A stretch of DNA of 64,000 nucleotides from Oxalobacteraceae bacterium CAVE-383. Lineage in GTDB: Bacteria; Pseudomonadota; Gammaproteobacteria; Burkholderiales; Burkholderiaceae_D. The notes below the pieces were generated by a model, which searched no databases, was not told where the DNA came from, and saw only the letters and a program-made list of their open reading frames with translations. Where the stretch lies: NCBI GenBank assembly GCA_004134995.1, contig REGP01000002.1:62001-126000 (forward strand). The letters run 5' to 3'. This document shows positions 1 to 64,000 of the stretch, piece by piece. Position numbers and translations under genes: made by a program. Numbering within the stretch: the stretch's first letter is position 1; the number at the start of each line of letters is the position of its first letter.

Positions 1-2
1 CA

Positions 3-170
3 GTTCGAGAAGAGGAACAGGCGTTCGAAGTAAAAGTGGAGGTAGAGCTTGATTTTGAGCTGCAGGACGGTAAGTTTAAGATCGTTGATATGGAAGTAGT
101 GGTTCTCGGCCTAAATAGCGGCGTGGAAGTGGCTGTTGAAGAAGAGGAATTCATTGACCCGCGAATGTAG
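3..170 (+). CDS. C-terminal fragment of an unidentified acidic protein (truncated by window start)
   Basis: An open frame enters from the window edge and ends at TAG 168-170, giving about 55 residues. It is rich in Glu and Val, alternates charged and hydrophobic residues (for example VKVEVELDFEL), and ends in FIDPRM. The alternation suggests beta strands. The start and any catalytic part lie outside the window, so no family can be named. The base composition is AT-richer than the core genome further right and matches the island genes that follow. Confidence 0.5.
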   Translation, partial: VREEEQAFEVKVEVELDFELQDGKFKIVDMEVVVLGLNSGVEVAVEEEEFIDPRM

Positions 171-311
171 CTTTCAAGGCGCAGGGATTGTCGTTGTCGC
201 AAGGCTAGATGGTAGTAAATAACGAAACGGTTAGCTTGGTCGATTCGCCGTAAACTGAAAATAATTTTGCAGAATCACAAATAAAAATTTAAGTATTTAT
301 AGGAAATGATA

Positions 312-980
312 ATGACCAATGGCTTCATCTATGTTCTGCTGAATCCGTCAATTCCCAACATGGTCAAGATTGGACAAACCAAGACCACCTCTGAGAAGCG
401 TGCTCGCGCCATTTCATCCGCGACCGGAGTACCGACAGACTTTATTGTTCTTTACGATGCGTTGGTTAGCGACGTAGAGAAAGCCGAAGAAGAAATTCAT
501 ACACATTTTTCTGGTTATCGACCTAATAAAAGAAGGGAATTTTTTAATGTACCTCCGAAGTTAGCAATCCGTGCGTTGATAGATATTGCGCATAAATATC
601 CTATCGCTCCTGTTTTGCCTACGACTATCGATGATGTCCTACCAATGCTCAAATCGCGATTCCCTAAATTTCTTGACCCAAATATTTTCAGTGCCCGAAT
701 CATCACCATCCCAGGAGCATGTTATCTAAAGGTGGGTCGCATGCTCAATGGCCTAGAGGAATACTCGGAGGAGGAGCTCCCCCTGGACGGCCTTAAAACA
801 CCGGAAACAATTACTCCGGAAGTGGTTGAGTACAACGCTAAGTTGCTTGGGACTTTGAATGACTATGATTGGATCATGATCTCAAATATATTCCCTCAAA
901 ATATTGCTGTCGAGATAGCTAAGGAATGGGAAGGGCCCGGAGGAAAATTGGAAATTTGGAATAAGAATAAAGAGAAATAA
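312..980 (+). CDS. GIY-YIG nuclease-family protein (T5orf172 / MUG113 type)
   Basis: The first 90 residues look like the T5orf172 branch of the GIY-YIG endonuclease superfamily. GFIYVLLNPSIPNMVKIGQT carries the Y-V and K-I-G elements; an Arg follows in the first helix (EKRARAIS), then a conserved Glu region (EKAEEEIHTHF) and RREFFNV. These proteins are probable DNA nucleases, common in phages and mobile islands. The remaining 130 residues are not recognised. An ATG exists at 306, but the AGGA at 301-304 is spaced properly only for the ATG at 312, so the shorter start is chosen. The gene stands alone, with about 240 bases on its right that show no gene. The family is confident; the biological role is inferred from context. 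Confidence 0.75.
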   Translation: MTNGFIYVLLNPSIPNMVKIGQTKTTSEKRARAISSATGVPTDFIVLYDALVSDVEKAEEEIHTHFSGYRPNKRREFFNVPPKLAIRALIDIAHKYPIAPVLPTTIDDVLPMLKSRFPKFLDPNIFSARIITIPGACYLKVGRMLNGLEEYSEEELPLDGLKTPETITPEVVEYNAKLLGTLNDYDWIMISNIFPQNIAVEIAKEWEGPGGKLEIWNKNKEK

Positions 981-1222
981 ATCATCCGAATTAAGGATTG
1001 AACACACGCTTAATTCATTGCACAGACCTGAAAAAATAATCATCTGGTAGATGAGGTCGACGCTTGATAGTGCATATGGATGTCAAGTCGCCCGTCATCA
1101 AGTTTTAAGAAGTCTCCTCAACGAGGTTTCGCTTATGCTAGTGTTGCCAGCTCATGCCTTACTCGATAAAGATAGGTGTGATTCAGTGGGTGGGGCACAT
1201 ATATAAAATTCGAAGGGTAAAG

Positions 1223-1861
1223 ATGTTTGCTAAAGATTTGCTGTCGGCAACTCTAGATGCTGAGGCTTGGCATTTGCAAAGCGAAGCTCTGCGGCGTTCA
1301 GCGGACGTGTTATGGGATAAATTTACTGCTGAATTGGTGCTTGCCGCTGTGGAGTATAAGAGGACGTCAGATATGGCATTAATGGATGTCGCCTACGAAT
1401 ATCTTATGTCCGCAAAATTGCTTTACGGCTTAGCTTTGGAAACGGGTCTTAAAGCTTTAATCATTAAGAAATTTCCAGACGAAATTGAAATTCGAATTAC
1501 TGTGAACGGACACAATATTCCGATTGATGCAGAGGTAAAAAGTCTAGGGCTATCAGGTGGCCCGAGCCATAATTTGCTGGCGCTAGCAGAGAAAGCCGGA
1601 ATATTTTCTGAGCAGTTTAGTAAAGCTTTAGTTACAGGAAGTGATAAAGAAGCGTTCAAAGATATATGCCGAAATCTCGGTGAGATCGTGATATGGCGCG
1701 GAAGGTATCCCGCACCTATACGGTCATTTACACCATTAGAGTATTCAAAAATGCTTCCATCTAAAATATTAGGCCATTACATGAGAGATTTTCTCGACCC
1801 CGTGATGGATACAATAAAAATATTTTTTCAAGACCAAGGCCATATTAACGATAAAACGTAA
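1223..1861 (+). CDS. HEPN-like helical protein, function unknown
   Basis: This 212-residue protein is predicted to be mainly alpha-helical. It resembles HEPN-type proteins in having a helix-rich core with MDVAYEYLMSAKLLYGLALE, then a SHNLLALAEKAG segment and the motif VIWRGRYPAP. I see no canonical RX4-6H RNase motif, so it may be a non-catalytic HEPN or a different helical family. An upstream in-frame ATG at 1154 exists, but GAAGGG at 1212-1217 precedes the ATG at 1223 by five bases, so that start is preferred. It lies 75 bases before the next gene on the same strand and could be co-transcribed with it. The HEPN assignment is inference from sequence pattern only. Confidence 0.55.
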   Translation: MFAKDLLSATLDAEAWHLQSEALRRSADVLWDKFTAELVLAAVEYKRTSDMALMDVAYEYLMSAKLLYGLALETGLKALIIKKFPDEIEIRITVNGHNIPIDAEVKSLGLSGGPSHNLLALAEKAGIFSEQFSKALVTGSDKEAFKDICRNLGEIVIWRGRYPAPIRSFTPLEYSKMLPSKILGHYMRDFLDPVMDTIKIFFQDQGHINDKT

Positions 1862-1936
1862 TGTAAGAACCTTTGGAAGGTTGTGCGTATCTAGTTGATC
1901 CGATGCGACTCATAAAATCAACGTAAAAGACTTTAT

Positions 1937-3010
1937 ATGACCGTTTTTTGTATCTTATTTGCGGATGTGAGTAAGGGAGAAAATCCAATAATAATCTCCG
2001 ATGTACTTGTGACTCATGATGTACGAAATTTAGCTCACGATCTTCGTTATGAGAAGGTATACATTCCTTCTTCTGGTGGAAGATTTCCTGAGCTACCCGG
2101 CGGTAAAGCTATTTCAGGGTTAATACAGAAAACGTATCTTGGAGAAAATTACGCTTTGGTATTTGCTGGCGACCTTTCGTCAGCACATGCGTTTTGGTCA
2201 GACATGCTGAAAATAAAAACACTTGAGGAATTTCTCCTGACGTGTCAGCTGTATAGATCAACTCTCCAGTTTGTGGCTATTACCACAATAGATGGGGAGT
2301 TAAATCGAGTCATTTTATGCGGCAGTGACGACTGTACACAATTTCAGCCCGGTGACTATGGGCGTGTCGTCATCGGCGGCTTTGGGGAGTCGTCTATTCG
2401 AGATTTATTGGTTCAGCAACAGGCGCTTTATTTCAAGGGAAGTGAAGATTTAAGCTCGATTGGGCGAGCGCTCTGTCTAGTTAGCGCGGCGTTGGAACTT
2501 GATGATAGTTCTCCAGAAAAAACTTTAAACAAACAGTTCGGCGCTTACTACGAAATTACTCTCTATGAGAATGGTGAATTCATAAAGCTGGAGCGGGTAT
2601 TGTTTTCGTTTTGGGAAATTACAATTGTTGATGATACTTTAATGTGGATTCCGACAAAAATGTTCTATCACGAGTACATAGACGGCATGTTAATCGTAAG
2701 GCGAATTACGATACCTCCTTATAAAGAAGAAAATTCAGGCATTTGGCAGGATTGTTATGGGATTAACAGCTTTGAACGAAGGCACTCGCACGATTTTCTT
2801 CGGACCCACATCTCCGAATTTGCGCCAGATCCGTGGATAGAAGTTGTCAACGCTAAGCTTTACAATCGAGATTTCAGATTCATATCGAGTAATCCAATTA
2901 TTCGATTTGAAAAAGATGGAGAAAAATGGAAAATCAATCCTGACTTCAATGAACTCAAAAAACACCAGGAGGCCGCTTCCGATGCCATGGAGGAAATGGA
3001 TAAGAAATAA
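1937..3010 (+). CDS. Unknown protein, possibly proteasome-like Ntn hydrolase
   Basis: The protein has 357 residues. Its N terminus, MTVFCILFADVSKGENP followed by IIISDVLVTHD, resembles the start of proteasome-beta/HslV-like domains: Thr immediately after Met, a strand, then an S-D-x-x strand. Later GGKAISGLIQKT and YALVFAGDLSSAHAF resemble the Gly-Lys and aGd elements of that fold. If correct, Thr2 would become the N-terminal nucleophile after Met removal. The second half (about residues 200-357) is unrecognised and may be a specificity domain. No clear Shine-Dalgarno sequence precedes the ATG. The gene sits in a defence-type island between a HEPN-like gene and the PIN-GNAT fusion. The fold call is tentative; that the gene is real is clear from its length and codon use. 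Confidence 0.5.
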   Translation: MTVFCILFADVSKGENPIIISDVLVTHDVRNLAHDLRYEKVYIPSSGGRFPELPGGKAISGLIQKTYLGENYALVFAGDLSSAHAFWSDMLKIKTLEEFLLTCQLYRSTLQFVAITTIDGELNRVILCGSDDCTQFQPGDYGRVVIGGFGESSIRDLLVQQQALYFKGSEDLSSIGRALCLVSAALELDDSSPEKTLNKQFGAYYEITLYENGEFIKLERVLFSFWEITIVDDTLMWIPTKMFYHEYIDGMLIVRRITIPPYKEENSGIWQDCYGINSFERRHSHDFLRTHISEFAPDPWIEVVNAKLYNRDFRFISSNPIIRFEKDGEKWKINPDFNELKKHQEAASDAMEEMDKK

Positions 3011-3095
3011 AATTATGGATATCTTTGTGAGCGTGAGATATTAGTCTGCAATATTAGAATATTAAATGTATCGAAGAACTTTTGGGGAGTCAGAA

Positions 3096-4586
3096 GTGCC
3101 GCAGCGCTTAAGATTCATATTGGATACTAATGTACTAATTCCGCTCCAAGATTCGTTCCAAGTTCTTGAGGGGAATTTGGCCAACTTTGTCCGATTAGCA
3201 ACTTTAGGGGGGCATCAGTTGATGTACCACCCGGCCAATGTCTCCGATTTCGAGCGTGACGCTAATACTGAGCGGCGGCAGCGTAATTTACAGCGCATAA
3301 AACAGTATCCTGCTCTATCCGATCCTGCACCTTGTATTTGGAACACTCCTGATACTAGTCCTAATGATGCCTGTGATAACGAGCTTCTATACGCGCTTCA
3401 CTGTGAGGCTGCTCATGCGCTGGTCACGGAAGATAAAGGTATACACGTTAAGGCGCGCTTACGTGGTTTAGCACATCGTGTTTACACCATTCAGACAGCA
3501 GAAGATTGGCTCAGACGACTCCATGAAACCCGGCAAATTATTCTGCCAAATATTCATAATGTCCCGCTTCATAGACTCACCCCCGAGTTATCTACATCTT
3601 TTTTTGACAGTCTGCGGCTCGGATACCCTGCGATTCAAGGTCGTGATGGCTTCGACGAATGGTTTCGCCAGAAAGCCCGTGAAGATCGACACGCGTGGGT
3701 GTATCGAGATGAACGTGACGTGTTGGCAGCAATATGTATTTACAAAATTCAAAGCGATGAGGTTCTGAATGATGCTGGAGATGTTCTTGGTGGCATCGCC
3801 CTAAAACTTTGCACTTTTAAGGTGGGTGAATCTGTGCGAGGACGTAAAGTCGGGGAGTTGTTCTTGAAAGCAGCATTCCGATTTGCAACAGAAAATAGTT
3901 GTGAACACATCTTTATCACGGCAGATGGTGAAGACCAGGATTATTTGATTCAGATGCTGAGGGACTTCGGCTTTGAAGAACGAGGCGTTTACCATGGTGA
4001 TGTAGTATTGGTAAAGTCACATCCAGCAGCAGAGCCCCCAATAGATGGAATAGTGCCGGCCGAATATGTCCGACGCTATTTTCCGCACTTTCGGTCGGAT
4101 GTAGAGGTGCAGAAATTCTTAGTACCAATTAAACCGCATTACCATGAAATACTTTTCCCGGACTATACCCCGGTTCAACCACGCCTCTTTGCTGCAACGG
4201 GCAGTGTAGGAAATGCTATCAAGCTTGCATATTTGTCTCATGCTCCGACCAAGTCGATACGTGCAGGAGATGTCTTATTGTTCTATCGTTCGGATGACGA
4301 GAAAGCGGTGACGTCCATAGGTGTGGTCGAGCAATTCGAAATTTCCGACGACGGCGCGCAGATCGCTAGTTTGGTCAGCCGTCGTACTGTCTATGGGATT
4401 GACGAAATTGACGTGTTGGCACAAAAGCCGACTAAGGTAATTTTGTTCCGACTTGTTGGACATTTTCCAGCTATCGTCCCATATGATCAGCTCATGTTTG
4501 ACGAAGTTGTGACGGGTCCAATTCAATCTATTCGTAAGGTTTCAGATGTCGCTTTTTCCAAAATCCTCGCCGCCTCCCAGCGGTAG
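3096..4586 (+). CDS. PIN-GNAT-EVE/PUA-like three-domain fusion protein
   Basis: Three domains can be read. Residues 1-145 look like a PIN ribonuclease: LDTNVLIPL supplies the first Asp, DNELLYALHCEAAHALVTED the later acids, and TEDKG the last. Residues about 175-310 look like a GNAT acetyltransferase (VGESVRGRKVGELFLKAA as the acetyl-CoA loop and helix, then LRDFGFEERG). Residues about 335-496 resemble an EVE/PUA-type modified-base or RNA-binding domain (RAGDVLLFYRS, then SIGVVEQ and VILFRLVGH). An ATG at 3066 is in frame, but GGGGAG at 3084-3089 is placed for the GTG at 3096, so that start is favoured. The 3' end overlaps the ASCH gene by 41 bases, implying coupled translation. PIN and GNAT calls are fairly good; the C-terminal domain call is inference. 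Confidence 0.7.
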   Translation: MPQRLRFILDTNVLIPLQDSFQVLEGNLANFVRLATLGGHQLMYHPANVSDFERDANTERRQRNLQRIKQYPALSDPAPCIWNTPDTSPNDACDNELLYALHCEAAHALVTEDKGIHVKARLRGLAHRVYTIQTAEDWLRRLHETRQIILPNIHNVPLHRLTPELSTSFFDSLRLGYPAIQGRDGFDEWFRQKAREDRHAWVYRDERDVLAAICIYKIQSDEVLNDAGDVLGGIALKLCTFKVGESVRGRKVGELFLKAAFRFATENSCEHIFITADGEDQDYLIQMLRDFGFEERGVYHGDVVLVKSHPAAEPPIDGIVPAEYVRRYFPHFRSDVEVQKFLVPIKPHYHEILFPDYTPVQPRLFAATGSVGNAIKLAYLSHAPTKSIRAGDVLLFYRSDDEKAVTSIGVVEQFEISDDGAQIASLVSRRTVYGIDEIDVLAQKPTKVILFRLVGHFPAIVPYDQLMFDEVVTGPIQSIRKVSDVAFSKILAASQR

Positions 4587-5013
4587 GATCGTTTTACTTT
4601 CTATAAAGCCGAAGTATGCTGAGCTAATACTGGCCGGCTCCAAACGGGTGGAATTTCGTCGCTCTTGGGCTGCGCAGGAAGTAACCAAGATAGTGCTTTA
4701 TTCAAGCTCTCCAATTCAAAAAATTGTTGGTATTGTCGAGGTGGAGGACGTGGTAACAGCTTCCGCAACGACCTTATGGAAAACATGTGTTGAGCGAGGT
4801 GGTGGTCTTACCAGAGAAGAACTTCGCAGCTATTTTTCGGGTAAATCGCAAGGATTTGGTTTGTTGCTGGGAAACGTGTTGGAGTTTGCGAATAGTATCG
4901 AGCCATCGGAAATAATCAAAAATTTTGTGCCCCCACAATCATTTAGATATCTGGACAATAGCGATTACATAAATCTAGAAAAATTTTTTGCGACGAAGAG
5001 CGAGAAGCAATGA
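4546..5013 (+). CDS. ASCH/PUA-superfamily protein
   Basis: This 155-residue protein carries the ASCH signature near its N terminus, LLSIKPKYAELILAGSKRVE followed by FRR. A beta-barrel core follows (VTKIVLYSSSPIQKIVGIVE). ASCH domains belong to the PUA superfamily and bind RNA or nucleotides; some are amidohydrolases. An AAGG at 4536-4539 precedes the ATG by six bases. The gene starts inside the end of the PIN-GNAT fusion and its own stop overlaps the ATG of the next gene (ATGA type), so the three genes are one operon. The fusion's C-terminal EVE/PUA-like domain and this ASCH domain are probably two readers for related substrates. The family is confident, the substrate unknown. Confidence 0.75.
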   Translation: MSLFPKSSPPPSGRIVLLSIKPKYAELILAGSKRVEFRRSWAAQEVTKIVLYSSSPIQKIVGIVEVEDVVTASATTLWKTCVERGGGLTREELRSYFSGKSQGFGLLLGNVLEFANSIEPSEIIKNFVPPQSFRYLDNSDYINLEKFFATKSEKQ

Positions 5014-5546
5014 CCTTATTTGTTGGTGGCGTTCATGCTGTCGGTAAGACTTTTGCGTTAAAAACGGCGTGTGAAGACCTTGGTTTGAGACATCTAACCG
5101 CAAGTCAACTTATCAAGGAGCAGCGCGGTTTATCAAATTGGACCGCCACACGACAAGTTGATGACATTGATGAGAATCAAAATGCATTGGTCGCGGCTGT
5201 TAGACGCTTAGAACGAGGTGGAGAAATCCTCGTTCTCGATGGGCACTTTGTGCTGCGTAAAACTTTAGGTGTTCATGAAAAAATCGGTATGGAGATATTT
5301 TCTCAGATTAACGTGCAAGGAATTATTTTATTAGAAGCTCCTATTGAACTTGTAGTAGATCGGCTTCGTCAACGAGGTGATGAAACTTGGGAGCCATCGG
5401 AAGTCGAGCTCTTTGCACAAAGAGAATTGGAGCATGCGGAAGCAGTTTCTAAAATACTGGGTGTCAGACTTTTGAAACTGCTAACTCCCTCGAAAGCGGA
5501 GGTTAAAGAGGCACTTCATAATCTTATGTCTGGATCGCTGATTTGA
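5010..5546 (+). CDS. P-loop kinase-like ATPase, archaeal adenylate-kinase-like
   Basis: The 178-residue protein opens with a Walker A motif, GGVHAVGKTF (residues 6-15). A Walker B-like ILVLDGHFVL follows, then a strand GIILLEAP and a lid-type helix VVDRLRQRGDETWEPS. This layout resembles archaeal-type adenylate kinases and related small nucleotide or RNA kinases. It starts at the ATG that overlaps the ASCH stop by four bases and closes the three-gene operon. Possible roles are nucleotide phosphorylation, RNA end repair, or ATP-dependent control of the PIN nuclease; the sequence does not decide. No membrane segment or signal peptide is seen. About 85 bases without a gene separate it from the HEPN gene downstream. 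Confidence 0.7.
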   Translation: MTLFVGGVHAVGKTFALKTACEDLGLRHLTASQLIKEQRGLSNWTATRQVDDIDENQNALVAAVRRLERGGEILVLDGHFVLRKTLGVHEKIGMEIFSQINVQGIILLEAPIELVVDRLRQRGDETWEPSEVELFAQRELEHAEAVSKILGVRLLKLLTPSKAEVKEALHNLMSGSLI

Positions 5547-5630
5547 ATGCTCTAACCCGGGAATCGCGGTGATGCTCGATCTAACAGGGTAGGAATAAGC
5601 AGTTAAATTGGCGCCAGTAGGGGGACAAAA

Positions 5631-6986
5631 ATGAAGTTAAAAGCGGTTCTTTTGCATCAGCAAGCCAATATGAGTGCCAATCTCATTTGGGGGCCGCCCC
5701 TCACTTCTGAATCGAAACAGCAGTTAGTCGAATCATTAGAGGATTTACGAAAAAAGGAGTATTGGGCGAGTCCCTTCCCCGAAGGAGATGGAATAACCTT
5801 TTCGCATAAAACATATGAATCGGATAGCGCATTGCGCGATTTGATAACGTGTTTTGAATGGTTGGAAATTATTGTTCCTTCTCATAGTGCCGATGAGGCC
5901 ATTGGCCAACTTCACGCTGGCAGAAAGGTTCGTGTCCGATATCTCGTGCCGGCCGATAAATTGCTTCAGTGGCCAGCACTCATTCAGTTAGGGCCATATA
6001 AAATTCACCGGCCCGTCGTGCCAGGTGAAAGACCCGCTATCGATCATCCTTGGCACGAATATTTGCTTGATATTGCCGGAGCGGACGTAGATCCAGATTG
6101 GGATCCACAGTCTGCGCCTCTTGGAACGTTGGCTAGATTATTAGCTTATCCGTTGATCGAAGGTGAAACAGATGTCGATGGGCGTTTATTGTTTCCCGTA
6201 GGCGCGGGAACCGCGGAAGATGAGCTGCTCGTTCTCCAAATTACAGATCACGCGGACAGAGTGCTCGATATACTTCGGCATAATTATTGTCACTATAAAA
6301 TCCCTCACTACACACCAAACCAAGCGGGAGTTCTATCGGATTGGGGATTTCGAGCAGCATTCGTCATGCCGGATGCGGCAGATATTCCAGAGCGTCTTGT
6401 AGTGGCGAAGGGACAAGTATTTGAAGCAAATAATGTTTGGCTAGGCCTGGAAATAGACTCGCATCCTGGTTGCGAGGCAAGTCAGATGGCGACGATTGCT
6501 GCCGGTATTGTTGCGAATGTAGTTGAAGAAAGGGCGCGTGCAGCGCTACGGATGCGAGGGCAATCGTTTTTTCTTCTTAATGATGAAATGAAATTTCTCT
6601 CCTTGGTTTTTTCCGCAGATGCCTGCGCGTTAGTAGAAAAGAAAACGGGACTAGCACAGCGTCTGCACGTTGCTGCTTTTGCTAGTTTTGGAAGAAAAGA
6701 AAACTTTGAGGAACATTTACAGGTTTTCAAAAAGTTATACAAGTTTCGCAATGGCATCGTACATCAAGGAAAGAGTTTTGGTGAGCTCGGAATTACCGCA
6801 AAAGAATGTTTGATCATGATGGACAACATTCTATGTTGCTGCATAGATGCCGCGATACGGGAAGGATGGACTACGAAGGCGGAGGTAAAGCATGCGATTG
6901 ATGCCCGCCTCTTATCATTCGGAGTGCCAACCTTAACACCTGGCGAAGATGTGGATGAGGAAACAGGTCCTTCGTTAAATATTTAA
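5631..6986 (+). CDS. HEPN-domain protein with intact RNase motif (Apea-like)
   Basis: The protein has 451 residues. The C-terminal third is helical and contains F-R-N-G-I-V-H at residues 372-378, a canonical HEPN R-N-x3-H motif of the type that cleaves RNA in toxins and defence effectors. The segment around it (KKLYKFRNGIVHQG, then ECLIMMDNILC) matches Apea-like HEPN proteins. The first 270 residues are a mixed alpha/beta region without a recognised motif and may be the sensor. GGGGGAC five bases before ATG 5631 supports the start. A second gene begins 26 bases downstream, so the two may form a pair. The HEPN call is good; target and trigger are unknown. Confidence 0.65.
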   Translation: MKLKAVLLHQQANMSANLIWGPPLTSESKQQLVESLEDLRKKEYWASPFPEGDGITFSHKTYESDSALRDLITCFEWLEIIVPSHSADEAIGQLHAGRKVRVRYLVPADKLLQWPALIQLGPYKIHRPVVPGERPAIDHPWHEYLLDIAGADVDPDWDPQSAPLGTLARLLAYPLIEGETDVDGRLLFPVGAGTAEDELLVLQITDHADRVLDILRHNYCHYKIPHYTPNQAGVLSDWGFRAAFVMPDAADIPERLVVAKGQVFEANNVWLGLEIDSHPGCEASQMATIAAGIVANVVEERARAALRMRGQSFFLLNDEMKFLSLVFSADACALVEKKTGLAQRLHVAAFASFGRKENFEEHLQVFKKLYKFRNGIVHQGKSFGELGITAKECLIMMDNILCCCIDAAIREGWTTKAEVKHAIDARLLSFGVPTLTPGEDVDEETGPSLNI

Positions 6987-7012
6987 AGAGCTTGGTCATT
7001 TGGGGTGACGTA

Positions 7013-8065
7013 GTGGTAGACCAAAAATACGACGATATGATGGCTCATTATTTCGCGGACCTGAAAGAGCAGTCCAGCAAAAGGCTGGCTGAAGCGGGCG
7101 ATCTGATTGCGAAGTTCACGACAATAGCGGCATCTAAGGGCCTTATCCTCAGCGCGGACTCATTTGAGTATATTCAGACCACTGGAATCGTTGCTAAGGC
7201 ACAGAACATCGCCAGGACACTATTGGGACCTATAAGGGCCGAACGAGACGGCCTGCTGCCATTCAACGAGATTGCGAGTCGATTTCCGCCTAGCCCCCAT
7301 TACGAAGGGTGCTTTGCCGGACCCGACTTTATCTTGATGGCCCATCCCTGTTATCGGCGCGGAATGCACCCAATCAACAACTGGGCTCCGAGGTTTATAG
7401 ATCTGTTCTGGCGGTTCGACGGCCCCGGTATAGAAAGATACATTGCTCTCGACGAAGATCGGGTTCGGATCGATGTCGATGGTCCGGGCTATTTCGAGGG
7501 AGACACTTGGCACGGCGCTCCATTTAACGAAGACATACAAAATATCAAATCTGGAATCGTCAAGCTCCGCCCACCCCTTGATCTGGAGTCTCGGCATGTC
7601 TCATTCTTCTTCGCCGACGCATACTGCGTAGATATAAAGTGGAGCGAATCGGATGGAATCAAGTCGTTTCAGGCGCTCGAAATAAAGACGGAGAAGATTA
7701 GTATTGAGATCGGCGGTCAATCTTATTTCCCCGCCCGCTACTTACATGCCGAATTCGATCTCGCAGCTAATTGTTTCAGACACTTCGACGGAGCGATCCA
7801 GTATTTTACGGAAGAAGAGTATTTTCAGAGGCGAGATGCCGACTTCAATATGACGATGAAGAACCATGCGCACGTCAAGGCCAGTTCGAGCAAGGTCTTC
7901 AAGATCAATGGTCCGCTCAAAACGGAAGACTGGGTTGAGCTATGCTGCCACTTCTATACAGCCAATCCACTTACCTTCGAGTATTTCAGCGGCGAGTATC
8001 CGAAGCATGTCGTTGAAACGCTCGCAAAGATCCGAAACCACGCATCGAAACTCGATGGCGAGTAA
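7013..8065 (+). CDS. Unidentified 350-residue protein
   Basis: I do not recognise the family. The protein is soluble, rich in aromatic residues and acids, with a helical N terminus (FADLKEQSSKRLAEAGDLI) and a beta-rich middle (RIDVDGPGYFEGDTWHG, then HVSFFFADAYCVDIKW). No nuclease, kinase or membrane motif is evident. The frame opens at a TTG (6992), but GGGGTGA at 7001-7007 is positioned for the GTG at 7013, which is preferred. It follows the HEPN gene by 26 bases on the same strand, so it could be its partner. Its codon use is clearly GC-richer than both neighbours, suggesting a different origin. It converges with the channel gene downstream. Confidence 0.6.
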   Translation: MVDQKYDDMMAHYFADLKEQSSKRLAEAGDLIAKFTTIAASKGLILSADSFEYIQTTGIVAKAQNIARTLLGPIRAERDGLLPFNEIASRFPPSPHYEGCFAGPDFILMAHPCYRRGMHPINNWAPRFIDLFWRFDGPGIERYIALDEDRVRIDVDGPGYFEGDTWHGAPFNEDIQNIKSGIVKLRPPLDLESRHVSFFFADAYCVDIKWSESDGIKSFQALEIKTEKISIEIGGQSYFPARYLHAEFDLAANCFRHFDGAIQYFTEEEYFQRRDADFNMTMKNHAHVKASSSKVFKINGPLKTEDWVELCCHFYTANPLTFEYFSGEYPKHVVETLAKIRNHASKLDGE

Positions 8066-8109
8066 ACCATTCTCGACACGACCCGCATGATCAAGTCAAA
8101 TTAGTACAA

Positions 8110-8955
8110 TTAATTACGGTGTTGTTTAACGATTGGCTTTGTCAATTTCTGGCGAATTTCATATGAAATTCTCTTAACTATTTCTGCATAATCCCCACCA
8201 TTCTTATAGGGATGAGTTGTGTAACGTGTGTGAGCTAGAAATTCTTCTCGAAAGCTATCTATTTCGTCACAGAGTCTTGTGAGGATCATATGGGTTCGAT
8301 GCGTGTGCCATTCCACTTTTTTGTCGACTAGAAGATTCAAGAGTTTTCGTATAAATCCTGAAAGTTCTTCAACATGATGAGCCGCTCGCTCTATTCGCAA
8401 TAGCAAATCTTTTTGTTTGCCAATTTCAACTACATGCGCGGTATATCCATTTAGGACTTCCATCGCTCGCATTGCAGGATAAAATGGGTTTCCTCGATAA
8501 TATAAAAAATCCACAGAGGAAATGGGGAGCCGAGCTTGTATCAGCCTGCGCTGATCGCCTATGAGCTCTTTTGCATCGGTTATGCCAGTTAAGCAAATAT
8601 CATAGGTCTGAGTTATTCGGTCGTTAGCTAAATATTCGATTAAAGCTTCCTGTTTTGATGAAACAACTTGGGATATCGAATAGCCGACAAAAAATAAGCC
8701 AAATAAAACTTCTATAGCAGATATCCCTTTTGACCAACCGTAAGGGGTGATGTCACCATAGCCTAGAGTAGATATGGTAACTATGCTGAAGTAAATGCAA
8801 TCCGCATAAGATGTGATCGAGCGAAGGGATGTTTTTAATCCGTCTTCAGTTGGTCCAAGTTTGAAGTAAAGGAAAGCGAATCCTAGAATTGCGATGATTA
8901 ATATTGTTGCTAATTTACAGATAAGACGTAATTGATTTTTTTGGTTTGTATTCAT
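8110..8955 (-). CDS. Two-TM potassium-channel-like protein (Ion_trans_2)
   Basis: The N-terminal 110 residues contain a first membrane helix (LATILIIAILGFAFLYF), a pore helix with selectivity filter STLGYGDITP, and a second membrane helix (AIEVLFGLFFVGYSISQV). This is the minimal K+ channel plan. The remaining 170 residues are soluble, helical and charged, and lack an obvious RCK/TrkA-N Rossmann motif, so gating is unknown. GTG 8967 is in frame, but GGGGAAG immediately precedes ATG 8955, so that start is chosen. The gene converges with the unknown gene at 7013-8065 and lies 240 bases beyond the helicase on the same strand. Channel-type effectors occur in some membrane-acting immune systems; a defence role here is only inference. 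Confidence 0.8.
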   Translation of the reverse strand: MNTNQKNQLRLICKLATILIIAILGFAFLYFKLGPTEDGLKTSLRSITSYADCIYFSIVTISTLGYGDITPYGWSKGISAIEVLFGLFFVGYSISQVVSSKQEALIEYLANDRITQTYDICLTGITDAKELIGDQRRLIQARLPISSVDFLYYRGNPFYPAMRAMEVLNGYTAHVVEIGKQKDLLLRIERAAHHVEELSGFIRKLLNLLVDKKVEWHTHRTHMILTRLCDEIDSFREEFLAHTRYTTHPYKNGGDYAEIVKRISYEIRQKLTKPIVKQHRN

Positions 8956-9198
8956 CTGCTTCCCCACGGATTGTCTTTGGCCATTTCTTTATGTTTTCCC
9001 TAGCGTTGAGGATGATGTCCGACATAGAGTCGTCTGTCAGTAAATATTTAAAAAGCCATTTAGATCATCGTTTGGAAAGTATTGGGCGAGTCGGTATGCA
9101 ATTGACCCATGTGGTGTTGTAAAAGCTAATAAAAAATAAGACCTTAAGAAGAGATGCATTGCGTCTGTATGCAAAAACATCGGCTGAGAGTTGAACCA

Positions 9199-10287
9199 CT
9201 ATGCTATCGGCGATAGGGGCATCGACCAATATGGCAGACAAGAGTTTCCCGGTTTATCTAAGACGAGAGCAACACTTTGCTTTGCGCGTGTAACTGCAAC
9301 GTAAAAACTTGCTGCGGGATTCGGCTCAAGCGAAACCCCGTTTTGTATAAACGCAATAATTGGTTTGGTTGGCACTATCAGGACGCGTTCGTGCGTCGAG
9401 CCTTTCGCGAGTTTAAAATTTAAAAAATCTAGATTGAAATTTTTTCCAGAACTAGCGGAATGACGTAAGCATTTTGGACTATACCGCTCGACATACGCGT
9501 CAACATCTTTTGTCATTAGAAGAAAAACTCCATCATGATCCGAAGTAGCCTCGTTTTTTGATTCTGTGGCAGGAAAATTCCAATCGGCATTAAAAATAGT
9601 ATCGGAAAATTTTGCAATTTCGGCATGACAGCGCCAGGTAATTGCGCTTTCTTCAATTTCTAGAATTCCTTTTTTCTCGCGCTCTCTGAACCAATGGATC
9701 GCCTCAGCGTAGGCGTATTTATTATTCTTTCTGCTACGTGCATTCGTAGATAGTACGGATTGCCGAATATCCCCTACCATCGTAATGTCGATGCTTGTCT
9801 CGAAGAGAGCATCAATGATTTCCCAATCATGACTACTTAAATCTTGTACCTCATCAATAAAAATTTCGTCATATAAACATTGCAATCTATGAAATAAAGT
9901 CCCGGCGCTTTGTTTAATTAGTTCATGAGAAAGTCTGGCGAGTTCGCAAGCATAGGCGCAGTCATGAGAGTCAAAGAATCGTTTGTAGCCAGATGCCATC
10001 ATGTTCGGACGGCCTTCAAAGTTAAATCCTTTAACTCGCTTATTTGGAAATTTAAATGGTAAAAACGGCTTAGCAAAATGCCGTAGTAAAAATGTATACC
10101 ACCCCATCACCTCAACATATTGGTGATCGCCGGCATAAATAGATAGACGATCGCATAATTCGATTTGGTTTTGTTGCGTAAACGTCAAAATCAAAGCTCG
10201 CCGATTGCTAGGCAAGCTAGCGCAATGATCAACGATACCTTGAGTTTTGCGTGAACCTGCAACAGCAAGGGTTAGCTTGTTAGTCAT
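9199..10287 (-). CDS. Short UvrD-like SF1 helicase, GajB-type
   Basis: SF1 helicase motifs are in order: a Walker A-like AVAGSRKTQG, motif Ia TFTQQNQIEL, motif II FIDEVQDLSS, motif III MVGDIRQSV, motif IV TWRCHAEIAKF, motif V KLAKGSTHERV and motif VI FYVAVTRAKQSV. At 362 residues it lacks the large 1B/2B insertions of full UvrD/Rep and resembles the helicase partner of class 2 OLD nucleases, as in Gabija GajB. Walker A has Arg where most members have Gly (GSRKT rather than GSGKT). TTG 10308 is in frame, but ATG 10287 overlaps the end of the upstream OLD gene and suggests translational coupling. It probably acts with that nuclease in anti-phage defence. Confidence 0.8.
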   Translation of the reverse strand: MTNKLTLAVAGSRKTQGIVDHCASLPSNRRALILTFTQQNQIELCDRLSIYAGDHQYVEVMGWYTFLLRHFAKPFLPFKFPNKRVKGFNFEGRPNMMASGYKRFFDSHDCAYACELARLSHELIKQSAGTLFHRLQCLYDEIFIDEVQDLSSHDWEIIDALFETSIDITMVGDIRQSVLSTNARSRKNNKYAYAEAIHWFREREKKGILEIEESAITWRCHAEIAKFSDTIFNADWNFPATESKNEATSDHDGVFLLMTKDVDAYVERYSPKCLRHSASSGKNFNLDFLNFKLAKGSTHERVLIVPTKPIIAFIQNGVSLEPNPAASFYVAVTRAKQSVALVLDKPGNSCLPYWSMPLSPIA

Positions 10288-11890
10288 GAATAAAATTGGC
10301 GGCTTCAAGCATGTATTGAGGCGGTGTAATTTTTTGTTCAGACATCGCGATACGTAACGCCGCCTCTGTCTTTTCCCGCTTCATCCATTTAGTTAAATCT
10401 ACGGCATCCTTTATGCCCAATATCATTCGAATTAATTTTTCGTCGTTGTGATTTACGATTTGAGGCTCCAGCGTTGTCCCGCGCTCTATGCTTCCTATAA
10501 AAAGTGCTCTTCTACCGGCAGCTAAATATTTACCAACAGGTTCCCGTAATTCAGATGGATCAATGCCGTCATTATCTCGAAGTACTGCGACTTTTTTGTT
10601 GAGTGCGCTGCAGAGTTCAAGGCAACGATTTAATGGCAAACCCCTCATGCTAAGAACGTCAATACCGAATTCCATGGGGGATTTCCCGTGAGCATCTTTA
10701 AATACTCGTTCAAAAATAATTTCATCTGACGGGCCTTCCACTAGAACGATTTTCGATGAGAGCGCCATCCGTAGAGTGTCGTAGCCGGACAGTTTCTGAA
10801 AGTAACTAACGGTTTCTGGGGTAAGTTGTGAAATTTTGGCTACCGAGTCGTGTTCGATCAATAGCAATGCGTCCAGTCCCAGGCGATTTAATACGAAAGC
10901 ACTGTGGGTTGTTATGAAAAGCTGTTGTTGATCACTTGCGAGCGAGTTGATTCTAGATAAAAGTGTGGTCAGACTCGTGTGCGAAAGGTGATTTTCAGGC
11001 TCTTCGATCATTACGAAGTTGGCAGTCCCGTTTTGTCGCGCCATAGCAAGAGATATTTTTATTGCGGCCTGTTGGCCTTGGCCTGACATGGAAAATGGCA
11101 CGGCATCAACATGTGGCGTGACCACTCCTTCCCATGAGGTGCGGGAGCTCTGGTCCATCGCTAGCGTAATGGGTTGGCTATGCAAGGAAGCATGAAGGTC
11201 TCCAATACGTTTATTCACGTCCACAAGAGCAGTATTTGACATCTCTGCTTTTACGTTCCGATACGCTAAGGATATATCTGCTCGTTCGGAAGGCGCCAAA
11301 TGATCATTAATAATTTGGCGAAGGTGATAATCCATACCGAATGGAGAACGAACGGTTCGCGAATCAATAATTGCGGTAACCAACTGTCGTGGCCTGGCGG
11401 TCAGTTTTACGTCGGCAAATGAACGCCAATCTACTTGGTAGTATTCAATAGGTAACAAGGCAGTCGGTTCGATAATCCATTTATCGAGTTCAGGAGCGTA
11501 TTCTGGATTCGGCACTATATGTAGGCCGACGCCTGGACAGGCAATAGTAGGAACGTCACTATTAATTGCGCCGCACAGCGACTGTAGTTCATCGCTATTT
11601 TCCAAAAAAAGCTCGATATGGATTTCAGGCAATGCTACTTGCTTGCCATCTTTTCGGTTTTGCAGAAAATCTGAGACTAACGTTGCATTGAACCAATATG
11701 GATTCAATTCTTCTTGGGCGCTTTTGCCATGAATTCGCCCAGTCAGCGCCAGTACGATTGCTTCCATTAATGTAGACTTTCCAGCTTCATTACCTCCTAC
11801 GATGATATTCATCTTTGGATTTGGTTTTAGCTCGAAGTCTCTGTGGATTCGGTAGCCCTTAATTTTTATTTTAGTTATCAATTTTTGCAA
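10280..11890 (-). CDS. OLD-family nuclease with ABC-ATPase and TOPRIM domains, GajA-type
   Basis: The 536-residue protein has an SMC/ABC-type ATPase: Walker A IIVGGNEAGKSTLMEA, signature SMSGQGQQAAIKISLAMA, Walker B FVMIEEPENHLS and the switch His in LFITTHSAFVL. A C-terminal TOPRIM domain follows, with LVEGPSDEIIFERV for the catalytic Glu and VAVLRDNDG for the D-x-D. This is the class 2 OLD arrangement, which pairs with a UvrD helicase gene as found here; the pair matches Gabija. The start is TTG, at 11890 or 11881; neither has a strong Shine-Dalgarno sequence. The gene is first in a two-gene operon reading leftwards, divergent from the DUF4238 gene. The family is confident; activity of this pair against phage is inferred. 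Confidence 0.85.
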   Translation of the reverse strand: MQKLITKIKIKGYRIHRDFELKPNPKMNIIVGGNEAGKSTLMEAIVLALTGRIHGKSAQEELNPYWFNATLVSDFLQNRKDGKQVALPEIHIELFLENSDELQSLCGAINSDVPTIACPGVGLHIVPNPEYAPELDKWIIEPTALLPIEYYQVDWRSFADVKLTARPRQLVTAIIDSRTVRSPFGMDYHLRQIINDHLAPSERADISLAYRNVKAEMSNTALVDVNKRIGDLHASLHSQPITLAMDQSSRTSWEGVVTPHVDAVPFSMSGQGQQAAIKISLAMARQNGTANFVMIEEPENHLSHTSLTTLLSRINSLASDQQQLFITTHSAFVLNRLGLDALLLIEHDSVAKISQLTPETVSYFQKLSGYDTLRMALSSKIVLVEGPSDEIIFERVFKDAHGKSPMEFGIDVLSMRGLPLNRCLELCSALNKKVAVLRDNDGIDPSELREPVGKYLAAGRRALFIGSIERGTTLEPQIVNHNDEKLIRMILGIKDAVDLTKWMKREKTEAALRIAMSEQKITPPQYMLEAANFIHD

Positions 11891-12078
11891 CCTTTGGTTT
11901 AAGTATTAACAGCATAACTTAACTCTCAAATGTTACTGATCGCAATATTGGAACTGGACAAAGCATCCTTGATATCAAAATCTAAAGAGCAAGACCTCTA
12001 TGCACTTGCGACAATTGCGTTTTGGAAAATTTCGGGCTATTGCAGGGGCGGAAGACTTGTATATAGGAATTGCAGTCC

Positions 12079-12960
12079 ATGAGTAAACCGGAACAGATAT
12101 CTCGCCGCCACCATTTTGTTCCACAGTTCTATTTGAGTGCCTGGAATTCTGATGATGAAAAAGGCTTGTGGCTTTATCAACGTGATTTTAAAGATCTTGT
12201 GAAGTCTTACCGTCGGCCAACCAGGTCAGTTGGCTACGCGAGAGATCTATATACATTGCGTCCCGAAACGAATTATTCTGTGCTTAACTATTCCGAGGAT
12301 TCAATAGAGAAAGACTTCTTCTCTATTCTTGATGATGACGCTGCGAAGGTTCATCAGAAGTTGATCCACTCGGGATTAAAAGACCTAAGCGTAGAGGATC
12401 GGTATGTCTGGGCACTATTTCTGAATTCTCTTATAGAACGAGGTCCGTCCCGAATAACCGAGATTGAAGCTGCAGACTCCGGTGATACGGTCCGAAATGC
12501 GCTCATCGAGAAATGGGCGCACTCGAAGTTTGCAGACAAAATCGATTTTGACGCGATGTATAAAAATTCAGTACGCTATGTCCTGGTTAGTCGCATCAAA
12601 GAAGAGGCAGTTGTTGAGTATTTTTCAAAAATGAGATGGGCGGTCATTCATCTACCCATTGAAGGTGAGCATTTCATTACTAGTGATAAGCCCGTAGTGA
12701 TAAATGCCGGCCAAGAAGAAAACCCGATTCACTGTTTATCTGTGTCCATATCGCCTAATAAATTATTTATTGCACACAGTGACTCATCAGAGTTCGATGA
12801 AGAATTTCTGAGGACCCTTACAGTAATCCATAACATCATAATTATGGAGCGTGCCGAAAAGTATGTCGTATCATCCAAAAAAATGGACGATGGGCCTCAT
12901 ACAAAATATTCAAGAGCAATCCATAAATTTCTGGCTATTTCATCGGATAAAACACCTTAA
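12079..12960 (+). CDS. DUF4238-domain protein
   Basis: The start of the protein contains the DUF4238 hallmark RRHHFVPQFYLSAW, followed by a WLYQRD element and ALFLNSLIERGPSR. The protein has 293 residues, usual for this family, with no membrane segment. DUF4238 proteins are of unknown biochemical function and are common in accessory and defence islands. An in-frame TTG at 12070 exists, but ATG 12079 is better placed relative to AGGA at 12065-12068. It is divergent from the Gabija-type pair with about 190 bases between, and it is the last gene of the island before the composition shifts to the GC-rich core. Confidence 0.8.
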   Translation: MSKPEQISRRHHFVPQFYLSAWNSDDEKGLWLYQRDFKDLVKSYRRPTRSVGYARDLYTLRPETNYSVLNYSEDSIEKDFFSILDDDAAKVHQKLIHSGLKDLSVEDRYVWALFLNSLIERGPSRITEIEAADSGDTVRNALIEKWAHSKFADKIDFDAMYKNSVRYVLVSRIKEEAVVEYFSKMRWAVIHLPIEGEHFITSDKPVVINAGQEENPIHCLSVSISPNKLFIAHSDSSEFDEEFLRTLTVIHNIIIMERAEKYVVSSKKMDDGPHTKYSRAIHKFLAISSDKTP

Positions 12961-13006
12961 TTTGGAGTTGTCATCTTTTTTGATAAAAAGTAGGATTTAC
13001 GCATCT

Positions 13007-13094
13007 TCTGTGAGAATTCCAGCCGGGATCGATTCTCACAGACATGAAAAAATCCTTTAAAAACAACGGCTCGATTTTTCACCTTCTGTGAGAA
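13007..13094. repeat. Three copies of TTCTGTGAGAA at the island edge
   Basis: TCTGTGAGAAT at 13007-13017 and its exact reverse complement ATTCTCACAGA at 13032-13042 form an 11-base perfect inverted repeat with a 14-base spacer. A third copy, TCTGTGAGAA, lies at 13085-13094. The core TTCTGTGAGAA is itself partly palindromic (TTCT-GTG-AGAA). The cluster lies in the intergenic gap where composition changes from the AT-rich island to the GC-rich core. It could be a recombinase core site or an operator. No integrase gene is seen in the window, so function is undecided. Confidence 0.5.
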
Positions 13095-13141
13095 CCTACA
13101 ATTTGTCCGGAAGGCGCAGAAATTTGTGCCGCGGATAATTG

Positions 13142-13171
13142 AAAAGGCCAACCTCGACGGTTGGCCTTTTT
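13142..13171. terminator. Bidirectional rho-independent terminator
   Basis: AAAAGGCCAACC, then TCGAC, then GGTTGGCCTTTT gives a strong GC stem with an A-tract on the left and a T-tract on the right, so it can stop transcription from both sides. It separates the rightward island transcripts from the leftward paiB gene, whose stop begins at 13179. Confidence 0.8.
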
Positions 13172-13178
13172 ACTTGGC

Positions 13179-13799
13179 CTACCTATTTTCCATCGCCCCC
13201 AGCATCGATGGACAACCCTCTTCGCGCCGCAATCCATCGATGACTCCCTGACGATCCGCAGGCAGCCGGTTCTGGCTCATCTTCCACTTCCCTTCGATTG
13301 CGAAAATGGGAATTTCAATGCCGACAATCGCCTTGAGTTGCGCGGCAATATAGTCCTCCGGCGCGTCGAAGACTTTCCAGGGCTGTTCGCGTTTGCTCTC
13401 TTGATTAACCGTCATTTCGCCGACTTGCGCATGTATCCAGGAGACGTCATCCATGACTTCGGGTTTGCCTCGCACCTGAACCATCGCGAAGTTCCAGGTC
13501 GGCACCACTTTCCCATGCTCCGCCTTCGATGAATACCACGATGGCGTCACATAGCATTCAGGCCCCTGGAAGACCACTAAAGTTTCGGCGCCTTCGCGCA
13601 GGGCATCGAGTTGTTTGTTTCCCCGCGCAAGATGGGCGCGCAATATGCCGTTCTCGCCGCCGGCGTGAAGGGAAAATGGAATCAGGTTGGCCATCAGGCC
13701 GTTGCTGCCCGCGGTAATCAGTGTGGCCAAAGGGTAAGCTGCAATCAGTCCATGGAGAACATTCAGCCGCTCTTCTCGAAACATGCTCGGACAATGCAT
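13179..13799 (-). CDS. paiB: PaiB-family FMN-binding regulator
   Basis: The 206-residue protein matches the PaiB family of split-barrel FMN-binding proteins annotated as negative transcriptional regulators. Diagnostic segments are the start MHCPSMFRE, TLITAGSNGLMANLIPF, VVFQGPECYVTPSWY, and VVPTWNFAMVQVRG. Length is normal for the family. The frame opens at TTG 13817, but AAGGA just upstream is spaced seven bases from the ATG at 13799, which is taken as the start. It is the first GC-rich core-type gene right of the island and ends next to a bidirectional terminator. In Bacillus PaiB affects sporulation and protease genes; here its targets are unknown. Confidence 0.85.
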   Translation of the reverse strand: MHCPSMFREERLNVLHGLIAAYPLATLITAGSNGLMANLIPFSLHAGGENGILRAHLARGNKQLDALREGAETLVVFQGPECYVTPSWYSSKAEHGKVVPTWNFAMVQVRGKPEVMDDVSWIHAQVGEMTVNQESKREQPWKVFDAPEDYIAAQLKAIVGIEIPIFAIEGKWKMSQNRLPADRQGVIDGLRREEGCPSMLGAMENR

Positions 13800-13927
13800 T
13801 TCAATTCCTTCTCTCAAGATTCAAGCGCAAAAGACCGGTAAATAATATTGAGAATACAGGAGACTTCAAATTTCAGTGCCAAACAACATGCTTGATTATT
13901 TCTGATCATTCCGTGCTAGAATTTCGC

Positions 13928-14065
13928 TCAAGACAGTTCGAGAGCGAGTGAGAAACGGACTAGCTGCCCGAAGCGATTCGGGTCCTGCGGTTAGCAGGGG
14001 TAACAGAACATCGCAAGGCAACAGAGTTTGCCGAGACAAGGCCCTACGGGGCCTTTTTCTTTTTC
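13928..14065 (+). ncRNA. Candidate structured small RNA with promoter and terminator
   Basis: The gap between paiB and the next gene contains five successive hairpins on the plus strand. They are CGCTC/GAGCG (13925-13946), CCCGAA-gcga-TTCGGG (13967-13982), CCTGC-ggtta-GCAGG (13984-13998), GGCAA/TTGCC (14017-14032), and a terminator AAGGCCC-tacg-GGGCCTT followed by a T-rich tract (14038-14065). A TAGAAT -10 box at 13916-13921 with TTGATT at 13891-13896 precedes the first stem. There is no credible ORF with a ribosome site. The tail overlaps the last bases of the convergent gene. I do not recognise an Rfam family. Evidence is structural only; expression is inferred. Confidence 0.55.
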
Positions 14066-14604
14066 TTCGTCGGTCGAGGTTTCTTCTCTTTAGGAGGAAA
14101 TACTCCCGCAATCTGCCCAGCCAACGAAACAAATCGCCAGCTTTGCGCGTTTGTTTTGGCAACCAAGGGCTTCAGATAGGCACTTTTTACGAACATTCTG
14201 ACAGCCGGTACTTTGGCAACCCGATCTTTTTCGAGACCGAAGAACACCGAATAAATCGGTGATCCTTGCAGTAATGGCAGCGTGACATGCGCGGCATAAG
14301 TGTAGCTTTCCTCGGCGTTATAAATGACTCCCTTCAACATTGATTGCATCACTGTGGGAAGCTGCAACGAGCATTCATAGCGTAATACGTTGAAGGCGCG
14401 TAATTCGCCCTGATAGCTGTAACGATGCTGCGTCCGGTGTCGCGTGTCGTCGAATTGCTCAGTGAAGCAGTGACATCCAAAAGTCACGTGCATATCAATG
14501 ATGTTTGTGCCCAAGGCATTGAGTGGCACTTTCATCCGCATCGGGGCTAGATGCTCAAACTTGTAAAGCTTGCCGTTGAATTGCTTATGAGGAAAATCAC
14601 TCAT
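14044..14604 (-). CDS. Conserved-looking hypothetical protein with Lys-rich tail
   Basis: This 186-residue protein is not recognised. It is basic overall, has no signal peptide or membrane helix, and shows paired His/Cys residues in FGCHCFTEQFDDTRHRTQH that might bind metal, although no standard motif fits. The last 20 residues are almost all Lys, Pro and Arg (KEKKPRPTKKKKK), a nucleic-acid-binding type tail. Its stop codon lies inside the terminator hairpin of the candidate small RNA on the other strand, so the two 3' ends overlap. No strong Shine-Dalgarno sequence is seen before the ATG. It stands alone between paiB and a divergent transport gene. Confidence 0.6.
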   Translation of the reverse strand: MSDFPHKQFNGKLYKFEHLAPMRMKVPLNALGTNIIDMHVTFGCHCFTEQFDDTRHRTQHRYSYQGELRAFNVLRYECSLQLPTVMQSMLKGVIYNAEESYTYAAHVTLPLLQGSPIYSVFFGLEKDRVAKVPAVRMFVKSAYLKPLVAKTNAQSWRFVSLAGQIAGVFPPKEKKPRPTKKKKKAP

Positions 14605-14750
14605 TGTCGGGAGGGGAAAAATAATCCGCCATCTTAATGGGCTAAGCTCCTAAGCTACTGCCTGATTTTCCAAAGGCATGGTAGACGTGAATAAACATCG
14701 TCTCCTATACTCTTTTGACACAAAGACCGACAAAAATATAGGAGACCACC

Positions 14751-15818
14751 ATGACCCCTACAATGGCGCATCGCGCATTGCCGCTGCGTAGGAGCAACGT
14801 GTATTCAGCACTTGCATCAATTTTCTTCGGTCTCGCAGCGGCGGTCGCATCGCCCGTTCTATACGCAGCCGATCCCCTGATCCCAATCGACGTATCCTTG
14901 GGTGACGTCTCAATCAACAAAGTCCCCTTCCTCATCGCCGCCGACGCCGGCATCTACGCGAAAAACGGCCTCGAAGTCCATCAATACATCACGCCCGAAG
15001 CCGCCGAGGCCGCGAAAGGATCCGGCGTGATCGTCCCGCCCGAATACATCAATGCGGACATCGGCAAGGCGCCCCTCGTGGTCGGCGGCGGTTCGCCAAC
15101 CATGTACCGCACCATCAACAAGCCGGGCGCGCCGCTCGATATCATCGTCTCCACCACGGAAGATATCGTGCGCTCGCACGTCATCGGCAAAGCATCGATC
15201 GCCTCGCTGCAGGATCTCAAGGGCAAGCGCATCGGCTTCACCGGGCCGGGCACGGTCACCAATTACGGCACGCTGGCCTTCCTGAAAAAAATGGGCTGGG
15301 AGCCGGGCAAGGACATCACGCTGGTCGAGAAGGCGTCAACCGTCTCGGCCCTGACGCAGGACCGCGCCGACGCCATTGTCGGCAGCGCAATGGTGGTGGC
15401 CAGAGGCAAGCAAAAAGGCTTCAAGGACCTGGCCAATCTGACCGATTACAACATCCCGCTGGCCGGCTCCGGCATCATGGTCGAACACGATTGGCTTGCC
15501 GCCAATCGCGATGCGACGGCGCGTTTCGTCAAGGCGGCAGTGGAAGCCACCGCGTTGATGAAGCACGACAGAAAGGTGTTCAACGCGGCGCTGGTCAAGT
15601 GGTTCAACATCAAGGACCAGGCAACGCAGGACCTGATGTTCGAAGCGGCGCAGGAATTCCCGGCCAAGCCTTACCCTTCGGTGGAAGGCATCAAGGGCGT
15701 GATGGCGATGTACGATTCGCCGGGCATGCGCTCGCACAAGCCGGAGGATTTCTACGATGCCGGTTTTATCGCGGCGCTGGATAAAAGCGGTTATCTGGAC
15801 CGGATCGACAAGAAATAA
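14751..15818 (+). CDS. NMT1/THI5-type ABC transporter substrate-binding protein
   Basis: This is a 355-residue periplasmic binding protein. A signal peptide ends near LYAADPL. The mature part follows the NMT1/SsuA-like plan: INKVPFLIAADAGIYAKNGL, a ligand-loop GGGSPTMYRTI, then LKGKRIGFTGPGTVTNYGTL and a later DRADAIVGSAMV. This family delivers sulfonates, nitrate, pyrimidine precursors or aromatic acids to ABC importers; the ligand is not predictable. AGGAG lies eight bases before the ATG. No permease or ATPase genes adjoin it, so it is an orphan binding protein that must work with a distant transporter or as a sensor. It converges with the tautomerase gene. Confidence 0.85.
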   Translation: MTPTMAHRALPLRRSNVYSALASIFFGLAAAVASPVLYAADPLIPIDVSLGDVSINKVPFLIAADAGIYAKNGLEVHQYITPEAAEAAKGSGVIVPPEYINADIGKAPLVVGGGSPTMYRTINKPGAPLDIIVSTTEDIVRSHVIGKASIASLQDLKGKRIGFTGPGTVTNYGTLAFLKKMGWEPGKDITLVEKASTVSALTQDRADAIVGSAMVVARGKQKGFKDLANLTDYNIPLAGSGIMVEHDWLAANRDATARFVKAAVEATALMKHDRKVFNAALVKWFNIKDQATQDLMFEAAQEFPAKPYPSVEGIKGVMAMYDSPGMRSHKPEDFYDAGFIAALDKSGYLDRIDKK

Positions 15819-15823
15819 CTTTC

Positions 15824-16207
15824 TTACACCGCATACTGCGCGATCCCGTTGCCGAACGACCAATTCTCCTTCTTGCCCTCGATCAGCATGACGATCACAT
15901 CGGCGGCAGCGACGGCGCCGGTTTCGGCAACCGAGGCTGCAATCGCCGCATACAGCGCTTTCTTCGTCTCGAGCGTGCGCCCTTCGCTGACGGTGATCTG
16001 AATGAACGCCACGCGATCGCTGTGTCTGATGCCAAGATATTCCGGCGTGCATACCAGCTCCGACGCCGGATGCCGCGTGAGCAGCTGAAACCGGTCGGCC
16101 ACCGGCACATTGAAGGTATCGATCAGCGCAACATGGATCGCATCGGAAATGGCGTCCAATTGAGAATCGGTAATTGTTTGCGGAACGGAAACGCGAACGA
16201 AAGGCAT
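15824..16207 (-). CDS. Tautomerase-superfamily protein (Tautomerase_2 type)
   Basis: The 127-residue protein begins MPFVRVSVP, leaving Pro1 as the catalytic base after Met removal, as in 4-oxalocrotonate tautomerase relatives. The repeated beta-alpha-beta plan is visible (RVSVPQTITDSQ, then FIQITVSEGRTLETKKALYA), and ENWSFGNG near the end fits Tautomerase_2 proteins. AGGGAGAA precedes the ATG by six bases. The minus-strand frame is open far upstream, but that extension is antisense to the LysR gene and is not coding. It is divergent from that LysR gene, its probable regulator. The substrate is unknown. Confidence 0.85.
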   Translation of the reverse strand: MPFVRVSVPQTITDSQLDAISDAIHVALIDTFNVPVADRFQLLTRHPASELVCTPEYLGIRHSDRVAFIQITVSEGRTLETKKALYAAIAASVAETGAVAAADVIVMLIEGKKENWSFGNGIAQYAV

Positions 16208-16318
16208 GATGTTCTCCCTGAGTTGATGAGATGCGCGCATTGACAGGCAAATCATAGAAGCCGAGAATGCTTTCGTAAATTTGAAACTTGGCAAGCAATA
16301 CATCCAAAAAATCGAACC

Positions 16319-17230
16319 ATGGCCATTCGCCCCAATCTTGATATGGATGTCCTTCGGACCTTCGTCACGGCCTTTGAGCTGGGCAGTTTCGCGCGGGCGG
16401 CGGATCGGCTTGGGCGTTCGCAATCGGCGGTCAGCACGCAATTGCGCAAGCTGGAAGAGCAGATCGGCCAGGCGCTGGTGCAGAAATCCGGCCGCGGCCT
16501 GGTATTGACCGCGGCCGGCGAAAGCCTGTTCAGCTATGCCAAACGCATTCTCGAATTGAACGATGAGGCGGTGCAGATGGTGCGCGGCGCCGAGGTGGAG
16601 GGCTGGGTGCGCCTGGGTTTGCCGCAGGATTTCGCCGAGAGCTGGCTGCCGGCGATCCTGGCCCGCTTCGCGCGCACGCATCCAAAAGTGCGCGTGGAAG
16701 TGCGCGCCGACCGCAATGTCCATCTGCTGGAAAAGCTGATGAAAGGCGAGCTCGACCTGGTTTTGGCATGGGGCGCCGGCGACGATGCGCCGCATGCGGC
16801 GAAGGTCGCCGATCTGCAGCTTGCATGGGTTGGGCGCCCTGACTGGCCTGGCGTGCGGAGCCTGGGCGCCGAGCCGCTGCCGCTGGTGGCGTTCGAGCAG
16901 CCGTGCCTGTTCCGCTCGGCCGGCATCGCGGCGCTCGATGCCGCCGGCATTCCGTGGCGGCTGGTGTTCCTCAGCGCCAGCCTGTCCGGGCTGTGGGCCG
17001 CGGCGGCGGCGGGACTCGGCATCACATTGCGTACCGCCGTCGGCATGCCGGCGGGGTTGTCGGCGCTCGATCCCATCGCTACGGGCCTGCCCGCGCTGCC
17101 GTCGATTTCCCTTGCGCTGCATCGCGCCGACGATGAGCCGAATGCGGCGGTCAGCAGCCTGGCCGACATCCTGATGGAAACCATTCACGATCAACTCGGC
17201 ATGCTTGCGAAGCCGCGCCTGGCGGCCTGA
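16319..17230 (+). CDS. LysR-family transcriptional regulator
   Basis: A LysR protein of 303 residues. The N-terminal winged helix reads VLRTFVTAFELGSFARAADR followed by LGRSQSAVSTQLRKLEEQIG. The effector domain starts near GWVRLGLPQDFAESWLP. It is divergent from the tautomerase gene with 111 bases between, the usual arrangement for a LysR regulator and its target. It lies 30 bases upstream of the MFS gene on the same strand and may be co-transcribed with it. The inducer is unknown. Confidence 0.9.
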   Translation: MAIRPNLDMDVLRTFVTAFELGSFARAADRLGRSQSAVSTQLRKLEEQIGQALVQKSGRGLVLTAAGESLFSYAKRILELNDEAVQMVRGAEVEGWVRLGLPQDFAESWLPAILARFARTHPKVRVEVRADRNVHLLEKLMKGELDLVLAWGAGDDAPHAAKVADLQLAWVGRPDWPGVRSLGAEPLPLVAFEQPCLFRSAGIAALDAAGIPWRLVFLSASLSGLWAAAAAGLGITLRTAVGMPAGLSALDPIATGLPALPSISLALHRADDEPNAAVSSLADILMETIHDQLGMLAKPRLAA

Positions 17231-17260
17231 CGGCGCCCTTCCCACTATCCTGCCCCGCCA

Positions 17261-18448
17261 ATGCATCCCATCTTCTCCATCGTCATCGCACAGCTGTTCG
17301 GCACTTCACTCTGGTTTTCCGCCAATGGCGCAGCCGACGACCTGACGCGCGCCTGGGGCCTTGCGCCGGGCGACATCGGCTTGCTGACCAATGCGGTGCA
17401 GCTGGGTTTCATCATCGGCACGCTGACATTTTCCCTGTCCGGACTGGCCGACCGGTTCGAGGCCAGCAAAATATTCACCGTTTGCGCCGTTCTCGGCGGA
17501 CTCTTCAACGCGGCGTTTGCATTGACCGCGCATGGCTTGTCCGCGGGGATGCCGTTGCGCTTCGCTGTGGGTTTCTGCCTGGCCGGGGTTTATCCGCTGG
17601 GCATGAAACTGATCGTGAGCTGGGTGCCCGACAAGGCCGGCGCCGCGCTTTCACAATTGCTCGGCATGCTCATTCTCGGCACGTCGCTGCCTTACGGCAT
17701 CAGGGCGGCAGGCTCCAGCTGGCCGTGGCAAGCCAGCATTCTGGCGTCGTCATTGCTGGCATTCGCGGCCGCCGCAATGATCTGGCGGCTCGGCGACGGA
17801 CCGCATCTGCCGCGCAACGGCGGCAAAAGGGCCGTGAGGTCCGTGCGGGCCGGCCATATTTTTTCCTGCTTTTCGATTCCACAATTCCGGGCGGCGGCGT
17901 TCGGCTACTTCGGCCATATGTGGGAAGTGTATGCGTTCTGGACCATCCTCCCTGCCCTTGTGGTCTTGAGCGGTATCGCGGCGCCTGCAACGAATGGCGT
18001 GTATGGATATGCATTTGCGATCATCGCAATCGGCGCCGTCTGCAGCATTGCCGGCGGCGCGTGGAGCAAGCGCATCGGCAGTATTCGCGTTGCCGCAATC
18101 ACGCTTGGCATATCCGGATTGTGTTGCGCGCTGTATCCATTCAGCGTTGCATGGAGCATGCCGGCCAAGCTGCTTCTCATGTTCGCCTGGGGGGCGACGG
18201 TCGCCGCCGATTCGCCGCATTTTTCGGCCTTGTCCGCCAAGGCCGCTCCGCCGGATAACGTCGGCAGCGCGCTGGCCTTGCAGAACGCCATCGGCTTTGC
18301 CATTTCAATGGTGTCCATTCAACTCTGCACAGCCGTCATCGAGCATGCCGGGAGCCGGATATCGTGGCTGTTGCTGCCGGGCCCGCTGCTGGGTTTGATC
18401 GGACTTATGCCCCTGATTTTGCGAACCCGTTTTCAGCCTGCGTCTTGA
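17261..18448 (+). CDS. MFS transporter
   Basis: This 395-residue protein has about twelve hydrophobic helices. The first begins at the very N terminus (FSIVIAQLFGTSLWFSANGA) and the loop 2-3 motif of the major facilitator superfamily is seen as GLADRFEASK. A central hydrophilic loop (GDGPHLPRNGGKRAVRSVR) separates the two six-helix halves. The substrate is not predictable; the sequence resembles the anion/cyanate-type branch, but this is weak. It follows the LysR gene by 30 bases and is followed by a 120-base AT-rich gap before the HipA-like gene. Confidence 0.85.
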   Translation: MHPIFSIVIAQLFGTSLWFSANGAADDLTRAWGLAPGDIGLLTNAVQLGFIIGTLTFSLSGLADRFEASKIFTVCAVLGGLFNAAFALTAHGLSAGMPLRFAVGFCLAGVYPLGMKLIVSWVPDKAGAALSQLLGMLILGTSLPYGIRAAGSSWPWQASILASSLLAFAAAAMIWRLGDGPHLPRNGGKRAVRSVRAGHIFSCFSIPQFRAAAFGYFGHMWEVYAFWTILPALVVLSGIAAPATNGVYGYAFAIIAIGAVCSIAGGAWSKRIGSIRVAAITLGISGLCCALYPFSVAWSMPAKLLLMFAWGATVAADSPHFSALSAKAAPPDNVGSALALQNAIGFAISMVSIQLCTAVIEHAGSRISWLLLPGPLLGLIGLMPLILRTRFQPAS

Positions 18449-18489
18449 TCGGTTTATTGTGTGCGCGATTCGCCATCGAATCTAAAGTA

Positions 18490-18565
18490 TCTATTCATAA
18501 TCTATTCAAAATAGACTAATATCTGGCTATTACTATAGGTAGATAGCCTGAAAAATATCTATTCA
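18490..18565. promoter_or_regulatory. AT-rich operator-like repeats before the HipA-like gene
   Basis: TCTATTCA occurs at 18490-18497, 18501-18508 and 18558-18565, the last ending two bases before the ATG. The middle copy is part of a perfect palindrome TCTATT-caa-AATAGA (18501-18515). A second inverted repeat, GGCTAT/ATAGCC, spans 18525-18548. The block is much AT-richer than its surroundings. The protein it precedes has its own N-terminal HTH, so these are plausible autoregulatory sites; binding is inferred. Confidence 0.5.
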
Positions 18566-18567
18566 TC

Positions 18568-19908
18568 ATGAATTCATTTCCGTCCCCGGTCGAGCAACTG
18601 CGCGCCATTCTGCGGCAACAACCCGCGGACGGCACCGCCTTGTGCCGGCAATTGCGGATTTCCCAGCCGACGCTGTCCCGGCTCTGGAAAACGGCGGGGC
18701 CGGATATCGTGCGCTTCGGGGCGGCGCGCAGCTCGCAATACGGGATGCTGCGCAATATTGCGGATATCGGCTCGCTGATTCCGATTTTCCGGGTCGATGA
18801 AGAGGGCGCGATCGCCGCCTTCGGCGAACTCCGTGTGCTGCAAAACGATTGGTATGTATTCACGCCGGAGCATGGCGGCGCGCCTCGGCTTAGTGAAGGC
18901 TTGCCGTTTTTTCTGCAGGATCTGCGGCCGCAAGGGTTTTTGGGGCGGCTGGTGCCGCAACGCCATACCGATCTTCAACTGCCGCCGCGCATCATCGACT
19001 GGAGCGACGACCACGTCCTGATCTATCTGGCCAAGCGCGGTGAAGATATTCCCGGCGATCTGGTCGTCGGCAGCATGTCGTATCGGCGCCTGCTCAATAA
19101 CCCGGTGGCCGATTCGATACCGATGCCGCCAGGCGAACGTGAAACGGTCTATCCCGAATTGGCGCGTCTGGCCAACCGTGGCGATACGGCCGGTTCGTCC
19201 ATCGGCGGCGATCAACCGAAGTTTCTGGTCAATATCGAAACCGGCAATGGGCAATCGCACCCGTCCATCGTCAAATTCTCGCCGGCCACTGATACGCCGG
19301 CCGGCCGCCGCTGGGGCGACCTGCTGATCGCCGAGCATCTGGCTGCCGAAACGCTGGCCGCATTCGGCATTCCCGCCGGCCCTTCCGACCTTGTTTTCGC
19401 GGATGGACGGGTATTCCTGGAGGTGCGCCGCTTCGATCGCATTGGCGAACGCGGCCGTCGTCCGATGGTGTCGCTGACCGGCATCGATGGTTTGCTCGGC
19501 ATGCTGGACCGGCCGTGGTCGGACGCCGCGACCGCGCTGGCCGATCGCGGTTTGCTCGCGCAAGACCAGTTGCTGCGCGTTCGGCTGCTCGACCTGTTCG
19601 GCGCGCTGATCGGCAATACCGATCGTCATCCGGGCAATCTGGCGTTGTCCTGGCGCCTCAACGGCGCGTTTTCGCTGCTGCCGGCCTACGACATGCTGCC
19701 GATGATGTACCGGCCGAATACGCAGGGCGAAGTGATTGAGCGCACATTCGAGCTGGCTGTCATCGACAAGCTCGATTTGCGGCAGCTCGCGCCTGCAATG
19801 GAAATGGCGACGTCATTCTGGAACCGGGTCATCGCGGATCCGCGAATTTCCGATAACTTCACGCAGATCGCCATGGCGCATCTGGACGCCATCCGGCCGC
19901 GCCGCTGA
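18568..19908 (+). CDS. yjjJ: HipA-family kinase with N-terminal HTH (YjjJ/HipH type)
   Basis: The 446-residue protein closely matches the size and plan of E. coli YjjJ (HipH). Residues 1-45 form a winged helix-turn-helix (LCRQLRISQPTLSRLWKTAG) in place of a separate HipB antitoxin. The HipA-like kinase follows: a Gly-rich loop SIGGDQPKF (about 211-219), an IVKFSP strand supplying the Lys, the catalytic GNTDRHPGNLAL (about 349-360), and the metal-binding YDMLP (about 374-378). All key kinase residues appear present. HipA kinases phosphorylate aminoacyl-tRNA synthetases or related targets. There is no adjacent antitoxin gene. Operator-like repeats lie just upstream. Confidence 0.85.
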   Translation: MNSFPSPVEQLRAILRQQPADGTALCRQLRISQPTLSRLWKTAGPDIVRFGAARSSQYGMLRNIADIGSLIPIFRVDEEGAIAAFGELRVLQNDWYVFTPEHGGAPRLSEGLPFFLQDLRPQGFLGRLVPQRHTDLQLPPRIIDWSDDHVLIYLAKRGEDIPGDLVVGSMSYRRLLNNPVADSIPMPPGERETVYPELARLANRGDTAGSSIGGDQPKFLVNIETGNGQSHPSIVKFSPATDTPAGRRWGDLLIAEHLAAETLAAFGIPAGPSDLVFADGRVFLEVRRFDRIGERGRRPMVSLTGIDGLLGMLDRPWSDAATALADRGLLAQDQLLRVRLLDLFGALIGNTDRHPGNLALSWRLNGAFSLLPAYDMLPMMYRPNTQGEVIERTFELAVIDKLDLRQLAPAMEMATSFWNRVIADPRISDNFTQIAMAHLDAIRPRR

Positions 19909-20023
19909 GCTTTTATCGCCCTCCTACAAGGGCTTCTGTCCCAAATTGAACTTCGCATCCGGGCAATGTCTTAGCTAATCCATCCCACCCGTCCCTTTAG
20001 CCGACAGCCAGGAGGTTTCGACG

Positions 20024-20626
20024 ATGGCCAACGATGAACCACGCAATCCCGGCCGGCGCAGCCTGCTGACCGGCGCCGCCGCGTTGAGCGTGGCGCCGCT
20101 GGTCGGACGCGCGGCCAGTACAGCGCCGGGCGGCGCCATTGCGCCGGCCGGCGACGTCGATATGATCCTCCAGGTCAACGGCCGCGACCACCGGCTGGCG
20201 CTCGATGTCCGCACTTCCCTGCTCGACGCCCTGCGCGAACATCTGCATCTGACCGGCTCCAAGAAAGGCTGCGACCAGGGCCAGTGCGGCGCCTGCACGG
20301 TGCATGCCGACGGCGAACGCGTGCTGTCGTGCCTGACGCTGGCGGTCGCGGCGCAGGGACGGGCGATCACCACCATCGAAGGCCTGGCCGGCGAAAACCA
20401 GCCCTTGCATCCGGTGCAGCAGGCCTTCATCGATCAGGACGGTTTCCAGTGCGGCTATTGCACGCCGGGGCAAATCATGTCGGCGGTGGCCTGCATCAAG
20501 GAAGGCCACGCGCACAGCGATGCCCAGATCCGCGAATACATGAGCGGCAATCTGTGCCGTTGCGCGGCGTATCCCAACATCGTCGCCGCGATCAAACAGG
20601 CGCGCGGCGCAATGGAGAACGGCTGA
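20024..20626 (+). CDS. paoA: Aldehyde oxidoreductase [2Fe-2S] subunit PaoA
   Basis: This is the small subunit of a periplasmic molybdenum aldehyde oxidoreductase. The N terminus has a twin-arginine signal (GRRSLLTGAAALSVAP). The plant-type ferredoxin cluster is bound by GCDQGQCGACTVHADG plus the later LSCL, and the second cluster by QCGYCTPGQ and NLCRCAAYPN. Length (200 residues) is close to E. coli PaoA/YagT. Its stop overlaps the start of paoB (TGATG). The AGGAGG at 20010-20015 supports the ATG. The enzyme oxidises aromatic and other aldehydes to acids. Confidence 0.9.
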   Translation: MANDEPRNPGRRSLLTGAAALSVAPLVGRAASTAPGGAIAPAGDVDMILQVNGRDHRLALDVRTSLLDALREHLHLTGSKKGCDQGQCGACTVHADGERVLSCLTLAVAAQGRAITTIEGLAGENQPLHPVQQAFIDQDGFQCGYCTPGQIMSAVACIKEGHAHSDAQIREYMSGNLCRCAAYPNIVAAIKQARGAMENG

Positions 20627-21639
20627 TGCGTCCCTTCAATTATCAGCGCGCCGCCGATGCCGGCCAGGCCGTGCGCGCCGGGGGCCAGACCGGCCAGGGC
20701 CAGACGGATGCCGCTACCCAGTATCTCGCCGGCGGCACCACGCTGGTCGATCTGATGAAGCTGGACGTCTTGCGGCCGCATACGCTGGTCGATCTCAATG
20801 CGCTGCGCGAACGCTACGGCGGCATCGAACTGTCGCCGGCCGGCCTGCATCTGGGCGCCTTCGTCAAGATGGCGGCGGCGGCCGATCACCCGGGCATCCA
20901 GCGCGATTATCCGGCGCTGGCGCAGTCGCTGCAGCTCGCGGCCAGCGCCCAGTTGCGCAATATGGCGACACTGGGCGGCAATGTGCTGCAGCGCACGCGC
21001 TGCCAGTATTTCCGCGACCCGAGCTGGAGCGCCTGCAACAAGCGCCAGCCCGGTTCCGGCTGCGCGGCGATCGGCGGCGCCAACCGCAATTTCGCCGTGC
21101 TCGGCGTCGACGACAGTTGCATCTCCCAATCGCCGGGCGACTTTTCCATCGCGCTGATCGCCATGGACGCCCAAGTCGAAATTCTCGGCCGCGGCGGCGC
21201 CCGCGAGATGCCGTTCGCGCATCTGCACAGGCCGCCGGCCGGCGCGCCGCATATCGAAACCACGCTGCATCCGGGCGATGTGATCACCGGTTTCCGCATT
21301 CCGGCGCAGGCCGGCAACCGCCGCTCGCTGTATCTGAAAATCCGCGATCGCGCGTCCTATGAATTCGCGATCGCATCGGCCGCCGTCGCGCTGGATATGG
21401 ATCGCGCAACCGTGCGCCATGTCCGCATCGGCCTCGGCGGCATGGCCTACCGGCCGTGGCGCGCTTCCCAAGCCGAAGCCTTCCTGGCCGGCAAGGCGCT
21501 GAACGAAGAAACCGCGGCCGCGGCGGCGCAACTGGCGATGGCCGGCGCCGTCACCCACGGCGACAACGACTATAAACCCGAACTCGGCCGCCAAACCCTG
21601 ATTCGTGCGCTGCTGCAAGCCGCGGCGCTGGAGACTTGA
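20626..21639 (+). CDS. paoB: Aldehyde oxidoreductase FAD subunit PaoB
   Basis: This 337-residue subunit has the FAD-binding segment YLAGGTTLVDLMKLDVLRP and the second signature LRNMATLGGNVLQRTRC. The sequence TRCQYFRDPSWSACNKR and then GSGCAAIGG supplies the Cys ligands of the extra [4Fe-4S] cluster known in PaoB, which distinguishes it from ordinary xanthine dehydrogenase FAD subunits. The frame is open upstream in paoA, but the first reasonable start is the ATG overlapping the paoA stop. It passes electrons from the Mo centre through the clusters to FAD. It forms an operon with paoA and paoC. Confidence 0.9.
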   Translation: MRPFNYQRAADAGQAVRAGGQTGQGQTDAATQYLAGGTTLVDLMKLDVLRPHTLVDLNALRERYGGIELSPAGLHLGAFVKMAAAADHPGIQRDYPALAQSLQLAASAQLRNMATLGGNVLQRTRCQYFRDPSWSACNKRQPGSGCAAIGGANRNFAVLGVDDSCISQSPGDFSIALIAMDAQVEILGRGGAREMPFAHLHRPPAGAPHIETTLHPGDVITGFRIPAQAGNRRSLYLKIRDRASYEFAIASAAVALDMDRATVRHVRIGLGGMAYRPWRASQAEAFLAGKALNEETAAAAAQLAMAGAVTHGDNDYKPELGRQTLIRALLQAAALET

Positions 21640-21641
21640 TC

Positions 21642-23903
21642 ATGCCCGACGACAGCAGCGTCCATTTCGGACAAGCCCGGCAACGCATCGACGGCCGCGC
21701 CAAGGTCACCGGCGCGGCCCGCTACGCCGCCGACGAGCAGGTCGCCGATCCGGCGTTCGCCTATCTCGTCACCAGTGCAATCGCCTGCGGCCGCATCCGG
21801 CGCATGGATCTGAGCCAAGCCCGGGCCGTGCCGGGCGTGCTCGATATCCTGACCCACGAGAATGTCGGGCAGCAGGCCGCGCCGCCGCCGCAAATGGATC
21901 CGACCGACAAGACCACCGAGACATTGGAAAGCGACCGCATCTGGCATGACGGCCAGATCATCGCCATCGTGGTCGCCGACAGTTTCGAGGCGGCGCGCGA
22001 GGCCGCCAACAAGGTCCGCGTGACTTATGCGCAGGAGCGCCCTGCCGCCACCTTCGACAGCCCCGGCGCGACCGTCGAGGTGCGCAAGGAAACCGCGCGC
22101 TGGAAAGATCCCAAAGTCGGCGATTTCGCCGGCGCCTTTGCCGCGGCGCCGGTGAAGGTGGATGCGCGCTATTCGACGCCGACGCAGCACCACAACGCAC
22201 TCGAGCTGTTCAGCGCCACCTGCAGCTGGGACGGCCCGCGCCTGACGGTGTACGAGCCGTCGCAGACCATGCACGGCAACAAGAACAACCTGGCCGCGCA
22301 ATTGAAGATCGATCCGGCCATGATCCGCTGCGTCAGCCGCTACGTCGGCGGCGCCTTCGGCAGCAAGTCGCTGGCCGCGCATACCGTCTGGATCGCGATC
22401 GCCGCGCGCCGGCTGGGCCGGCCGGTGAAGCTGGTGCCGACGCGCGACCAGGGCTTCACCATCCGCACCTATCGCGCGGAGACGCGGCAGCATCTGCAGC
22501 TCGGCGCCGGACGCGACGGCAGGCTGATCGCGTTGCGGCACGAGGGATGGGAAGTAACTTCCCGGCCTTCGCATTTCAACGTCTCCGGCGCGATGTCGAC
22601 CACCCGCATGTACGCTTGCCCGAATATCGAAACCAGGGTCAATCTGGTCCATGCCGATCGCAATTCACCCGGCTTCATGCGCGCGCCGCCGGATACGCCT
22701 TATATGTTCGCGCTCGAATCCGCGATGGATGAGCTGGCCGTGGCGCTCGATATGGACCCGATCGAACTGCGCCGCATCAACGATACCCGGACCGATCCGA
22801 CCAACGGCAAGCCGTTCTCCAGCCGTTCGCTGATGCAATGCTACGATCAGGCCGCCGAACGCTTCGGCTGGAGCCGGCGCGATCCGCGTCCCGGTTCGAT
22901 GCGCGACGGCGACTGGCTGATCGGCTGGGGCTGCGCCACTGCCTGTTACCCGTCGAACATCGGCGCCGCCGCCGTGCGGCTGTCATTGACGGCGCAAGGC
23001 AAGGCGACGGTGGCATTGGCCGCGCACGAAATCGGCACCGGCGCCTATACCCTGGTGGCGATCACGGCGGCGCGCGGGCTGGGTTTGAAGGTGGAAGATA
23101 TTACGGTGCTGCTGGGCGACAGCGATCTGCCGCCGGTGCCGATCGCCGGCGGATCGAACAATGCCGCCAGCACCGGTCATGTCACCGATATGGCTTGCAA
23201 GGAAGCGTGTGCGCGGATGGCGGCCGCGGCGGTGGCCGCCGGCGACAGTCCGTTTCACGGCACCGATAGCGCCGGCCTGCGCCTGGAGAACGGCATGCTG
23301 GTCGGCGACCGGGGCGCCGAACCGCTGGCCAAGGCGCTGGGCCGCGTCACCGGCGGCGTGCTGGAAATCCATTCGGAATTCGTGCCGCCGGGTTCCGCGC
23401 CGACCGCGTTGCAAACGCTTTATAAAGGCGTATCGGCGTTCGTGGGCGGCACCGGCCGGCAGGACGTCACCGCCTTCGCCTTCGGCGCGCAATTCGTCGA
23501 AATCCGCATCCATCGCCGCACCCGCGAGCTGCGCGCGCCGCGCATCGTCAGCGCTTTCGCATCCGGCACCATCGTCAATGCCACCACGGCCCGCAGCCAG
23601 TACATGGGCGGCGTGATCTGGGGCCTGAGTTCGGCGCTGCACGAGAAGACCGAACTGGATTTGCGCAGCGCGCGCTACGTCAACGACAACTTCGCCGACT
23701 ATCGCATCCCGGTCAATGCCGACACGCCGTCGGTGGAAATCATCATGGTGCCGGAACAGGATACGCGCGTGAATTCGCTCGGCATCAAGGGAATCGGCGA
23801 GATCGGCATCGTCGGCATGAATGCGGCGGTAGCCAATGCGGTGTATCACGCAACCGGCAAGCGCGTGCGCGACATGCCGGTGCGTGTGGAAGATCTGCTA
23901 TAA
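21642..23903 (+). CDS. paoC: Aldehyde oxidoreductase molybdenum-cofactor subunit PaoC
   Basis: The catalytic subunit has 753 residues. It starts MPDDSSVHFGQARQRIDGRA with the typical GRAKVTGAARYAAD. Molybdopterin-binding segments include VGGAFGSKSL and SPGFMRAPPDTP. The catalytic Glu lies in KGIGEIGIVGM near residue 720. The frame opens at TTG 21636, overlapping the paoB stop, but ATG 21642 is the better start. A strong terminator follows the stop. In E. coli the chaperone gene paoD comes next; it is absent here, so cofactor insertion must use a gene elsewhere. Confidence 0.9.
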   Translation: MPDDSSVHFGQARQRIDGRAKVTGAARYAADEQVADPAFAYLVTSAIACGRIRRMDLSQARAVPGVLDILTHENVGQQAAPPPQMDPTDKTTETLESDRIWHDGQIIAIVVADSFEAAREAANKVRVTYAQERPAATFDSPGATVEVRKETARWKDPKVGDFAGAFAAAPVKVDARYSTPTQHHNALELFSATCSWDGPRLTVYEPSQTMHGNKNNLAAQLKIDPAMIRCVSRYVGGAFGSKSLAAHTVWIAIAARRLGRPVKLVPTRDQGFTIRTYRAETRQHLQLGAGRDGRLIALRHEGWEVTSRPSHFNVSGAMSTTRMYACPNIETRVNLVHADRNSPGFMRAPPDTPYMFALESAMDELAVALDMDPIELRRINDTRTDPTNGKPFSSRSLMQCYDQAAERFGWSRRDPRPGSMRDGDWLIGWGCATACYPSNIGAAAVRLSLTAQGKATVALAAHEIGTGAYTLVAITAARGLGLKVEDITVLLGDSDLPPVPIAGGSNNAASTGHVTDMACKEACARMAAAAVAAGDSPFHGTDSAGLRLENGMLVGDRGAEPLAKALGRVTGGVLEIHSEFVPPGSAPTALQTLYKGVSAFVGGTGRQDVTAFAFGAQFVEIRIHRRTRELRAPRIVSAFASGTIVNATTARSQYMGGVIWGLSSALHEKTELDLRSARYVNDNFADYRIPVNADTPSVEIIMVPEQDTRVNSLGIKGIGEIGIVGMNAAVANAVYHATGKRVRDMPVRVEDLL

Positions 23904-23908
23904 AAAAA

Positions 23909-23933
23909 ACAGCCCCGCAAGGGGGCTGTCTTT
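23909..23933. terminator. Rho-independent terminator after paoC
   Basis: ACAGCCCC-gcaa-GGGGGCTGT followed by CTTT on the plus strand, with an A-run on the left side, forms a strong hairpin six bases after the paoC stop. It probably also serves the convergent amidase gene ending at 23964. Confidence 0.85.
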
Positions 23934-23963
23934 ACGCCTGCATCATCGATGCGATCGATGCGG

Positions 23964-26024
23964 TTATTGCGCCAGCGCCGGAAATGCCGGCGGCGCATGC
24001 CGATTGTGCGTCGCATTTTCATACGTCGCGGCAATCTGCAGCAGCGTCGGTTCGCTGAAGGCGCGGCCCATGAAATCCAGGCCGACCGGCAACGCCACCT
24101 TGACCGGCGGCGCCAGATCTCCCGCCTTCAGGCTGCCGTCCTTGCCGACCACGATGGTGCGGTCATAGGCTTCGCTGGTGAAGCCGGCCGGCACCGAGAT
24201 CGCCGGGAAGCCGGAATTCGGGCTCAGGCGCCACGTCAGCGACCCGCGCACTTCGGTCGGCACACGGCGCGTTTCGGTGAACGTGCCTTCGGGCCGCGTC
24301 ACGGTGATCGTATCGGTGCGGGTGGCCAGGATGGTCGGCTCCACCGGCGACATCAGCTTCGGCGGCGGCACGGTCTTGGTCGGGTAGACCAGCGCATCCA
24401 GGTGATTGTCCGCCATGACTTTCTCGATGATGGCCTGCAGCAGCGCCCGGTTGGCATACCAGCCTTCGATACTCAGTCCTTCGACCGGCGTCTTGAAGGT
24501 GACCGGGGCGCCGGTTTTCTGGTCGGTCAAAGTGCGGCTGGTGGTCAACAGCGCTTCCAGGCGCTGCTTGGGCGGCGTCGTCACGCCGTCGATCGGCGCG
24601 TAGGAAAAGAAAGTCGAGTTGGCGATCAGGTCGGGAATATTCTTGATGCGCTGGTCGCCGCGATTGGTCAGATAGCGTTCCAGGAAGTAGCGCCACTCGC
24701 CGACCGTCGACGGTTCTTCTTCGGACAGCATGCGCAGCGTGATCGGGGTCGGATTATCCGCCGGGCCGCGCAACGCCTTGTAGCGCTGCGGTGCGATCGA
24801 CGGCATCAATGCATTGATGACCGGGGTAAACAGCGAATTGCCGGCGCCGGGATCGACCACCGTGGCGCCGGTCTTGCGCAGATCGCCGAGCGCCTTTTCC
24901 GCGATCTGGATGCTTTCGTCGTCGGCATGGCTGAACGGCACCATGAAGTCGCGGATCACGCCGATGCGCATGCCCTTGAGCGAAGCGGGCGTGGCGAACG
25001 CCTGCAGCGGTTTGGCCGGCAGCCGGCCGACGCTGAACGCGGTGGCGGGATCTTTCGGATCGTAACCCTTCAGGACATCCAGCACGGTCGCCGTATCGGC
25101 CACGGTGCGGCACAGCACGCCGGCGCGATCGAGCGTGGCCGAGGCGGGAATCAGGCCGGCGCGGCTGAGCAGGGAATGCGTGCTGACCATGCCGACCAGG
25201 CTGGTATTGGCGGCCGGGTTGCGCGTCGACGGCCCGGTTTCCTCGCCGATGCCGCACATCGACAGATTGGCCGAGACCGCGGCCGCCACGCCGCCGCTGG
25301 AGCGGCCGGCGCTGCGGCTGGTGTCGTACGGATTGCAGGAAGTGCCGCCGCCGGTGCTGCGGTCGCCGGAAGCATATTCGCCCATATTGGCCTTGGCCAG
25401 AATGATCGCGCCGGCGGCGCGCAGGCGCGCCACGATGGTCGAATCCATCGGCGGCCGGTCATTGGCGTAATTGGCCTGGGCGCCGGCGGTGGTGCGCATG
25501 TCGAAGGTATCGAACTGATCCTTGATGACGATCGGAATGCCGTGCAGCGGGCCGGCCAGCTTGCCGGTCCGTTTGAGTTCGGCGTCGAGCCGGGCTGCCG
25601 TTTCCATTGCGTCAGGCATGCCGGGATCGTTATCCTGCAGATCGGTTTTGGAGCGCTGTCCGCGCACGTTGAGCGTGATCAGCGCGTTGAGCTGCCCGGC
25701 ATTTTCAACCGGCGTCGCCGTGCCCAGCTGGCGGCCGGTGGCGGGATCGGCCGCGCCTTGCATGCAGGTGCCGTTGAAGGCGCCGATGCGTTTCATGTAT
25801 TGCTTCAGCAAATCCTGGCTGCTCAGTTGGCCTTTCAGCATGGCCTGGTGCACTTGCTTGATGGTGGCTTCTTCCAGCGTGAATGCCTGCGCGGTACCGC
25901 AGCTCATGACGGTCAGTGCAACGGTGGCTGCAATGGCTTTCGAAAGGCGTATGCGATAAATAATTTTATGCCGCAAAACGCCGGGCGATGGCGAGGCGGA
26001 TCGCGGTTCGGATATTGTTCTCAA
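23964..26024 (-). CDS. Secreted amidase-signature family hydrolase
   Basis: The amidase signature triad is present: Lys in IPIVIKDQFD, cis-Ser in SAGRSSGGVAAAVSA, and the nucleophile Ser in GEETGPSTRNPAANT. At 686 residues it is longer than GatA (about 480), with extra C-terminal sequence. The N terminus has an Arg/Lys-rich n-region, a hydrophobic stretch (AIAATVALTVM) and a likely cut after GTAQA, so it is exported. There is no ATG ahead of the signal core; TTG 26024 with GGGAG six bases before it is the most plausible start. The family hydrolyses amides, but the substrate is unknown. It reads towards paoC and might release acids for the same aldehyde/amide pathway; that is inference. Confidence 0.85.
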   Translation of the reverse strand: MRTISEPRSASPSPGVLRHKIIYRIRLSKAIAATVALTVMSCGTAQAFTLEEATIKQVHQAMLKGQLSSQDLLKQYMKRIGAFNGTCMQGAADPATGRQLGTATPVENAGQLNALITLNVRGQRSKTDLQDNDPGMPDAMETAARLDAELKRTGKLAGPLHGIPIVIKDQFDTFDMRTTAGAQANYANDRPPMDSTIVARLRAAGAIILAKANMGEYASGDRSTGGGTSCNPYDTSRSAGRSSGGVAAAVSANLSMCGIGEETGPSTRNPAANTSLVGMVSTHSLLSRAGLIPASATLDRAGVLCRTVADTATVLDVLKGYDPKDPATAFSVGRLPAKPLQAFATPASLKGMRIGVIRDFMVPFSHADDESIQIAEKALGDLRKTGATVVDPGAGNSLFTPVINALMPSIAPQRYKALRGPADNPTPITLRMLSEEEPSTVGEWRYFLERYLTNRGDQRIKNIPDLIANSTFFSYAPIDGVTTPPKQRLEALLTTSRTLTDQKTGAPVTFKTPVEGLSIEGWYANRALLQAIIEKVMADNHLDALVYPTKTVPPPKLMSPVEPTILATRTDTITVTRPEGTFTETRRVPTEVRGSLTWRLSPNSGFPAISVPAGFTSEAYDRTIVVGKDGSLKAGDLAPPVKVALPVGLDFMGRAFSEPTLLQIAATYENATHNRHAPPAFPALAQ

Positions 26025-26178
26025 TGCAGACTCCCGGGTAAGTTAAAGGCGATAGAAAAACCTTTCACCAAACGCAAAAGTCATGCCACAAATTACTGCC
26101 GGGAAAGAAGCGGCGATGTTTGCCGATTTTGAGATTTCGCGGTGCAATCTTCATGCAATTCCTGGATTGCGCCCCGAT

Positions 26179-27129
26179 TTAAACCGCCTGGCGCACCGTC
26201 CTCGTCCGCGCGCCCTTCCTGCCAGGCTTGACCGGCCGGGCCTGCCAATCCGATTCCCGCGCCAGTTGCACGAACGCCTTCAGGAAATCGATACCCGCAT
26301 CCGATTCGCGCATGCCCAGGAAAATCTGCTTGGCGATGCCGCGCCGGCCCAGGCGCACCGGGCTGACCGCGACCTTGTCCGCATATTCCTCCACCAGCCA
26401 GCCGGGCAGCGCCGCCACGCCGCGGCCGCTCTCCACCATTTGCAGCATGATGTCGGTGGTCTCGATGACCTTGTGTTTCTTCGGCATGCAGCCGGCCGGC
26501 AACAGGAACTGGTTGTAGATGTCCAGCCGCTCGATTTCGACCGGATAGGTGATCAGCACCTCTTCCGATAGACGCTGCGGCGTGACGAAGGACTGGCCGG
26601 CCAGCGCATGATCGCGCGCCACCACCAGCACCTGTTCGTAATCGAATACCGGCTCGAACAGCAAGCCGGGCCTGCGCAGCGGATCCGGCGTGACCAGCAG
26701 ATCGATTTCATAAGCGAACAGCGCGCCGATGCCGCCGAACTGGAATTTCTGTTTGACGTCGACATCCACATCGGGCCATTCGGCCAGATAGGGCGAGACC
26801 ACCTTCAGCAGCCACTGATAACAGGGATGGCATTCCATGCCGATGCGCAAAGCGCCGCGCTGGCCGCGCGCATATTGCTGGATCACCTGCTCCGCATGTT
26901 CCAGCTGGGGCAGCACGCGGTTGGCCAGCGCCAGCAGATAGTCGCCGGCCTGCGTCAGGCGCAGGCTGCGCCCTTCGCGCGTCCACACCGGCGTGCCCAG
27001 TTGCTGTTCGATTTTCTTGACCGTGTGGCTCAGCGCCGACTGCGTCAGAAACAGCACGTCCGCGGCGGCAGTCATCGAACCGGTGCGCTCGATTTCACGG
27101 ACCACTGCCAAATGGATGCGTTCCAGCAT
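26179..27129 (-). CDS. metR: LysR-family regulator MetR
   Basis: The 316-residue LysR protein begins MLERIHLAVVREIERTGSMT and has the helix-turn-helix LTQSALSHTVKKIEQQLG, both typical of MetR. Divergent orientation to metE is the classical arrangement. MetR uses homocysteine as co-inducer to activate metE and related genes. The effector region includes RIGMECHPCYQWLL, characteristic of MetR. The last 20 residues are unusually basic (KPGRKGARTRTVRQ). The intergenic region holds TGAA/TTCA elements expected of its binding sites. Confidence 0.9.
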   Translation of the reverse strand: MLERIHLAVVREIERTGSMTAAADVLFLTQSALSHTVKKIEQQLGTPVWTREGRSLRLTQAGDYLLALANRVLPQLEHAEQVIQQYARGQRGALRIGMECHPCYQWLLKVVSPYLAEWPDVDVDVKQKFQFGGIGALFAYEIDLLVTPDPLRRPGLLFEPVFDYEQVLVVARDHALAGQSFVTPQRLSEEVLITYPVEIERLDIYNQFLLPAGCMPKKHKVIETTDIMLQMVESGRGVAALPGWLVEEYADKVAVSPVRLGRRGIAKQIFLGMRESDAGIDFLKAFVQLARESDWQARPVKPGRKGARTRTVRQAV

Positions 27130-27141
27130 GCGAATAACCTA

Positions 27142-27186
27142 TGAATGGAAGTAATTGATCGATGAAATAATACCATTATTTTTCAT
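27142..27186. promoter_or_regulatory. MetR-type binding region between metR and metE
   Basis: TGAA elements at 27142 and 27163 and TTCA at 27182-27185 lie between the divergent genes. ATGAAATAAT (27162-27171) and ATTATTTTTCAT (27175-27186) form a nearly perfect inverted repeat. MetR sites are usually TGAA-N5-TTCA; the spacing here is wider, so the exact site is uncertain. Confidence 0.5.
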
Positions 27187-27242
27187 GGACTCGAATCGCT
27201 ATGATTGCCCCATCGACAATGGATACGAACAGGATGGGCATC

Positions 27243-29552
27243 ATGGCACGCACACATAATCTGGGATTCCCCCGCATCGGCGCGAAGCGCGAATTGAAAT
27301 TCGCGCTGGAAAAATACTGGAAAGGCCAGTCGTCCCAGGATGAACTGGCTACGCTGGGCGCGCAGTTGCGCGAACGTCACTGGCAGGATCAGGCCGCGCT
27401 GGATCTGGCGCCGGTCGGCGATTTCTCGTTTTACGACCAGGTGCTCGACACCAGTTTCTTGCTGGGCAATGTGCCGGCGCGTGTGCGGGATCATTCCCAC
27501 GATCATGGCGGCAAACACAACGGCAATGCGCTCGACGATTACTTCCGCGTGGCGCGCGGCCGTTCGGCGCAGGACGATGCCTGCAACCATGTGCATGCGG
27601 GCGAAATGACCAAATGGTTCGACTCCAACTACCATTACATCGTCCCGGAATTCACCGCCGACACCGCATTCGAACTGGATGCATCGCGGCTGCTGGAACA
27701 ATTGGCGCAGGCGCGCCGGCTCGGCGTGAAGGCCAAGCCCGTCATCATCGGTCCGGTGACGTATCTGTGGCTGGGCAAGGCCAAGGATGCATCGGACAAG
27801 CTGGCGCTGCTGCCGCGCATTCTGCCGGCCTATATTGCATTGCTGGAGCAGCTCGCCGCTGAACAAATCGAATGGGTGCAGATCGACGAACCGATCCTGG
27901 TGACCGAACTGGACCCCGAATGGCAACGCGCCTTCGTGACCGCCTACGACGCCTTGAACAGCGGCAAGGTCAAACTGCTGCTGGCCACCTACTTCGGCCA
28001 ATTGCAGGACAACCTGGCGCTGGCCGCCCAATTGCCGGTGCAGGGTTTGCATATCGACGCCACCACAAGCAACATTGCCGCCCGCGCTGAAATCGAACAA
28101 TTGATCCGCCGGCTGCCGGCCGCCAGCGTGCTGTCGCTGGGCGTGATCAGCGGCCGCAATATCTGGAAAACCGATCTGCACGCCACGCTGGAATGGCTGG
28201 AGCCGATCCACCGCGCCCTGCACGACCGTTTGTGGATCGCGCCTTCCTGTTCCCTGCTGCACGTGCCGGTCGACCTGGCCGGCGAGCAGAAGCTGGATCG
28301 TGAAATCCATGCATGGCTGGCGTTCGCGCTGCAAAAACTGGAAGAGCTGCAAATCCTGGCGAGTGCGCTGAACAAGGGCCGGGCGGCGGTACAGGAAGCG
28401 CTGGTCGCCAATCATGTCGCGATTGAAAAACGGCGCAATTCGCCGCGCGTGCACAATCCGGCGGTAAAGGCCGCGCTTGCCAAAATCGATGCCGGGCTCG
28501 GCCGGCGCCATGGCGGCTACGAACAGCGCGCCGCAATCCAGTCGGCGCTGCTGAAGCTGCCGGCTTATCCCACCACCACCATCGGCTCGTTCCCGCAAAC
28601 CGCCGCGATCCGGCTGGCGCGCAGCCAGTTCCGCGCCGGCGAGCTCGATGAAGCCGCATACAAGGTATTGATGCAGGCGGAGATCGAACGCTGCGTGCGC
28701 GAGCAGGAAGCGCTCGGCCTGGACGTTTTCGTGCACGGCGAAGCCGAGCGCAACGACATGGTGGAATACTTCGGCGAGCAGCTCGACGGCTACGCCTTCA
28801 GCCAGTTCGGCTGGGTGCAGTCGTACGGTTCGCGCTGCGTCAAGCCGCCCATCCTGTTTGGCGACATCAGCCGGCCGCGCGCGATGACCGTGGAATGGAG
28901 CGCCTATGCGCAATCGCTCACCGACAAGCCGATGAAGGGCATGCTGACCGGCCCGGTGACGATTCTGAACTGGTCTTTCGTGCGCGACGATCAGCCGCGT
29001 TCGGTATCGTGCCGTCAACTGGCGCTGGCGATCCGGGAAGAAGTGCTGGATCTGGAAAAGGCCGGCGTGCGCGTGATCCAGATCGACGAAGCCGCCCTGC
29101 GCGAAGGCTTGCCGCTGCGCCGTTCGCAATGGAACGACTACCTGGGCTGGGCGGTGGAATCGTTCCGCATCGCCGCCAACGGCGTGCGCGACGATACGCA
29201 GATCCATACCCATATGTGTTATTCGGAGTTCAACGACATCATCGCTTCGATTGCGGATATGGACGCGGACGTCATCACGATCGAGACCTCGCGTTCCGAT
29301 ATGGAATTGCTGGATGCCTTCGACGATTTCAATTATCCGAATGAAATCGGCCCCGGCGTCTACGACATCCATTCGCCGAATATTCCGAGCCAGGAGCACA
29401 TCGTCCAACTGATGCGCAAGGCCGCCGAGCGGGTGCCGGCGCAGCGTTTATGGGTCAATCCCGATTGCGGCCTGAAAACCCGCAACTGGGAGGAAGTGAT
29501 CCCGGCGTTGCGGAATATGGTGGCGGCGGCGAAAACGTTGCGGACGGCGTAA
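27243..29552 (+). CDS. metE: Cobalamin-independent methionine synthase MetE
   Basis: MetE transfers the methyl group of 5-methyltetrahydropteroyl-triglutamate to homocysteine. The N-terminal domain opens [20 protein letters not shown]; the catalytic domain begins near [12 protein letters not shown]. Zinc ligands are visible in [11 protein letters not shown] (His, Cys) and [13 protein letters not shown] (Cys). Length is 769 residues, slightly above E. coli MetE. Earlier in-frame starts exist from 27201, but AGGA at 27231-27234 is spaced eight bases from ATG 27243. Regulation by the divergent MetR is expected. No cobalamin riboswitch boxes were seen in the short leader. Confidence 0.95.
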
Positions 29553-29614
29553 CGTTGAAAATTCTTGTGTCGATGGTCTGATTCCGCCCGGCCATCAAAG
29601 ATGAGTTGTTTTGA

Positions 29615-29648
29615 AAAACAGCGCGCCCTTTTGGTCGTGCTGTTTTTT
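29615..29648 (+). terminator. Terminator downstream of metE
   Basis: AAAACAGCGCG and CGTGCTGTTTTTT form a stem of about eleven pairs around a CCCTTTTGGT loop, followed by a T-run. It lies 62 bases after the metE stop. Confidence 0.8.
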
Positions 29649-29796
29649 CGCTTTATATTTATGCACCAAAATTTCCAACATCTTTACTCGCTCAATGCCG
29701 GTGGCATCGGCAGAATGACTGCGCCTAGACTTTTCCTAAAGACACTATTCGCCAAAGAATATTAATCCAACTCATGCTCCGCCCTTACAATTTCCC

Positions 29797-29968
29797 TGGG
29801 TGTTTGAACACATCCTAGCATCGGTAACTCGCCGACACCGAGTGTCATATGTAAGTTTTATGGCCGGGTAGCGTGTAACGATATAAGACCCTTTTGGGAA
29901 AAGTTGCAGACCGTATGCTAGCGGTGTTCAAAGTACCTGGCCGCCCCCTTCCGGGGCGAATTTAATTT
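29797..29968 (+). ncRNA. Candidate long-stem structured RNA
   Basis: Distant segments pair into one long closing stem: CCTGG (29795-29799) with CCTGG (29936-29940), TTTGAACAC (29803-29811) with GTGTTCAAA (29924-29932), CTAGCAT (29815-29821) with ATGCTAG (29915-29921), and CGGT (29822-29825) with ACCG (29910-29913). Internal hairpins include GACAC/GTGTC and CTTTT-ggg-AAAAG. A TACAAT -10 box at 29786-29791 would start transcription at the foot of the stem. CGCCCC-cttcc-GGGGCG (29942-29958), followed by AATTTAATTT, closes it. It could be a trans-acting RNA or a leader for the small gene at 29992. It matches no family I recognise. Confidence 0.55.
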
Positions 29969-29991
29969 GAACAACATAGCAAGGAGTTTCA

Positions 29992-30273
29992 ATGGATTCA
30001 TCCCCATCTCTTCCTCCCAGTCCCCAAGAAGCCCCCATTGCTCGATTAAAACCAATCATTACAAAACCGCTAAATGCCAATTGCTTTGAGGTTGTTGAGA
30101 AATTAAAAAAAGCACTTATTACCGCTCAAACCGGCGCTTCCGCAGGAGCGCTCATTTTCACTGTCGATAAAGAAGGCGCTTGGCAAACAGACGTAGCAGG
30201 TCAGATGTTCGAGAGAGAGATTCTCGGTCAAATTGCCCTCAGCCTTTTAGGTGCCTACTTCTCATCTGAATAA
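29992..30273 (+). CDS. Small hypothetical protein, 93 residues
   Basis: A small soluble protein of unknown family. The first 20 residues are Pro/Ser-rich; the rest includes VVEKLKKALITAQTGASAGA and GQIALSLLGAYFSSE. AAGGAG lies eight bases before the ATG, so translation is credible. Its composition is AT-richer than metE and the genes to the right, marking it as part of a small foreign patch. It directly follows the candidate structured RNA and may be controlled by it. Confidence 0.5.
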   Translation: MDSSPSLPPSPQEAPIARLKPIITKPLNANCFEVVEKLKKALITAQTGASAGALIFTVDKEGAWQTDVAGQMFEREILGQIALSLLGAYFSSE

Positions 30274-30554
30274 CCAGCTCTCAAGTAAGATACGGACAGC
30301 CATCGGACCGGCTTCATCCCTATCGCCATTGGGTGTTCAAGCCCGCGGAGTTCGAACTCAAGCCTGAATATGTGAAGAAGAAATAGAAAAGCCCCGCGCT
30401 TGCTACATCAATGTCCCAAGTGGAACTTGGACGTTCGCAAAACGAAGGGCTTGCATGATTATAGCAAATTGCTAAAAAGATAGCGGCGGAAAATTGCTAC
30501 TCAAGGACATAGTGCGACAGACAAAATCTTGTCAATTAATAATTAAAAACGCGC
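30274..30554. other. AT-rich intergenic patch, possible gene remnant
   Basis: No complete gene is seen. One frame is open across 30274-30386 and ends in a protein-like stretch (HWVFKPAEFELKPEYVKKK), which could be the tail of a lost gene. A hairpin CCAAGT-gga-ACTTGG lies near 30417-30431. The rest is AT-rich and without clear signals. Confidence 0.3.
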
Positions 30555-30626
30555 TTGCAACTAGGTTCGAATTGACCGGTCATACCGATTCATCGGCTAA
30601 GCCGTTGCAAGTCCAACAATTCGAAC
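30555..30626 (+). promoter_or_regulatory. Leader with competing inverted repeats before the 30640 gene
   Basis: TTGCAAC (30555-30561) can pair with GTTGCAA (30604-30610), and GTTCGAATTG (30565-30574) with CAATTCGAAC (30617-30626). The order a-b-a'-b' makes these a pseudoknot or mutually exclusive folds. A local hairpin CCGAT-tc-ATCGG lies at 30585-30596. The last arm ends just before the AAGGAG ribosome site, so the fold could gate translation; this is inference. Confidence 0.4.
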
Positions 30627-30639
30627 AAGGAGCATCTTC

Positions 30640-31110
30640 ATGAACAAGCTATTAGCCGGCGCATTGAGCGCAACTGTGTTGACCATGGCGGCCGTCCAGC
30701 CGGTCCTTGCGCAAGACGATACCCAGGCCCGGGCATTGCCGGCCCCGACCACGGTCGGCAATGCGTCGTTCATTTCCGGCGGGATCGGCATCGACGAATC
30801 GGAAGCGATGAAAGCGGCGGCGGCGAAGTATTCGCTGGAACTGGTCTTCAGCGCCAGGAGCGACAGGAATGCGCCGGGCGCAAGCGCCGGGGCCAGCGCG
30901 GCATACACCGCAGACGTCAAGGTCAGGATCACGGATCGTTCCGGCAAGACCGTCATCGATACCGTATCGCAGGGCCCTTATCTGCTGGCGAATCTCCCGG
31001 ACGGGGCTTATCAGGTGGAAGCGAGCGCCGACGGCGCCCCTGCCAAAACCCAAAAAACCACCATTAAAAAAGGAACGCATCAGCGCCTGGTATTTTCCTG
31101 GGCTGATTGA
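30640..31110 (+). CDS. Exported hypothetical protein with carboxypeptidase-regulatory-like fold
   Basis: A 156-residue secreted protein. Signal peptide MNKLLAGALSATVLTMAAV with a likely cut after PVLAQ. The mature part has ADVKVRITDRSGKTVIDT, then GPYLLANLPDGAYQVEA, the pattern of small Ig-like carboxypeptidase-regulatory or DUF4198-type domains in periplasmic proteins. AAGGAG precedes the ATG by eight bases. Function is unknown. It is convergent with the RDD gene with only 17 bases between the stops. Confidence 0.7.
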   Translation: MNKLLAGALSATVLTMAAVQPVLAQDDTQARALPAPTTVGNASFISGGIGIDESEAMKAAAAKYSLELVFSARSDRNAPGASAGASAAYTADVKVRITDRSGKTVIDTVSQGPYLLANLPDGAYQVEASADGAPAKTQKTTIKKGTHQRLVFSWAD

Positions 31111-31127
31111 ATCGAATATTCAGCGTT

Positions 31128-32135
31128 TCATTTCGGTATTGCGTCCGCGTTCGCGCCCTGCTCTTCCGGGCCGGCCGGCTTTTGCCCGAGCCGTGCGCGC
31201 CATGCATCCGGCGAATGCGTGAAGACCTTGCTGGTTTGCGCCGATGCAATGCCGATATCGTAGCCGTAGCTCAGCGTCACGGCGATCGCATCCTTATCCT
31301 TGGCGGCCGCATGATTGTCGAGCGCGATGCGGGCGACCTTGTCGGCGTAGGCTTCATCGAACAAGGCCTTGGACCGCAGCGCTACCTGAATCGAGAGGCT
31401 TCGAACCGGCCGGGATGCGTCCTTTTCGGCGTCCGTCACATTCACGCGCGCCACGCCGGGGTCGGTTGCCAGCAGATTCTGCAAAGCGATCAGGGAAGCG
31501 AAGGGTTCCTGGGCGGTCAGCTGCGCGCCCAGCACCGGCAACACGCCCGCCACCGCATACAGCAACGCCACGGCAATGGTGTGGCCGCGCGCCAATGGAC
31601 GCCGAACCGGTGCGTCCGCCGCGGCGCGCGCGTCGGCTTGCACCACATAAGCGCCGGCCGCCAGATCGTGCAGCGATTGCCGCGTCGCCCGGTTGAACAG
31701 CAGCAGATAGGCCAGGCCGAACGCCGTCCCGAAGATCAGCATGGACAGCAGCACGCTTTGCCCCAAATGGGCGACCAGGTCGAACGGGATGCCCGGCAGG
31801 AAATACGGCGCCAGGAAAATCGCGGCGCGCGCAAAGGCCGGCGCGATTTCCAGCGGCGCGCCGCTGCGCGAAACAACGCGCAGTTTCATGGCCATCCTGC
31901 CCAGTGACTGGCCGCGGCGTATGCGGCTGTCGCAAACGCCAAAATAAACCAGCGCCACGGCAAAGCCGACCGCGGCGCCCCACAGGCCCATGCGCGCCAA
32001 AGAATCGAACAGCAAAAAGCCGATGCCCATGCCGATCACGGCGAGCAGAATGAAGTCCAGGAAACAGGCGACCGCCCGTTTCCACAGCGGTGCGGTATCA
32101 AGCGTAGCGGGCGCCATGCCGGCATTCTCAACCAT
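31128..32135 (-). CDS. RDD-family membrane protein with soluble C-terminal region
   Basis: Residues 10-165 form an RDD domain: first helix [20 protein letters not shown] with the Arg-Asp pair region, then [20 protein letters not shown] and two further helices. A fourth hydrophobic segment ([20 protein letters not shown]) leads to about 115 soluble residues of unknown function. The frame opens at 32159, but GGAGGG precedes the ATG at 32135, which overlaps the end of the methyltransferase gene by eight bases. The two are an operon. RDD proteins are of poorly defined transport or ion-related function. Confidence 0.75.
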
Positions 32136-32802
32136 GCCTGCCCTCCGGCCGGCCTTCAAGCCGATATGCCAGCGTATCCAGCGCGGTCAGGCCGCGCTCG
32201 GCGAATTTGGGTTCTTCGCGCAGAATGTCGCTGCGTTCGAGAACCTCCGCGGTGGAATGGCCGCGGTACAAGGCCTGCACCTCGTCGTCCGGCACCGAGA
32301 ACGGCGGGCCGTTCATCAATGCCTGCCGATAGTCCAGCGTGATCAGCAGGCCGCGATAGCGCGGCGGCAATTGCGCATAGACGTGCTTCACATACGGCGC
32401 GCGCATCGGCGGCGGCAGCGCAATCAGGGCGGCGCGGTCGTAGACGCCGTCGCAGCCGGCCAGCGTGGGCGCATCCAGCTTGAAAATGTCGCCGTGGATG
32501 ATTTCGATGCCGCCGGCGACATAATGGCTGCCGGCCGCCGATTCATGCACGGCGGCTTGCAGGCCGTTTTCGGCAAAGAATTGCTCCACGCCAAGTTGCG
32601 ACAGTTCAACGCCCAGCACCCGCATGCCTTGCCGCGCCAGCCACAGCATGTCCAGCGACTTTCCGCATAGCGGCACCAGCACCCGGCTGCCGGCGGCCAG
32701 CCCCAGCGAGGGCCAGTGGCGCGGCAATTGCGGGGTGATGTTGTTTTGATGAAAATGCGTGCGCCCGTCGCGCCAGCGCTCCAGCCAGAAATCCGCTTCC
32801 AT
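32128..32802 (-). CDS. tpm: Thiopurine S-methyltransferase
   Basis: The 224-residue protein matches bacterial thiopurine methyltransferases. It begins [20 protein letters not shown], has the SAM-binding segment [19 protein letters not shown], and the conserved [16 protein letters not shown] and GLLITLDY. These enzymes methylate thiols and also selenium or tellurium compounds using S-adenosylmethionine. It is the first gene of a two-gene operon with the RDD protein, which overlaps it. It is divergent from the GGDEF-EAL gene. Confidence 0.9.
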
Positions 32803-32926
32803 TGTCGCCCTTCAAGTCATCGTGAATTCGGCGCCATCCTACCGCGACTTATGTCCCGATGCCAGCGCTTGCCCGTGCTGGCCCGATTTTTGCAATGTCA
32901 CACTTGCGTCATATGCGTGCTGTTAG

Positions 32927-35365
32927 ATGGCGGCACGCCCTCCCCGTATAAATCCACTGCGCGAACCACCGCGCAACTCATTGATTTCAAGCAGATTGAA
33001 TACGCCGTCCAAGTACGTAAATAAATTTAAAAAAATGTTCAAGGACGGCCGCGGCCTGTCTTTCGGATTTGCATCGCTGTGCTGCGTCCTGCTCGGCGTG
33101 ATCTGGTTTACCACGATTACCCGGATCGATATCGAAAAGAAGCTCGCGCTGGAAAGTTCGATCGCCGACAGCAAGAACGTCGCCGCGATCGTTTCGCTGA
33201 ATCTGGACGAGGTGCTTGCCCGCACCCTGCTGTACGCCAAGATCGGCCAGTCCCTGCTCAATGGCGATCCGACTGCGGCGGCCTATCTGAATCCGCTGGC
33301 GTCCGGCGATTCGGCCTATTTGCGTTTCGCGGTATTCGACGGCGCCGGCAAGCTGGTGTATTCGTCCGCGCGGCAATTGCGGGAACCGGAATTCTCGCGC
33401 CTGATCGAAGTGCAGCACGCGTTGGGAAATCCGGGCATGACGATCCGGCCGGCCGAGAAAAACGACCGCTACAGCTGGCGCGTGCCCGTGCTGATTCCGC
33501 TCAAGGACCGCGAAGAGCATCCGGTCGGCTATTTCGCGGCGCTGCTCGATCTCGGCTATTTCCTGAAAACCTACAAGGAAGTCAGCGTCAACAGCGGCAA
33601 TCGCATCGTGATCCTGAACCGCGCCGGATACCAGCTCGCCGAGTTGAGCGGCAATACGCTGTCGGGCGCTGGCGGCAGCGCTGCCGACGATGCGGCGCGC
33701 CGCAAGTACGCTGCTCTGCTGTCGGGTACCGACGCCGAAGGCGTGCTTGCCATTTCCGCCGATCTGAACTGCGCCGACAATGGCGGCGAAGGTACTATCG
33801 GCGCGCTGCGCAAACTGGAAAAATATCCGCTGGCGGTGGCGGTCAGCCGCGAGCCGGCCGGCATCTTCGGCAAACTGGCGCATGCGCAGCGGCAGTATTT
33901 CTATCAATCGGCGATCGTCTCCATCGCCGCCATTTTCCTGACCGCCTGCCTGACCGTCATCGCACGCCGCCGCAAGAAACTGTACGACCGCCTGAGCTGG
34001 TCCGAACGCGAAAAGAGCGGGCTGATCGACGCGCTGGAAAAGGAAAAGGCGCGCGCCTATCAGATGGCTTCGCACGATTACCTGACCGGCATTCCCAACC
34101 GCATGCTGTTCTACGAAATCGCCGCCAAGGAATTGTCGCTGGCCAGGCGCAGCCGCAGACTGTATGCGCTGTTCTTCATGGATCTGGACAAATTCAAGCT
34201 GATCAACGACAACCTCGGCCACGCGGTCGGCGATCTGCTGCTGCAGGCGGTATCGGCGCGGCTGCGCACGGTGCTGCGCGAATACGATCTGCTGGCGCGC
34301 ATCGGCGGCGACGAATTCGTGATCCTGGTATCCGAACTTGCTTCCGAAAAACAGGTGGCCGAAATCGCCGGCAAGCTGGTGACGGCGGTCTGCGCGCCCT
34401 ACCCCGATCTGGGCGGCCACGAGGTGCACACCGCGCCCAGCATCGGCATCGCCCTGTATCCGCGCGACGGCCAGAGCATCGACGATCTGATGACCAATGC
34501 CGATTCCGCCATGTACAGCGCCAAGGCCACCGGCAGCGGGACCTATCGTTTCTATGACGCCTCGCTCAATGAATCCTCGGCGCGCTGGGTGGAACTGCTG
34601 GCGCGCTTCAAGCAGGCGCTGCGCGAAGACGAATTCTGCCTGCATTACCAGCCCAAGGTCGATATCGAGAGTTTCGAGGTGGTCGGCGTGGAGGCGCTGG
34701 TGCGCTGGCATCATCCCGAGCACGGCCTGATCTATCCGGGCGAATTCATCGGCCTGGCCGAGGAGCACGATCTGATCCTGCCGCTCGGGCACTGGGTGAT
34801 CGAAACCGCCTGCCGCCAGCTGTCGCACTGGCGCGCCATGGGCATACCGCCGGTGCCGGTGGCGATCAATGTCTCGGCCAAGCAGTTGCGCGACAACCTG
34901 CTGGTGGAGACGGTGCTGGCCGCGCTCAAGCACTACGCGCTGCCGGCCGGGCTGCTGGAAATCGAAATCACCGAAAGCTGCATCATCGACGACGTCGACG
35001 TGGCGCGCACCGTGCTGGAGCGGCTGCGCAGCGCCGGCCTCAAGATATCGCTCGACGACTACGGCACCGGCTATTCCGATCTCAGCCACATCAAGACATT
35101 GCCGATCTACGCCGTCAAGATCGACCGCTCTTTCGTCAGCGATATCCGCAACGACAACAACGACGCCGTGATCGTCGCCTCGATCATTTCGCTGGCGCAC
35201 AACCTGCATCTGAAGGTCATCGCCGAGGGCGTCGAAAGCAAGGAGCAATTGACGCACCTGAAAGTGGCCGGCTGCGACCAGGTGCAGGGTTTTTATCTGC
35301 AACGGCCGGTGTCCGCCACCGAAATCGAACGAACGCTGATCCAACGAAGACTTCCTCCAATATGA
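32927..35365 (+). CDS. Membrane GGDEF-EAL cyclic-di-GMP protein with periplasmic sensor
   Basis: Two membrane helices (about residues 46-66 and 324-344) enclose a periplasmic sensor of about 255 residues, probably a Cache-type domain. The GGDEF domain has an intact RIGGDEFVIL motif near 459 and an RxxD inhibitory site (REYD) just before it. The EAL domain has VEALVRW, NVSAKQL, EITES, SLDDYGTGYSDL and EGVES, so all phosphodiesterase residues seem present. Both activities are possible. The start is uncertain: ATG 32927 gives a basic 45-residue leader; ATG 33035 is an alternative. Neither has a clear ribosome site. It overlaps the PhnD-like gene by four bases. Confidence 0.9.
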   Translation: MAARPPRINPLREPPRNSLISSRLNTPSKYVNKFKKMFKDGRGLSFGFASLCCVLLGVIWFTTITRIDIEKKLALESSIADSKNVAAIVSLNLDEVLARTLLYAKIGQSLLNGDPTAAAYLNPLASGDSAYLRFAVFDGAGKLVYSSARQLREPEFSRLIEVQHALGNPGMTIRPAEKNDRYSWRVPVLIPLKDREEHPVGYFAALLDLGYFLKTYKEVSVNSGNRIVILNRAGYQLAELSGNTLSGAGGSAADDAARRKYAALLSGTDAEGVLAISADLNCADNGGEGTIGALRKLEKYPLAVAVSREPAGIFGKLAHAQRQYFYQSAIVSIAAIFLTACLTVIARRRKKLYDRLSWSEREKSGLIDALEKEKARAYQMASHDYLTGIPNRMLFYEIAAKELSLARRSRRLYALFFMDLDKFKLINDNLGHAVGDLLLQAVSARLRTVLREYDLLARIGGDEFVILVSELASEKQVAEIAGKLVTAVCAPYPDLGGHEVHTAPSIGIALYPRDGQSIDDLMTNADSAMYSAKATGSGTYRFYDASLNESSARWVELLARFKQALREDEFCLHYQPKVDIESFEVVGVEALVRWHHPEHGLIYPGEFIGLAEEHDLILPLGHWVIETACRQLSHWRAMGIPPVPVAINVSAKQLRDNLLVETVLAALKHYALPAGLLEIEITESCIIDDVDVARTVLERLRSAGLKISLDDYGTGYSDLSHIKTLPIYAVKIDRSFVSDIRNDNNDAVIVASIISLAHNLHLKVIAEGVESKEQLTHLKVAGCDQVQGFYLQRPVSATEIERTLIQRRLPPI

Positions 35366-36288
35366 AAAATTACCGCCCCAAGCGCTTCGCCGCCCTGGTC
35401 CGCGTTGCCTTCCTTGCGCTGCTGCCGGCATTCGCCGCTTTTGCCGCGCCTGCCTCGGCCGCCCCGGCCGCCTGCGATCGCCCCGCACGCCTGCACTTTT
35501 CCTTTTCGCCGCAAGGAAACCTGCAGGACAATCCCGCCCTGCTGCAGCCGCTGCTCACGGAACTGTCGGACGTGCTGCATATCCCGGTCGAAAGCGTCTC
35601 GCTGCCCTCCTACGGCGCCGTCATTGAAGGCCTGCTGTCCGGATCGGTCGACATCGCCAAGCTCGGCCCGGCGTCCTATACCTCGGTGCACCAAAGCGAT
35701 GACACAATCACGCCGTTCGCCACCCTGTCGGCCGAGGCGGATCTGTTCAGCGCCCTGCCCACTGCCTACTATTCATTGCTGATCGTGCGCCAGCAGAGCA
35801 ATCTGAGCATCGAATCGCTGAAAGGCAAAAAGCTGGCGCTGGTCGACCCCGACAGCACCTCCGGCGCGCTGATTCCGCTCAAGCTGTTCTCGCGCAAGAT
35901 CAACGCGCCGCTGACGGCATATTTTTCCCGGGTCGGCTATTCCGGCACGCACCAGCAGTCGGTGCTGTCGGTGGCCGCGCGCGAGGTCGATGCCGCGTTC
36001 GTTTCCAGTTCCACGCTGACCACGGTGATCCGCGAGGGCCGCATCCGGCGCGACGAAATGCGGGTGCTGTGGAAATCGGACCCGATTCCGCGCGACCCCT
36101 TCGTCTTCCGCGGGCATCTGTGTCCCGACATCCGGCAAAAAATACAGAAGGTCTTTTTCTCGCCCGGCAACCCGCGCGTGGCCGCGGCGCTGGCGGCCCA
36201 AAGCTCGGAAAAATTCGTGCCGGTTTCGGATCGCGATTACAAGATCATCCGGGATCTGCAGGAATCCGACCGCGGCCCCGCGAATTAG
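35362..36288 (+). CDS. PhnD-like periplasmic binding protein
   Basis: A 308-residue exported protein with signal peptide ending near ASAAPAAC. It resembles PhnD/phosphonate-type binding proteins: HFSFSPQGNLQDNPALLQPL, then VDIAKLGPASYTSV, LKGKKLALVDPDSTSGALIP, and VGYSGTHQQSVLSV. It starts at the ATG overlapping the stop of the GGDEF-EAL gene. No permease or ATPase genes are adjacent, so it more likely delivers ligand to the periplasmic sensor of that kinase-like protein than to a transporter; this role is inference from coupling. Confidence 0.85.
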   Translation: MKNYRPKRFAALVRVAFLALLPAFAAFAAPASAAPAACDRPARLHFSFSPQGNLQDNPALLQPLLTELSDVLHIPVESVSLPSYGAVIEGLLSGSVDIAKLGPASYTSVHQSDDTITPFATLSAEADLFSALPTAYYSLLIVRQQSNLSIESLKGKKLALVDPDSTSGALIPLKLFSRKINAPLTAYFSRVGYSGTHQQSVLSVAAREVDAAFVSSSTLTTVIREGRIRRDEMRVLWKSDPIPRDPFVFRGHLCPDIRQKIQKVFFSPGNPRVAAALAAQSSEKFVPVSDRDYKIIRDLQESDRGPAN

Positions 36289-36452
36289 CCCTCATCTCGC
36301 CCCGTAACACGATAAACCCCGCTATTTCCCTCTTAATCAAACGTTAAGATACGTAAAGACGGCCCAGAATGGGCTGGAGGGGAATCTGCGTCCGTACAGC
36401 GGCGATCCGGGTATCGGCGATGGACGGCTTAATGGCGAATAACGGAGGAATG

Positions 36453-38225
36453 ATGAATTTGAAGAATCTGGGCATCGGCCCGCGATTGGGATTGGGTTTC
36501 GGCACGATTGCGCTGATGCTGGCCGCCACGGCGGCGCTGACCACGGTCAAGGTCGGCCATTTGTCGAATGTGATTGAGCTGACCACCAATGACCGCTATC
36601 CGAAAACCGTGCTGGCGCACACCATCAAGGATGAAGTCAACGAAATCGCGCGCAGCACCCGCAACATGCTGTTGATGACCGATCCCGGCGAAATCAAGGC
36701 GGAGGTGCGGGAGATCGTCCAGAGCGAACAGGCCATCGCCGAAGCCACCGGCAAACTCGACGCTTCGATCAAGAGCGAAGCCGGCCGCAAGCTGTTCCTG
36801 ATACTGACCGAAATGGCGCCGAAATTCGCGGCCACGCGCGATCAGTTCATGAAACAGGTCGAGAGCAACGAACTCGACGCCGCGCGCGGGGTTCTGCTTG
36901 GCGCGATGCGTCCGGCGCAATTGGCGTATATGCAGGCGCTGGATAACGTCATCGCGCACCAGAAGCAGCTGATGGACGACGCCGGCGCGGAAGCGATCGA
37001 TTCCGCCGCCCAGGCCAGGATGCTGGTGCTGATCATCGCGGCGATCGCATTGGCCGCCAGCATCGTGATTGCCTGGCTGATCACCCGTTCGATCGTGCGG
37101 CCGCTGGCCAATGCGGTCGAAGTGGCGCGCCGCGTCGCCGACGGCGATCTGACCAGTGAAATCGTGGTCGCCTCGAAAGACGAAACCGGCCAATTGCTGG
37201 CCGCATTGCGCGACATGAATGACGGCCTGATCCGCATCGTGACCAAGGTGCGCACCGGCACCCAGACCATCGCGGCGGCGACTTCGGAGATCGCCAGCGG
37301 CAATCTGGATCTGTCCAGCCGCACCGAAGAGCAGGCCAGCTCGCTGGAGCAGACCGCCGCCGCCATGGAGCAGCTGACCTCGGCGGTCCGGCAGAATTCG
37401 GATAACGCCAAACAGGCCGAGCAACTGGCCCATGCCGCCACCGGCGTTGCGGCCGAGGGCGGCACGGTGGTCGGCGACGTGGTGGCGACGATGAACGCGA
37501 TCAATGCCTCGTCGCGCAAGATCGTCGACATCATCAGCGTCATCGACGGCATTGCTTTCCAGACCAATATCCTGGCCTTGAATGCCGCGGTGGAAGCCGC
37601 GCGCGCCGGCGAACAGGGGCGCGGCTTCGCGGTGGTGGCCTCGGAGGTGCGCAACCTGGCGCAGCGCGCGGCGGCGGCGGCCAAGGAAATCAAGGGCCTG
37701 ATCGACGATTCCGTGGACAAGGTCGGCTCCGGCACGGCGCTGGTGGAGCGCGCCGGCGTCACCATGCGCGACGTGGTCGAGAGCGTCAAGCGGGTCAACG
37801 ACGTCGTCAGCGAAATCAGCGCGGCGGGCGCGCAGCAAAGCACCGGCATCGAGGAAGTCAATCAGGCGGTGACGCAAATGGATGAAGTCACGCAGCAGAA
37901 TGCCGCGCTGGTGGAGGAGGCGGCAGCCGCGGCGGCGGCGCTGCAGGCCCAGGCCGGCGATCTGGCCAAGCTGGTGAGCGTGTTCAAGCTGGCGGGCGAT
38001 GCGCATCTGATCGCGGCGGCCCCGGCCGCGATGAACACGGTGGTGCTGCCTTCACGGGCGGCGTTGCCGGGCAGGCAGGCGGGGTCGGCGGGGCCGGCGG
38101 GTTCAGCGGCGCCGAACCGGCCCCAACTGGCCGGCAAGCGGGTTGATATCGGTAACCCTGTCGGCAATTCCGTCGGCAAACCCGCCGGCAAAGTCGATAA
38201 TCCTGACGACTGGGAAACTTTTTAA
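36453..38225 (+). CDS. Methyl-accepting chemotaxis protein
   Basis: This is a class I chemoreceptor of 590 residues. First membrane helix about 14-34, a four-helix-bundle periplasmic domain ([20 protein letters not shown]), second helix about 190-210 ending in [20 protein letters not shown], then the signalling domain with the hairpin tip [20 protein letters not shown]. The C terminus is a Pro/Gly-rich linker ending DWETF, the CheR/CheB-docking pentapeptide. Upstream in-frame starts exist from 36369, but GGAGGA at 36444-36449 favours the ATG at 36453 (or 36450). Its stop overlaps the convergent reductase by four bases. Confidence 0.95.
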
Positions 38226-39052
38226 TCCGGCATTTCGTCCCAGGCCGGCGCGAACGGCGGATTCACGAAGCGGCGGTCTTTCGGCAAGGCGGCGATGACG
38301 CGCCGGTCGTCGTCGTCGAGCCGCAGCGCCAGCGCGTCCAGATTGGCCTGCTGGCTGGCGCGGCGCCGGGCTTTCGGAATCGCCGCCACGCCGTCCTGGT
38401 CCAGCAGCCATTTCAGCGCGACCTGGGCCGCGCTGGCGCCATGCTTGCGGCCGATGGCGCCCAGTTCGGGGTGGTCGGCCAGGGTGCCTTGCGCCAAGGG
38501 GCAATAGGCAATCAGCGGAATCGATTTGGCGGCGAGGTAATCGCGCATCGGCGTCTGGTCCAGCAGCACGTGATATTCGACCTGGTTGCAGGCTACCGGC
38601 GCGCCGATCGCGTCGATTGCCGCGCGCAGCATCGGCAGCGTGAAATTGCAGACGCCGATGGCGCGCACCCGGCCGGCGGCCTGCAGCTCGGCCAGGGTCG
38701 CGAAGATGGCCGGCAGGTCCATGTCCGGCGCCGGCCAGTGCACCATGAACAGGTCGACATAATCGAGCCGCAGCCGGTCCAGGCTGGCCTGCAGCGAACG
38801 GCGGATCGCCGCCGGCGCCAGTTGATCGTGCCAGACCTTGGTGGTCACATGCAGCGCGTCGCGCTTGAGCGCCGAGGCCGCGATGGCTGCACCGACCGCC
38901 GCTTCATTGTTGTACATCGCGGCGGTGTCGAGATGCCGATAGCCCAGTTCCAGCGCGCTCTCGACCGCTTCGCGGCAGTCGTCGCCTTCCATGCGGAAGG
39001 TGCCGAGTCCAAGCTGCGGCAGGGCGATGGCCCGGGTTTGCAAGTGTTGCAT
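38222..39052 (-). CDS. dkgB: Aldo/keto reductase, DkgB-like
   Basis: The 276-residue protein is a typical aldo/keto reductase: [12 protein letters not shown], then [20 protein letters not shown] with the catalytic Asp and Tyr, HVTTKVW with the Lys, [11 protein letters not shown] with the His, and [13 protein letters not shown]. The overall sequence and C terminus ([16 protein letters not shown]) resemble E. coli DkgB, which reduces methylglyoxal and 2,5-diketo-D-gluconate with NADPH. It is divergent from nothing close by and converges on the chemoreceptor. The gene symbol is by resemblance. Confidence 0.8.
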
Positions 39053-39162
39053 GTCTGCTCCTGAAGGTGAGGGATTGCAGGCAGTCTAGCCAAACGGCTC
39101 ACTTGATCAAAGCGCATTTACGTCATTTTATTCATGCCGAAAAAGCATTGATGACCGTATGC

Positions 39163-40068
39163 TCAGGCATGCAGGGCAACGATAAAGTCCAGGAATGCGC
39201 GCACCTTGGCCGCGGGATGATGCCGCGAAGGGTAGTACGCATAGAGCGGAAAACGTTCATCGGGCCAATCCGGAAACAGGTCCACCAGGCGGCCGTCGGC
39301 CAGCATCTGTTCGCCGCCCAATTCCATCATCTGCGCGATGCCGTAGCCGGCGAGACAGGTGCTGTGCAGCGTGCCGGCGTCGTTGAGGATCAGCTGGCCC
39401 GGCGTCGACATGACGATTTTCTTGCGGCCGCGATGGAATTCCCAAGGGAAGGGGCGGCGCGTCTCGGGGTCGCGGAACTGGATGCAGACGTGCCGGCCGC
39501 TCTCCAGATCGGCCGGCTTCAAAGGCCGTCCGTATTGCTTCAGGTAAGAGGGCGCCGCCACCGTCAGGATGCGCGTATCGAGCAGCTTGCGCGCCACCAG
39601 CGTCGACGGCCGCGGATGGCCGAAGCGCACGGCGAGGTCGAAGCCGTCGGCCACCATATCGCCGAGCTGGTCGCTCGTCATCAGTTCCAGTTGCAATTGC
39701 GGATGCGCATTCAGGAAAGCGCCCAGGCGCGGACCCAGGGTCAGCCGCGAGAAATAGGGGTCGACATTCACCCGCAGCCGGCCGCGTACCGCCAATGCGC
39801 CTTCGGCGGCCGACGCGGCGGCTTCTTCCAGCCCGGCCAGCAGCGGCACGATCTGCTCGTAGAAGCGGCGGCCTTCGTCGGTCAGCGTCACCGAGCGCGT
39901 GGTGCGGTCGAACAGACGGATGCCAAGCCGCGCCTCCAGCCGCGCCACCGAACGGCTGACGCCCGATTGCGACATGTCCAGCATTTCGCCCGCGCGGTTG
40001 AAGCTGCCGCAGTCGACGATCGCCGACAATACCCGCATCCCGTTGACCACCCGTTCATCGAATGCCAT
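39163..40068 (-). CDS. LysR-family transcriptional regulator
   Basis: A LysR protein of 301 residues with HTH sequence GSFNRAGEMLDMSQSGVSRS followed by VARLEARLGIRLFDRTTRSV. The effector domain resembles the subgroup ending in PLYAYYPSRHHPAAKVRAFL, common for regulators of oxidoreductase genes. ATG 40074 is in frame, but GGGAG is placed correctly only for ATG 40068. It is divergent from the NmrA-type gene with about 100 bases between and probably regulates it. Confidence 0.9.
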   Translation of the reverse strand: MAFDERVVNGMRVLSAIVDCGSFNRAGEMLDMSQSGVSRSVARLEARLGIRLFDRTTRSVTLTDEGRRFYEQIVPLLAGLEEAAASAAEGALAVRGRLRVNVDPYFSRLTLGPRLGAFLNAHPQLQLELMTSDQLGDMVADGFDLAVRFGHPRPSTLVARKLLDTRILTVAAPSYLKQYGRPLKPADLESGRHVCIQFRDPETRRPFPWEFHRGRKKIVMSTPGQLILNDAGTLHSTCLAGYGIAQMMELGGEQMLADGRLVDLFPDWPDERFPLYAYYPSRHHPAAKVRAFLDFIVALHA

Positions 40069-40170
40069 ATGCATGCTCCCGGATCATTAATCAAATGACA
40101 CTCATGCTATCGCGAAATCAAGCGCATGCGTACAGAATGCTCTCGTCAACATCAACCGAGAGAGATAAAC

Positions 40171-41034
40171 ATGTATGCAATTACCGGAATAACAGGCCAG
40201 GTCGGCGCCGTCGTCGCGCGCAATCTGCTGGCGGCAGGCAAGGATGTGCGGGCGGTCGTGCGCGACGCCAGGAAAGGCGCGCAATGGGCGGCGCAGGGCT
40301 GCGAACTGCGCATGGCGGAAATGCATGACGCCGCCGCGCTGGAGCGCGCCTTTGCCGGCGCCGAGGCGGTATTCGTATTGCTGCCGCCGAATTTCGATCC
40401 GTCGCCGGGCTATCCCGAAGCGAAGCGCCTGATCGCCGCCTTGCGCACGGCGCTTGAAGCGGCGCGGCCGCAGCGGGTGGTTTGCCTGTCGACCATCGGC
40501 GCCCAGGCCGTGATGCCGAATCTGCTGAGCCAGTTGCAATTGATGGAACAGGAACTCGGCAGCCTGCCGATGCCGGTGGCCTTCTTACGGGCGGCCTGGT
40601 TTATCGAAAATTTCGCCTGGGATGTGGAAGCCGCGCGCCAGACCGGCATCATTCCGAGCTTCCTGCAGCCGCTGGACCGGCCGGTGCCGATGGTCGCCAC
40701 CGCTGATATCGGCCGCACCGCCGCCGACATGCTGCAGCAGCAGTGGCAGGGCGTGCGCATCGTGGAACTGGAAGGGCCGCAACGGTTAAGCCCGAACGAC
40801 ATCGCCGCCGGCTTCGCCCGCGCGCTCGGCAAGCCGGTGCAGGCGCAGGTCATGCAGCGCGCCGGCTGGGAAGCCTTGTTCCGCGCGCAGGGCATGCAGC
40901 ATCCGACGCCGCGCATGCGCATGCTGGACGGCTTCAATGAAGGCTGGATCGAGTTCGAAGCAGGGCAGCCGTGGTCCTGCAAGGGCCAGGTGGGGCTGGA
41001 TGTGGTATTGCGGGGATTGGTTGAGCGGGCCTGA
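40171..41034 (+). CDS. NmrA-like NAD(P)-binding protein
   Basis: The protein starts MYAITGITGQVGAVVARNLL, with the glycine-rich Rossmann motif TGITGQVG at the N terminus, and continues VRAVVRDARKGAQW and AEAVFVLLPPNF. This is the NmrA/HSCARG-type atypical short-chain dehydrogenase, related to quinone reductase QorB. The 287-residue length is normal. The frame opens at 40126, but GAGAGAGAT precedes ATG 40171. It is divergent from the LysR gene at 39163-40068, a common regulator-target pair. The substrate is not known. Confidence 0.85.
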   Translation: MYAITGITGQVGAVVARNLLAAGKDVRAVVRDARKGAQWAAQGCELRMAEMHDAAALERAFAGAEAVFVLLPPNFDPSPGYPEAKRLIAALRTALEAARPQRVVCLSTIGAQAVMPNLLSQLQLMEQELGSLPMPVAFLRAAWFIENFAWDVEAARQTGIIPSFLQPLDRPVPMVATADIGRTAADMLQQQWQGVRIVELEGPQRLSPNDIAAGFARALGKPVQAQVMQRAGWEALFRAQGMQHPTPRMRMLDGFNEGWIEFEAGQPWSCKGQVGLDVVLRGLVERA

Positions 41035-41043
41035 TGCGGCATC

Positions 41044-41098
41044 TATAGTGAGTTTAGCGAGTTTATGGTTTTTTCATAAAATCGCTAAACTTGCTATA
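41044..41098. repeat. Long imperfect palindrome between convergent genes
   Basis: The arms pair as TATAG/CTATA, AGTTTAGCGA/TCGCTAAACT and TTTATG/CATAAA, separated by symmetrical mismatches tg/tg and g/a around a GTTTTTT loop: 21 pairs in 55 bases. It is AT-rich among GC-rich genes. It lies between the stops of the NmrA gene and chrA and may act as a terminator for both, or be a copy of a dispersed palindromic element. Confidence 0.65.
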
Positions 41099-41103
41099 AA
41101 CAA

Positions 41104-41634
41104 CTAAATCTGCCCCAGGAAAAGCAGCCCCAGCAAACTGCCGCCGGCCAGCAGCCATAGCGGGTGCAGCTTGCTGCGCCAGCCGATCAGTCCGACCGCG
41201 ATCGTGATTGCCGTCAGCAGCCAATTGCCGTCGGCGGCGCGCGCGATCAGGATCGCGCTGGCGGCGACCAGGCCGGCGGTGACCGGCAGCAGGCCGGCCT
41301 GGACGTAGCCGCGCCACGGTTTGTCCTTGAAGCGCTCCCAGGCATGCAATGCCACGATCGTGATGACCGAGGACGGCCCGAACTTGGCCAGCGTCGTCAC
41401 CAGCATGCCCCAGAAGCCCGCCACGTGCCAGCCGATCAGCGTCACCACCATCAGGTTCGGCCCCGGCGCGGCCTGGCTCAAGGCGAACAGCGCGCTGAAT
41501 TCCTCGTTCGATATCCAGTGATGCACGTCCACTACCTGGCGCTGCATTTCCGGCAGGATGGTCGCGCCGCCGCCGAAGGCCAGCACCGACAATTGGGAAA
41601 AAATCAGGCCCAGCGAAACCAGGGTGTCGCTCAT
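41104..41634 (-). CDS. chrA: Chromate transporter ChrA, second half (CHR3 type)
   Basis: A 176-residue half-size ChrA. The chromate-ion transporter signature appears as VLAFGGGATILPEMQRQVVD and ALSQAAPGPNLMVVTLIG. About five hydrophobic segments follow. The frame is open further upstream (to 42015), but that part is out of frame with the first half and not coding. Its ATG overlaps the stop of the first half by four bases. Half-size ChrA proteins work as pairs with opposite membrane topology, exporting chromate or a related anion. Confidence 0.85.
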   Translation of the reverse strand: MSDTLVSLGLIFSQLSVLAFGGGATILPEMQRQVVDVHHWISNEEFSALFALSQAAPGPNLMVVTLIGWHVAGFWGMLVTTLAKFGPSSVITIVALHAWERFKDKPWRGYVQAGLLPVTAGLVAASAILIARAADGNWLLTAITIAVGLIGWRSKLHPLWLLAGGSLLGLLFLGQI

Positions 41635-42230
41635 TTCTTGATCCTCGCAACAATCCAGATGCTCAGAGGCGTTGCCGCCAGCATGGTCCACAGCAGCGGC
41701 AGGCGCAGGATCGCGATGGCGATGCAGCACAGCAGCGCGATCAGGGCCATCGTCAGATTCTTGCGCAGCGGCAGCACCACCTTGAGCGCCATCGATACCA
41801 GCAAGCCGGCGGCCGCCGCCGCCAGGCCGGCGAACAGATGGCGTATGTGCGGGTCGTTCTGGTAGTGCTCGTAGAGTATGCCCAGCAGCACGATGATCAC
41901 CGAGGGAATCGCGATCAGCCCGCCGATGGCCGCCAGCGCGCCGCGCACGCCGCGAAAGCGCATGCCCAGCGCGACCGACAGGTTGATGATGTTGCCGCCC
42001 GGCAGAAACTGGCACAGCCCCAGGATTTCGACGAACTCCTTGTTGTTGAGCCAGCGCTTCTGTTCAACCAGCATGCGATGCGCCAGCGGCAATGCGCCGC
42101 CGAACGCGATCATGCCCAGGCCCAGGAAGCCGAGGAATAATTCTTTCGAAGTGGGGACAACCAGTGGCAGGGTGTTTGCGGCGGGAGAGTCTAGCGGTGT
42201 TGCCGGTCCATCGCTTGCATCTTCATTCAT
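41631..42230 (-). CDS. chrA: Chromate transporter ChrA, first half (CHR3 type)
   Basis: The first half-size subunit has 199 residues. The chromate-transporter signature is FLGLGMIAFGGALPLAHRML, then GLCQFLPGGNIINLSVALG, followed by several hydrophobic helices. A hydrophilic N terminus (MNEDASDGPATPLDSP) precedes the membrane part; the frame opens at 42290 but ATG 42230 is a reasonable start. It forms a two-gene operon with the second half through an ATGA overlap. No ChrB regulator is nearby, so a substrate other than chromate is possible. Confidence 0.85.
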   Translation of the reverse strand: MNEDASDGPATPLDSPAANTLPLVVPTSKELFLGFLGLGMIAFGGALPLAHRMLVEQKRWLNNKEFVEILGLCQFLPGGNIINLSVALGMRFRGVRGALAAIGGLIAIPSVIIVLLGILYEHYQNDPHIRHLFAGLAAAAAGLLVSMALKVVLPLRKNLTMALIALLCCIAIAILRLPLLWTMLAATPLSIWIVARIKK

Positions 42231-42300
42231 GCTTGCTTCAATATCCTGTTCGTGTTGATTCTGCGGGGCTTGTTCAAGTCTTATGCGCATTCGATTTGCT

Positions 42301-42435
42301 TTAAGTCCGAAAGGCTACTCTTGCGTTGGCGATTTGTCTAATGCCATGAATGGTCAGAAATCGCCGCTTTTCCGCATCGTAAAATTGCCCGTTGAGCAAC
42401 AAATACAAAAATCTCGTAGTATCCGCACGCGGCAT
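42301..42435 (-). CDS. Possible 44-residue small protein
   Basis: A short frame begins MPRADTTRFLYLLLNGQFY and ends ANARVAFRT. AGGAG lies seven bases before the ATG, which is the reason to list it. The protein is basic, without a membrane segment. The frame continues upstream to 42495, overlapping the start of the FecR gene on the other strand. It lies between chrA and the divergent FecR gene. No family is recognised and coding status is uncertain. Confidence 0.35.
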   Translation of the reverse strand: MPRADTTRFLYLLLNGQFYDAEKRRFLTIHGIRQIANARVAFRT

Positions 42436-42480
42436 CACCGATCTCCTGGGGTTTGACAACAACGGAAGGCACTTCATCGA

Positions 42481-44268
42481 ATGAGATTCCATCACAATAA
42501 AAACAAGACCTTATCCGTGGGCGCGCTATGCGTCATGAGCGTTTTATCGGGCGGTGCGCGCGCTGCCGGCGCAGGCGCCGTGGCCGGCAAGATCCGCACC
42601 GACCGCGCCGGCGTGATCTACAGCATCGCGCGCGACGAAACGCTGTCGACGGTGGCCAGCCGCTTTACCGGCGACAGCCGCAACTGGCGGCAGATCGGCA
42701 AGATCAATCACATTCCGAATGACCGCACCGTCCCGATCGGGACGCCCATTGCGATACCGGCGCGCCTGCTGGTCGAGAAAAGCGCGTTCGCCACCATCGC
42801 GGCCGTGCATGGCGAGGTCAGCATCCTGGGCAAGGATGGCGCGCTGATCGTCCCGGCGGTCGGCGCCGCGGTGCCGGAAGGGGCGCTGGTCGTCACTTCA
42901 GAGCAGGGCTTCATCACGTTGGCGTTGAAGGACGGCACGGTCTTTTCGGTGACGCCGGGCAGCAATCTGCAACTCACGCTGCTGCGCATGAAGGAGTTCA
43001 CCGGACGGCCGCGCACTTCGCTGACGCTGGAGAAGGGCCGCGTCACCTCCACCGTGACGCCGTTCACCATGCCGGATACCCGCTACGAAGTGCATACGCC
43101 GCTGTCGGCCGCGGGCGTGCGCGGCACGCAATTCCGCGTCAATCTGGACAACGGCAAGAGTTTCAACGAAGTATTGCAGGGCACGGTGCGGGTGGCGCCG
43201 CCGGGACCGGGCGTGCCGGCAGCGGCGGCGCGCAATGCCAAAGGCAATGTAAAAGATCTGCCGGCCAACCATGGCGCGGTGATCGGCGCCGCCGGCCAGC
43301 CGCTGGCATCGGTGATGTTGCCGGATCCCCCGGCGGTTGGCGGCAGCGATGCGGCCCAGGACAAATTGCCGGCGCGCTTCATGCTGACCGCGCCGCCCAG
43401 GGCGGACGTGCACAGCTTCCGCGCCAGCGTGTCGCGCGACGCCAAGGGCCGGGATGTCGTGGCCAATGCCATCGTGCAGAACGCAGCGGCAACAGATTCT
43501 TCCGCACCTTCCCCATCTGCCGCCACCGAGCTGCGCATCCCCGATCTTGACGATGGCCATTATTATCTGCAGGTCGCTTCGCGCGACGCCAATGGACTGG
43601 AAGGCAAGCCGGCAACGGCCGAATTCACACTGAAAGCGCATCCGTTGCCGCCGTTCCCGAGCGCGCCCGGGGCCAAGCTGCGCAGCTCGGTCGACGGCAA
43701 GCCGGCGGAAGTGCTGTTCCAGTGGGCGGACGTCGGCCCGGGCGCCGCCTACCATTTGCAGATCGCATCGGATCCCGGCTTCAAACAGTTGCTGCTCGAC
43801 CGCGCCGGCCTGAAGAATCCCGAATACAAGCACGACGCCGTGCCGCCCGGCAGTTTCTATTGGCATGTGGCGACGGTTGAAACGATCGGCGGCGTTGCCG
43901 ACCAAGGGCCGTACAGCGATCTCAGGACGCTGGAAATCCTGCCGGCGCAGCAAGCGCCGCAACCGTCGCAGGACGGCGATCGGTTGCATTTTTCATGGCG
44001 CGGCGAAGCGGGCCAGACCTTTGTTTTCGAGATCGCGGCCGGCGCCGATTTCGCCAAGGTGCTGCGCCATATCGAAACGGCCGAGCCGCAGGCCGCCTTC
44101 GAGCGCCCGGGCGCCGGCGTGTATTTCGCCAGGGTGCGCAGCATCGATGCCGACGGCTACCAGGGCGCTTTCTCGCAAGCGCAAAAGTTCGAGGTATACG
44201 GCGTCTGGAAAAACAGCTACGGCGGCGCCTGGAACAGCAGCGACGGCCCGCTGCGCAGCCAATTCTAA
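42481..44268 (+). CDS. LysM-FecR periplasmic protein
   Basis: The 595-residue protein has a signal peptide (cut near GGARA), a LysM peptidoglycan-binding domain at about 45-95 (IYSIARDETLSTVASRFTG), then a FecR-type domain at about 110-210 (TPLSAAGVRGTQFRV) and several fibronectin/Ig-like repeats (LRIPDLDDGHYYLQVASRD, HYKWHV-like strands in GSFYWHVATVE). FecR-LysM proteins next to CHASE2 kinases are frequent in Proteobacteria and are thought to sense envelope signals. GGAAGG precedes the ATG. The CHASE2 histidine kinase begins six bases after its stop, so they are an operon. Confidence 0.85.
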   Translation: MRFHHNKNKTLSVGALCVMSVLSGGARAAGAGAVAGKIRTDRAGVIYSIARDETLSTVASRFTGDSRNWRQIGKINHIPNDRTVPIGTPIAIPARLLVEKSAFATIAAVHGEVSILGKDGALIVPAVGAAVPEGALVVTSEQGFITLALKDGTVFSVTPGSNLQLTLLRMKEFTGRPRTSLTLEKGRVTSTVTPFTMPDTRYEVHTPLSAAGVRGTQFRVNLDNGKSFNEVLQGTVRVAPPGPGVPAAAARNAKGNVKDLPANHGAVIGAAGQPLASVMLPDPPAVGGSDAAQDKLPARFMLTAPPRADVHSFRASVSRDAKGRDVVANAIVQNAAATDSSAPSPSAATELRIPDLDDGHYYLQVASRDANGLEGKPATAEFTLKAHPLPPFPSAPGAKLRSSVDGKPAEVLFQWADVGPGAAYHLQIASDPGFKQLLLDRAGLKNPEYKHDAVPPGSFYWHVATVETIGGVADQGPYSDLRTLEILPAQQAPQPSQDGDRLHFSWRGEAGQTFVFEIAAGADFAKVLRHIETAEPQAAFERPGAGVYFARVRSIDADGYQGAFSQAQKFEVYGVWKNSYGGAWNSSDGPLRSQF

Positions 44269-44274
44269 TCACTG

Positions 44275-46710
44275 ATGAACTGGCCTGGTTCGGGGCGCAA
44301 TGACGGCATGCGGCGCGCGCGCCGCAAATCGCTGCGCAACGAATGGATCTTTCTGCTGGTACTGACGCTGATTGCGGCAATGCTGCTGAGCCGGACCGGC
44401 GCCGATGTCGGCGGCGGCGGCATCCTGGGCCGCGCCGATCGCATCGTCTACGATCGCCTGATGGAATCGGTCGAACAGCCGGCCGCGGCAAACATCGTCA
44501 TCATCGCCATCGACGACAAAAGCATCGCCGCGCTGGGCCGCTGGCCCTGGACCCGCGCCACCCATGCGCAACTATTGAACGTGCTGGCCAATGCCGATCC
44601 GAAAGCGATCGGGATGGACGTGATCTTCACCGAAAACGAAACCGCCAATATCGACGGTCCCGCCGGCGATCGCGCGCTGGCCGCCGCCATCGCCAAAAAC
44701 GCGCGCACCGTGCTGCCGGTGCTGCTGGCGCGCACCGACGCCGGCGTGCATGCGATACCGCCGCGTCCCGAGTTCGAAAAGGCGGCGGCCTGGCTGGCGC
44801 ATATCCATTTGAATTTCGATGCCGACGGCGTGGTCCGCAGCGCCTATCTTTATGAAGCCATTGACGGCCGCCGCTGGCCGGAATTCTCGCTGGCGATGCT
44901 GCTGACCGGCGGCGATACCGAAGCCTTCAGCCGCACCCAGCTGAAAAAGCAGGCCGACCGCGCCGGGCGGCCGCCGCAGACGCTGGAGCGGTCCAGCCTG
45001 ATGCGCATCCCGTTTTCCGGTCCGCCCGGCCATTTCCGCACGGTGTCGTATATCGATGTGCTGCGGGGCGACCTGCCGGCCTCGTTCTTCAAGGATAAAT
45101 ACGTGCTGGTCGGCGCCACGGCGGTCGGCTCGGGCGATGTGTTTCCGACGCCGCTGGCGGCGCAGCAAGGTTCGATGTCCGGCGTCGAAATGCACGCCAA
45201 TCTGCTGGCCGCGCTGATGCAGGGGCGTTCGATCGAAAGCGCGCCGCCGGCGCCGGCGTTCCTGTTCACGGCGCTGCCGGCGGTGCTGATCCTGGCCGGT
45301 TTCATTTTCATGTCGCCGCGCATGGCGCTGGTAATGACGGGGGTGTATGCGGCCGCGATTTGCCTGCTCAGCTATCTGGCATTCCAGCACGGCATCTGGA
45401 TCGCGCCGTCCGGGGCGCTGTTGCTGTTATGCCTGGTATATCCGGTATGGAGCTGGCGGCGCCTGGAAACGGCGCTCAATTATCTGAATGAAGAAGTGCT
45501 GCGGCTGGGCGCCTATGCGCCGTACAGCGCCGACGAAACGGCCGCGCTGAAGGCGTCGTCGGCCGGCGGCATGAGCGGCAGGATCAGGATCTGGGATTTC
45601 CTCGAGCGCCGCATCGAGGCGATGCGGCTGGCGGCGCGCCGCATGCGCGATCTGCACCGCTTCGTCAGCGACAACCTCAACAGCATGCCGGACGCCAATC
45701 TGGTGATCGACAACGACGGCGTGCTGATGCTGCACAACCGCAAGGCGCAAGATCTGTTCGCCTCGCTGAACCTGGGCCTGGCGCGCGGCAGCCGGGTCGA
45801 TGAATTGCTGGCGCCGTTCCAGCGTCCGGCGCAGGCGGCGCTGAAAGACCGTTCATGGCGCGAACTGCTGGCGCATGCAAGTACCGGCATCGAAGCCGGG
45901 GATGGCATGGACCGGATTTTTCTGATCAAGAGTTCGCCGTCGCAGAAGGCCAACGGCGATCCGCTGGGCTGGATCGTCTCGCTGGCCGACATTACCGGCC
46001 TGCGCGCCACCGAGCGTTTGCGCGACGAAAGCCTGAACTTTATTTCGCACGACATGCGTGCGCCGCAATCGTCGATCCTGGCGATGCTCGAATTGCAGCG
46101 CAGCGGCGCGCAGGCGATCGCGCTCGACGAACTGTTCGCGCGCATCGAGAAGTCGGTGCGCAGCACGCTGTCGCTGGCCGAGGATTTCGTGCAGCTGGCC
46201 AGGGCGGAAGCCAGGAATTACCAATTGGAAGAAACCGATTTCGTCTCGCTGCTGGCCGACGCCACCGATGAAATGTGGGCGCTCGCCAATGCGCGCGGCG
46301 TGCGGCTGGTCACCACGGTGGCGCAGGATGCTGCATCCGATGCGCGCGCCGGCTACTGGGTGCGGGCCGACCGCACGCTGATGATCCGGGCCTTGTGCAA
46401 TCTGCTGTCGAACGCCATCAAATACGGACCGGCCGACGCCGAAGTGCATTGCGATGTGCGTATTGGCGGCGATACCGGGACTGTCCTGCAATGCGCGATC
46501 AGCGACAGCGGCGCCGGTGTCGCACAAGCCGACAGCGCCTTGCTGTTCACGCCGTTCTATCGCGCCGGCCGCTCGGGCGAGGGCGGCGCCGGCCTGGGGC
46601 TGGCCTTCGTCAAAACCGTGATGGAGCAGCACGGCGGCACGGTGAGTTTCTTCAATCGGCTGCGGCCAGGGCAGGGCGCGACCTTCGTGCTGACGCTGCC
46701 GGCCATCTAG
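44275..46710 (+). CDS. CHASE2-PAS sensor histidine kinase
   Basis: This 811-residue sensor kinase has a first membrane helix (WIFLLVLTLIAAMLL), an extracytoplasmic CHASE2 domain (about 35-310; NIVIIAIDDKSIAALGRWPW), three further helices (about 325-390), a PAS domain (about 460-560), and a kinase core with NFISHDMRAPQSSIL as H box near residue 592. The N box reads ALCNLLSNAIKYGP, with DSGAGV and GGAGLGLAFVK as the G boxes. It follows the FecR gene by six bases. The nearest response regulator is convergent at 46721, a probable cognate partner. An alternative ATG at 44308 cannot be excluded. Confidence 0.9.
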   Translation: MNWPGSGRNDGMRRARRKSLRNEWIFLLVLTLIAAMLLSRTGADVGGGGILGRADRIVYDRLMESVEQPAAANIVIIAIDDKSIAALGRWPWTRATHAQLLNVLANADPKAIGMDVIFTENETANIDGPAGDRALAAAIAKNARTVLPVLLARTDAGVHAIPPRPEFEKAAAWLAHIHLNFDADGVVRSAYLYEAIDGRRWPEFSLAMLLTGGDTEAFSRTQLKKQADRAGRPPQTLERSSLMRIPFSGPPGHFRTVSYIDVLRGDLPASFFKDKYVLVGATAVGSGDVFPTPLAAQQGSMSGVEMHANLLAALMQGRSIESAPPAPAFLFTALPAVLILAGFIFMSPRMALVMTGVYAAAICLLSYLAFQHGIWIAPSGALLLLCLVYPVWSWRRLETALNYLNEEVLRLGAYAPYSADETAALKASSAGGMSGRIRIWDFLERRIEAMRLAARRMRDLHRFVSDNLNSMPDANLVIDNDGVLMLHNRKAQDLFASLNLGLARGSRVDELLAPFQRPAQAALKDRSWRELLAHASTGIEAGDGMDRIFLIKSSPSQKANGDPLGWIVSLADITGLRATERLRDESLNFISHDMRAPQSSILAMLELQRSGAQAIALDELFARIEKSVRSTLSLAEDFVQLARAEARNYQLEETDFVSLLADATDEMWALANARGVRLVTTVAQDAASDARAGYWVRADRTLMIRALCNLLSNAIKYGPADAEVHCDVRIGGDTGTVLQCAISDSGAGVAQADSALLFTPFYRAGRSGEGGAGLGLAFVKTVMEQHGGTVSFFNRLRPGQGATFVLTLPAI

Positions 46711-46720
46711 TCTCTCGGGT

Positions 46721-47479
46721 TCAGTCCCGCATCAATTCCAGCAAATCCAGGCGGTAGCCCAGCGTATAGATGGTGGTCAGCTTGACGCCGTTTTCCGGCT
46801 TCAGCACCAGCTTGCCGCGCACATTCGACATATGCGTATCCAGCGTGCGCGACGTCATCACCAGCTCGCGGCCCCAGACCGCCTCGATCAGCTTGTCGCG
46901 CGCCACGATGCCGCCGGCGTTCTGGAACAGGATGAACGCAATATCGAATTCCTTCGGTTTCAGTTCGACCGGCTTGCCGTGCAGCCGGGCCGATTTCAAA
47001 ATCCGGTTGAGGCGATATGGCCCGATTTCCAGCGTCGGGCTTTCGGCGGCGGGCGTGGCGGCGGCCGGGGCCGACGTTGCCGGCGCCCTGTGCGGAACGG
47101 ATGCAGAGGGCGCCGGCGCCAAGCGCCGCGACAAGGCATGCACCCGCGCCAGAAGTTCGGCGCGCCGCACCGGCTTGAGCATGTAGTCGTCGCCGCCGGC
47201 CATCAGTCCCAGCACGATATTTTCTTCCAGCGCGCGATTGCTCAGAAACAGCACCAGCACTTGCGCGCTGAGATTGCTGCGGACCCAGTTGACGACGTCG
47301 TAGCCGGTCATGTCCGGCAGATTCCAGTCCAGCACCAGCAGATCGAAATGCCGCGCGCGCAATGCATCGAGCAGCGCGGCCCCGGTCGAGAAGACGGTGC
47401 AGGCATGCCCGGCGTTGACCAGGATCTGCTGGATCAGGCTCGCTTCGTTCGGGTCGTCTTCCAGCGCTGCAATGTTCAT
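46721..47479 (-). CDS. OmpR/PhoB-type response regulator
   Basis: The receiver domain (1-125) has the acidic pair in ALEDD, the phospho-acceptor Asp in LLVLDWNLPDMTGYD, and Lys in YMLKPVRRAEL. An Ala/Pro-rich linker (about 130-155) leads to a winged-helix output domain with LKPKEFDIAFILFQNAGGIV and SRTLDTHMSNVRGKL. The gene converges on the CHASE2 kinase with ten bases between the stops and is likely its cognate regulator. The 199-base gap on its other side is shared with the next response regulator, transcribed oppositely. Confidence 0.9.
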   Translation of the reverse strand: MNIAALEDDPNEASLIQQILVNAGHACTVFSTGAALLDALRARHFDLLVLDWNLPDMTGYDVVNWVRSNLSAQVLVLFLSNRALEENIVLGLMAGGDDYMLKPVRRAELLARVHALSRRLAPAPSASVPHRAPATSAPAAATPAAESPTLEIGPYRLNRILKSARLHGKPVELKPKEFDIAFILFQNAGGIVARDKLIEAVWGRELVMTSRTLDTHMSNVRGKLVLKPENGVKLTTIYTLGYRLDLLELMRD

Positions 47480-47677
47480 TTCGATGGTCGCAATTGGTTA
47501 TGGTTGGTGAAATACAACGGATTTTGACGCGATATTAACCCCGGCGTTGCGGGCTCGCGTCGAATGTTCATGGCAATTTGCTAACTTTTGTTAACGTTTC
47601 CAAACGGACAACTTTGCCCTGCGTTTTGGGTGCCATAATTTTTTCACTGGGACTCATTTCCATAGTGGAGAACGTAT

Positions 47678-48340
47678 ATGGCGAGAATATTGTTATTGGA
47701 AGAAGCGGCCGACCTGCGGCGCGCATATAGCGCGACCTTGAGCGGGGAAGGGCATCGCGTGGTTGAAGCCGACAGCGTCGCGCAATTCGCGATGCAGATG
47801 CATCAGACCGACATCGCGCTGATCGACATCGATCTGCCGCACGGCGCCGGCTTTCGCGCCGCCAGCTGCCTGCAGCGCACCCGCCCCGAAGCCCGCATCA
47901 TGATGCTGACCGCGCGCGCCGGCATGGACGGCCAGGTCCAGGGGCTGCGCAGCGGCGCCGATCAATACCTGATCAAGCCGATCCGGCCGGACGTGCTGAC
48001 GGCCCATGTGGCGACCATGGCGCGCCGGGTTGCCGACGGCGGCTGGCGGCTCGACATGTCCAGGCGGCAATTGTGCGCGCCCGACGGCCGCGCGCACAGC
48101 CTGACCGCGCAGGAAATGATCTTGATGGAATTGATGTTCAAGCATGCCAACCGCGTGGTGACCCGGCGCATGATCGCGGCTGCCTTCGACACCGACTGGC
48201 TGGATTTCGACGAGCGCCGGCTGGACCAGCTGGTCAGCCGCCTGCGCAAACGCTGGCGCGATGGCGGCGGCGGCGAATTGCCGTTGCGCACCGAGCATCG
48301 CCAGGGCTACAGCTTTTGCACCGTCACAGAGTCGGAATAG
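47678..48340 (+). CDS. OmpR-type response regulator
   Basis: The 220-residue protein has a receiver with phospho-acceptor Asp in ALIDIDLPHGAG, Thr in MMLTARAGM and Lys in YLIKPIRPD. The acidic pocket reads LLLEEAADLR rather than the usual LEDE/EDD, so metal binding may be altered. The winged-helix output has SLTAQEMILMELMFKHANRV and DERRLDQLVSRLRKRW. GGAGAA lies before the ATG. It is a close relative of the regulator at 48363-49025, with which it converges, suggesting an inverted duplication. Confidence 0.9.
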   Translation: MARILLLEEAADLRRAYSATLSGEGHRVVEADSVAQFAMQMHQTDIALIDIDLPHGAGFRAASCLQRTRPEARIMMLTARAGMDGQVQGLRSGADQYLIKPIRPDVLTAHVATMARRVADGGWRLDMSRRQLCAPDGRAHSLTAQEMILMELMFKHANRVVTRRMIAAAFDTDWLDFDERRLDQLVSRLRKRWRDGGGGELPLRTEHRQGYSFCTVTESE

Positions 48341-48362
48341 GGTCGGAGCCGTCATGCCGCGC

Positions 48363-49025
48363 TTAATTGATCTCGATGTCGACGCACAAACTGTAGCCAA
48401 GTCCGTGTTCGGTGCGCAGCGGCAGTTCGGTGCCGTTGTGTTTGCGCCAGCGGCGCCGCAGGCGGCTGACCAACTGGTCCAGGTGGCGTTCATCGTAGGA
48501 CAGCCAGTCGGTGCCGAAGGCCTTGGCGATGGCCGGCCGCAGCACCACGCTGCCGGCATTGCGCGCAAGCAATTCCAGCATGATCATTTCGACGCTGGTC
48601 ATTTTTTCGACGCCGCCGTCGGGCGCGGTCAGTTTGCGTTCGACCAGATGCAGGCGCCAGATGGACGGCGCGACGCGGCGCGCGACCGAGGCGATATGGG
48701 CGGCGAGTTCGGCGAAGCGGACCGGTTTGACCAGGTAATGGTCGGCGCCTATTTTCAGGCCGTTGATCTTGTCGAGGCTGGCGCCGCGCGCGGTCAGGAT
48801 GATGATGCCCATGTGCGGATGCGTCTTGCGAAGTTTCTGCGCGACATCGAAACCATTGCCGTCCGGCAAGCCGATATCAATGATGGCGATATCGGCCAGA
48901 TCGATCTGCGGCCCGAACTCGGCAACGCTGGCTGCATGCAGCACCGTATGTCCTTCGCTGCGCAGGAAGTCGACCACTTCAAAGCGCAAATCGGCTTCGT
49001 CTTCCAACAACAATATTTTTGCCAT
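48363..49025 (-). CDS. OmpR-type response regulator
   Basis: The protein has 220 residues with a standard acidic pocket (LLLEDEADLR), Asp in AIIDIGLPDGNGFD, Thr in IILTARGAS and Lys in YLVKPVRFAEL. The output domain contains KMTSVEMIMLELLARNAGSV and DERHLDQLVSRLRRRW, almost matching the regulator at 47678-48340. The frame opens at 49103, but MAKILLLED at 49025 is the family start. It is divergent from the giant surface-protein gene with 240 bases between and could regulate it; that is inference. Confidence 0.9.
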   Translation of the reverse strand: MAKILLLEDEADLRFEVVDFLRSEGHTVLHAASVAEFGPQIDLADIAIIDIGLPDGNGFDVAQKLRKTHPHMGIIILTARGASLDKINGLKIGADHYLVKPVRFAELAAHIASVARRVAPSIWRLHLVERKLTAPDGGVEKMTSVEMIMLELLARNAGSVVLRPAIAKAFGTDWLSYDERHLDQLVSRLRRRWRKHNGTELPLRTEHGLGYSLCVDIEIN

Positions 49026-49264
49026 CGCGAATGTATTTGACTGTTTGGGATCGATTTTCGCGCGGATGTCTGTAGGCCAAGATGAAATGTCAGAATTTGT
49101 CATAACTTGTCAGAATGTACACAAAGTTTCCGCATAGAATCCAATTGCTGAAAAATTCATCGAATTTCGGGGCGACTGTCAGGGGGCCTGTTTGCCGGAT
49201 CAATTCCGGCAGCAAGAACAGGAAAGACGACTAGTCGGGTTTATACAATACTTTTAGTGTTTCC

Positions 49265-52200
49265 ATGCGCCATACACCTATTTTTGGACGGGTTTCCCGT
49301 GCCATTGCCGGCTCCTCCTTATCTGCTGCTTTGCTGCTTTGCGCGGGATTCGGGTTTTCCACGCAGGCGCATGCGGCGCTCGGGGTATCGATGACGACCG
49401 CGCCCGGCGCGCCGAATCCGATCAACCCGGGCGACACCACCACGTTCCGGATCATCCTGACCAACAGCAGCACGGCGGCCGATGTGACCGGCGTCGGCTT
49501 CGCCGACACCATGGACGCGCGGCTGTTCGTGGTCGATCCGGTGGCGGTCGCATCCTGCCTGGACGGCAACGGCGGCACGGTGGCTTCCAGCGCGACGGTG
49601 ATCGCACCGCTGCGCGGCAATACCATCACCGTCTCCGGCGAAACCGTGCCGAAGGCGGTTGGCGGCGTCAGCGGCCTTTGCACCATCGATGTCAAAGTGA
49701 CTTCGGTGGCCAATAACCAGGCGCCGGTCAATACGATCGGGGTCGGCGACGTCACCGGCACGGAAAGCGGCAGCACGATCAGCAACGGCACGCTGGCGTC
49801 GCAGTCGATCACGGTGAACAACCTGAACGTGCCGACCATCGACAAGAGCTTCTCGCCAAGCACCATCGTGCGCGGCGACCAGCCGACCACGCTGACCATT
49901 CACATCAATAATCCGAATTCGGTGAATCTGCCGTTGAACGACGCCACCGACGTGAATGCATTCGCGATTCAGGACAGCCTGCAGGGCGGCCTGCAGGTGG
50001 CGCCGACGCCGAACGCAAGCGTCAGCTGCCCGGGCGGCGTCAATCCGGCATTCGCGCCGGCGGCCGGCGCCACCGCCATCAGCGCGGTCGGCGGCGCCGT
50101 CGGCCCGAACGCCAGTTGTACGTTGAAAGTGGACGTCATCGGCACCAGCACCGCGGGCGTCTTCTCGTCGGGCATGCCGAATACCATCTCGAGAACAGCG
50201 GATTTCTTCAACAAGCGCGGACTGGTTCCGCCAAGCGACGCAAGCGCCACCCTGACCGTCAATTCGCTGCTGCGCGTGACCAAGACATTCGATAACGATC
50301 CGCTGCGCGCCGGCCAGGCGACCACCATGACAATCAAGCTGATCAACGGCGGTTCCGCGACGTCGATGTCGAACATCAGTTTTACCGACAGCCCGATCGA
50401 CGGTCTCGCCGGCGCCCGCCTGACCGTATCCGGCGCGCCGACGCTGACCGCCTGCGGCGGCGGCAGCGCCACGCCGACCGCCGCCAATGCCGGCATCAGC
50501 GCATCCGGCATCGGCATCGCCCCGGGCGCGACCTGTACCATCGTCGTGCCCTACACCGCCACGCTGGCCACGCCGGGCGTGCCGCAGACGTTTACCAATA
50601 CCATCGCGGAAGGTTCGATCACCGTCGGCAGCGACAACACCATCAAGAATCAGCAAGCGGCCGCCACCGTGACCGTGGTCGACCAGGTCACGGTGCAAAA
50701 GACCGCGTCGCCGCTGATCGTCGCGCCGGGCAACGGCGTGAAATACACGCTGACCGTGAACAACTTTTCGCCGTCGCCGCTGGACGGCCTGAAAGTGCCG
50801 GATCAATTGCCGGGAGGCCTGGTGGCGATGCCGACGCTGCCGGCGGCGCCGCAAATCACCGGCGGCACGTGTACCGGCCTGACGTCCGACTTCTCAGTGC
50901 CCGGCAAGCCGGTATTTACGATCGGCAGCTTCCCGCCGACCAGTAGCGCGGTCGCATCGAGCTGCCAGATTACCTTCTGGGCGATGGTGCCCACCAACGC
51001 GGCCAATAATGTGGCCTTGCAGAACACCATTGCCGCGGGCGACGTGCAGATCGGCGCCGGCCCGGGGCTGAATCACGATCAGTCCAATACCGTGACCTCG
51101 ACCACCTCCACTTCGGTGGTGGCCTTGAGCAAATCGTTTACGCCGTCGTCCGCATTCGAAGGCACGGTGTCGATCCTGAAAATCCGCATCACGAACATCA
51201 CCGGCAATGCATTCACCGCCTCCACGCTGACCGATAACCTGCCGCTGGCCAACGCCGGCAGCACCGGCCAGATGGTGATCGCCAATCCGGCCGACGCATC
51301 GACCACCTGCGTGGGCGCGACGGTGACCGCGCCGGCCGGCGGTACGCAGCTCAAATTGACGAATGCGACGATACTGGGACGTACCGGCAACGGCACCGGT
51401 CCCGACGGCTTCTGCGATGTGCTGGTGAAAATCATCGCGCCTCCCGGCACCTATGACAATGTCCTGCCGCCCGGCGCATTCTCCGGCACCCAGACCTTCG
51501 CCGACAACAGCACAGCGCCGATCAGCAATATCGGCACCGTGACCCAAAGCATGGTCTACAACTCGGCGCTGGTGCCCGCCAAATCCTTCCTGCCGGCCAC
51601 CATCACACCCGGCGGCAGGTCGACCGTGCGCGTGAACCTGACCAATATCGGCACCGCCGCGCTGACCAATGTCGCCGTCACCGATCCGCTGCCGGCCAAC
51701 ATGAAAGTGGCGACGCCGTCCAATACCTACACCACCTGCAGCGGCACGCCGGTGCTCACCGCCGTGCCCGACGCGACGTCGGCTTCGGCGTCGGGCCTGA
51801 TCGTTCCGCCCACGGGCGCCTGCGATTTCCTGTTCGACATCACCGGTTCCGGCACTGCGGGATGGACCAATACCATTCCCGCCGGCAACGTGACCGCCGC
51901 CAACGGCGTCAAGAACATCACCGCCATCTCGGCAAACCTGGCCAACAGCAATTCGGCCGCGTTGAACGTCACCAATGGCACTTCGCCGGCGACCCTGTCG
52001 GCGCCGGGCCAGGTCAGCGTGCTGACCGTCACCATCACCAACAACGGCACGCTCGACCTGAGCAATGTGTCGCTGAACAACTATTTCACCAACAACGGCC
52101 TGGCCACCGGCGCCGCGACCGGCATGCAGGTCGCCGCCACGCCCGGCCTGTCCACCACATGCCCGGGCGGCATCGTCAGCTCCGCCGCGGACGGTTCCAG

Positions 52201-55200
52201 CGTCAGCCTGAGCAACGCCACGCTGGCGCACGGCGCCAGCTGCACGGTCACGGCCAACATCACGCTGACCACCGCCAACACCGTGCAGGACACCATTCCG
52301 ATCGGCGCTGTGAAAACGGCAGAAGGCATCTCCAATACCACCGCTACCGTCAGCAGCCTGAATGCGGGCGGCAACATCGGCGTGACCAAGAGCTTCAATC
52401 CTGCCGTGATTGCGCCCGGCGGGCGCAGCAGAATGCGCCTGACCTTTATCAATCCGGTCGCCATTTCGCTGGCCGGCCTGAGCGTGGTCGACGATTTCCC
52501 GGCCAGCGGCATCAGCGTCGCGGCCAGCAACCCGAATGCGCTGACAACCTGTACCGGCGCTGCATTCACCGCGCCCCCCGGCGCCACTTCGGTGGGCATG
52601 ACCGGCGGATCGCTGCCGGCCGCGGTCGCGGGCGTATCGTCCACCTGTTTTGCCGAAGTCGACGTCACGGCGACCGCCGTGGGCCCGCATACCAATACCA
52701 TTCTCGCGCATGACGTGGACGGCACCATCGGCGGCGGCAGCGTCGACAATCCGGTGCCGGCCTCGGCGATCCTGAACGTGCGCACGCCGGTGGTCATCGC
52801 CAAGTCGTTCAATCCGACCAGCGTGCAGCCGAGCGTGCCGTCGACCGTCACCATCACGCTGACCAACCCCAACGCCATCGCGTTGACCGGCGCCAGCTTC
52901 ATCGACAATCTGCCGGCCAACCTGGTCGTGGCGCAGACGCCGGCGGCATCGATGTCTTGCCCAAGCGGCGTCGCGGGTTCGGTGACGGCGGCCGTATCGG
53001 CGACGTCGGTCACCGTGGCCGGCGCCACCATCGCGGCCAACGGCGCCTGTACCGTGACCTTCAAGGTGGTCAGCAACATCGCCGCCACCTACACCAATAC
53101 GATTCCGGCGGGCGGCCTGACCACTGTCGAAGGCGTCACCAACAGCACGCCGGCCACGGCCACGCTGAGCCTGCTGGATCCGCCGACCGTCGCCAAGCAG
53201 TTCGTGCCGGTATCGATCGCTTCCGGCAACATCTCGACCCTGACCATCGTGCTCGGCAACACCAACGCGACACCGGTCACCCTGAGCGCCGACCTGGTCG
53301 ATACGCTGCCGACCGTGCCCGGCAATATCGTGGTCGCGGCGGCGCCGAATATCGCCGGCAGCACTTGCACGCAGGGCAACATTGTCGCAACGGCCGGCGG
53401 CGCAACCGTGACGTATAAAAACGGCGCGACCATTCCGGCCGGCGGCTGCACCATCGTCGTCGACGTGACCGGTACCGTGGTCGGCAACTACAACAACTTC
53501 ATTCCGGCCGGCGACCTGAAGACCAATACCGGCAACAATCCGCAGCCGGCCACCGCCAATCTGACGATCAGCCCGCTGGGTTCGATTTCGGGCCGCGTGT
53601 TCAAGGACAACAGCGTGGTGCCGGACGGCATTTTCAATGGCACGGACGCCGGGATCGCCAACGTCGCGATTCATTTGCAGGGCGCCGAAACGGTCGGCGG
53701 CGCGATCATCTCGGCCGATGCCGTTACCGATGCGCTGGGCAACTATGCATTCACCGGTTTGAATGCGGGTACATATACCGTATCTGAACCGGCCCAGCCT
53801 ACCGGCACCGTCAACGGCATTACCACCGCCGGCGCGGTCAGCGGCCCCGGCGGCGGCAGCAGCGGCGCTGTCACGGCGGTAACGACAACGCCAAGCCTCA
53901 TTTCCAATATCGTGCTGGGCAATGGCGCCGGCACCGTATCGGTCTCGCCGAACAACAATTTCGCCGAAGTGGTGCGCTCATCCATCGCCGGCAATGTGTT
54001 CCTGGACCAGGACAACAGCGGCACGAAAGACGCCGCCGATACGCCGCTGGCCAGCGTGACGATCCAACTGCTCAAGGGCGGCTCGGTGGTTGCCACGACA
54101 ACGACCGATGCGAGCGGCGCCTACGCGTTCCCGAATCTGGATCCGGGCACCTACACCCTGCGCGAACCGACCCAGCCGCCGAGCACCGTCAACGGCAAGA
54201 CCGTGCCGGGCACGGTCGGCAACGGCGGCAGCGCCGGCACCGCCACGCTGCCGACGGTCACGCCAAGCCAGATCGCCAGCATCATCCTGCCGCCGAACAC
54301 CGCAGCCACCGCGTTCAATTTCGCCGAACTGACGAGCGGCCGCCAGATCTCGGGCCGCGTCTACAACGATGTCGACGGCAACCACCTGTTCGACAATACG
54401 GATACCGGCATCGCCAACATCGTGGTGAACCTGAGCGGCACCGACGTCAACGGCCAGCCGGTGACGGCGACCACGACCACCGGCCCCGACGGCCGCTATA
54501 TCTTCACCGGCCTGGTCGAAGGCACCTATACCGTGACCGAGCCGACCCAGCCGCCGCACACCACCGACGGCACCACCAATGTGGGCACCGCCGGCGGTAC
54601 CGCGACGCCATTGGGCACGACGCCGTCGAAGATCATGACCATTCCGCTGACCGGCGCCACGATCAGCTCGACCGACAACAACTTCGGCGAAACGCCGATC
54701 CTGATCGGCACGGTATCGGGCAAGGTCTATATCGACGCCAACAACAACGGCATCATCGATGCCGGCGAGCTGGGTGTGAACACCACGCCCGGCGTGTCGA
54801 TCACGCTCTCCGGCACCCAGGCCGACAACGTGACGCCGTTCACCCAGACCGTGCAGACCCTGGCCGACGGCAGCTACAGCTTCCCGAACGTGCCGATCAG
54901 TAATACGACCGGCTACACCATCACCGAAATCCAGCCGGCGTTCTACAAGGACGGCAAGACCACGGTGGCTCCCGGCAACCCCGGCACGGCATCGTCGGGC
55001 AAACCGGTCTCGGCCAACAACACCGACGTTATCCGCGGCGTGGTGGTGCAGGGCGGCGATGTGCTGCCGAACTACAACTTCGGCGAACTGCCGAATATCG
55101 CACTCGGCCTGATTCCGCCTATCGTCAACGGCTACGTGTATCTGGACAAGGACCACGACCGCACCCGCGACAACGACGGCACCTCGATCGGCCAGCCCGG

Positions 55201-56920
55201 CTGGACCGTGAACCTGACGCAAGGCGGCACGCAGATCTGCACCACCACTACCGATGCGGTCGGCTTCTACCAGTTCGACAACCTGCATTGCCCGGGCTAT
55301 GAAACCGGCCTGCCGACCGGCGCCGGCTTCAAGATCACCTTCACCCTGAACGGCAGCAACCTGCCGGCAGTGCCGCAATCCGGCGGCGGGCGCGGCACTG
55401 TGCCTACCGGCGGCGGCGTGATCGACAACATCACCCTGAACGCGGCCGACCAGGTGGTCGAGCAGGATCTGCCGCTGGATCCGTCCGGCGTGATCTACGA
55501 TTCCTCGTCGCGCAATCCGGTCCCCGGCGCGGTCATCAGCATCAGCGGGCCGCCGGGCTTCGATCCGAGCACGCAACTGGTCGGTGGCGCCGCGCTGCAG
55601 ACGCAGACTGTGGGCAGCAACGGCTTCTATGAATTCCTGCTGCAGAATGCCTTCCCGAACGGCACGTATACCTTGTCGGTGATTGCGCCGGGCGGTTATC
55701 AGCCTGCGCCGTCGAGCGTGCTGCCGCCTTGCACCAATGCGCCGCTGATAGTGGGCGCCGCGCCGGCCCCGGCGCTGGTGCAGGCCAGCAATACGGCGCC
55801 GGGCCAGTCGGTGCCGCAGCCGGCCAGCCTGGCGGCCTGCCCTGGCCTGGTGCCGGGCGGTTCGAATACCACCCAGTACTTCTTCAGCTTCGTGATCGAC
55901 CATACGTCGGCCAATATCCTGAACAACCACATTCCGCTCGATCCGATGAGTTCGTCGCAGATCCTGGTTTCCAAGACGACGCCGCTGGTCAACGTGTCGC
56001 GCGGCGATCTGGTGCCGTACACCATTACCGCCACCAACACGCTGGCTTCGCCGCTGGCCAATGTCGCGGTGCGCGACCAGATTCCGCCGGGCTTCAAGTA
56101 CCGCATCGGCAGCGCTTCGGTCAACGGCGTCGGCATGGAGCCGGCCGTATCCGGCCGCATCCTGACCTGGCCTGCGCAGAATTTCGCCGCCAAGGAAAAG
56201 AAGACTTATCGCCTGATCCTGCAAGTCGGCTCCGGCGTTGGCGACGGCAAGTATGTGAACCAGGGCTTTGCGATCGATTTCGCGACCGGCTTCATGTTGT
56301 CGAACCTGGCCACGGCCACCGTCAACGTGGTGCCGGATCCGACCTTCGATTGCCCGGACGTGATCGGCAAGGTATTCGACGACAGGAACGGCAATGGCTA
56401 CCAGGACCAGGGCGAACCGGGCATTCCGGCGGTGCGCCTGGCCACAGCCCGGGGCCTGCTGGTGATGACCGATGCCGAAGGCCGCTTCCATGTGCCTTGT
56501 CCGGAAATCCCGAATCCGGACCGTGGCAGCAACTTCGTCATGAAGCTGGATCCGCGCACGCTGCCCAGCGGGTATCGGATCACCACCGAGAATCCGCGCG
56601 ACATCCGCCTGACGCGAGGCAAGGTCAGCAAGCTGAACTTCGGCGCGACCATCCACCGCGTTGTCCGTCTGGAACTGAGCGACAGCGCCTTCCTGCCGAA
56701 CAGCGAAGCCTTGCAGCCGCAATGGCAGAAGCAGCTCGATGCCCTGCCGGAAACATTGAAGCAGCGGCCGTCGGTGGTGCGGCTGAGTTACACGGACGGC
56801 AGCGACAGCCGGGAACTGATGCAAAAGCGGATCGCCGCGATCAGCAAGCAAATAAAGGGGCGCTGGACCGCGCTTAAGGGGCAGTACACGCTCGATATCG
56901 AAACCGAGGACGCGCAATGA
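49265..56920 (+). CDS. Giant exported DUF11 / SdrD-B-like repeat protein
   Basis: A 2,551-residue protein with signal peptide (cut near THAHA-type site STQAHA). About residues 40-1435 hold some nine DUF11/Ig-like repeats, each opening with a variant of the motif KSFxPxxI (for example IDKSFSPSTIVRGDQPTTLT). About 1439-2230 hold SdrD-B/Cna-B-like repeats (GRVYNDVDGNHLFDNTDTGI, then GTYTVTEP). A further DUF11 lies near 2235, another SdrD-B-like unit near 2362, and a degenerate OmpA-like end at 2467-2551. TACAAT at 49244-49249 would give a very short leader; no Shine-Dalgarno is seen. Its stop overlaps the OmpA-barrel gene, its likely outer-membrane partner. Confidence 0.85.
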   Translation: MRHTPIFGRVSRAIAGSSLSAALLLCAGFGFSTQAHAALGVSMTTAPGAPNPINPGDTTTFRIILTNSSTAADVTGVGFADTMDARLFVVDPVAVASCLDGNGGTVASSATVIAPLRGNTITVSGETVPKAVGGVSGLCTIDVKVTSVANNQAPVNTIGVGDVTGTESGSTISNGTLASQSITVNNLNVPTIDKSFSPSTIVRGDQPTTLTIHINNPNSVNLPLNDATDVNAFAIQDSLQGGLQVAPTPNASVSCPGGVNPAFAPAAGATAISAVGGAVGPNASCTLKVDVIGTSTAGVFSSGMPNTISRTADFFNKRGLVPPSDASATLTVNSLLRVTKTFDNDPLRAGQATTMTIKLINGGSATSMSNISFTDSPIDGLAGARLTVSGAPTLTACGGGSATPTAANAGISASGIGIAPGATCTIVVPYTATLATPGVPQTFTNTIAEGSITVGSDNTIKNQQAAATVTVVDQVTVQKTASPLIVAPGNGVKYTLTVNNFSPSPLDGLKVPDQLPGGLVAMPTLPAAPQITGGTCTGLTSDFSVPGKPVFTIGSFPPTSSAVASSCQITFWAMVPTNAANNVALQNTIAAGDVQIGAGPGLNHDQSNTVTSTTSTSVVALSKSFTPSSAFEGTVSILKIRITNITGNAFTASTLTDNLPLANAGSTGQMVIANPADASTTCVGATVTAPAGGTQLKLTNATILGRTGNGTGPDGFCDVLVKIIAPPGTYDNVLPPGAFSGTQTFADNSTAPISNIGTVTQSMVYNSALVPAKSFLPATITPGGRSTVRVNLTNIGTAALTNVAVTDPLPANMKVATPSNTYTTCSGTPVLTAVPDATSASASGLIVPPTGACDFLFDITGSGTAGWTNTIPAGNVTAANGVKNITAISANLANSNSAALNVTNGTSPATLSAPGQVSVLTVTITNNGTLDLSNVSLNNYFTNNGLATGAATGMQVAATPGLSTTCPGGIVSSAADGSSVSLSNATLAHGASCTVTANITLTTANTVQDTIPIGAVKTAEGISNTTATVSSLNAGGNIGVTKSFNPAVIAPGGRSRMRLTFINPVAISLAGLSVVDDFPASGISVAASNPNALTTCTGAAFTAPPGATSVGMTGGSLPAAVAGVSSTCFAEVDVTATAVGPHTNTILAHDVDGTIGGGSVDNPVPASAILNVRTPVVIAKSFNPTSVQPSVPSTVTITLTNPNAIALTGASFIDNLPANLVVAQTPAASMSCPSGVAGSVTAAVSATSVTVAGATIAANGACTVTFKVVSNIAATYTNTIPAGGLTTVEGVTNSTPATATLSLLDPPTVAKQFVPVSIASGNISTLTIVLGNTNATPVTLSADLVDTLPTVPGNIVVAAAPNIAGSTCTQGNIVATAGGATVTYKNGATIPAGGCTIVVDVTGTVVGNYNNFIPAGDLKTNTGNNPQPATANLTISPLGSISGRVFKDNSVVPDGIFNGTDAGIANVAIHLQGAETVGGAIISADAVTDALGNYAFTGLNAGTYTVSEPAQPTGTVNGITTAGAVSGPGGGSSGAVTAVTTTPSLISNIVLGNGAGTVSVSPNNNFAEVVRSSIAGNVFLDQDNSGTKDAADTPLASVTIQLLKGGSVVATTTTDASGAYAFPNLDPGTYTLREPTQPPSTVNGKTVPGTVGNGGSAGTATLPTVTPSQIASIILPPNTAATAFNFAELTSGRQISGRVYNDVDGNHLFDNTDTGIANIVVNLSGTDVNGQPVTATTTTGPDGRYIFTGLVEGTYTVTEPTQPPHTTDGTTNVGTAGGTATPLGTTPSKIMTIPLTGATISSTDNNFGETPILIGTVSGKVYIDANNNGIIDAGELGVNTTPGVSITLSGTQADNVTPFTQTVQTLADGSYSFPNVPISNTTGYTITEIQPAFYKDGKTTVAPGNPGTASSGKPVSANNTDVIRGVVVQGGDVLPNYNFGELPNIALGLIPPIVNGYVYLDKDHDRTRDNDGTSIGQPGWTVNLTQGGTQICTTTTDAVGFYQFDNLHCPGYETGLPTGAGFKITFTLNGSNLPAVPQSGGGRGTVPTGGGVIDNITLNAADQVVEQDLPLDPSGVIYDSSSRNPVPGAVISISGPPGFDPSTQLVGGAALQTQTVGSNGFYEFLLQNAFPNGTYTLSVIAPGGYQPAPSSVLPPCTNAPLIVGAAPAPALVQASNTAPGQSVPQPASLAACPGLVPGGSNTTQYFFSFVIDHTSANILNNHIPLDPMSSSQILVSKTTPLVNVSRGDLVPYTITATNTLASPLANVAVRDQIPPGFKYRIGSASVNGVGMEPAVSGRILTWPAQNFAAKEKKTYRLILQVGSGVGDGKYVNQGFAIDFATGFMLSNLATATVNVVPDPTFDCPDVIGKVFDDRNGNGYQDQGEPGIPAVRLATARGLLVMTDAEGRFHVPCPEIPNPDRGSNFVMKLDPRTLPSGYRITTENPRDIRLTRGKVSKLNFGATIHRVVRLELSDSAFLPNSEALQPQWQKQLDALPETLKQRPSVVRLSYTDGSDSRELMQKRIAAISKQIKGRWTALKGQYTLDIETEDAQ

Positions 56921-59900
56921 GCACCATAAGGGGTGAGGGCGGCTTTAAAAAGGCCGGCTTTAATTTACGGGCAAAACGGATAACCATTCTGTTGGGCGCG
57001 GTGGGGATGATGAGCTGCCTGCCGATCAAGGCGCAGGACGTCGATGCACAGAAAAACGACGGCAAGGTGCGCGGCAAGATGGTCGACCGCAGCCGCGTCG
57101 ACGATGCCGCCGTGGCGCCGGATACGGAGACACAAAGCACCGCCTTCGATGGCCTGCAACCCTCCGCGCTCACCGTCGCGGAACGCAAGACCATGCTGGA
57201 AAACGCTGCCCCGCAAAGCGATGCGCAAGCCAGCGTCAGCCTGAGCGACCGCGCCGGCACCGGCCATTTCGATTCGGGCAAGGCGGTCCTGCTGCCGCCG
57301 ACCACGCAGGCGCTGGACGAGCTGATCCGGCAATTGCAGGGCAAGACCGATATCCATGTCCAGATCACCGGCCATACCGATAGCCAGCGTATCGCCGCGC
57401 CGCTGCGGCCGACTTATCCGAACAACCAGGCCTTGTCGGAAGCGCGCGCGCTGGCCATTGCCGCCTATATGAAGCAGCGCCTGCAGGCGCCGGCGGCAGC
57501 CTTCGCGGTGGCCGGCAAGGGCGAATCGCAGCCGGTCGCCACCAATGCGACGCCGGCCGGCATGGCGCAGAACCGGCGTGTCGAAATCAAGGTCTGGTAT
57601 CGCGAACCGGTTGTGGCGTTGCCGCAGCCGAAGGAGCCGCGCATGGATTGCGCGCCGGGTTCGGCATTGGCGTCGGCTGCAGCACCGGCCGCGGGCGCTG
57701 CCGCACCGGTCGAAGCGCTGCCGTTCTCGATTACCGTCGACGGCCAGCCGGTCAACGGCGCCAAGGCGCAGGAAGCCGATGGCCAGCGCTGCGTCGACGT
57801 GGCGCTGGAGAAGGCCGATATTCAAATCAAATACGATCCGCTCGACGCCACCCCGGCGCTCAACGTCTGGGTCGCGGGCAGCACGGCGGTGCGCGGCAAG
57901 CCGATGTATTTCGGCAGCTACACCAACTATGCATGGTGGCTGCGCAAGGGCGAATTGCGGGTGTTCGCAAAAGGCCAGACCGGCCAGGAAACGCCGTTGG
58001 CGGTGATCCCGCTGAAGCCGGGCGAAGCGGTGCAATGGCAGGCGCCCGACAGCGCGCCGGGCGAAATGATGTATCTGCTGCGCGTCTACGACGAGCATGG
58101 CGCGTTCGATGAAACCCTGTTGAAGCCATTGCGCCTGGCCGACCGCGGCGATCCGCTGGTCACCCGGGAACGCATCAACCGCGAACGCCTGGCCGGCTGG
58201 GGCGAATCCAGCCTGCGCCTGAAAAATATTCCGGCCAAGGGCGGTTCGGTCACCATCAGCGGCGAGCGTATCAAGCCCGACGAATACGTGACGGCGATGG
58301 GCATGCCGGTGCCGGTCGACGACAAGGGCAAGTTCGCGATGCGGCAGATTCTGCCGGCCGGTCCGCACAGCGTGGAAGTGGCGGTCAAGGATGCCGCCGG
58401 CGCGGGCGCCAGCTTCCGCCGCAATCTGTCGATCGCCGACAAGGACTGGTTCTATATCGGCCTGGCCGACCTGACCGTGGGCCGCGACAAGACCACCGGC
58501 CCAGCGTCGCTGGTGACGCAGGATGCCACCCACTACAACAACGCCACCTCCATCGACGGCCGCGGCGCGTTTTACCTGAAAGGCAAAATCCGCGGCGACT
58601 ATCTGCTCACGGCCAGCGCCGATACCCAGGAACAGCCGCTGAAGAATCTGTTCAGCAATTTCCAGGCAAAGGATCCGAACTACCTGCTGCGCCGCATCGA
58701 TCCGGACCGCTACTATCCGGTCTACGGCGACGACAGCACCGTGGTCGACGACGCGCCCACGCAGGGCAAGTTTTACGTGCGCGTCGAAAAAGACGGCTCG
58801 TCGGCGATGTGGGGTAATTTCCAGACCGCGTGGACCGGCACCGAGCTGACCCAATACAGCCGCGGCCTGTACGGCGCCAACGTGGTGTGGAACGACCGCA
58901 AGACCACCAGCTACGGCGAAAAGGCCAGCACCGTCAACGCCTTCGTGGCCGATCCCGGCACGCTGCAGTCGCGTGAGGAATTCCGCGGCACCGGCGGTTC
59001 GCTCTACTACCTGCAGCACCTGGACGCGACCGAAGGTTCGGAACGCCTGTGGGTCGAAGTGCGCGACAAGGATTCCGGGCTGGCGATTCAGCGCACGCCG
59101 CTGACCCAGGCGCAGGATTATGAAATCGATTACATCCAGGGCCGGGTGACCTTGCGCGCGCCGCTGCCGTCGGTTTCCGACGGCAGCACGCTGATCCAGA
59201 CCTCGACCGCCAACGGCAATCCGGTCTATCTGATCGCAACCTATGAATACACGCCGGGACTCACGCAGGTCAACGGCAACGCCATCGGCCTGCGCGCCAG
59301 CCACTGGTTCAACGACCATATCCGTGTCGGCGGCAGCATTTACCGCCAGGGCCAGAATGCACAGGACCAGAATCTGCAGGGACTGGATACCACGTTGCGT
59401 TACAAACCCGGCACCTGGGTCAAGGCCGAAGTGGCGCGTTCTTCCGGCATCGGCAATACCGCGTTGACGTCGCTGACGGGCGGCTTCGACTTTGCGCAAA
59501 ACCAGCCGACCGACAAGGCGGCGATGGCCGAACGCTTCGACGCCGCGATGGATTTGAGCGAAATCAGCAATCTGCATGGCCGCATTTCGGCCTACTACCA
59601 GCATCGCGACGACGGATTCTCCGGCCCCGGCCTGGCCACCGCCGGCGGCGAAGCCATGACGCAGGAAGGCATGTCGGCAACCGTGCCGGTCGGCCAGCGC
59701 ACCGAAGTCAGCGTCAAGGTCGACGAGCGCGATGCGCTGAGCCAGAACGCAAAATCGGCGGAAGGCGCGCTGCGCCACAAGATCGACGCCGAATGGGGCG
59801 TCTCGGCCGGCCTGCGCGAGGACAATCGCAACAGCGCCAACCAGACCCCGGGCGTGCTGACCGTTGCCAGCCCGACGCTGGCGCAAAACGGTTCGCGCAC

Positions 59901-61515
59901 CGATGTGATCGTGCGGGTCGATTACCGTCCGCTACAGGATGGCGAAGCCGGGAAGCTGGCCGCGATGCAGGAAGGCGACAGCAATAATCTGGCGGCCACC
60001 TATGCTTCGACGCCGTTGCCGCAAGCCGGTCCATCGACGGCAATGCCGTTGCCGGTCGGTTCTTCGGCGCAGGCGCCGGCGCCAATGGCTCCCACCGGGG
60101 GCGACGCGCTGGCCGGCAGTCTCGATCATTCCGGTCCCGCATCGTCGCTGCTGCCTGGCGCCATGGGTTCCGGCAGCGCCGATAACCGCGCCACGCTGGA
60201 CGCCACCTCCTCGGCCGGCGTTGCCGCCGCGCGCGTGCCGGGCCTGCAATACAAGCCTTGGGACAGCTACGGCTTCGTGCAGGGCACCGTGGCGCGCACC
60301 GGCGACCGCGGCGAAAACGACCGCGCCGGCCTCGGCGGCAGCTATCAGGTCAGCAACCGCCTGCGGCTGGGTGCGGAAGCCTCCGGCGGCAGCGGCGGCG
60401 CGGGCGGCCGCCTGTCGGGCGATTACCAGGTCGACGACCGCAGCACGGTCTATCTGACCTACACCATGGAAACCGAGAGCCAGGATAATAACTACGCCGG
60501 CCGCCAGGGCACGCTGACCTCGGGCACGCATTACCGCTACAGCGACCAGGTCGGCATGTTCGCCGAAACGCGCTGGGCCGACGGCGCCGGTCCGAAAAGC
60601 CTGACGCATGCGTTCGGCGTGGATTACGCGCCCGACGCGCACTGGACCACGGGCGCCAAATACGAAACCGGCACCTTGTCGGATCCGGTATCGGGCGACC
60701 TGAAGCGCAATGCCATCAGCTTCAACGCGGCGTACAAGTACCAGGATCTGAAATACACCGGCGCACTGGAATACCGCACCGACAAAAGCACCACGCTGGG
60801 CAGCGTGGCCGGGGTTTGCATGACGGTCGACGTCAACGGCAACTGCACCAGCAATCCCGGCACCAGCGATCGCCACACCTGGCTGCTGAAGAACTCGGTG
60901 CAGTATCAGTACGATCCGTCCTGGCGCCTGCTCGGCAAGCTCAATCTGTCGCGCAGCGCCGCCAGCCAGGGCGCGTTCTATGACGGCGATTACAGTGAAA
61001 TCGTGGCGGGCGCGGCTTACCGGCCGGTCGACAACGACCGTTGGAATACGCTGTTCAAATACACGTATTTCTACAATCTGCCATCGCCTGGCCAGATCGA
61101 CAGCGTCACCGGCGGCGCGCTCGACTTCACCCAGAAGAGCCATGTGCTGGACGTCGACACCACCTACGATCTGGTGCCGTGGCTGTCCATCGGCGGCAAG
61201 TACGGTTTGCGCATGGGCAGCCTGACCGCCTCCAAGGACGGCAGCACCGGCTGGTTCTCCAGCCAGGCCGATCTGATGGTGTTGCGCCTCGACCTGCATC
61301 TGGTCAAGGAGTGGGATGCGCTGCTGGAAATGCGCCGCCTGCGCGTGAAGGAAGCCGACGATGCGCGTTCCGGCTTCCTGGCCGGCGTGTATCGCCATGT
61401 CACGGAAAACGTCAAGATCGGGGTCGGCTACAACTTCACCGATTTCTCGGACGACCTGACCGACATGTCCTATCGCAGCCATGGTTTCTTCCTGAATGCG
61501 CTGGCGACGTTTTAA
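56917..61515 (+). CDS. OmpA-domain outer-membrane beta-barrel protein, partner of the giant repeat protein
   Basis: The 1,532-residue protein has a signal segment (ITILLGAVGMMSCLPIKAQ), an OmpA-like peptidoglycan-binding domain at about 105-230 (HVQITGHTDSQRI, then NQALSEARALAIAAYM and NRRVEIKVWY), Ig-like domains (about 420-510), and a long beta-rich region. About 1115-1532 consists of alternating strands and ends with ALATF, the terminal Phe typical of outer-membrane barrels. It starts at the ATG overlapping the previous stop. It probably anchors or exports the giant repeat protein; no other secretion gene is adjacent. The family beyond OmpA is not recognised. Confidence 0.8.
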   Translation: MSTIRGEGGFKKAGFNLRAKRITILLGAVGMMSCLPIKAQDVDAQKNDGKVRGKMVDRSRVDDAAVAPDTETQSTAFDGLQPSALTVAERKTMLENAAPQSDAQASVSLSDRAGTGHFDSGKAVLLPPTTQALDELIRQLQGKTDIHVQITGHTDSQRIAAPLRPTYPNNQALSEARALAIAAYMKQRLQAPAAAFAVAGKGESQPVATNATPAGMAQNRRVEIKVWYREPVVALPQPKEPRMDCAPGSALASAAAPAAGAAAPVEALPFSITVDGQPVNGAKAQEADGQRCVDVALEKADIQIKYDPLDATPALNVWVAGSTAVRGKPMYFGSYTNYAWWLRKGELRVFAKGQTGQETPLAVIPLKPGEAVQWQAPDSAPGEMMYLLRVYDEHGAFDETLLKPLRLADRGDPLVTRERINRERLAGWGESSLRLKNIPAKGGSVTISGERIKPDEYVTAMGMPVPVDDKGKFAMRQILPAGPHSVEVAVKDAAGAGASFRRNLSIADKDWFYIGLADLTVGRDKTTGPASLVTQDATHYNNATSIDGRGAFYLKGKIRGDYLLTASADTQEQPLKNLFSNFQAKDPNYLLRRIDPDRYYPVYGDDSTVVDDAPTQGKFYVRVEKDGSSAMWGNFQTAWTGTELTQYSRGLYGANVVWNDRKTTSYGEKASTVNAFVADPGTLQSREEFRGTGGSLYYLQHLDATEGSERLWVEVRDKDSGLAIQRTPLTQAQDYEIDYIQGRVTLRAPLPSVSDGSTLIQTSTANGNPVYLIATYEYTPGLTQVNGNAIGLRASHWFNDHIRVGGSIYRQGQNAQDQNLQGLDTTLRYKPGTWVKAEVARSSGIGNTALTSLTGGFDFAQNQPTDKAAMAERFDAAMDLSEISNLHGRISAYYQHRDDGFSGPGLATAGGEAMTQEGMSATVPVGQRTEVSVKVDERDALSQNAKSAEGALRHKIDAEWGVSAGLREDNRNSANQTPGVLTVASPTLAQNGSRTDVIVRVDYRPLQDGEAGKLAAMQEGDSNNLAATYASTPLPQAGPSTAMPLPVGSSAQAPAPMAPTGGDALAGSLDHSGPASSLLPGAMGSGSADNRATLDATSSAGVAAARVPGLQYKPWDSYGFVQGTVARTGDRGENDRAGLGGSYQVSNRLRLGAEASGGSGGAGGRLSGDYQVDDRSTVYLTYTMETESQDNNYAGRQGTLTSGTHYRYSDQVGMFAETRWADGAGPKSLTHAFGVDYAPDAHWTTGAKYETGTLSDPVSGDLKRNAISFNAAYKYQDLKYTGALEYRTDKSTTLGSVAGVCMTVDVNGNCTSNPGTSDRHTWLLKNSVQYQYDPSWRLLGKLNLSRSAASQGAFYDGDYSEIVAGAAYRPVDNDRWNTLFKYTYFYNLPSPGQIDSVTGGALDFTQKSHVLDVDTTYDLVPWLSIGGKYGLRMGSLTASKDGSTGWFSSQADLMVLRLDLHLVKEWDALLEMRRLRVKEADDARSGFLAGVYRHVTENVKIGVGYNFTDFSDDLTDMSYRSHGFFLNALATF

Positions 61516-61551
61516 GGCATGATTTTCCGCGCGTAATAAATGTGTCTTTGG

Positions 61552-61578
61552 CGGCCGGTAATCGACGATTGCCGGCCG
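61552..61578 (+). terminator. Rho-independent terminator after the OmpA-barrel gene
   Basis: CGGCCGGTAATC-gac-GATTGCCGGCCG forms a twelve-pair stem with one G-T wobble, followed by TTATTACTTT. It lies 36 bases after the stop and separates the surface operon from the next kinase. Confidence 0.8.
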
Positions 61579-61638
61579 TTATTACTTTAAGATACGGCAT
61601 CTGTTTTTGGTATTCCGTTTCCGTTGCCGATCATCCCC

Positions 61639-63678
61639 ATGCGCCTGTTCGCCCTGCTTTTTCTCGCTCTGCTGATGTCGGTCTGCCACGCCGCCGAACC
61701 GCGCCGGCAGGATTTATCGGGACGCATGGCAGTGCTGATCGACGCCGGCCGGAAACTGACCCTGGCCGAGGCGGCCGATCCGGCCAATGCGGCGCGCTTC
61801 AGCGCCTTGCCGGGTAATCTCAATCTCGGTTTCACCGATGCCGCGGTATGGCTGCGCTTCGACCTGCAGCGCGGCAACGGCGACGGGCGGCAATGGTGGC
61901 TGGAAGTGCGGCCTTCGGCGCTCGATTACGCCACGCTGTATTCGCCCGACGGGAAAGGCGGCTATACGGCGCGCACCAGCGGCGACAGCCTGCCGTTTTC
62001 GCAGCGCGACATCGCCTATCAATATCCGGTGTTCAAGCTCGATCTGCCGCAGGACCGCAAGCAGACTTTCTATCTGCGCCTGTCGGGCGAGAACCCGATG
62101 TCGGCGCGCCTGATCGTCTGGCAGCCGGGCGCCTTCGCCGAGGCCATCGGCGACGAACGGCTGCTGTACGGCCTGTTGTTCGGCATGCATCTGGCGATGG
62201 TGCTGGCCAGCCTCTGGTTCTGGCAGGCCACGGGCGACGCCACCTATGCGTCGTTCGCCGGCTTCACGCTGTTCGGCATGGCCAGCATTGCCGCTTCGAC
62301 CGGCATGCTGCAGCAATATCTGCTGCCGGACGCGCCCTCCTGGCACGATCCGGTCGCCAGCCTGGTGCAAGTGCTGGGACTGACCTTCGGCGTGCAGTTC
62401 GTAATGCAGTTCGTCGAGGCCTGGCGTTATTTTCCGCGGCTGGCCTCGAAATTCCGCATGGGGCTGTGGGTATATTGCGGGCTGGCCGCGGCGACGGTGG
62501 CGCTGGGCCATTTCAAATGGTTTCTGCCGCTGTTCCAGTTAGTCACCGCCCTGTGCGCGCTGTTGATTCTGGTGCTGGTGCTGGTTCTGGTGGTGCACGG
62601 CCAGCCGCGTGCGCGCTATGTCCTGGCCGGGCTGGCCTTGCTGTCGCTGTCGGGATTGGTAAAGATCCTGACCAACATCGGCGCTCTGCCGCTCAATGTG
62701 CTGACGGAAAACAGCTACCGCATCTGCATGCTGGTGTTTCTGCTGGTGATGAATTACGCCATCAGCCGCCGCTATCAGGAACTGCGGCGCGAGAAGGAAT
62801 CGGCGCAATTCGCCTTGCTGACCGCGGCGCGCGACGCCGAGCACAAGCTGGAGAATCTGGTGGCGCAGCGCACCGGCGATCTGAAACAGGCGATGCAGCA
62901 GGTTGAGCATGCGCTGGTGCTGGAGCGCGTGGTGCAGCGCCAGCAGCATCAGTTCCTGGCCACCATGTCGCACGAAATCCGCACGCCGCTGGCGGTGATC
63001 GATGCGGCCGCGCAAAACCTGGAGCGCGAATTGAACGCGCACGGCACCTCGGCGGTGGCGTTGACCCGGCTTGAAAAAATCCAGCAGGCCGCGCTGCGGC
63101 TGTCGTCGCTGTTCAACGACTACGCCGGCGACGCGCGCTTCGAAGGGCTGGCGCACGGCATCAATCTGCAATGGGTGACGCTGGAGACATTGCTGCGGGA
63201 CGCCGCCGACGCCGGACGCACGCTGGCCAACGGCCATGTATTCCAGGTCGATCCGCTCACCCGGTTCATGCAGGTCTGCTGCGATCCCGACCTGATGCGG
63301 CTGGTGCTGCGCACGCTGGCCGACAATGCCGTGAAATACAGCCCGGCCGGCACGCGCATCGTATTTGGCGGCGAGGGCGACAGCGGCAATGCCGGCAATG
63401 GCGGCAATGAAGGCCGCGGCGCCGGCTGGACCATTTACGTGCGCGATGAAGGCCCCGGCATCGCCGCGGAAGAGCAGAGCCGCATTTTCGAGCAATATTT
63501 CCGCGGCCGCGCCGCCGCGCAACGTCCCGGCACCGGACTCGGCCTGACGCTGGGCCGCCGCCTGACCGAAATGCAGGGCGGCACGCTGACCGTGATCAGC
63601 CGCCCCGGCCAGGGCAGCACCTTCCGGATCTGGCTGCCGCGGCCGGCCGGCGCCGCCGCGGCCGCTTCCTTTTCCTGA
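61639..63678 (+). CDS. 7TMR-DISM sensor histidine kinase
   Basis: The protein has a signal peptide (MRLFALLFLALLMSVCHA), an extracytoplasmic 7TMR-DISMED2-type domain (about 20-165; AVWLRFDLQRGNGD, FYLRLSGENPMSARL), seven membrane helices (about 180-380), a short coiled coil and a kinase core with MSHEIRTPLAVIDAAAQN as H box, LADNAVKYSP as N box and GTGLGLTLGRRL. A Gly/Asn-rich insert (GNAGNGGNEG) interrupts the ATPase domain between N and G1 boxes. The frame opens at TTG 61624; ATG 61639 gives a clean signal peptide. It has no adjacent response regulator within the window unless the truncated gene downstream is one. Confidence 0.9.
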   Translation: MRLFALLFLALLMSVCHAAEPRRQDLSGRMAVLIDAGRKLTLAEAADPANAARFSALPGNLNLGFTDAAVWLRFDLQRGNGDGRQWWLEVRPSALDYATLYSPDGKGGYTARTSGDSLPFSQRDIAYQYPVFKLDLPQDRKQTFYLRLSGENPMSARLIVWQPGAFAEAIGDERLLYGLLFGMHLAMVLASLWFWQATGDATYASFAGFTLFGMASIAASTGMLQQYLLPDAPSWHDPVASLVQVLGLTFGVQFVMQFVEAWRYFPRLASKFRMGLWVYCGLAAATVALGHFKWFLPLFQLVTALCALLILVLVLVLVVHGQPRARYVLAGLALLSLSGLVKILTNIGALPLNVLTENSYRICMLVFLLVMNYAISRRYQELRREKESAQFALLTAARDAEHKLENLVAQRTGDLKQAMQQVEHALVLERVVQRQQHQFLATMSHEIRTPLAVIDAAAQNLERELNAHGTSAVALTRLEKIQQAALRLSSLFNDYAGDARFEGLAHGINLQWVTLETLLRDAADAGRTLANGHVFQVDPLTRFMQVCCDPDLMRLVLRTLADNAVKYSPAGTRIVFGGEGDSGNAGNGGNEGRGAGWTIYVRDEGPGIAAEEQSRIFEQYFRGRAAAQRPGTGLGLTLGRRLTEMQGGTLTVISRPGQGSTFRIWLPRPAGAAAAASFS

Positions 63679-63849
63679 TATTTCCTCTGCGCCGGGTGTT
63701 TCCGCGGCGCATCATTGTGGCGTCATATTTCCCCTTTATATTTTCTGATTGGCAAGATTATTGCTTGGGATTTTGCGGTTTCGCCCGCAATGGGCGGAGC
63801 AGCCGCATAAAAACAATCGCTCCAGTTCAGAAAAGGCAAGGGAAAAGTC

Positions 63850-64000
63850 ATGCAGGACACAGGTTTCATCGAAGAATTACTGCCGTTCATGCCCGGCGTG
63901 GTGCGTTGCGAGCATGCGCTGCAGGAGTTGAACTTCGCCTGGCGCCTGATCGAATCCACCGCGAAGATGGTCTGCCCGCTGGAAGCCAAGACCATTCTGC
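63850..64000 (+). CDS. N-terminal fragment of an unidentified gene (truncated by window end)
   Basis: The frame starts MQDTGFIEELLPFMPGVVRC and runs off the window after 50 residues (AKMVCPLEAKTIL). AAGGGAAAAG precedes the ATG. It lies 171 bases after the 7TMR kinase on the same strand. The visible part is helical and soluble with no signal peptide; no domain can be named. It may be a cytoplasmic signalling partner of the kinase. Confidence 0.55.
   Translation, partial: MQDTGFIEELLPFMPGVVRCEHALQELNFAWRLIESTAKMVCPLEAKTIL

What the first reader, a model, noticed from the sequence alone, without database searches (positions are those of the whole stretch)
3096..5546. Coupled PIN-GNAT-EVE/PUA fusion, ASCH protein and adenylate-kinase-like ATPase: candidate new defence or RNA-modification system
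Seen: three overlapping genes (41-base and 4-base overlaps). The first fuses a PIN-like nuclease with a GNAT and a PUA/EVE-like domain; the second is ASCH; the third a small P-loop kinase. Known: PIN cleaves RNA, GNAT acetylates (for example charged tRNA), and EVE/ASCH read modified bases or RNA. Inference: an RNA-targeting immune module that senses modified nucleotides. I know of no described system with this exact set.
Basis: partly seen in the sequence, partly recalled or inferred. Interest (0 to 1): 0.8.

Follow-up and report, generated by a model that had tools for sequence, protein, structure and literature searches.

The report
Known, untested toxin-like defence operon
Three overlapping bacterial genes make up a widespread but, as far as I could find, experimentally untested RNA-cutting and acetylating module that earlier surveys had already predicted to be a virus-defence or toxin-antitoxin system; here it rides as cargo on a jumping DNA element.

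Summary
Genes A (PIN-GNAT-PUA/EVE), B (ASCH) and C (adenylate-kinase-like) lie at 3066/3096-5546 with 41- and 4-base overlaps. GNAT and PUA/ASCH folds, catalytic-residue conservation and co-occurrence hold up; PIN rests on sequence only. The novelty claim is wrong: PADLOC lists A and B as candidate PDC-M11, and Bell, Wolf and Koonin 2020 describe (PIN)-GNAT-EVE operons with ASCH and often AAA_17, predicted toxin-antitoxin systems near type I restriction systems. I found no experimental test in the papers searched. Seen here: B adjoins A in 93 of 94 complete loci and C in 57 of 94, in several orders, with eight B-C fusions. B is close to the ssRNA-cleaving ZmASCH (1e-32), C to archaeal-type adenylate kinases. 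A phage record calls relatives of A and B 'GevT toxin' and 'GevA antitoxin'. The module is cargo of a 23.8-kb Tn7-like transposon beside the likely gyrB, with Gabija. Most likely it is a toxin-antitoxin-type defence acting on RNA; the mechanism is inferred.

The parts
3066..4586 (+). Gene A, PIN-GNAT-PUA/EVE fusion, PDC-M11A (506 aa from ATG 3066; 496 aa from 3096)
3096..3530 (+). PIN-like part of A (about residues 1-145 of 496); acidic residues D10, D94, D113
   Evidence: PIN_3 in 13 of 78 aligned A proteins, not in the window's own; fold not confirmed by fold search
3531..4049 (+). GNAT part of A (about residues 146-318)
   Evidence: Z 15.6 to 6tgx_B over residues 151-310
4050..4583 (+). PUA/EVE/ASCH-like part of A (about residues 319-496)
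   Evidence: Z 15.6 to ZmASCH 5y6b_D over residues 338-495
4546..5013 (+). Gene B, ASCH protein, PDC-M11B
5010..5546 (+). Gene C, AAA_17, archaeal-type adenylate-kinase-like P-loop protein
13078..13100 (-). Right terminal inverted repeat of the Tn7-like transposon carrying the module (left end is outside the window, at L125:9262)
13101..13105 (.). 5-bp target-site duplication; the same 5 bp precede the left end

Best explanation
The three genes are a member of the known, uncharacterised (PIN)-GNAT-EVE / ASCH / AAA_17 family (PADLOC candidate PDC-M11), carried as defence cargo on a Tn7-like transposon. Most likely it works as a toxin-antitoxin-type, growth-arrest defence. A is the toxin: its PUA/EVE domain docks on a particular RNA (most likely tRNA, perhaps a modified one), the GNAT acetylates it or its charged amino acid, and the PIN domain cuts RNA. 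B, an ASCH protein with a conserved single-stranded-RNA cleft, restrains A by holding or shielding the RNA or by binding A. C is an accessory adenylate-kinase-like protein that works with B and may set the restraint by nucleotide state. Shown: gene set, domains, conserved catalytic residues, co-inheritance, B-C fusions, defence setting. Inferred: toxicity, the RNA target, B as antitoxin, C as regulator, phage protection.
For: Identity: PDC-M11A/B. Published operon with the same three families. B next to A in 93 of 94 and C in 57 of 94 complete loci, in orders ABC, BAC, CAB, CBA and AB/BA. Eight B-C fusions. Distances of A-B, A-C and B-C correlate (Mantel r 0.76, 0.81, 0.79 on 71, 45 and 57 loci; 0 of 2000 permutations reach them; host relatedness not removed). 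Of eight other window genes tested by tblastn at 1e-5, only the GIY-YIG gene recurs, in 1 of 123 loci. PIN acidic residues kept in 77-78 of 78; P-loop G, G and K in 57 of 57. B profile matches ZmASCH at 1.2e-32; that protein binds nucleic acids and weakly cuts ssRNA, and the residues that line up (by eye) with its Arg32, Tyr47, Trp73, Tyr90 and Gln127 are kept in 99 of 99, with Ser128 in 96 of 99. Relatives are labelled GevT toxin / GevA antitoxin in PV340567 and match PDC-M11A/B. Defence setting: single type I methyltransferase models match up to 6 of 109 flanking ORFs and none of 112 control ORFs; Gabija in the same transposon. GNAT toxins acetylate aminoacyl-tRNA (PMC9177977, start of abstract in the listing, passage).
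Against: No experiment was found. 'GevT toxin' is a depositor's label with no paper found. ZmASCH RNase activity is described as weak, and the position of its Lys53 is mostly Q, K, G or R in this family, so B may not cut. One locus (L155) has B and C beside a PDC-S37 helicase-nuclease and no A in the 8 kb read, which a plain antitoxin would not need. C is missing from 37 of 94 complete loci. Five loci show a broken A with a B hit (L006 and its copy L033, L031, L035, L054, L065), as expected for a toxin, but A is over three times longer and sequencing errors are possible, so this asymmetry proves nothing. Type I RM neighbours would also fit a nucleic-acid modification role.
Confidence: 0.5

Rival explanations
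1. A modification module: the GNAT acetylates a base in DNA or RNA that the EVE and ASCH domains read, marking self or invader for the neighbouring restriction systems. Acetylation of a DNA base is the proposal of Iyer et al. 2013, seen only as cited by Bell et al.
For: Type I methyltransferase and specificity models match flanking ORFs. In L064 the ASCH hit lies in a far longer frame (2348-4048); Bell et al. report ASCH fused to HsdS in Methanohalophilus.
Against: A PIN domain with its acidic residues in the same chain and the ssRNA-cleft residues of B point to RNA. No restriction-modification enzyme matched in the scanned window genes or is annotated beside the phage PhiR47_2 pair; other phage loci were not scanned for this.
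Confidence: 0.2
2. The PIN-bearing form is an anti-toxin: it destroys acetylated tRNAs made by GNAT-EVE proteins of phages (Bell et al. 2020).
For: 24 of the 36 viral-contig loci match only from about residue 150 on, that is without PIN. Five genome loci carry both forms (L045 and its near-copy L063, L082, L084, L086). The share of PIN forms in the genome list says nothing, because that list is ranked by likeness to a PIN-bearing query.
Against: The conserved GNAT P-loop and the same ASCH partner in both forms are not needed for a degrader. 12 of the 36 viral-contig loci match from near the start of A, that is with PIN.
Confidence: 0.1
3. B is an eraser: an ASCH amidohydrolase like YqfB that removes the acetyl group put on by A's GNAT.
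For: An acetyltransferase is paired with the superfamily that contains the N4-acetylcytidine amidohydrolase YqfB. Lys and Arg of the shared motif are invariant (99 of 99).
Against: The position of YqfB's essential nucleophile Thr24 is Glu in 99 of 99 B proteins (the two motifs were lined up by eye, the YqfB motif partly from recall). The best structure match is ZmASCH; YqfB (1te7) is not among the 8 rows or the 50 rows shown.
Confidence: 0.06
4. An RNA-repair or housekeeping RNA-metabolism operon that merely sits in variable islands.
For: [quoted passage not shown]
Against: Patchy (6 of 274 genomes of the class, own genome included); found in a transposon, plasmids (18 records with at least 80% of A covered) and viral contigs; restriction genes beside some copies.
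Confidence: 0.05

Closest known systems
(PIN)-GNAT-EVE / ASCH / AAA_17 operons (Bell, Wolf and Koonin 2020, PMC7641849, passages; described earlier by Iyer et al. 2013, not held)
   Same: Same domain fusion, same partner families, same defence setting
   Different: Nothing in kind; this copy lies in a Tn7-like transposon, and B-C fusions were found here; neither is in the passages seen
PADLOC phage-defence candidate PDC-M11
   Same: A and B match at 5e-139 and 5e-57
   Different: Gene C matches no PADLOC model at E 0.01
GevT/GevA of Escherichia phage PhiR47_2 (PV340567)
   Same: Overlapping GNAT-EVE + ASCH pair, PDC-M11A/B
   Different: No PIN, and no kinase hit in the stretch read
ZmASCH of Zymomonas mobilis (5GUQ/5GUS, PMC5615036)
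   Same: Closest solved relative of B (E 1e-32); most cleft residues kept
   Different: Lys53 position variable; its own gene neighbours were not reached here
Archaeal-type adenylate kinase (6PJW, 3H86, 1NKS)
   Same: Fold, P-loop, D-x-H and arginines of C
   Different: About 20% identity; linked or fused to ASCH; substrate unknown
Type II GNAT toxins with DUF1778 antitoxins (PMC9177977)
   Same: GNAT catalytic domain in a candidate toxin-antitoxin pair
   Different: Partner is ASCH; extra PIN and EVE domains

Membership tests
PDC-M11 / (PIN)-GNAT-EVE + ASCH operon | GNAT fused to a C-terminal EVE/PUA-like domain | tested here: met
PDC-M11 / (PIN)-GNAT-EVE + ASCH operon | N-terminal PIN domain (PIN subtype) | tested here: met
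   Full-length PDC-M11A model covers residues 16-505; acidic residues kept; PIN_3 in 13 of 78 aligned A proteins but not in the window's own; fold search inconclusive for this part
PDC-M11 / (PIN)-GNAT-EVE + ASCH operon | adjacent ASCH gene | tested here: met
PDC-M11 / (PIN)-GNAT-EVE + ASCH operon | often an AAA_17 gene | tested here: met
   57 of 94 complete loci
PDC-M11 / (PIN)-GNAT-EVE + ASCH operon | anti-phage activity | not testable with these tools
   needs phage challenge
Toxin-antitoxin system | A toxic alone, neutralised by B | not testable with these tools
   only a depositor's label in PV340567
ssRNA-cleaving ASCH (ZmASCH) | cleft residues Tyr47, Ser128 and Lys53 | tested here: inconclusive
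   Tyr 99 of 99, Ser 96 of 99; Lys53 position Q 36, K 24, G 19, R 11 of 99
YqfB amidohydrolase | Thr-Lys-Glu triad with Thr24 nucleophile | tested here: not met
   Glu at the Thr24 position in 99 of 99, motifs lined up by eye
Archaeal-type adenylate kinase | fold and P-loop | tested here: met
   Z 21.1, 2.1 A over 168 residues to 6pjw_A for the L038 B-C fusion; P-loop G, G and K 57 of 57; the window's own C was not modelled
Archaeal-type adenylate kinase | phosphorylates AMP | not testable with these tools
   needs assay
Tn7-like transposon (the carrier) | TnsA, TnsB, TnsC and TniQ genes, terminal inverted repeats, 5-bp target duplication | tested here: met

The most novel reading that the evidence does not exclude
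B and C (in eight loci one fused protein) are not a plain antitoxin but a detachable sensor: an RNA-reading ASCH tied to an adenylate-kinase-like nucleotide switch, used to control different effectors. The effector is PIN-GNAT-EVE or GNAT-EVE in nearly all loci seen and a DUF4011 helicase-nuclease (PDC-S37) in one, L155.
Probability: 0.12. Interest if true: 0.65.

Novelty: new member of a known kind. Interest (0 to 1): 0.35.

Why it matters
Loci come from several bacterial phyla, archaea, viral contigs and plasmids (record titles), yet I found no experiment on the family. The data here narrow what to test: RNA rather than DNA as first target, B as RNA-binding partner, and B-C as one functional unit. 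This copy, on a transposon with Gabija and in a small three-gene form, is a convenient one to clone.

Tried and rejected
Novelty of the set: rejected. YqfB-like deacetylase antitoxin: the nucleophile is missing. Larger operon: of eight other window genes only the GIY-YIG gene recurs, in 1 of 123 loci. The one sequence match of the A profile to a solved chain in the PIN region is weak (3ix7_A, E 0.061; I recall it as a PIN protein, the listing calls it uncharacterized). Broken A with a B hit: five cases, proves nothing given gene lengths and possible errors. Zymomonas neighbourhood of ZmASCH: no Zymomonas name among the 15 of 35 plasmid records listed, and best identities of 34-38%, so not reached. 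Literature: 'PDC-M11' 0 papers; 'GNAT-EVE'/'PIN-GNAT' only Bell et al.; 'GevT' with 'antitoxin' 0 (one search returned unrelated words); the four-term EVE/toxin-antitoxin search 0. Two surveys that hold the domain words (PMC12839542, 12 of 15 places shown; PMC10853773, 5 of 5) do not describe this set in the passages seen. The library lacks preprints and most subscription papers.

Of 125 loci (window included), 113 remained after 95% de-duplication of A; 19 near contig ends were set aside and 94 counted as complete (at least 700 bases before and 1300 after A). L006 and L054 are counted as 'no PIN' although their PIN part lies in other frames. Starts were picked by script. In the flank test, ORFs were called by a simple longest-frame rule, ORFs under 150 or over 1400 aa were left out, at most seven per locus were taken, and 16 of 20 locus pairs were used because of the residue cap (109 and 112 ORFs). 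Searches give counts per model, not per locus; one search shows 25 of its 141 models, all 15. Of the eight loci found from B, one (L148, genome G292) had already been found from A (L083). mad2 models matched 6 flanking and 1 control ORF.

Full report
WHAT IS THERE. One search confirms three same-strand overlapping genes: A 3066/3096-4586, B 4546-5013, C 5010-5546 (overlaps of 41 and 4 bases). Pfam finds Acetyltransf_1 in A, ASCH in B and AAA_17 in C. PADLOC finds PDC-M11A in A (5e-139) and PDC-M11B in B (5e-57), and nothing in C at E 0.01. NCBIfam has no model above its cut-off for any of the three.

DOMAINS AND ACTIVE SITES. The AlphaFold2 model of the window's A from 78 sequences has mean pLDDT 92.3 and pTM 0.83. 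VIA-align places residues 151-310 with plant NAA60 (Z 15.6, 2.6 A, 147 residues) and residues 338-495 with ZmASCH (Z 15.6, 2.3 A, 136 residues). The C-terminal PUA-like domain of A therefore has the same kind of fold as B. The PIN part rests on sequence: PIN_3 in 13 of 78 aligned A proteins, the window's own not among them, D10 in 77 of 78, and D94 and D113 in 78 of 78. The GNAT P-loop reads R-G-x-K-x-G-E, with both G and E in 78 of 78, K in 74 and R in 65.

GENE B. The profile of 99 B proteins matches ZmASCH (5GUS/5GUQ) at 1.2e-32. That protein binds nucleic acids and weakly cuts single-stranded RNA (abstract, part 1 of 3 of section 11, and sections 15 and 16 read). With the motifs lined up by eye, its Arg32, Tyr47, Trp73, Tyr90 and Gln127 correspond to residues invariant in 99 of 99 B proteins and Ser128 to one kept in 96 of 99, while its Lys53 position varies. 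The position of the YqfB nucleophile Thr24 (passages) is Glu in 99 of 99.

GENE C. The profile of 57 C proteins matches archaeal adenylate kinases (1NKS 1.7e-13, 1KI9 7e-13; the top row, 9cm0 at 3e-18, is a designed nanoparticle). A natural B-C fusion from L038 was modelled (pLDDT 94.8): residues 143-313 match 6PJW at Z 21.1 and residues 2-137 match ZmASCH at Z 18.6. The window's own B and C were not modelled.

CO-OCCURRENCE. Relatives of A were taken from the window's class (6 of 274 genomes, own included), genome contigs (80 loci kept of 529), viral contigs (36 loci) and two phage records. With profiles for A, B and C, 113 loci remain after de-duplication and 94 are complete. B is next to A in 93; the exception is L112, with a partial A in a 308-kb viral contig. 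C is present in 57. Orders where A's best piece holds PIN: ABC 27, AB 22, BAC 12, A(BC fused) 5, BA 3, BAC with C reversed 2, CAB 2, CBA 1. Otherwise: AB 11, ABC 6, A(BC) 1, CAB 1. Eight of the 113 loci carry B-C fusions; six of these are complete. Distances among A, B and C correlate (r 0.76-0.81; relatedness of the hosts not removed). Eight other window genes were tested; only the GIY-YIG gene recurs, in 1 of 123 loci. In each of 20 genomes holding the module, the PDC-M11B model has exactly one match at 1e-5. Starting from B instead (ZmASCH stretch, 10 of 385 genomes of a second class, 8 loci read), five have a strong A beside it (one of them, G292, already found from A), two a divergent relative (729 aa in the one read in full), and one (L149/L155) has B-C beside a PDC-S37 helicase-nuclease without A in the 8 kb read.

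SETTING. The window's first 13 kb have G+C 0.40-0.51, against 0.58-0.69 from 15 to 24 kb. Upstream (L125) lie tnsA-, tnsB-, tnsC/tniB- and tniQ-like genes, after dnaA, dnaN and an 865-codon frame that I read as gyrB from its place and sequence, not from a database call. Near-identical terminal repeats at L125:9262 and window 13100 are flanked by the same five bases. The element is therefore about 23.8 kb, inserted just after that frame, and carries Gabija (PADLOC GajA 1e-212, GajB 3e-139) besides this module. Tn7-like elements often carry defence genes (PMC8649781, passages). Elsewhere, single type I methyltransferase models match up to 6 and specificity models up to 4 of 109 flanking ORFs, and none of 112 ORFs from distant parts of the same contigs (141 against 15 PADLOC models at 1e-20).

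WHAT IS KNOWN. [quoted passage not shown] PDC names are PADLOC phage-defence candidates (PMC11514479, passages); a 2026 survey says several came from guilt-by-embedding and that validation is pending for most in its core set (PMC12988326, passages). The phage record PV340567 names a PDC-M11A/B pair GevT toxin and GevA antitoxin; no paper was found. That pair occurs, at 99% identity or more, in 274 of 5426 E. coli genomes.

MECHANISM. The best reading is a toxin-antitoxin-type defence on RNA (0.5), with A as effector, B as its RNA-binding restraint and C as a nucleotide-linked helper of B. The B-C fusions support a B-C unit. L155 hints that this unit can serve another effector, which is the most novel reading (0.12).

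Noticed in passing
L125:9262 to window 13100: Complete-looking Tn7-like transposon (about 23.8 kb) just after the likely gyrB next to dnaA-dnaN, with a 5-bp duplication; the word gyrB does not occur in the main text of the Tn7 cargo survey PMC8649781.
   Followed up: partly
window 9199-11890: Gabija pair (GajB, GajA) in the same transposon.
   Followed up: partly
window 306-980: GIY-YIG/T5orf172 protein, PADLOC PDC-S57; a 38%-identical relative also lies near the module in viral contig L087.
   Followed up: no
window 5631-8065: Two closely spaced genes after the module with no confident family; the first has a weak HEPN_Apea match (0.11). Possibly a separate defence pair.
   Followed up: no
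window 8110-8967: Ion-channel-like protein (Ion_trans_2, 3e-13) next to Gabija; could be another effector.
   Followed up: no
L155:1546-7799: ASCH + adenylate-kinase-like pair directly beside a 1597-aa DUF4011 helicase with an MTES_1575 nuclease (PDC-S37), without gene A; a small GNAT is convergent.
   Followed up: partly
L156:3689-6314: Variant 729-aa protein with N-terminal GNAT and a PDC-M11A-like C-terminus, followed by an ASCH gene.
   Followed up: partly
L045, L063, L082, L084, L086: A PIN-less GNAT-EVE gene lies near the PIN-bearing one in the same locus.
   Followed up: no
window 49265-61515: Two very long consecutive open frames (2551 and 1532 aa), not examined.
   Followed up: no
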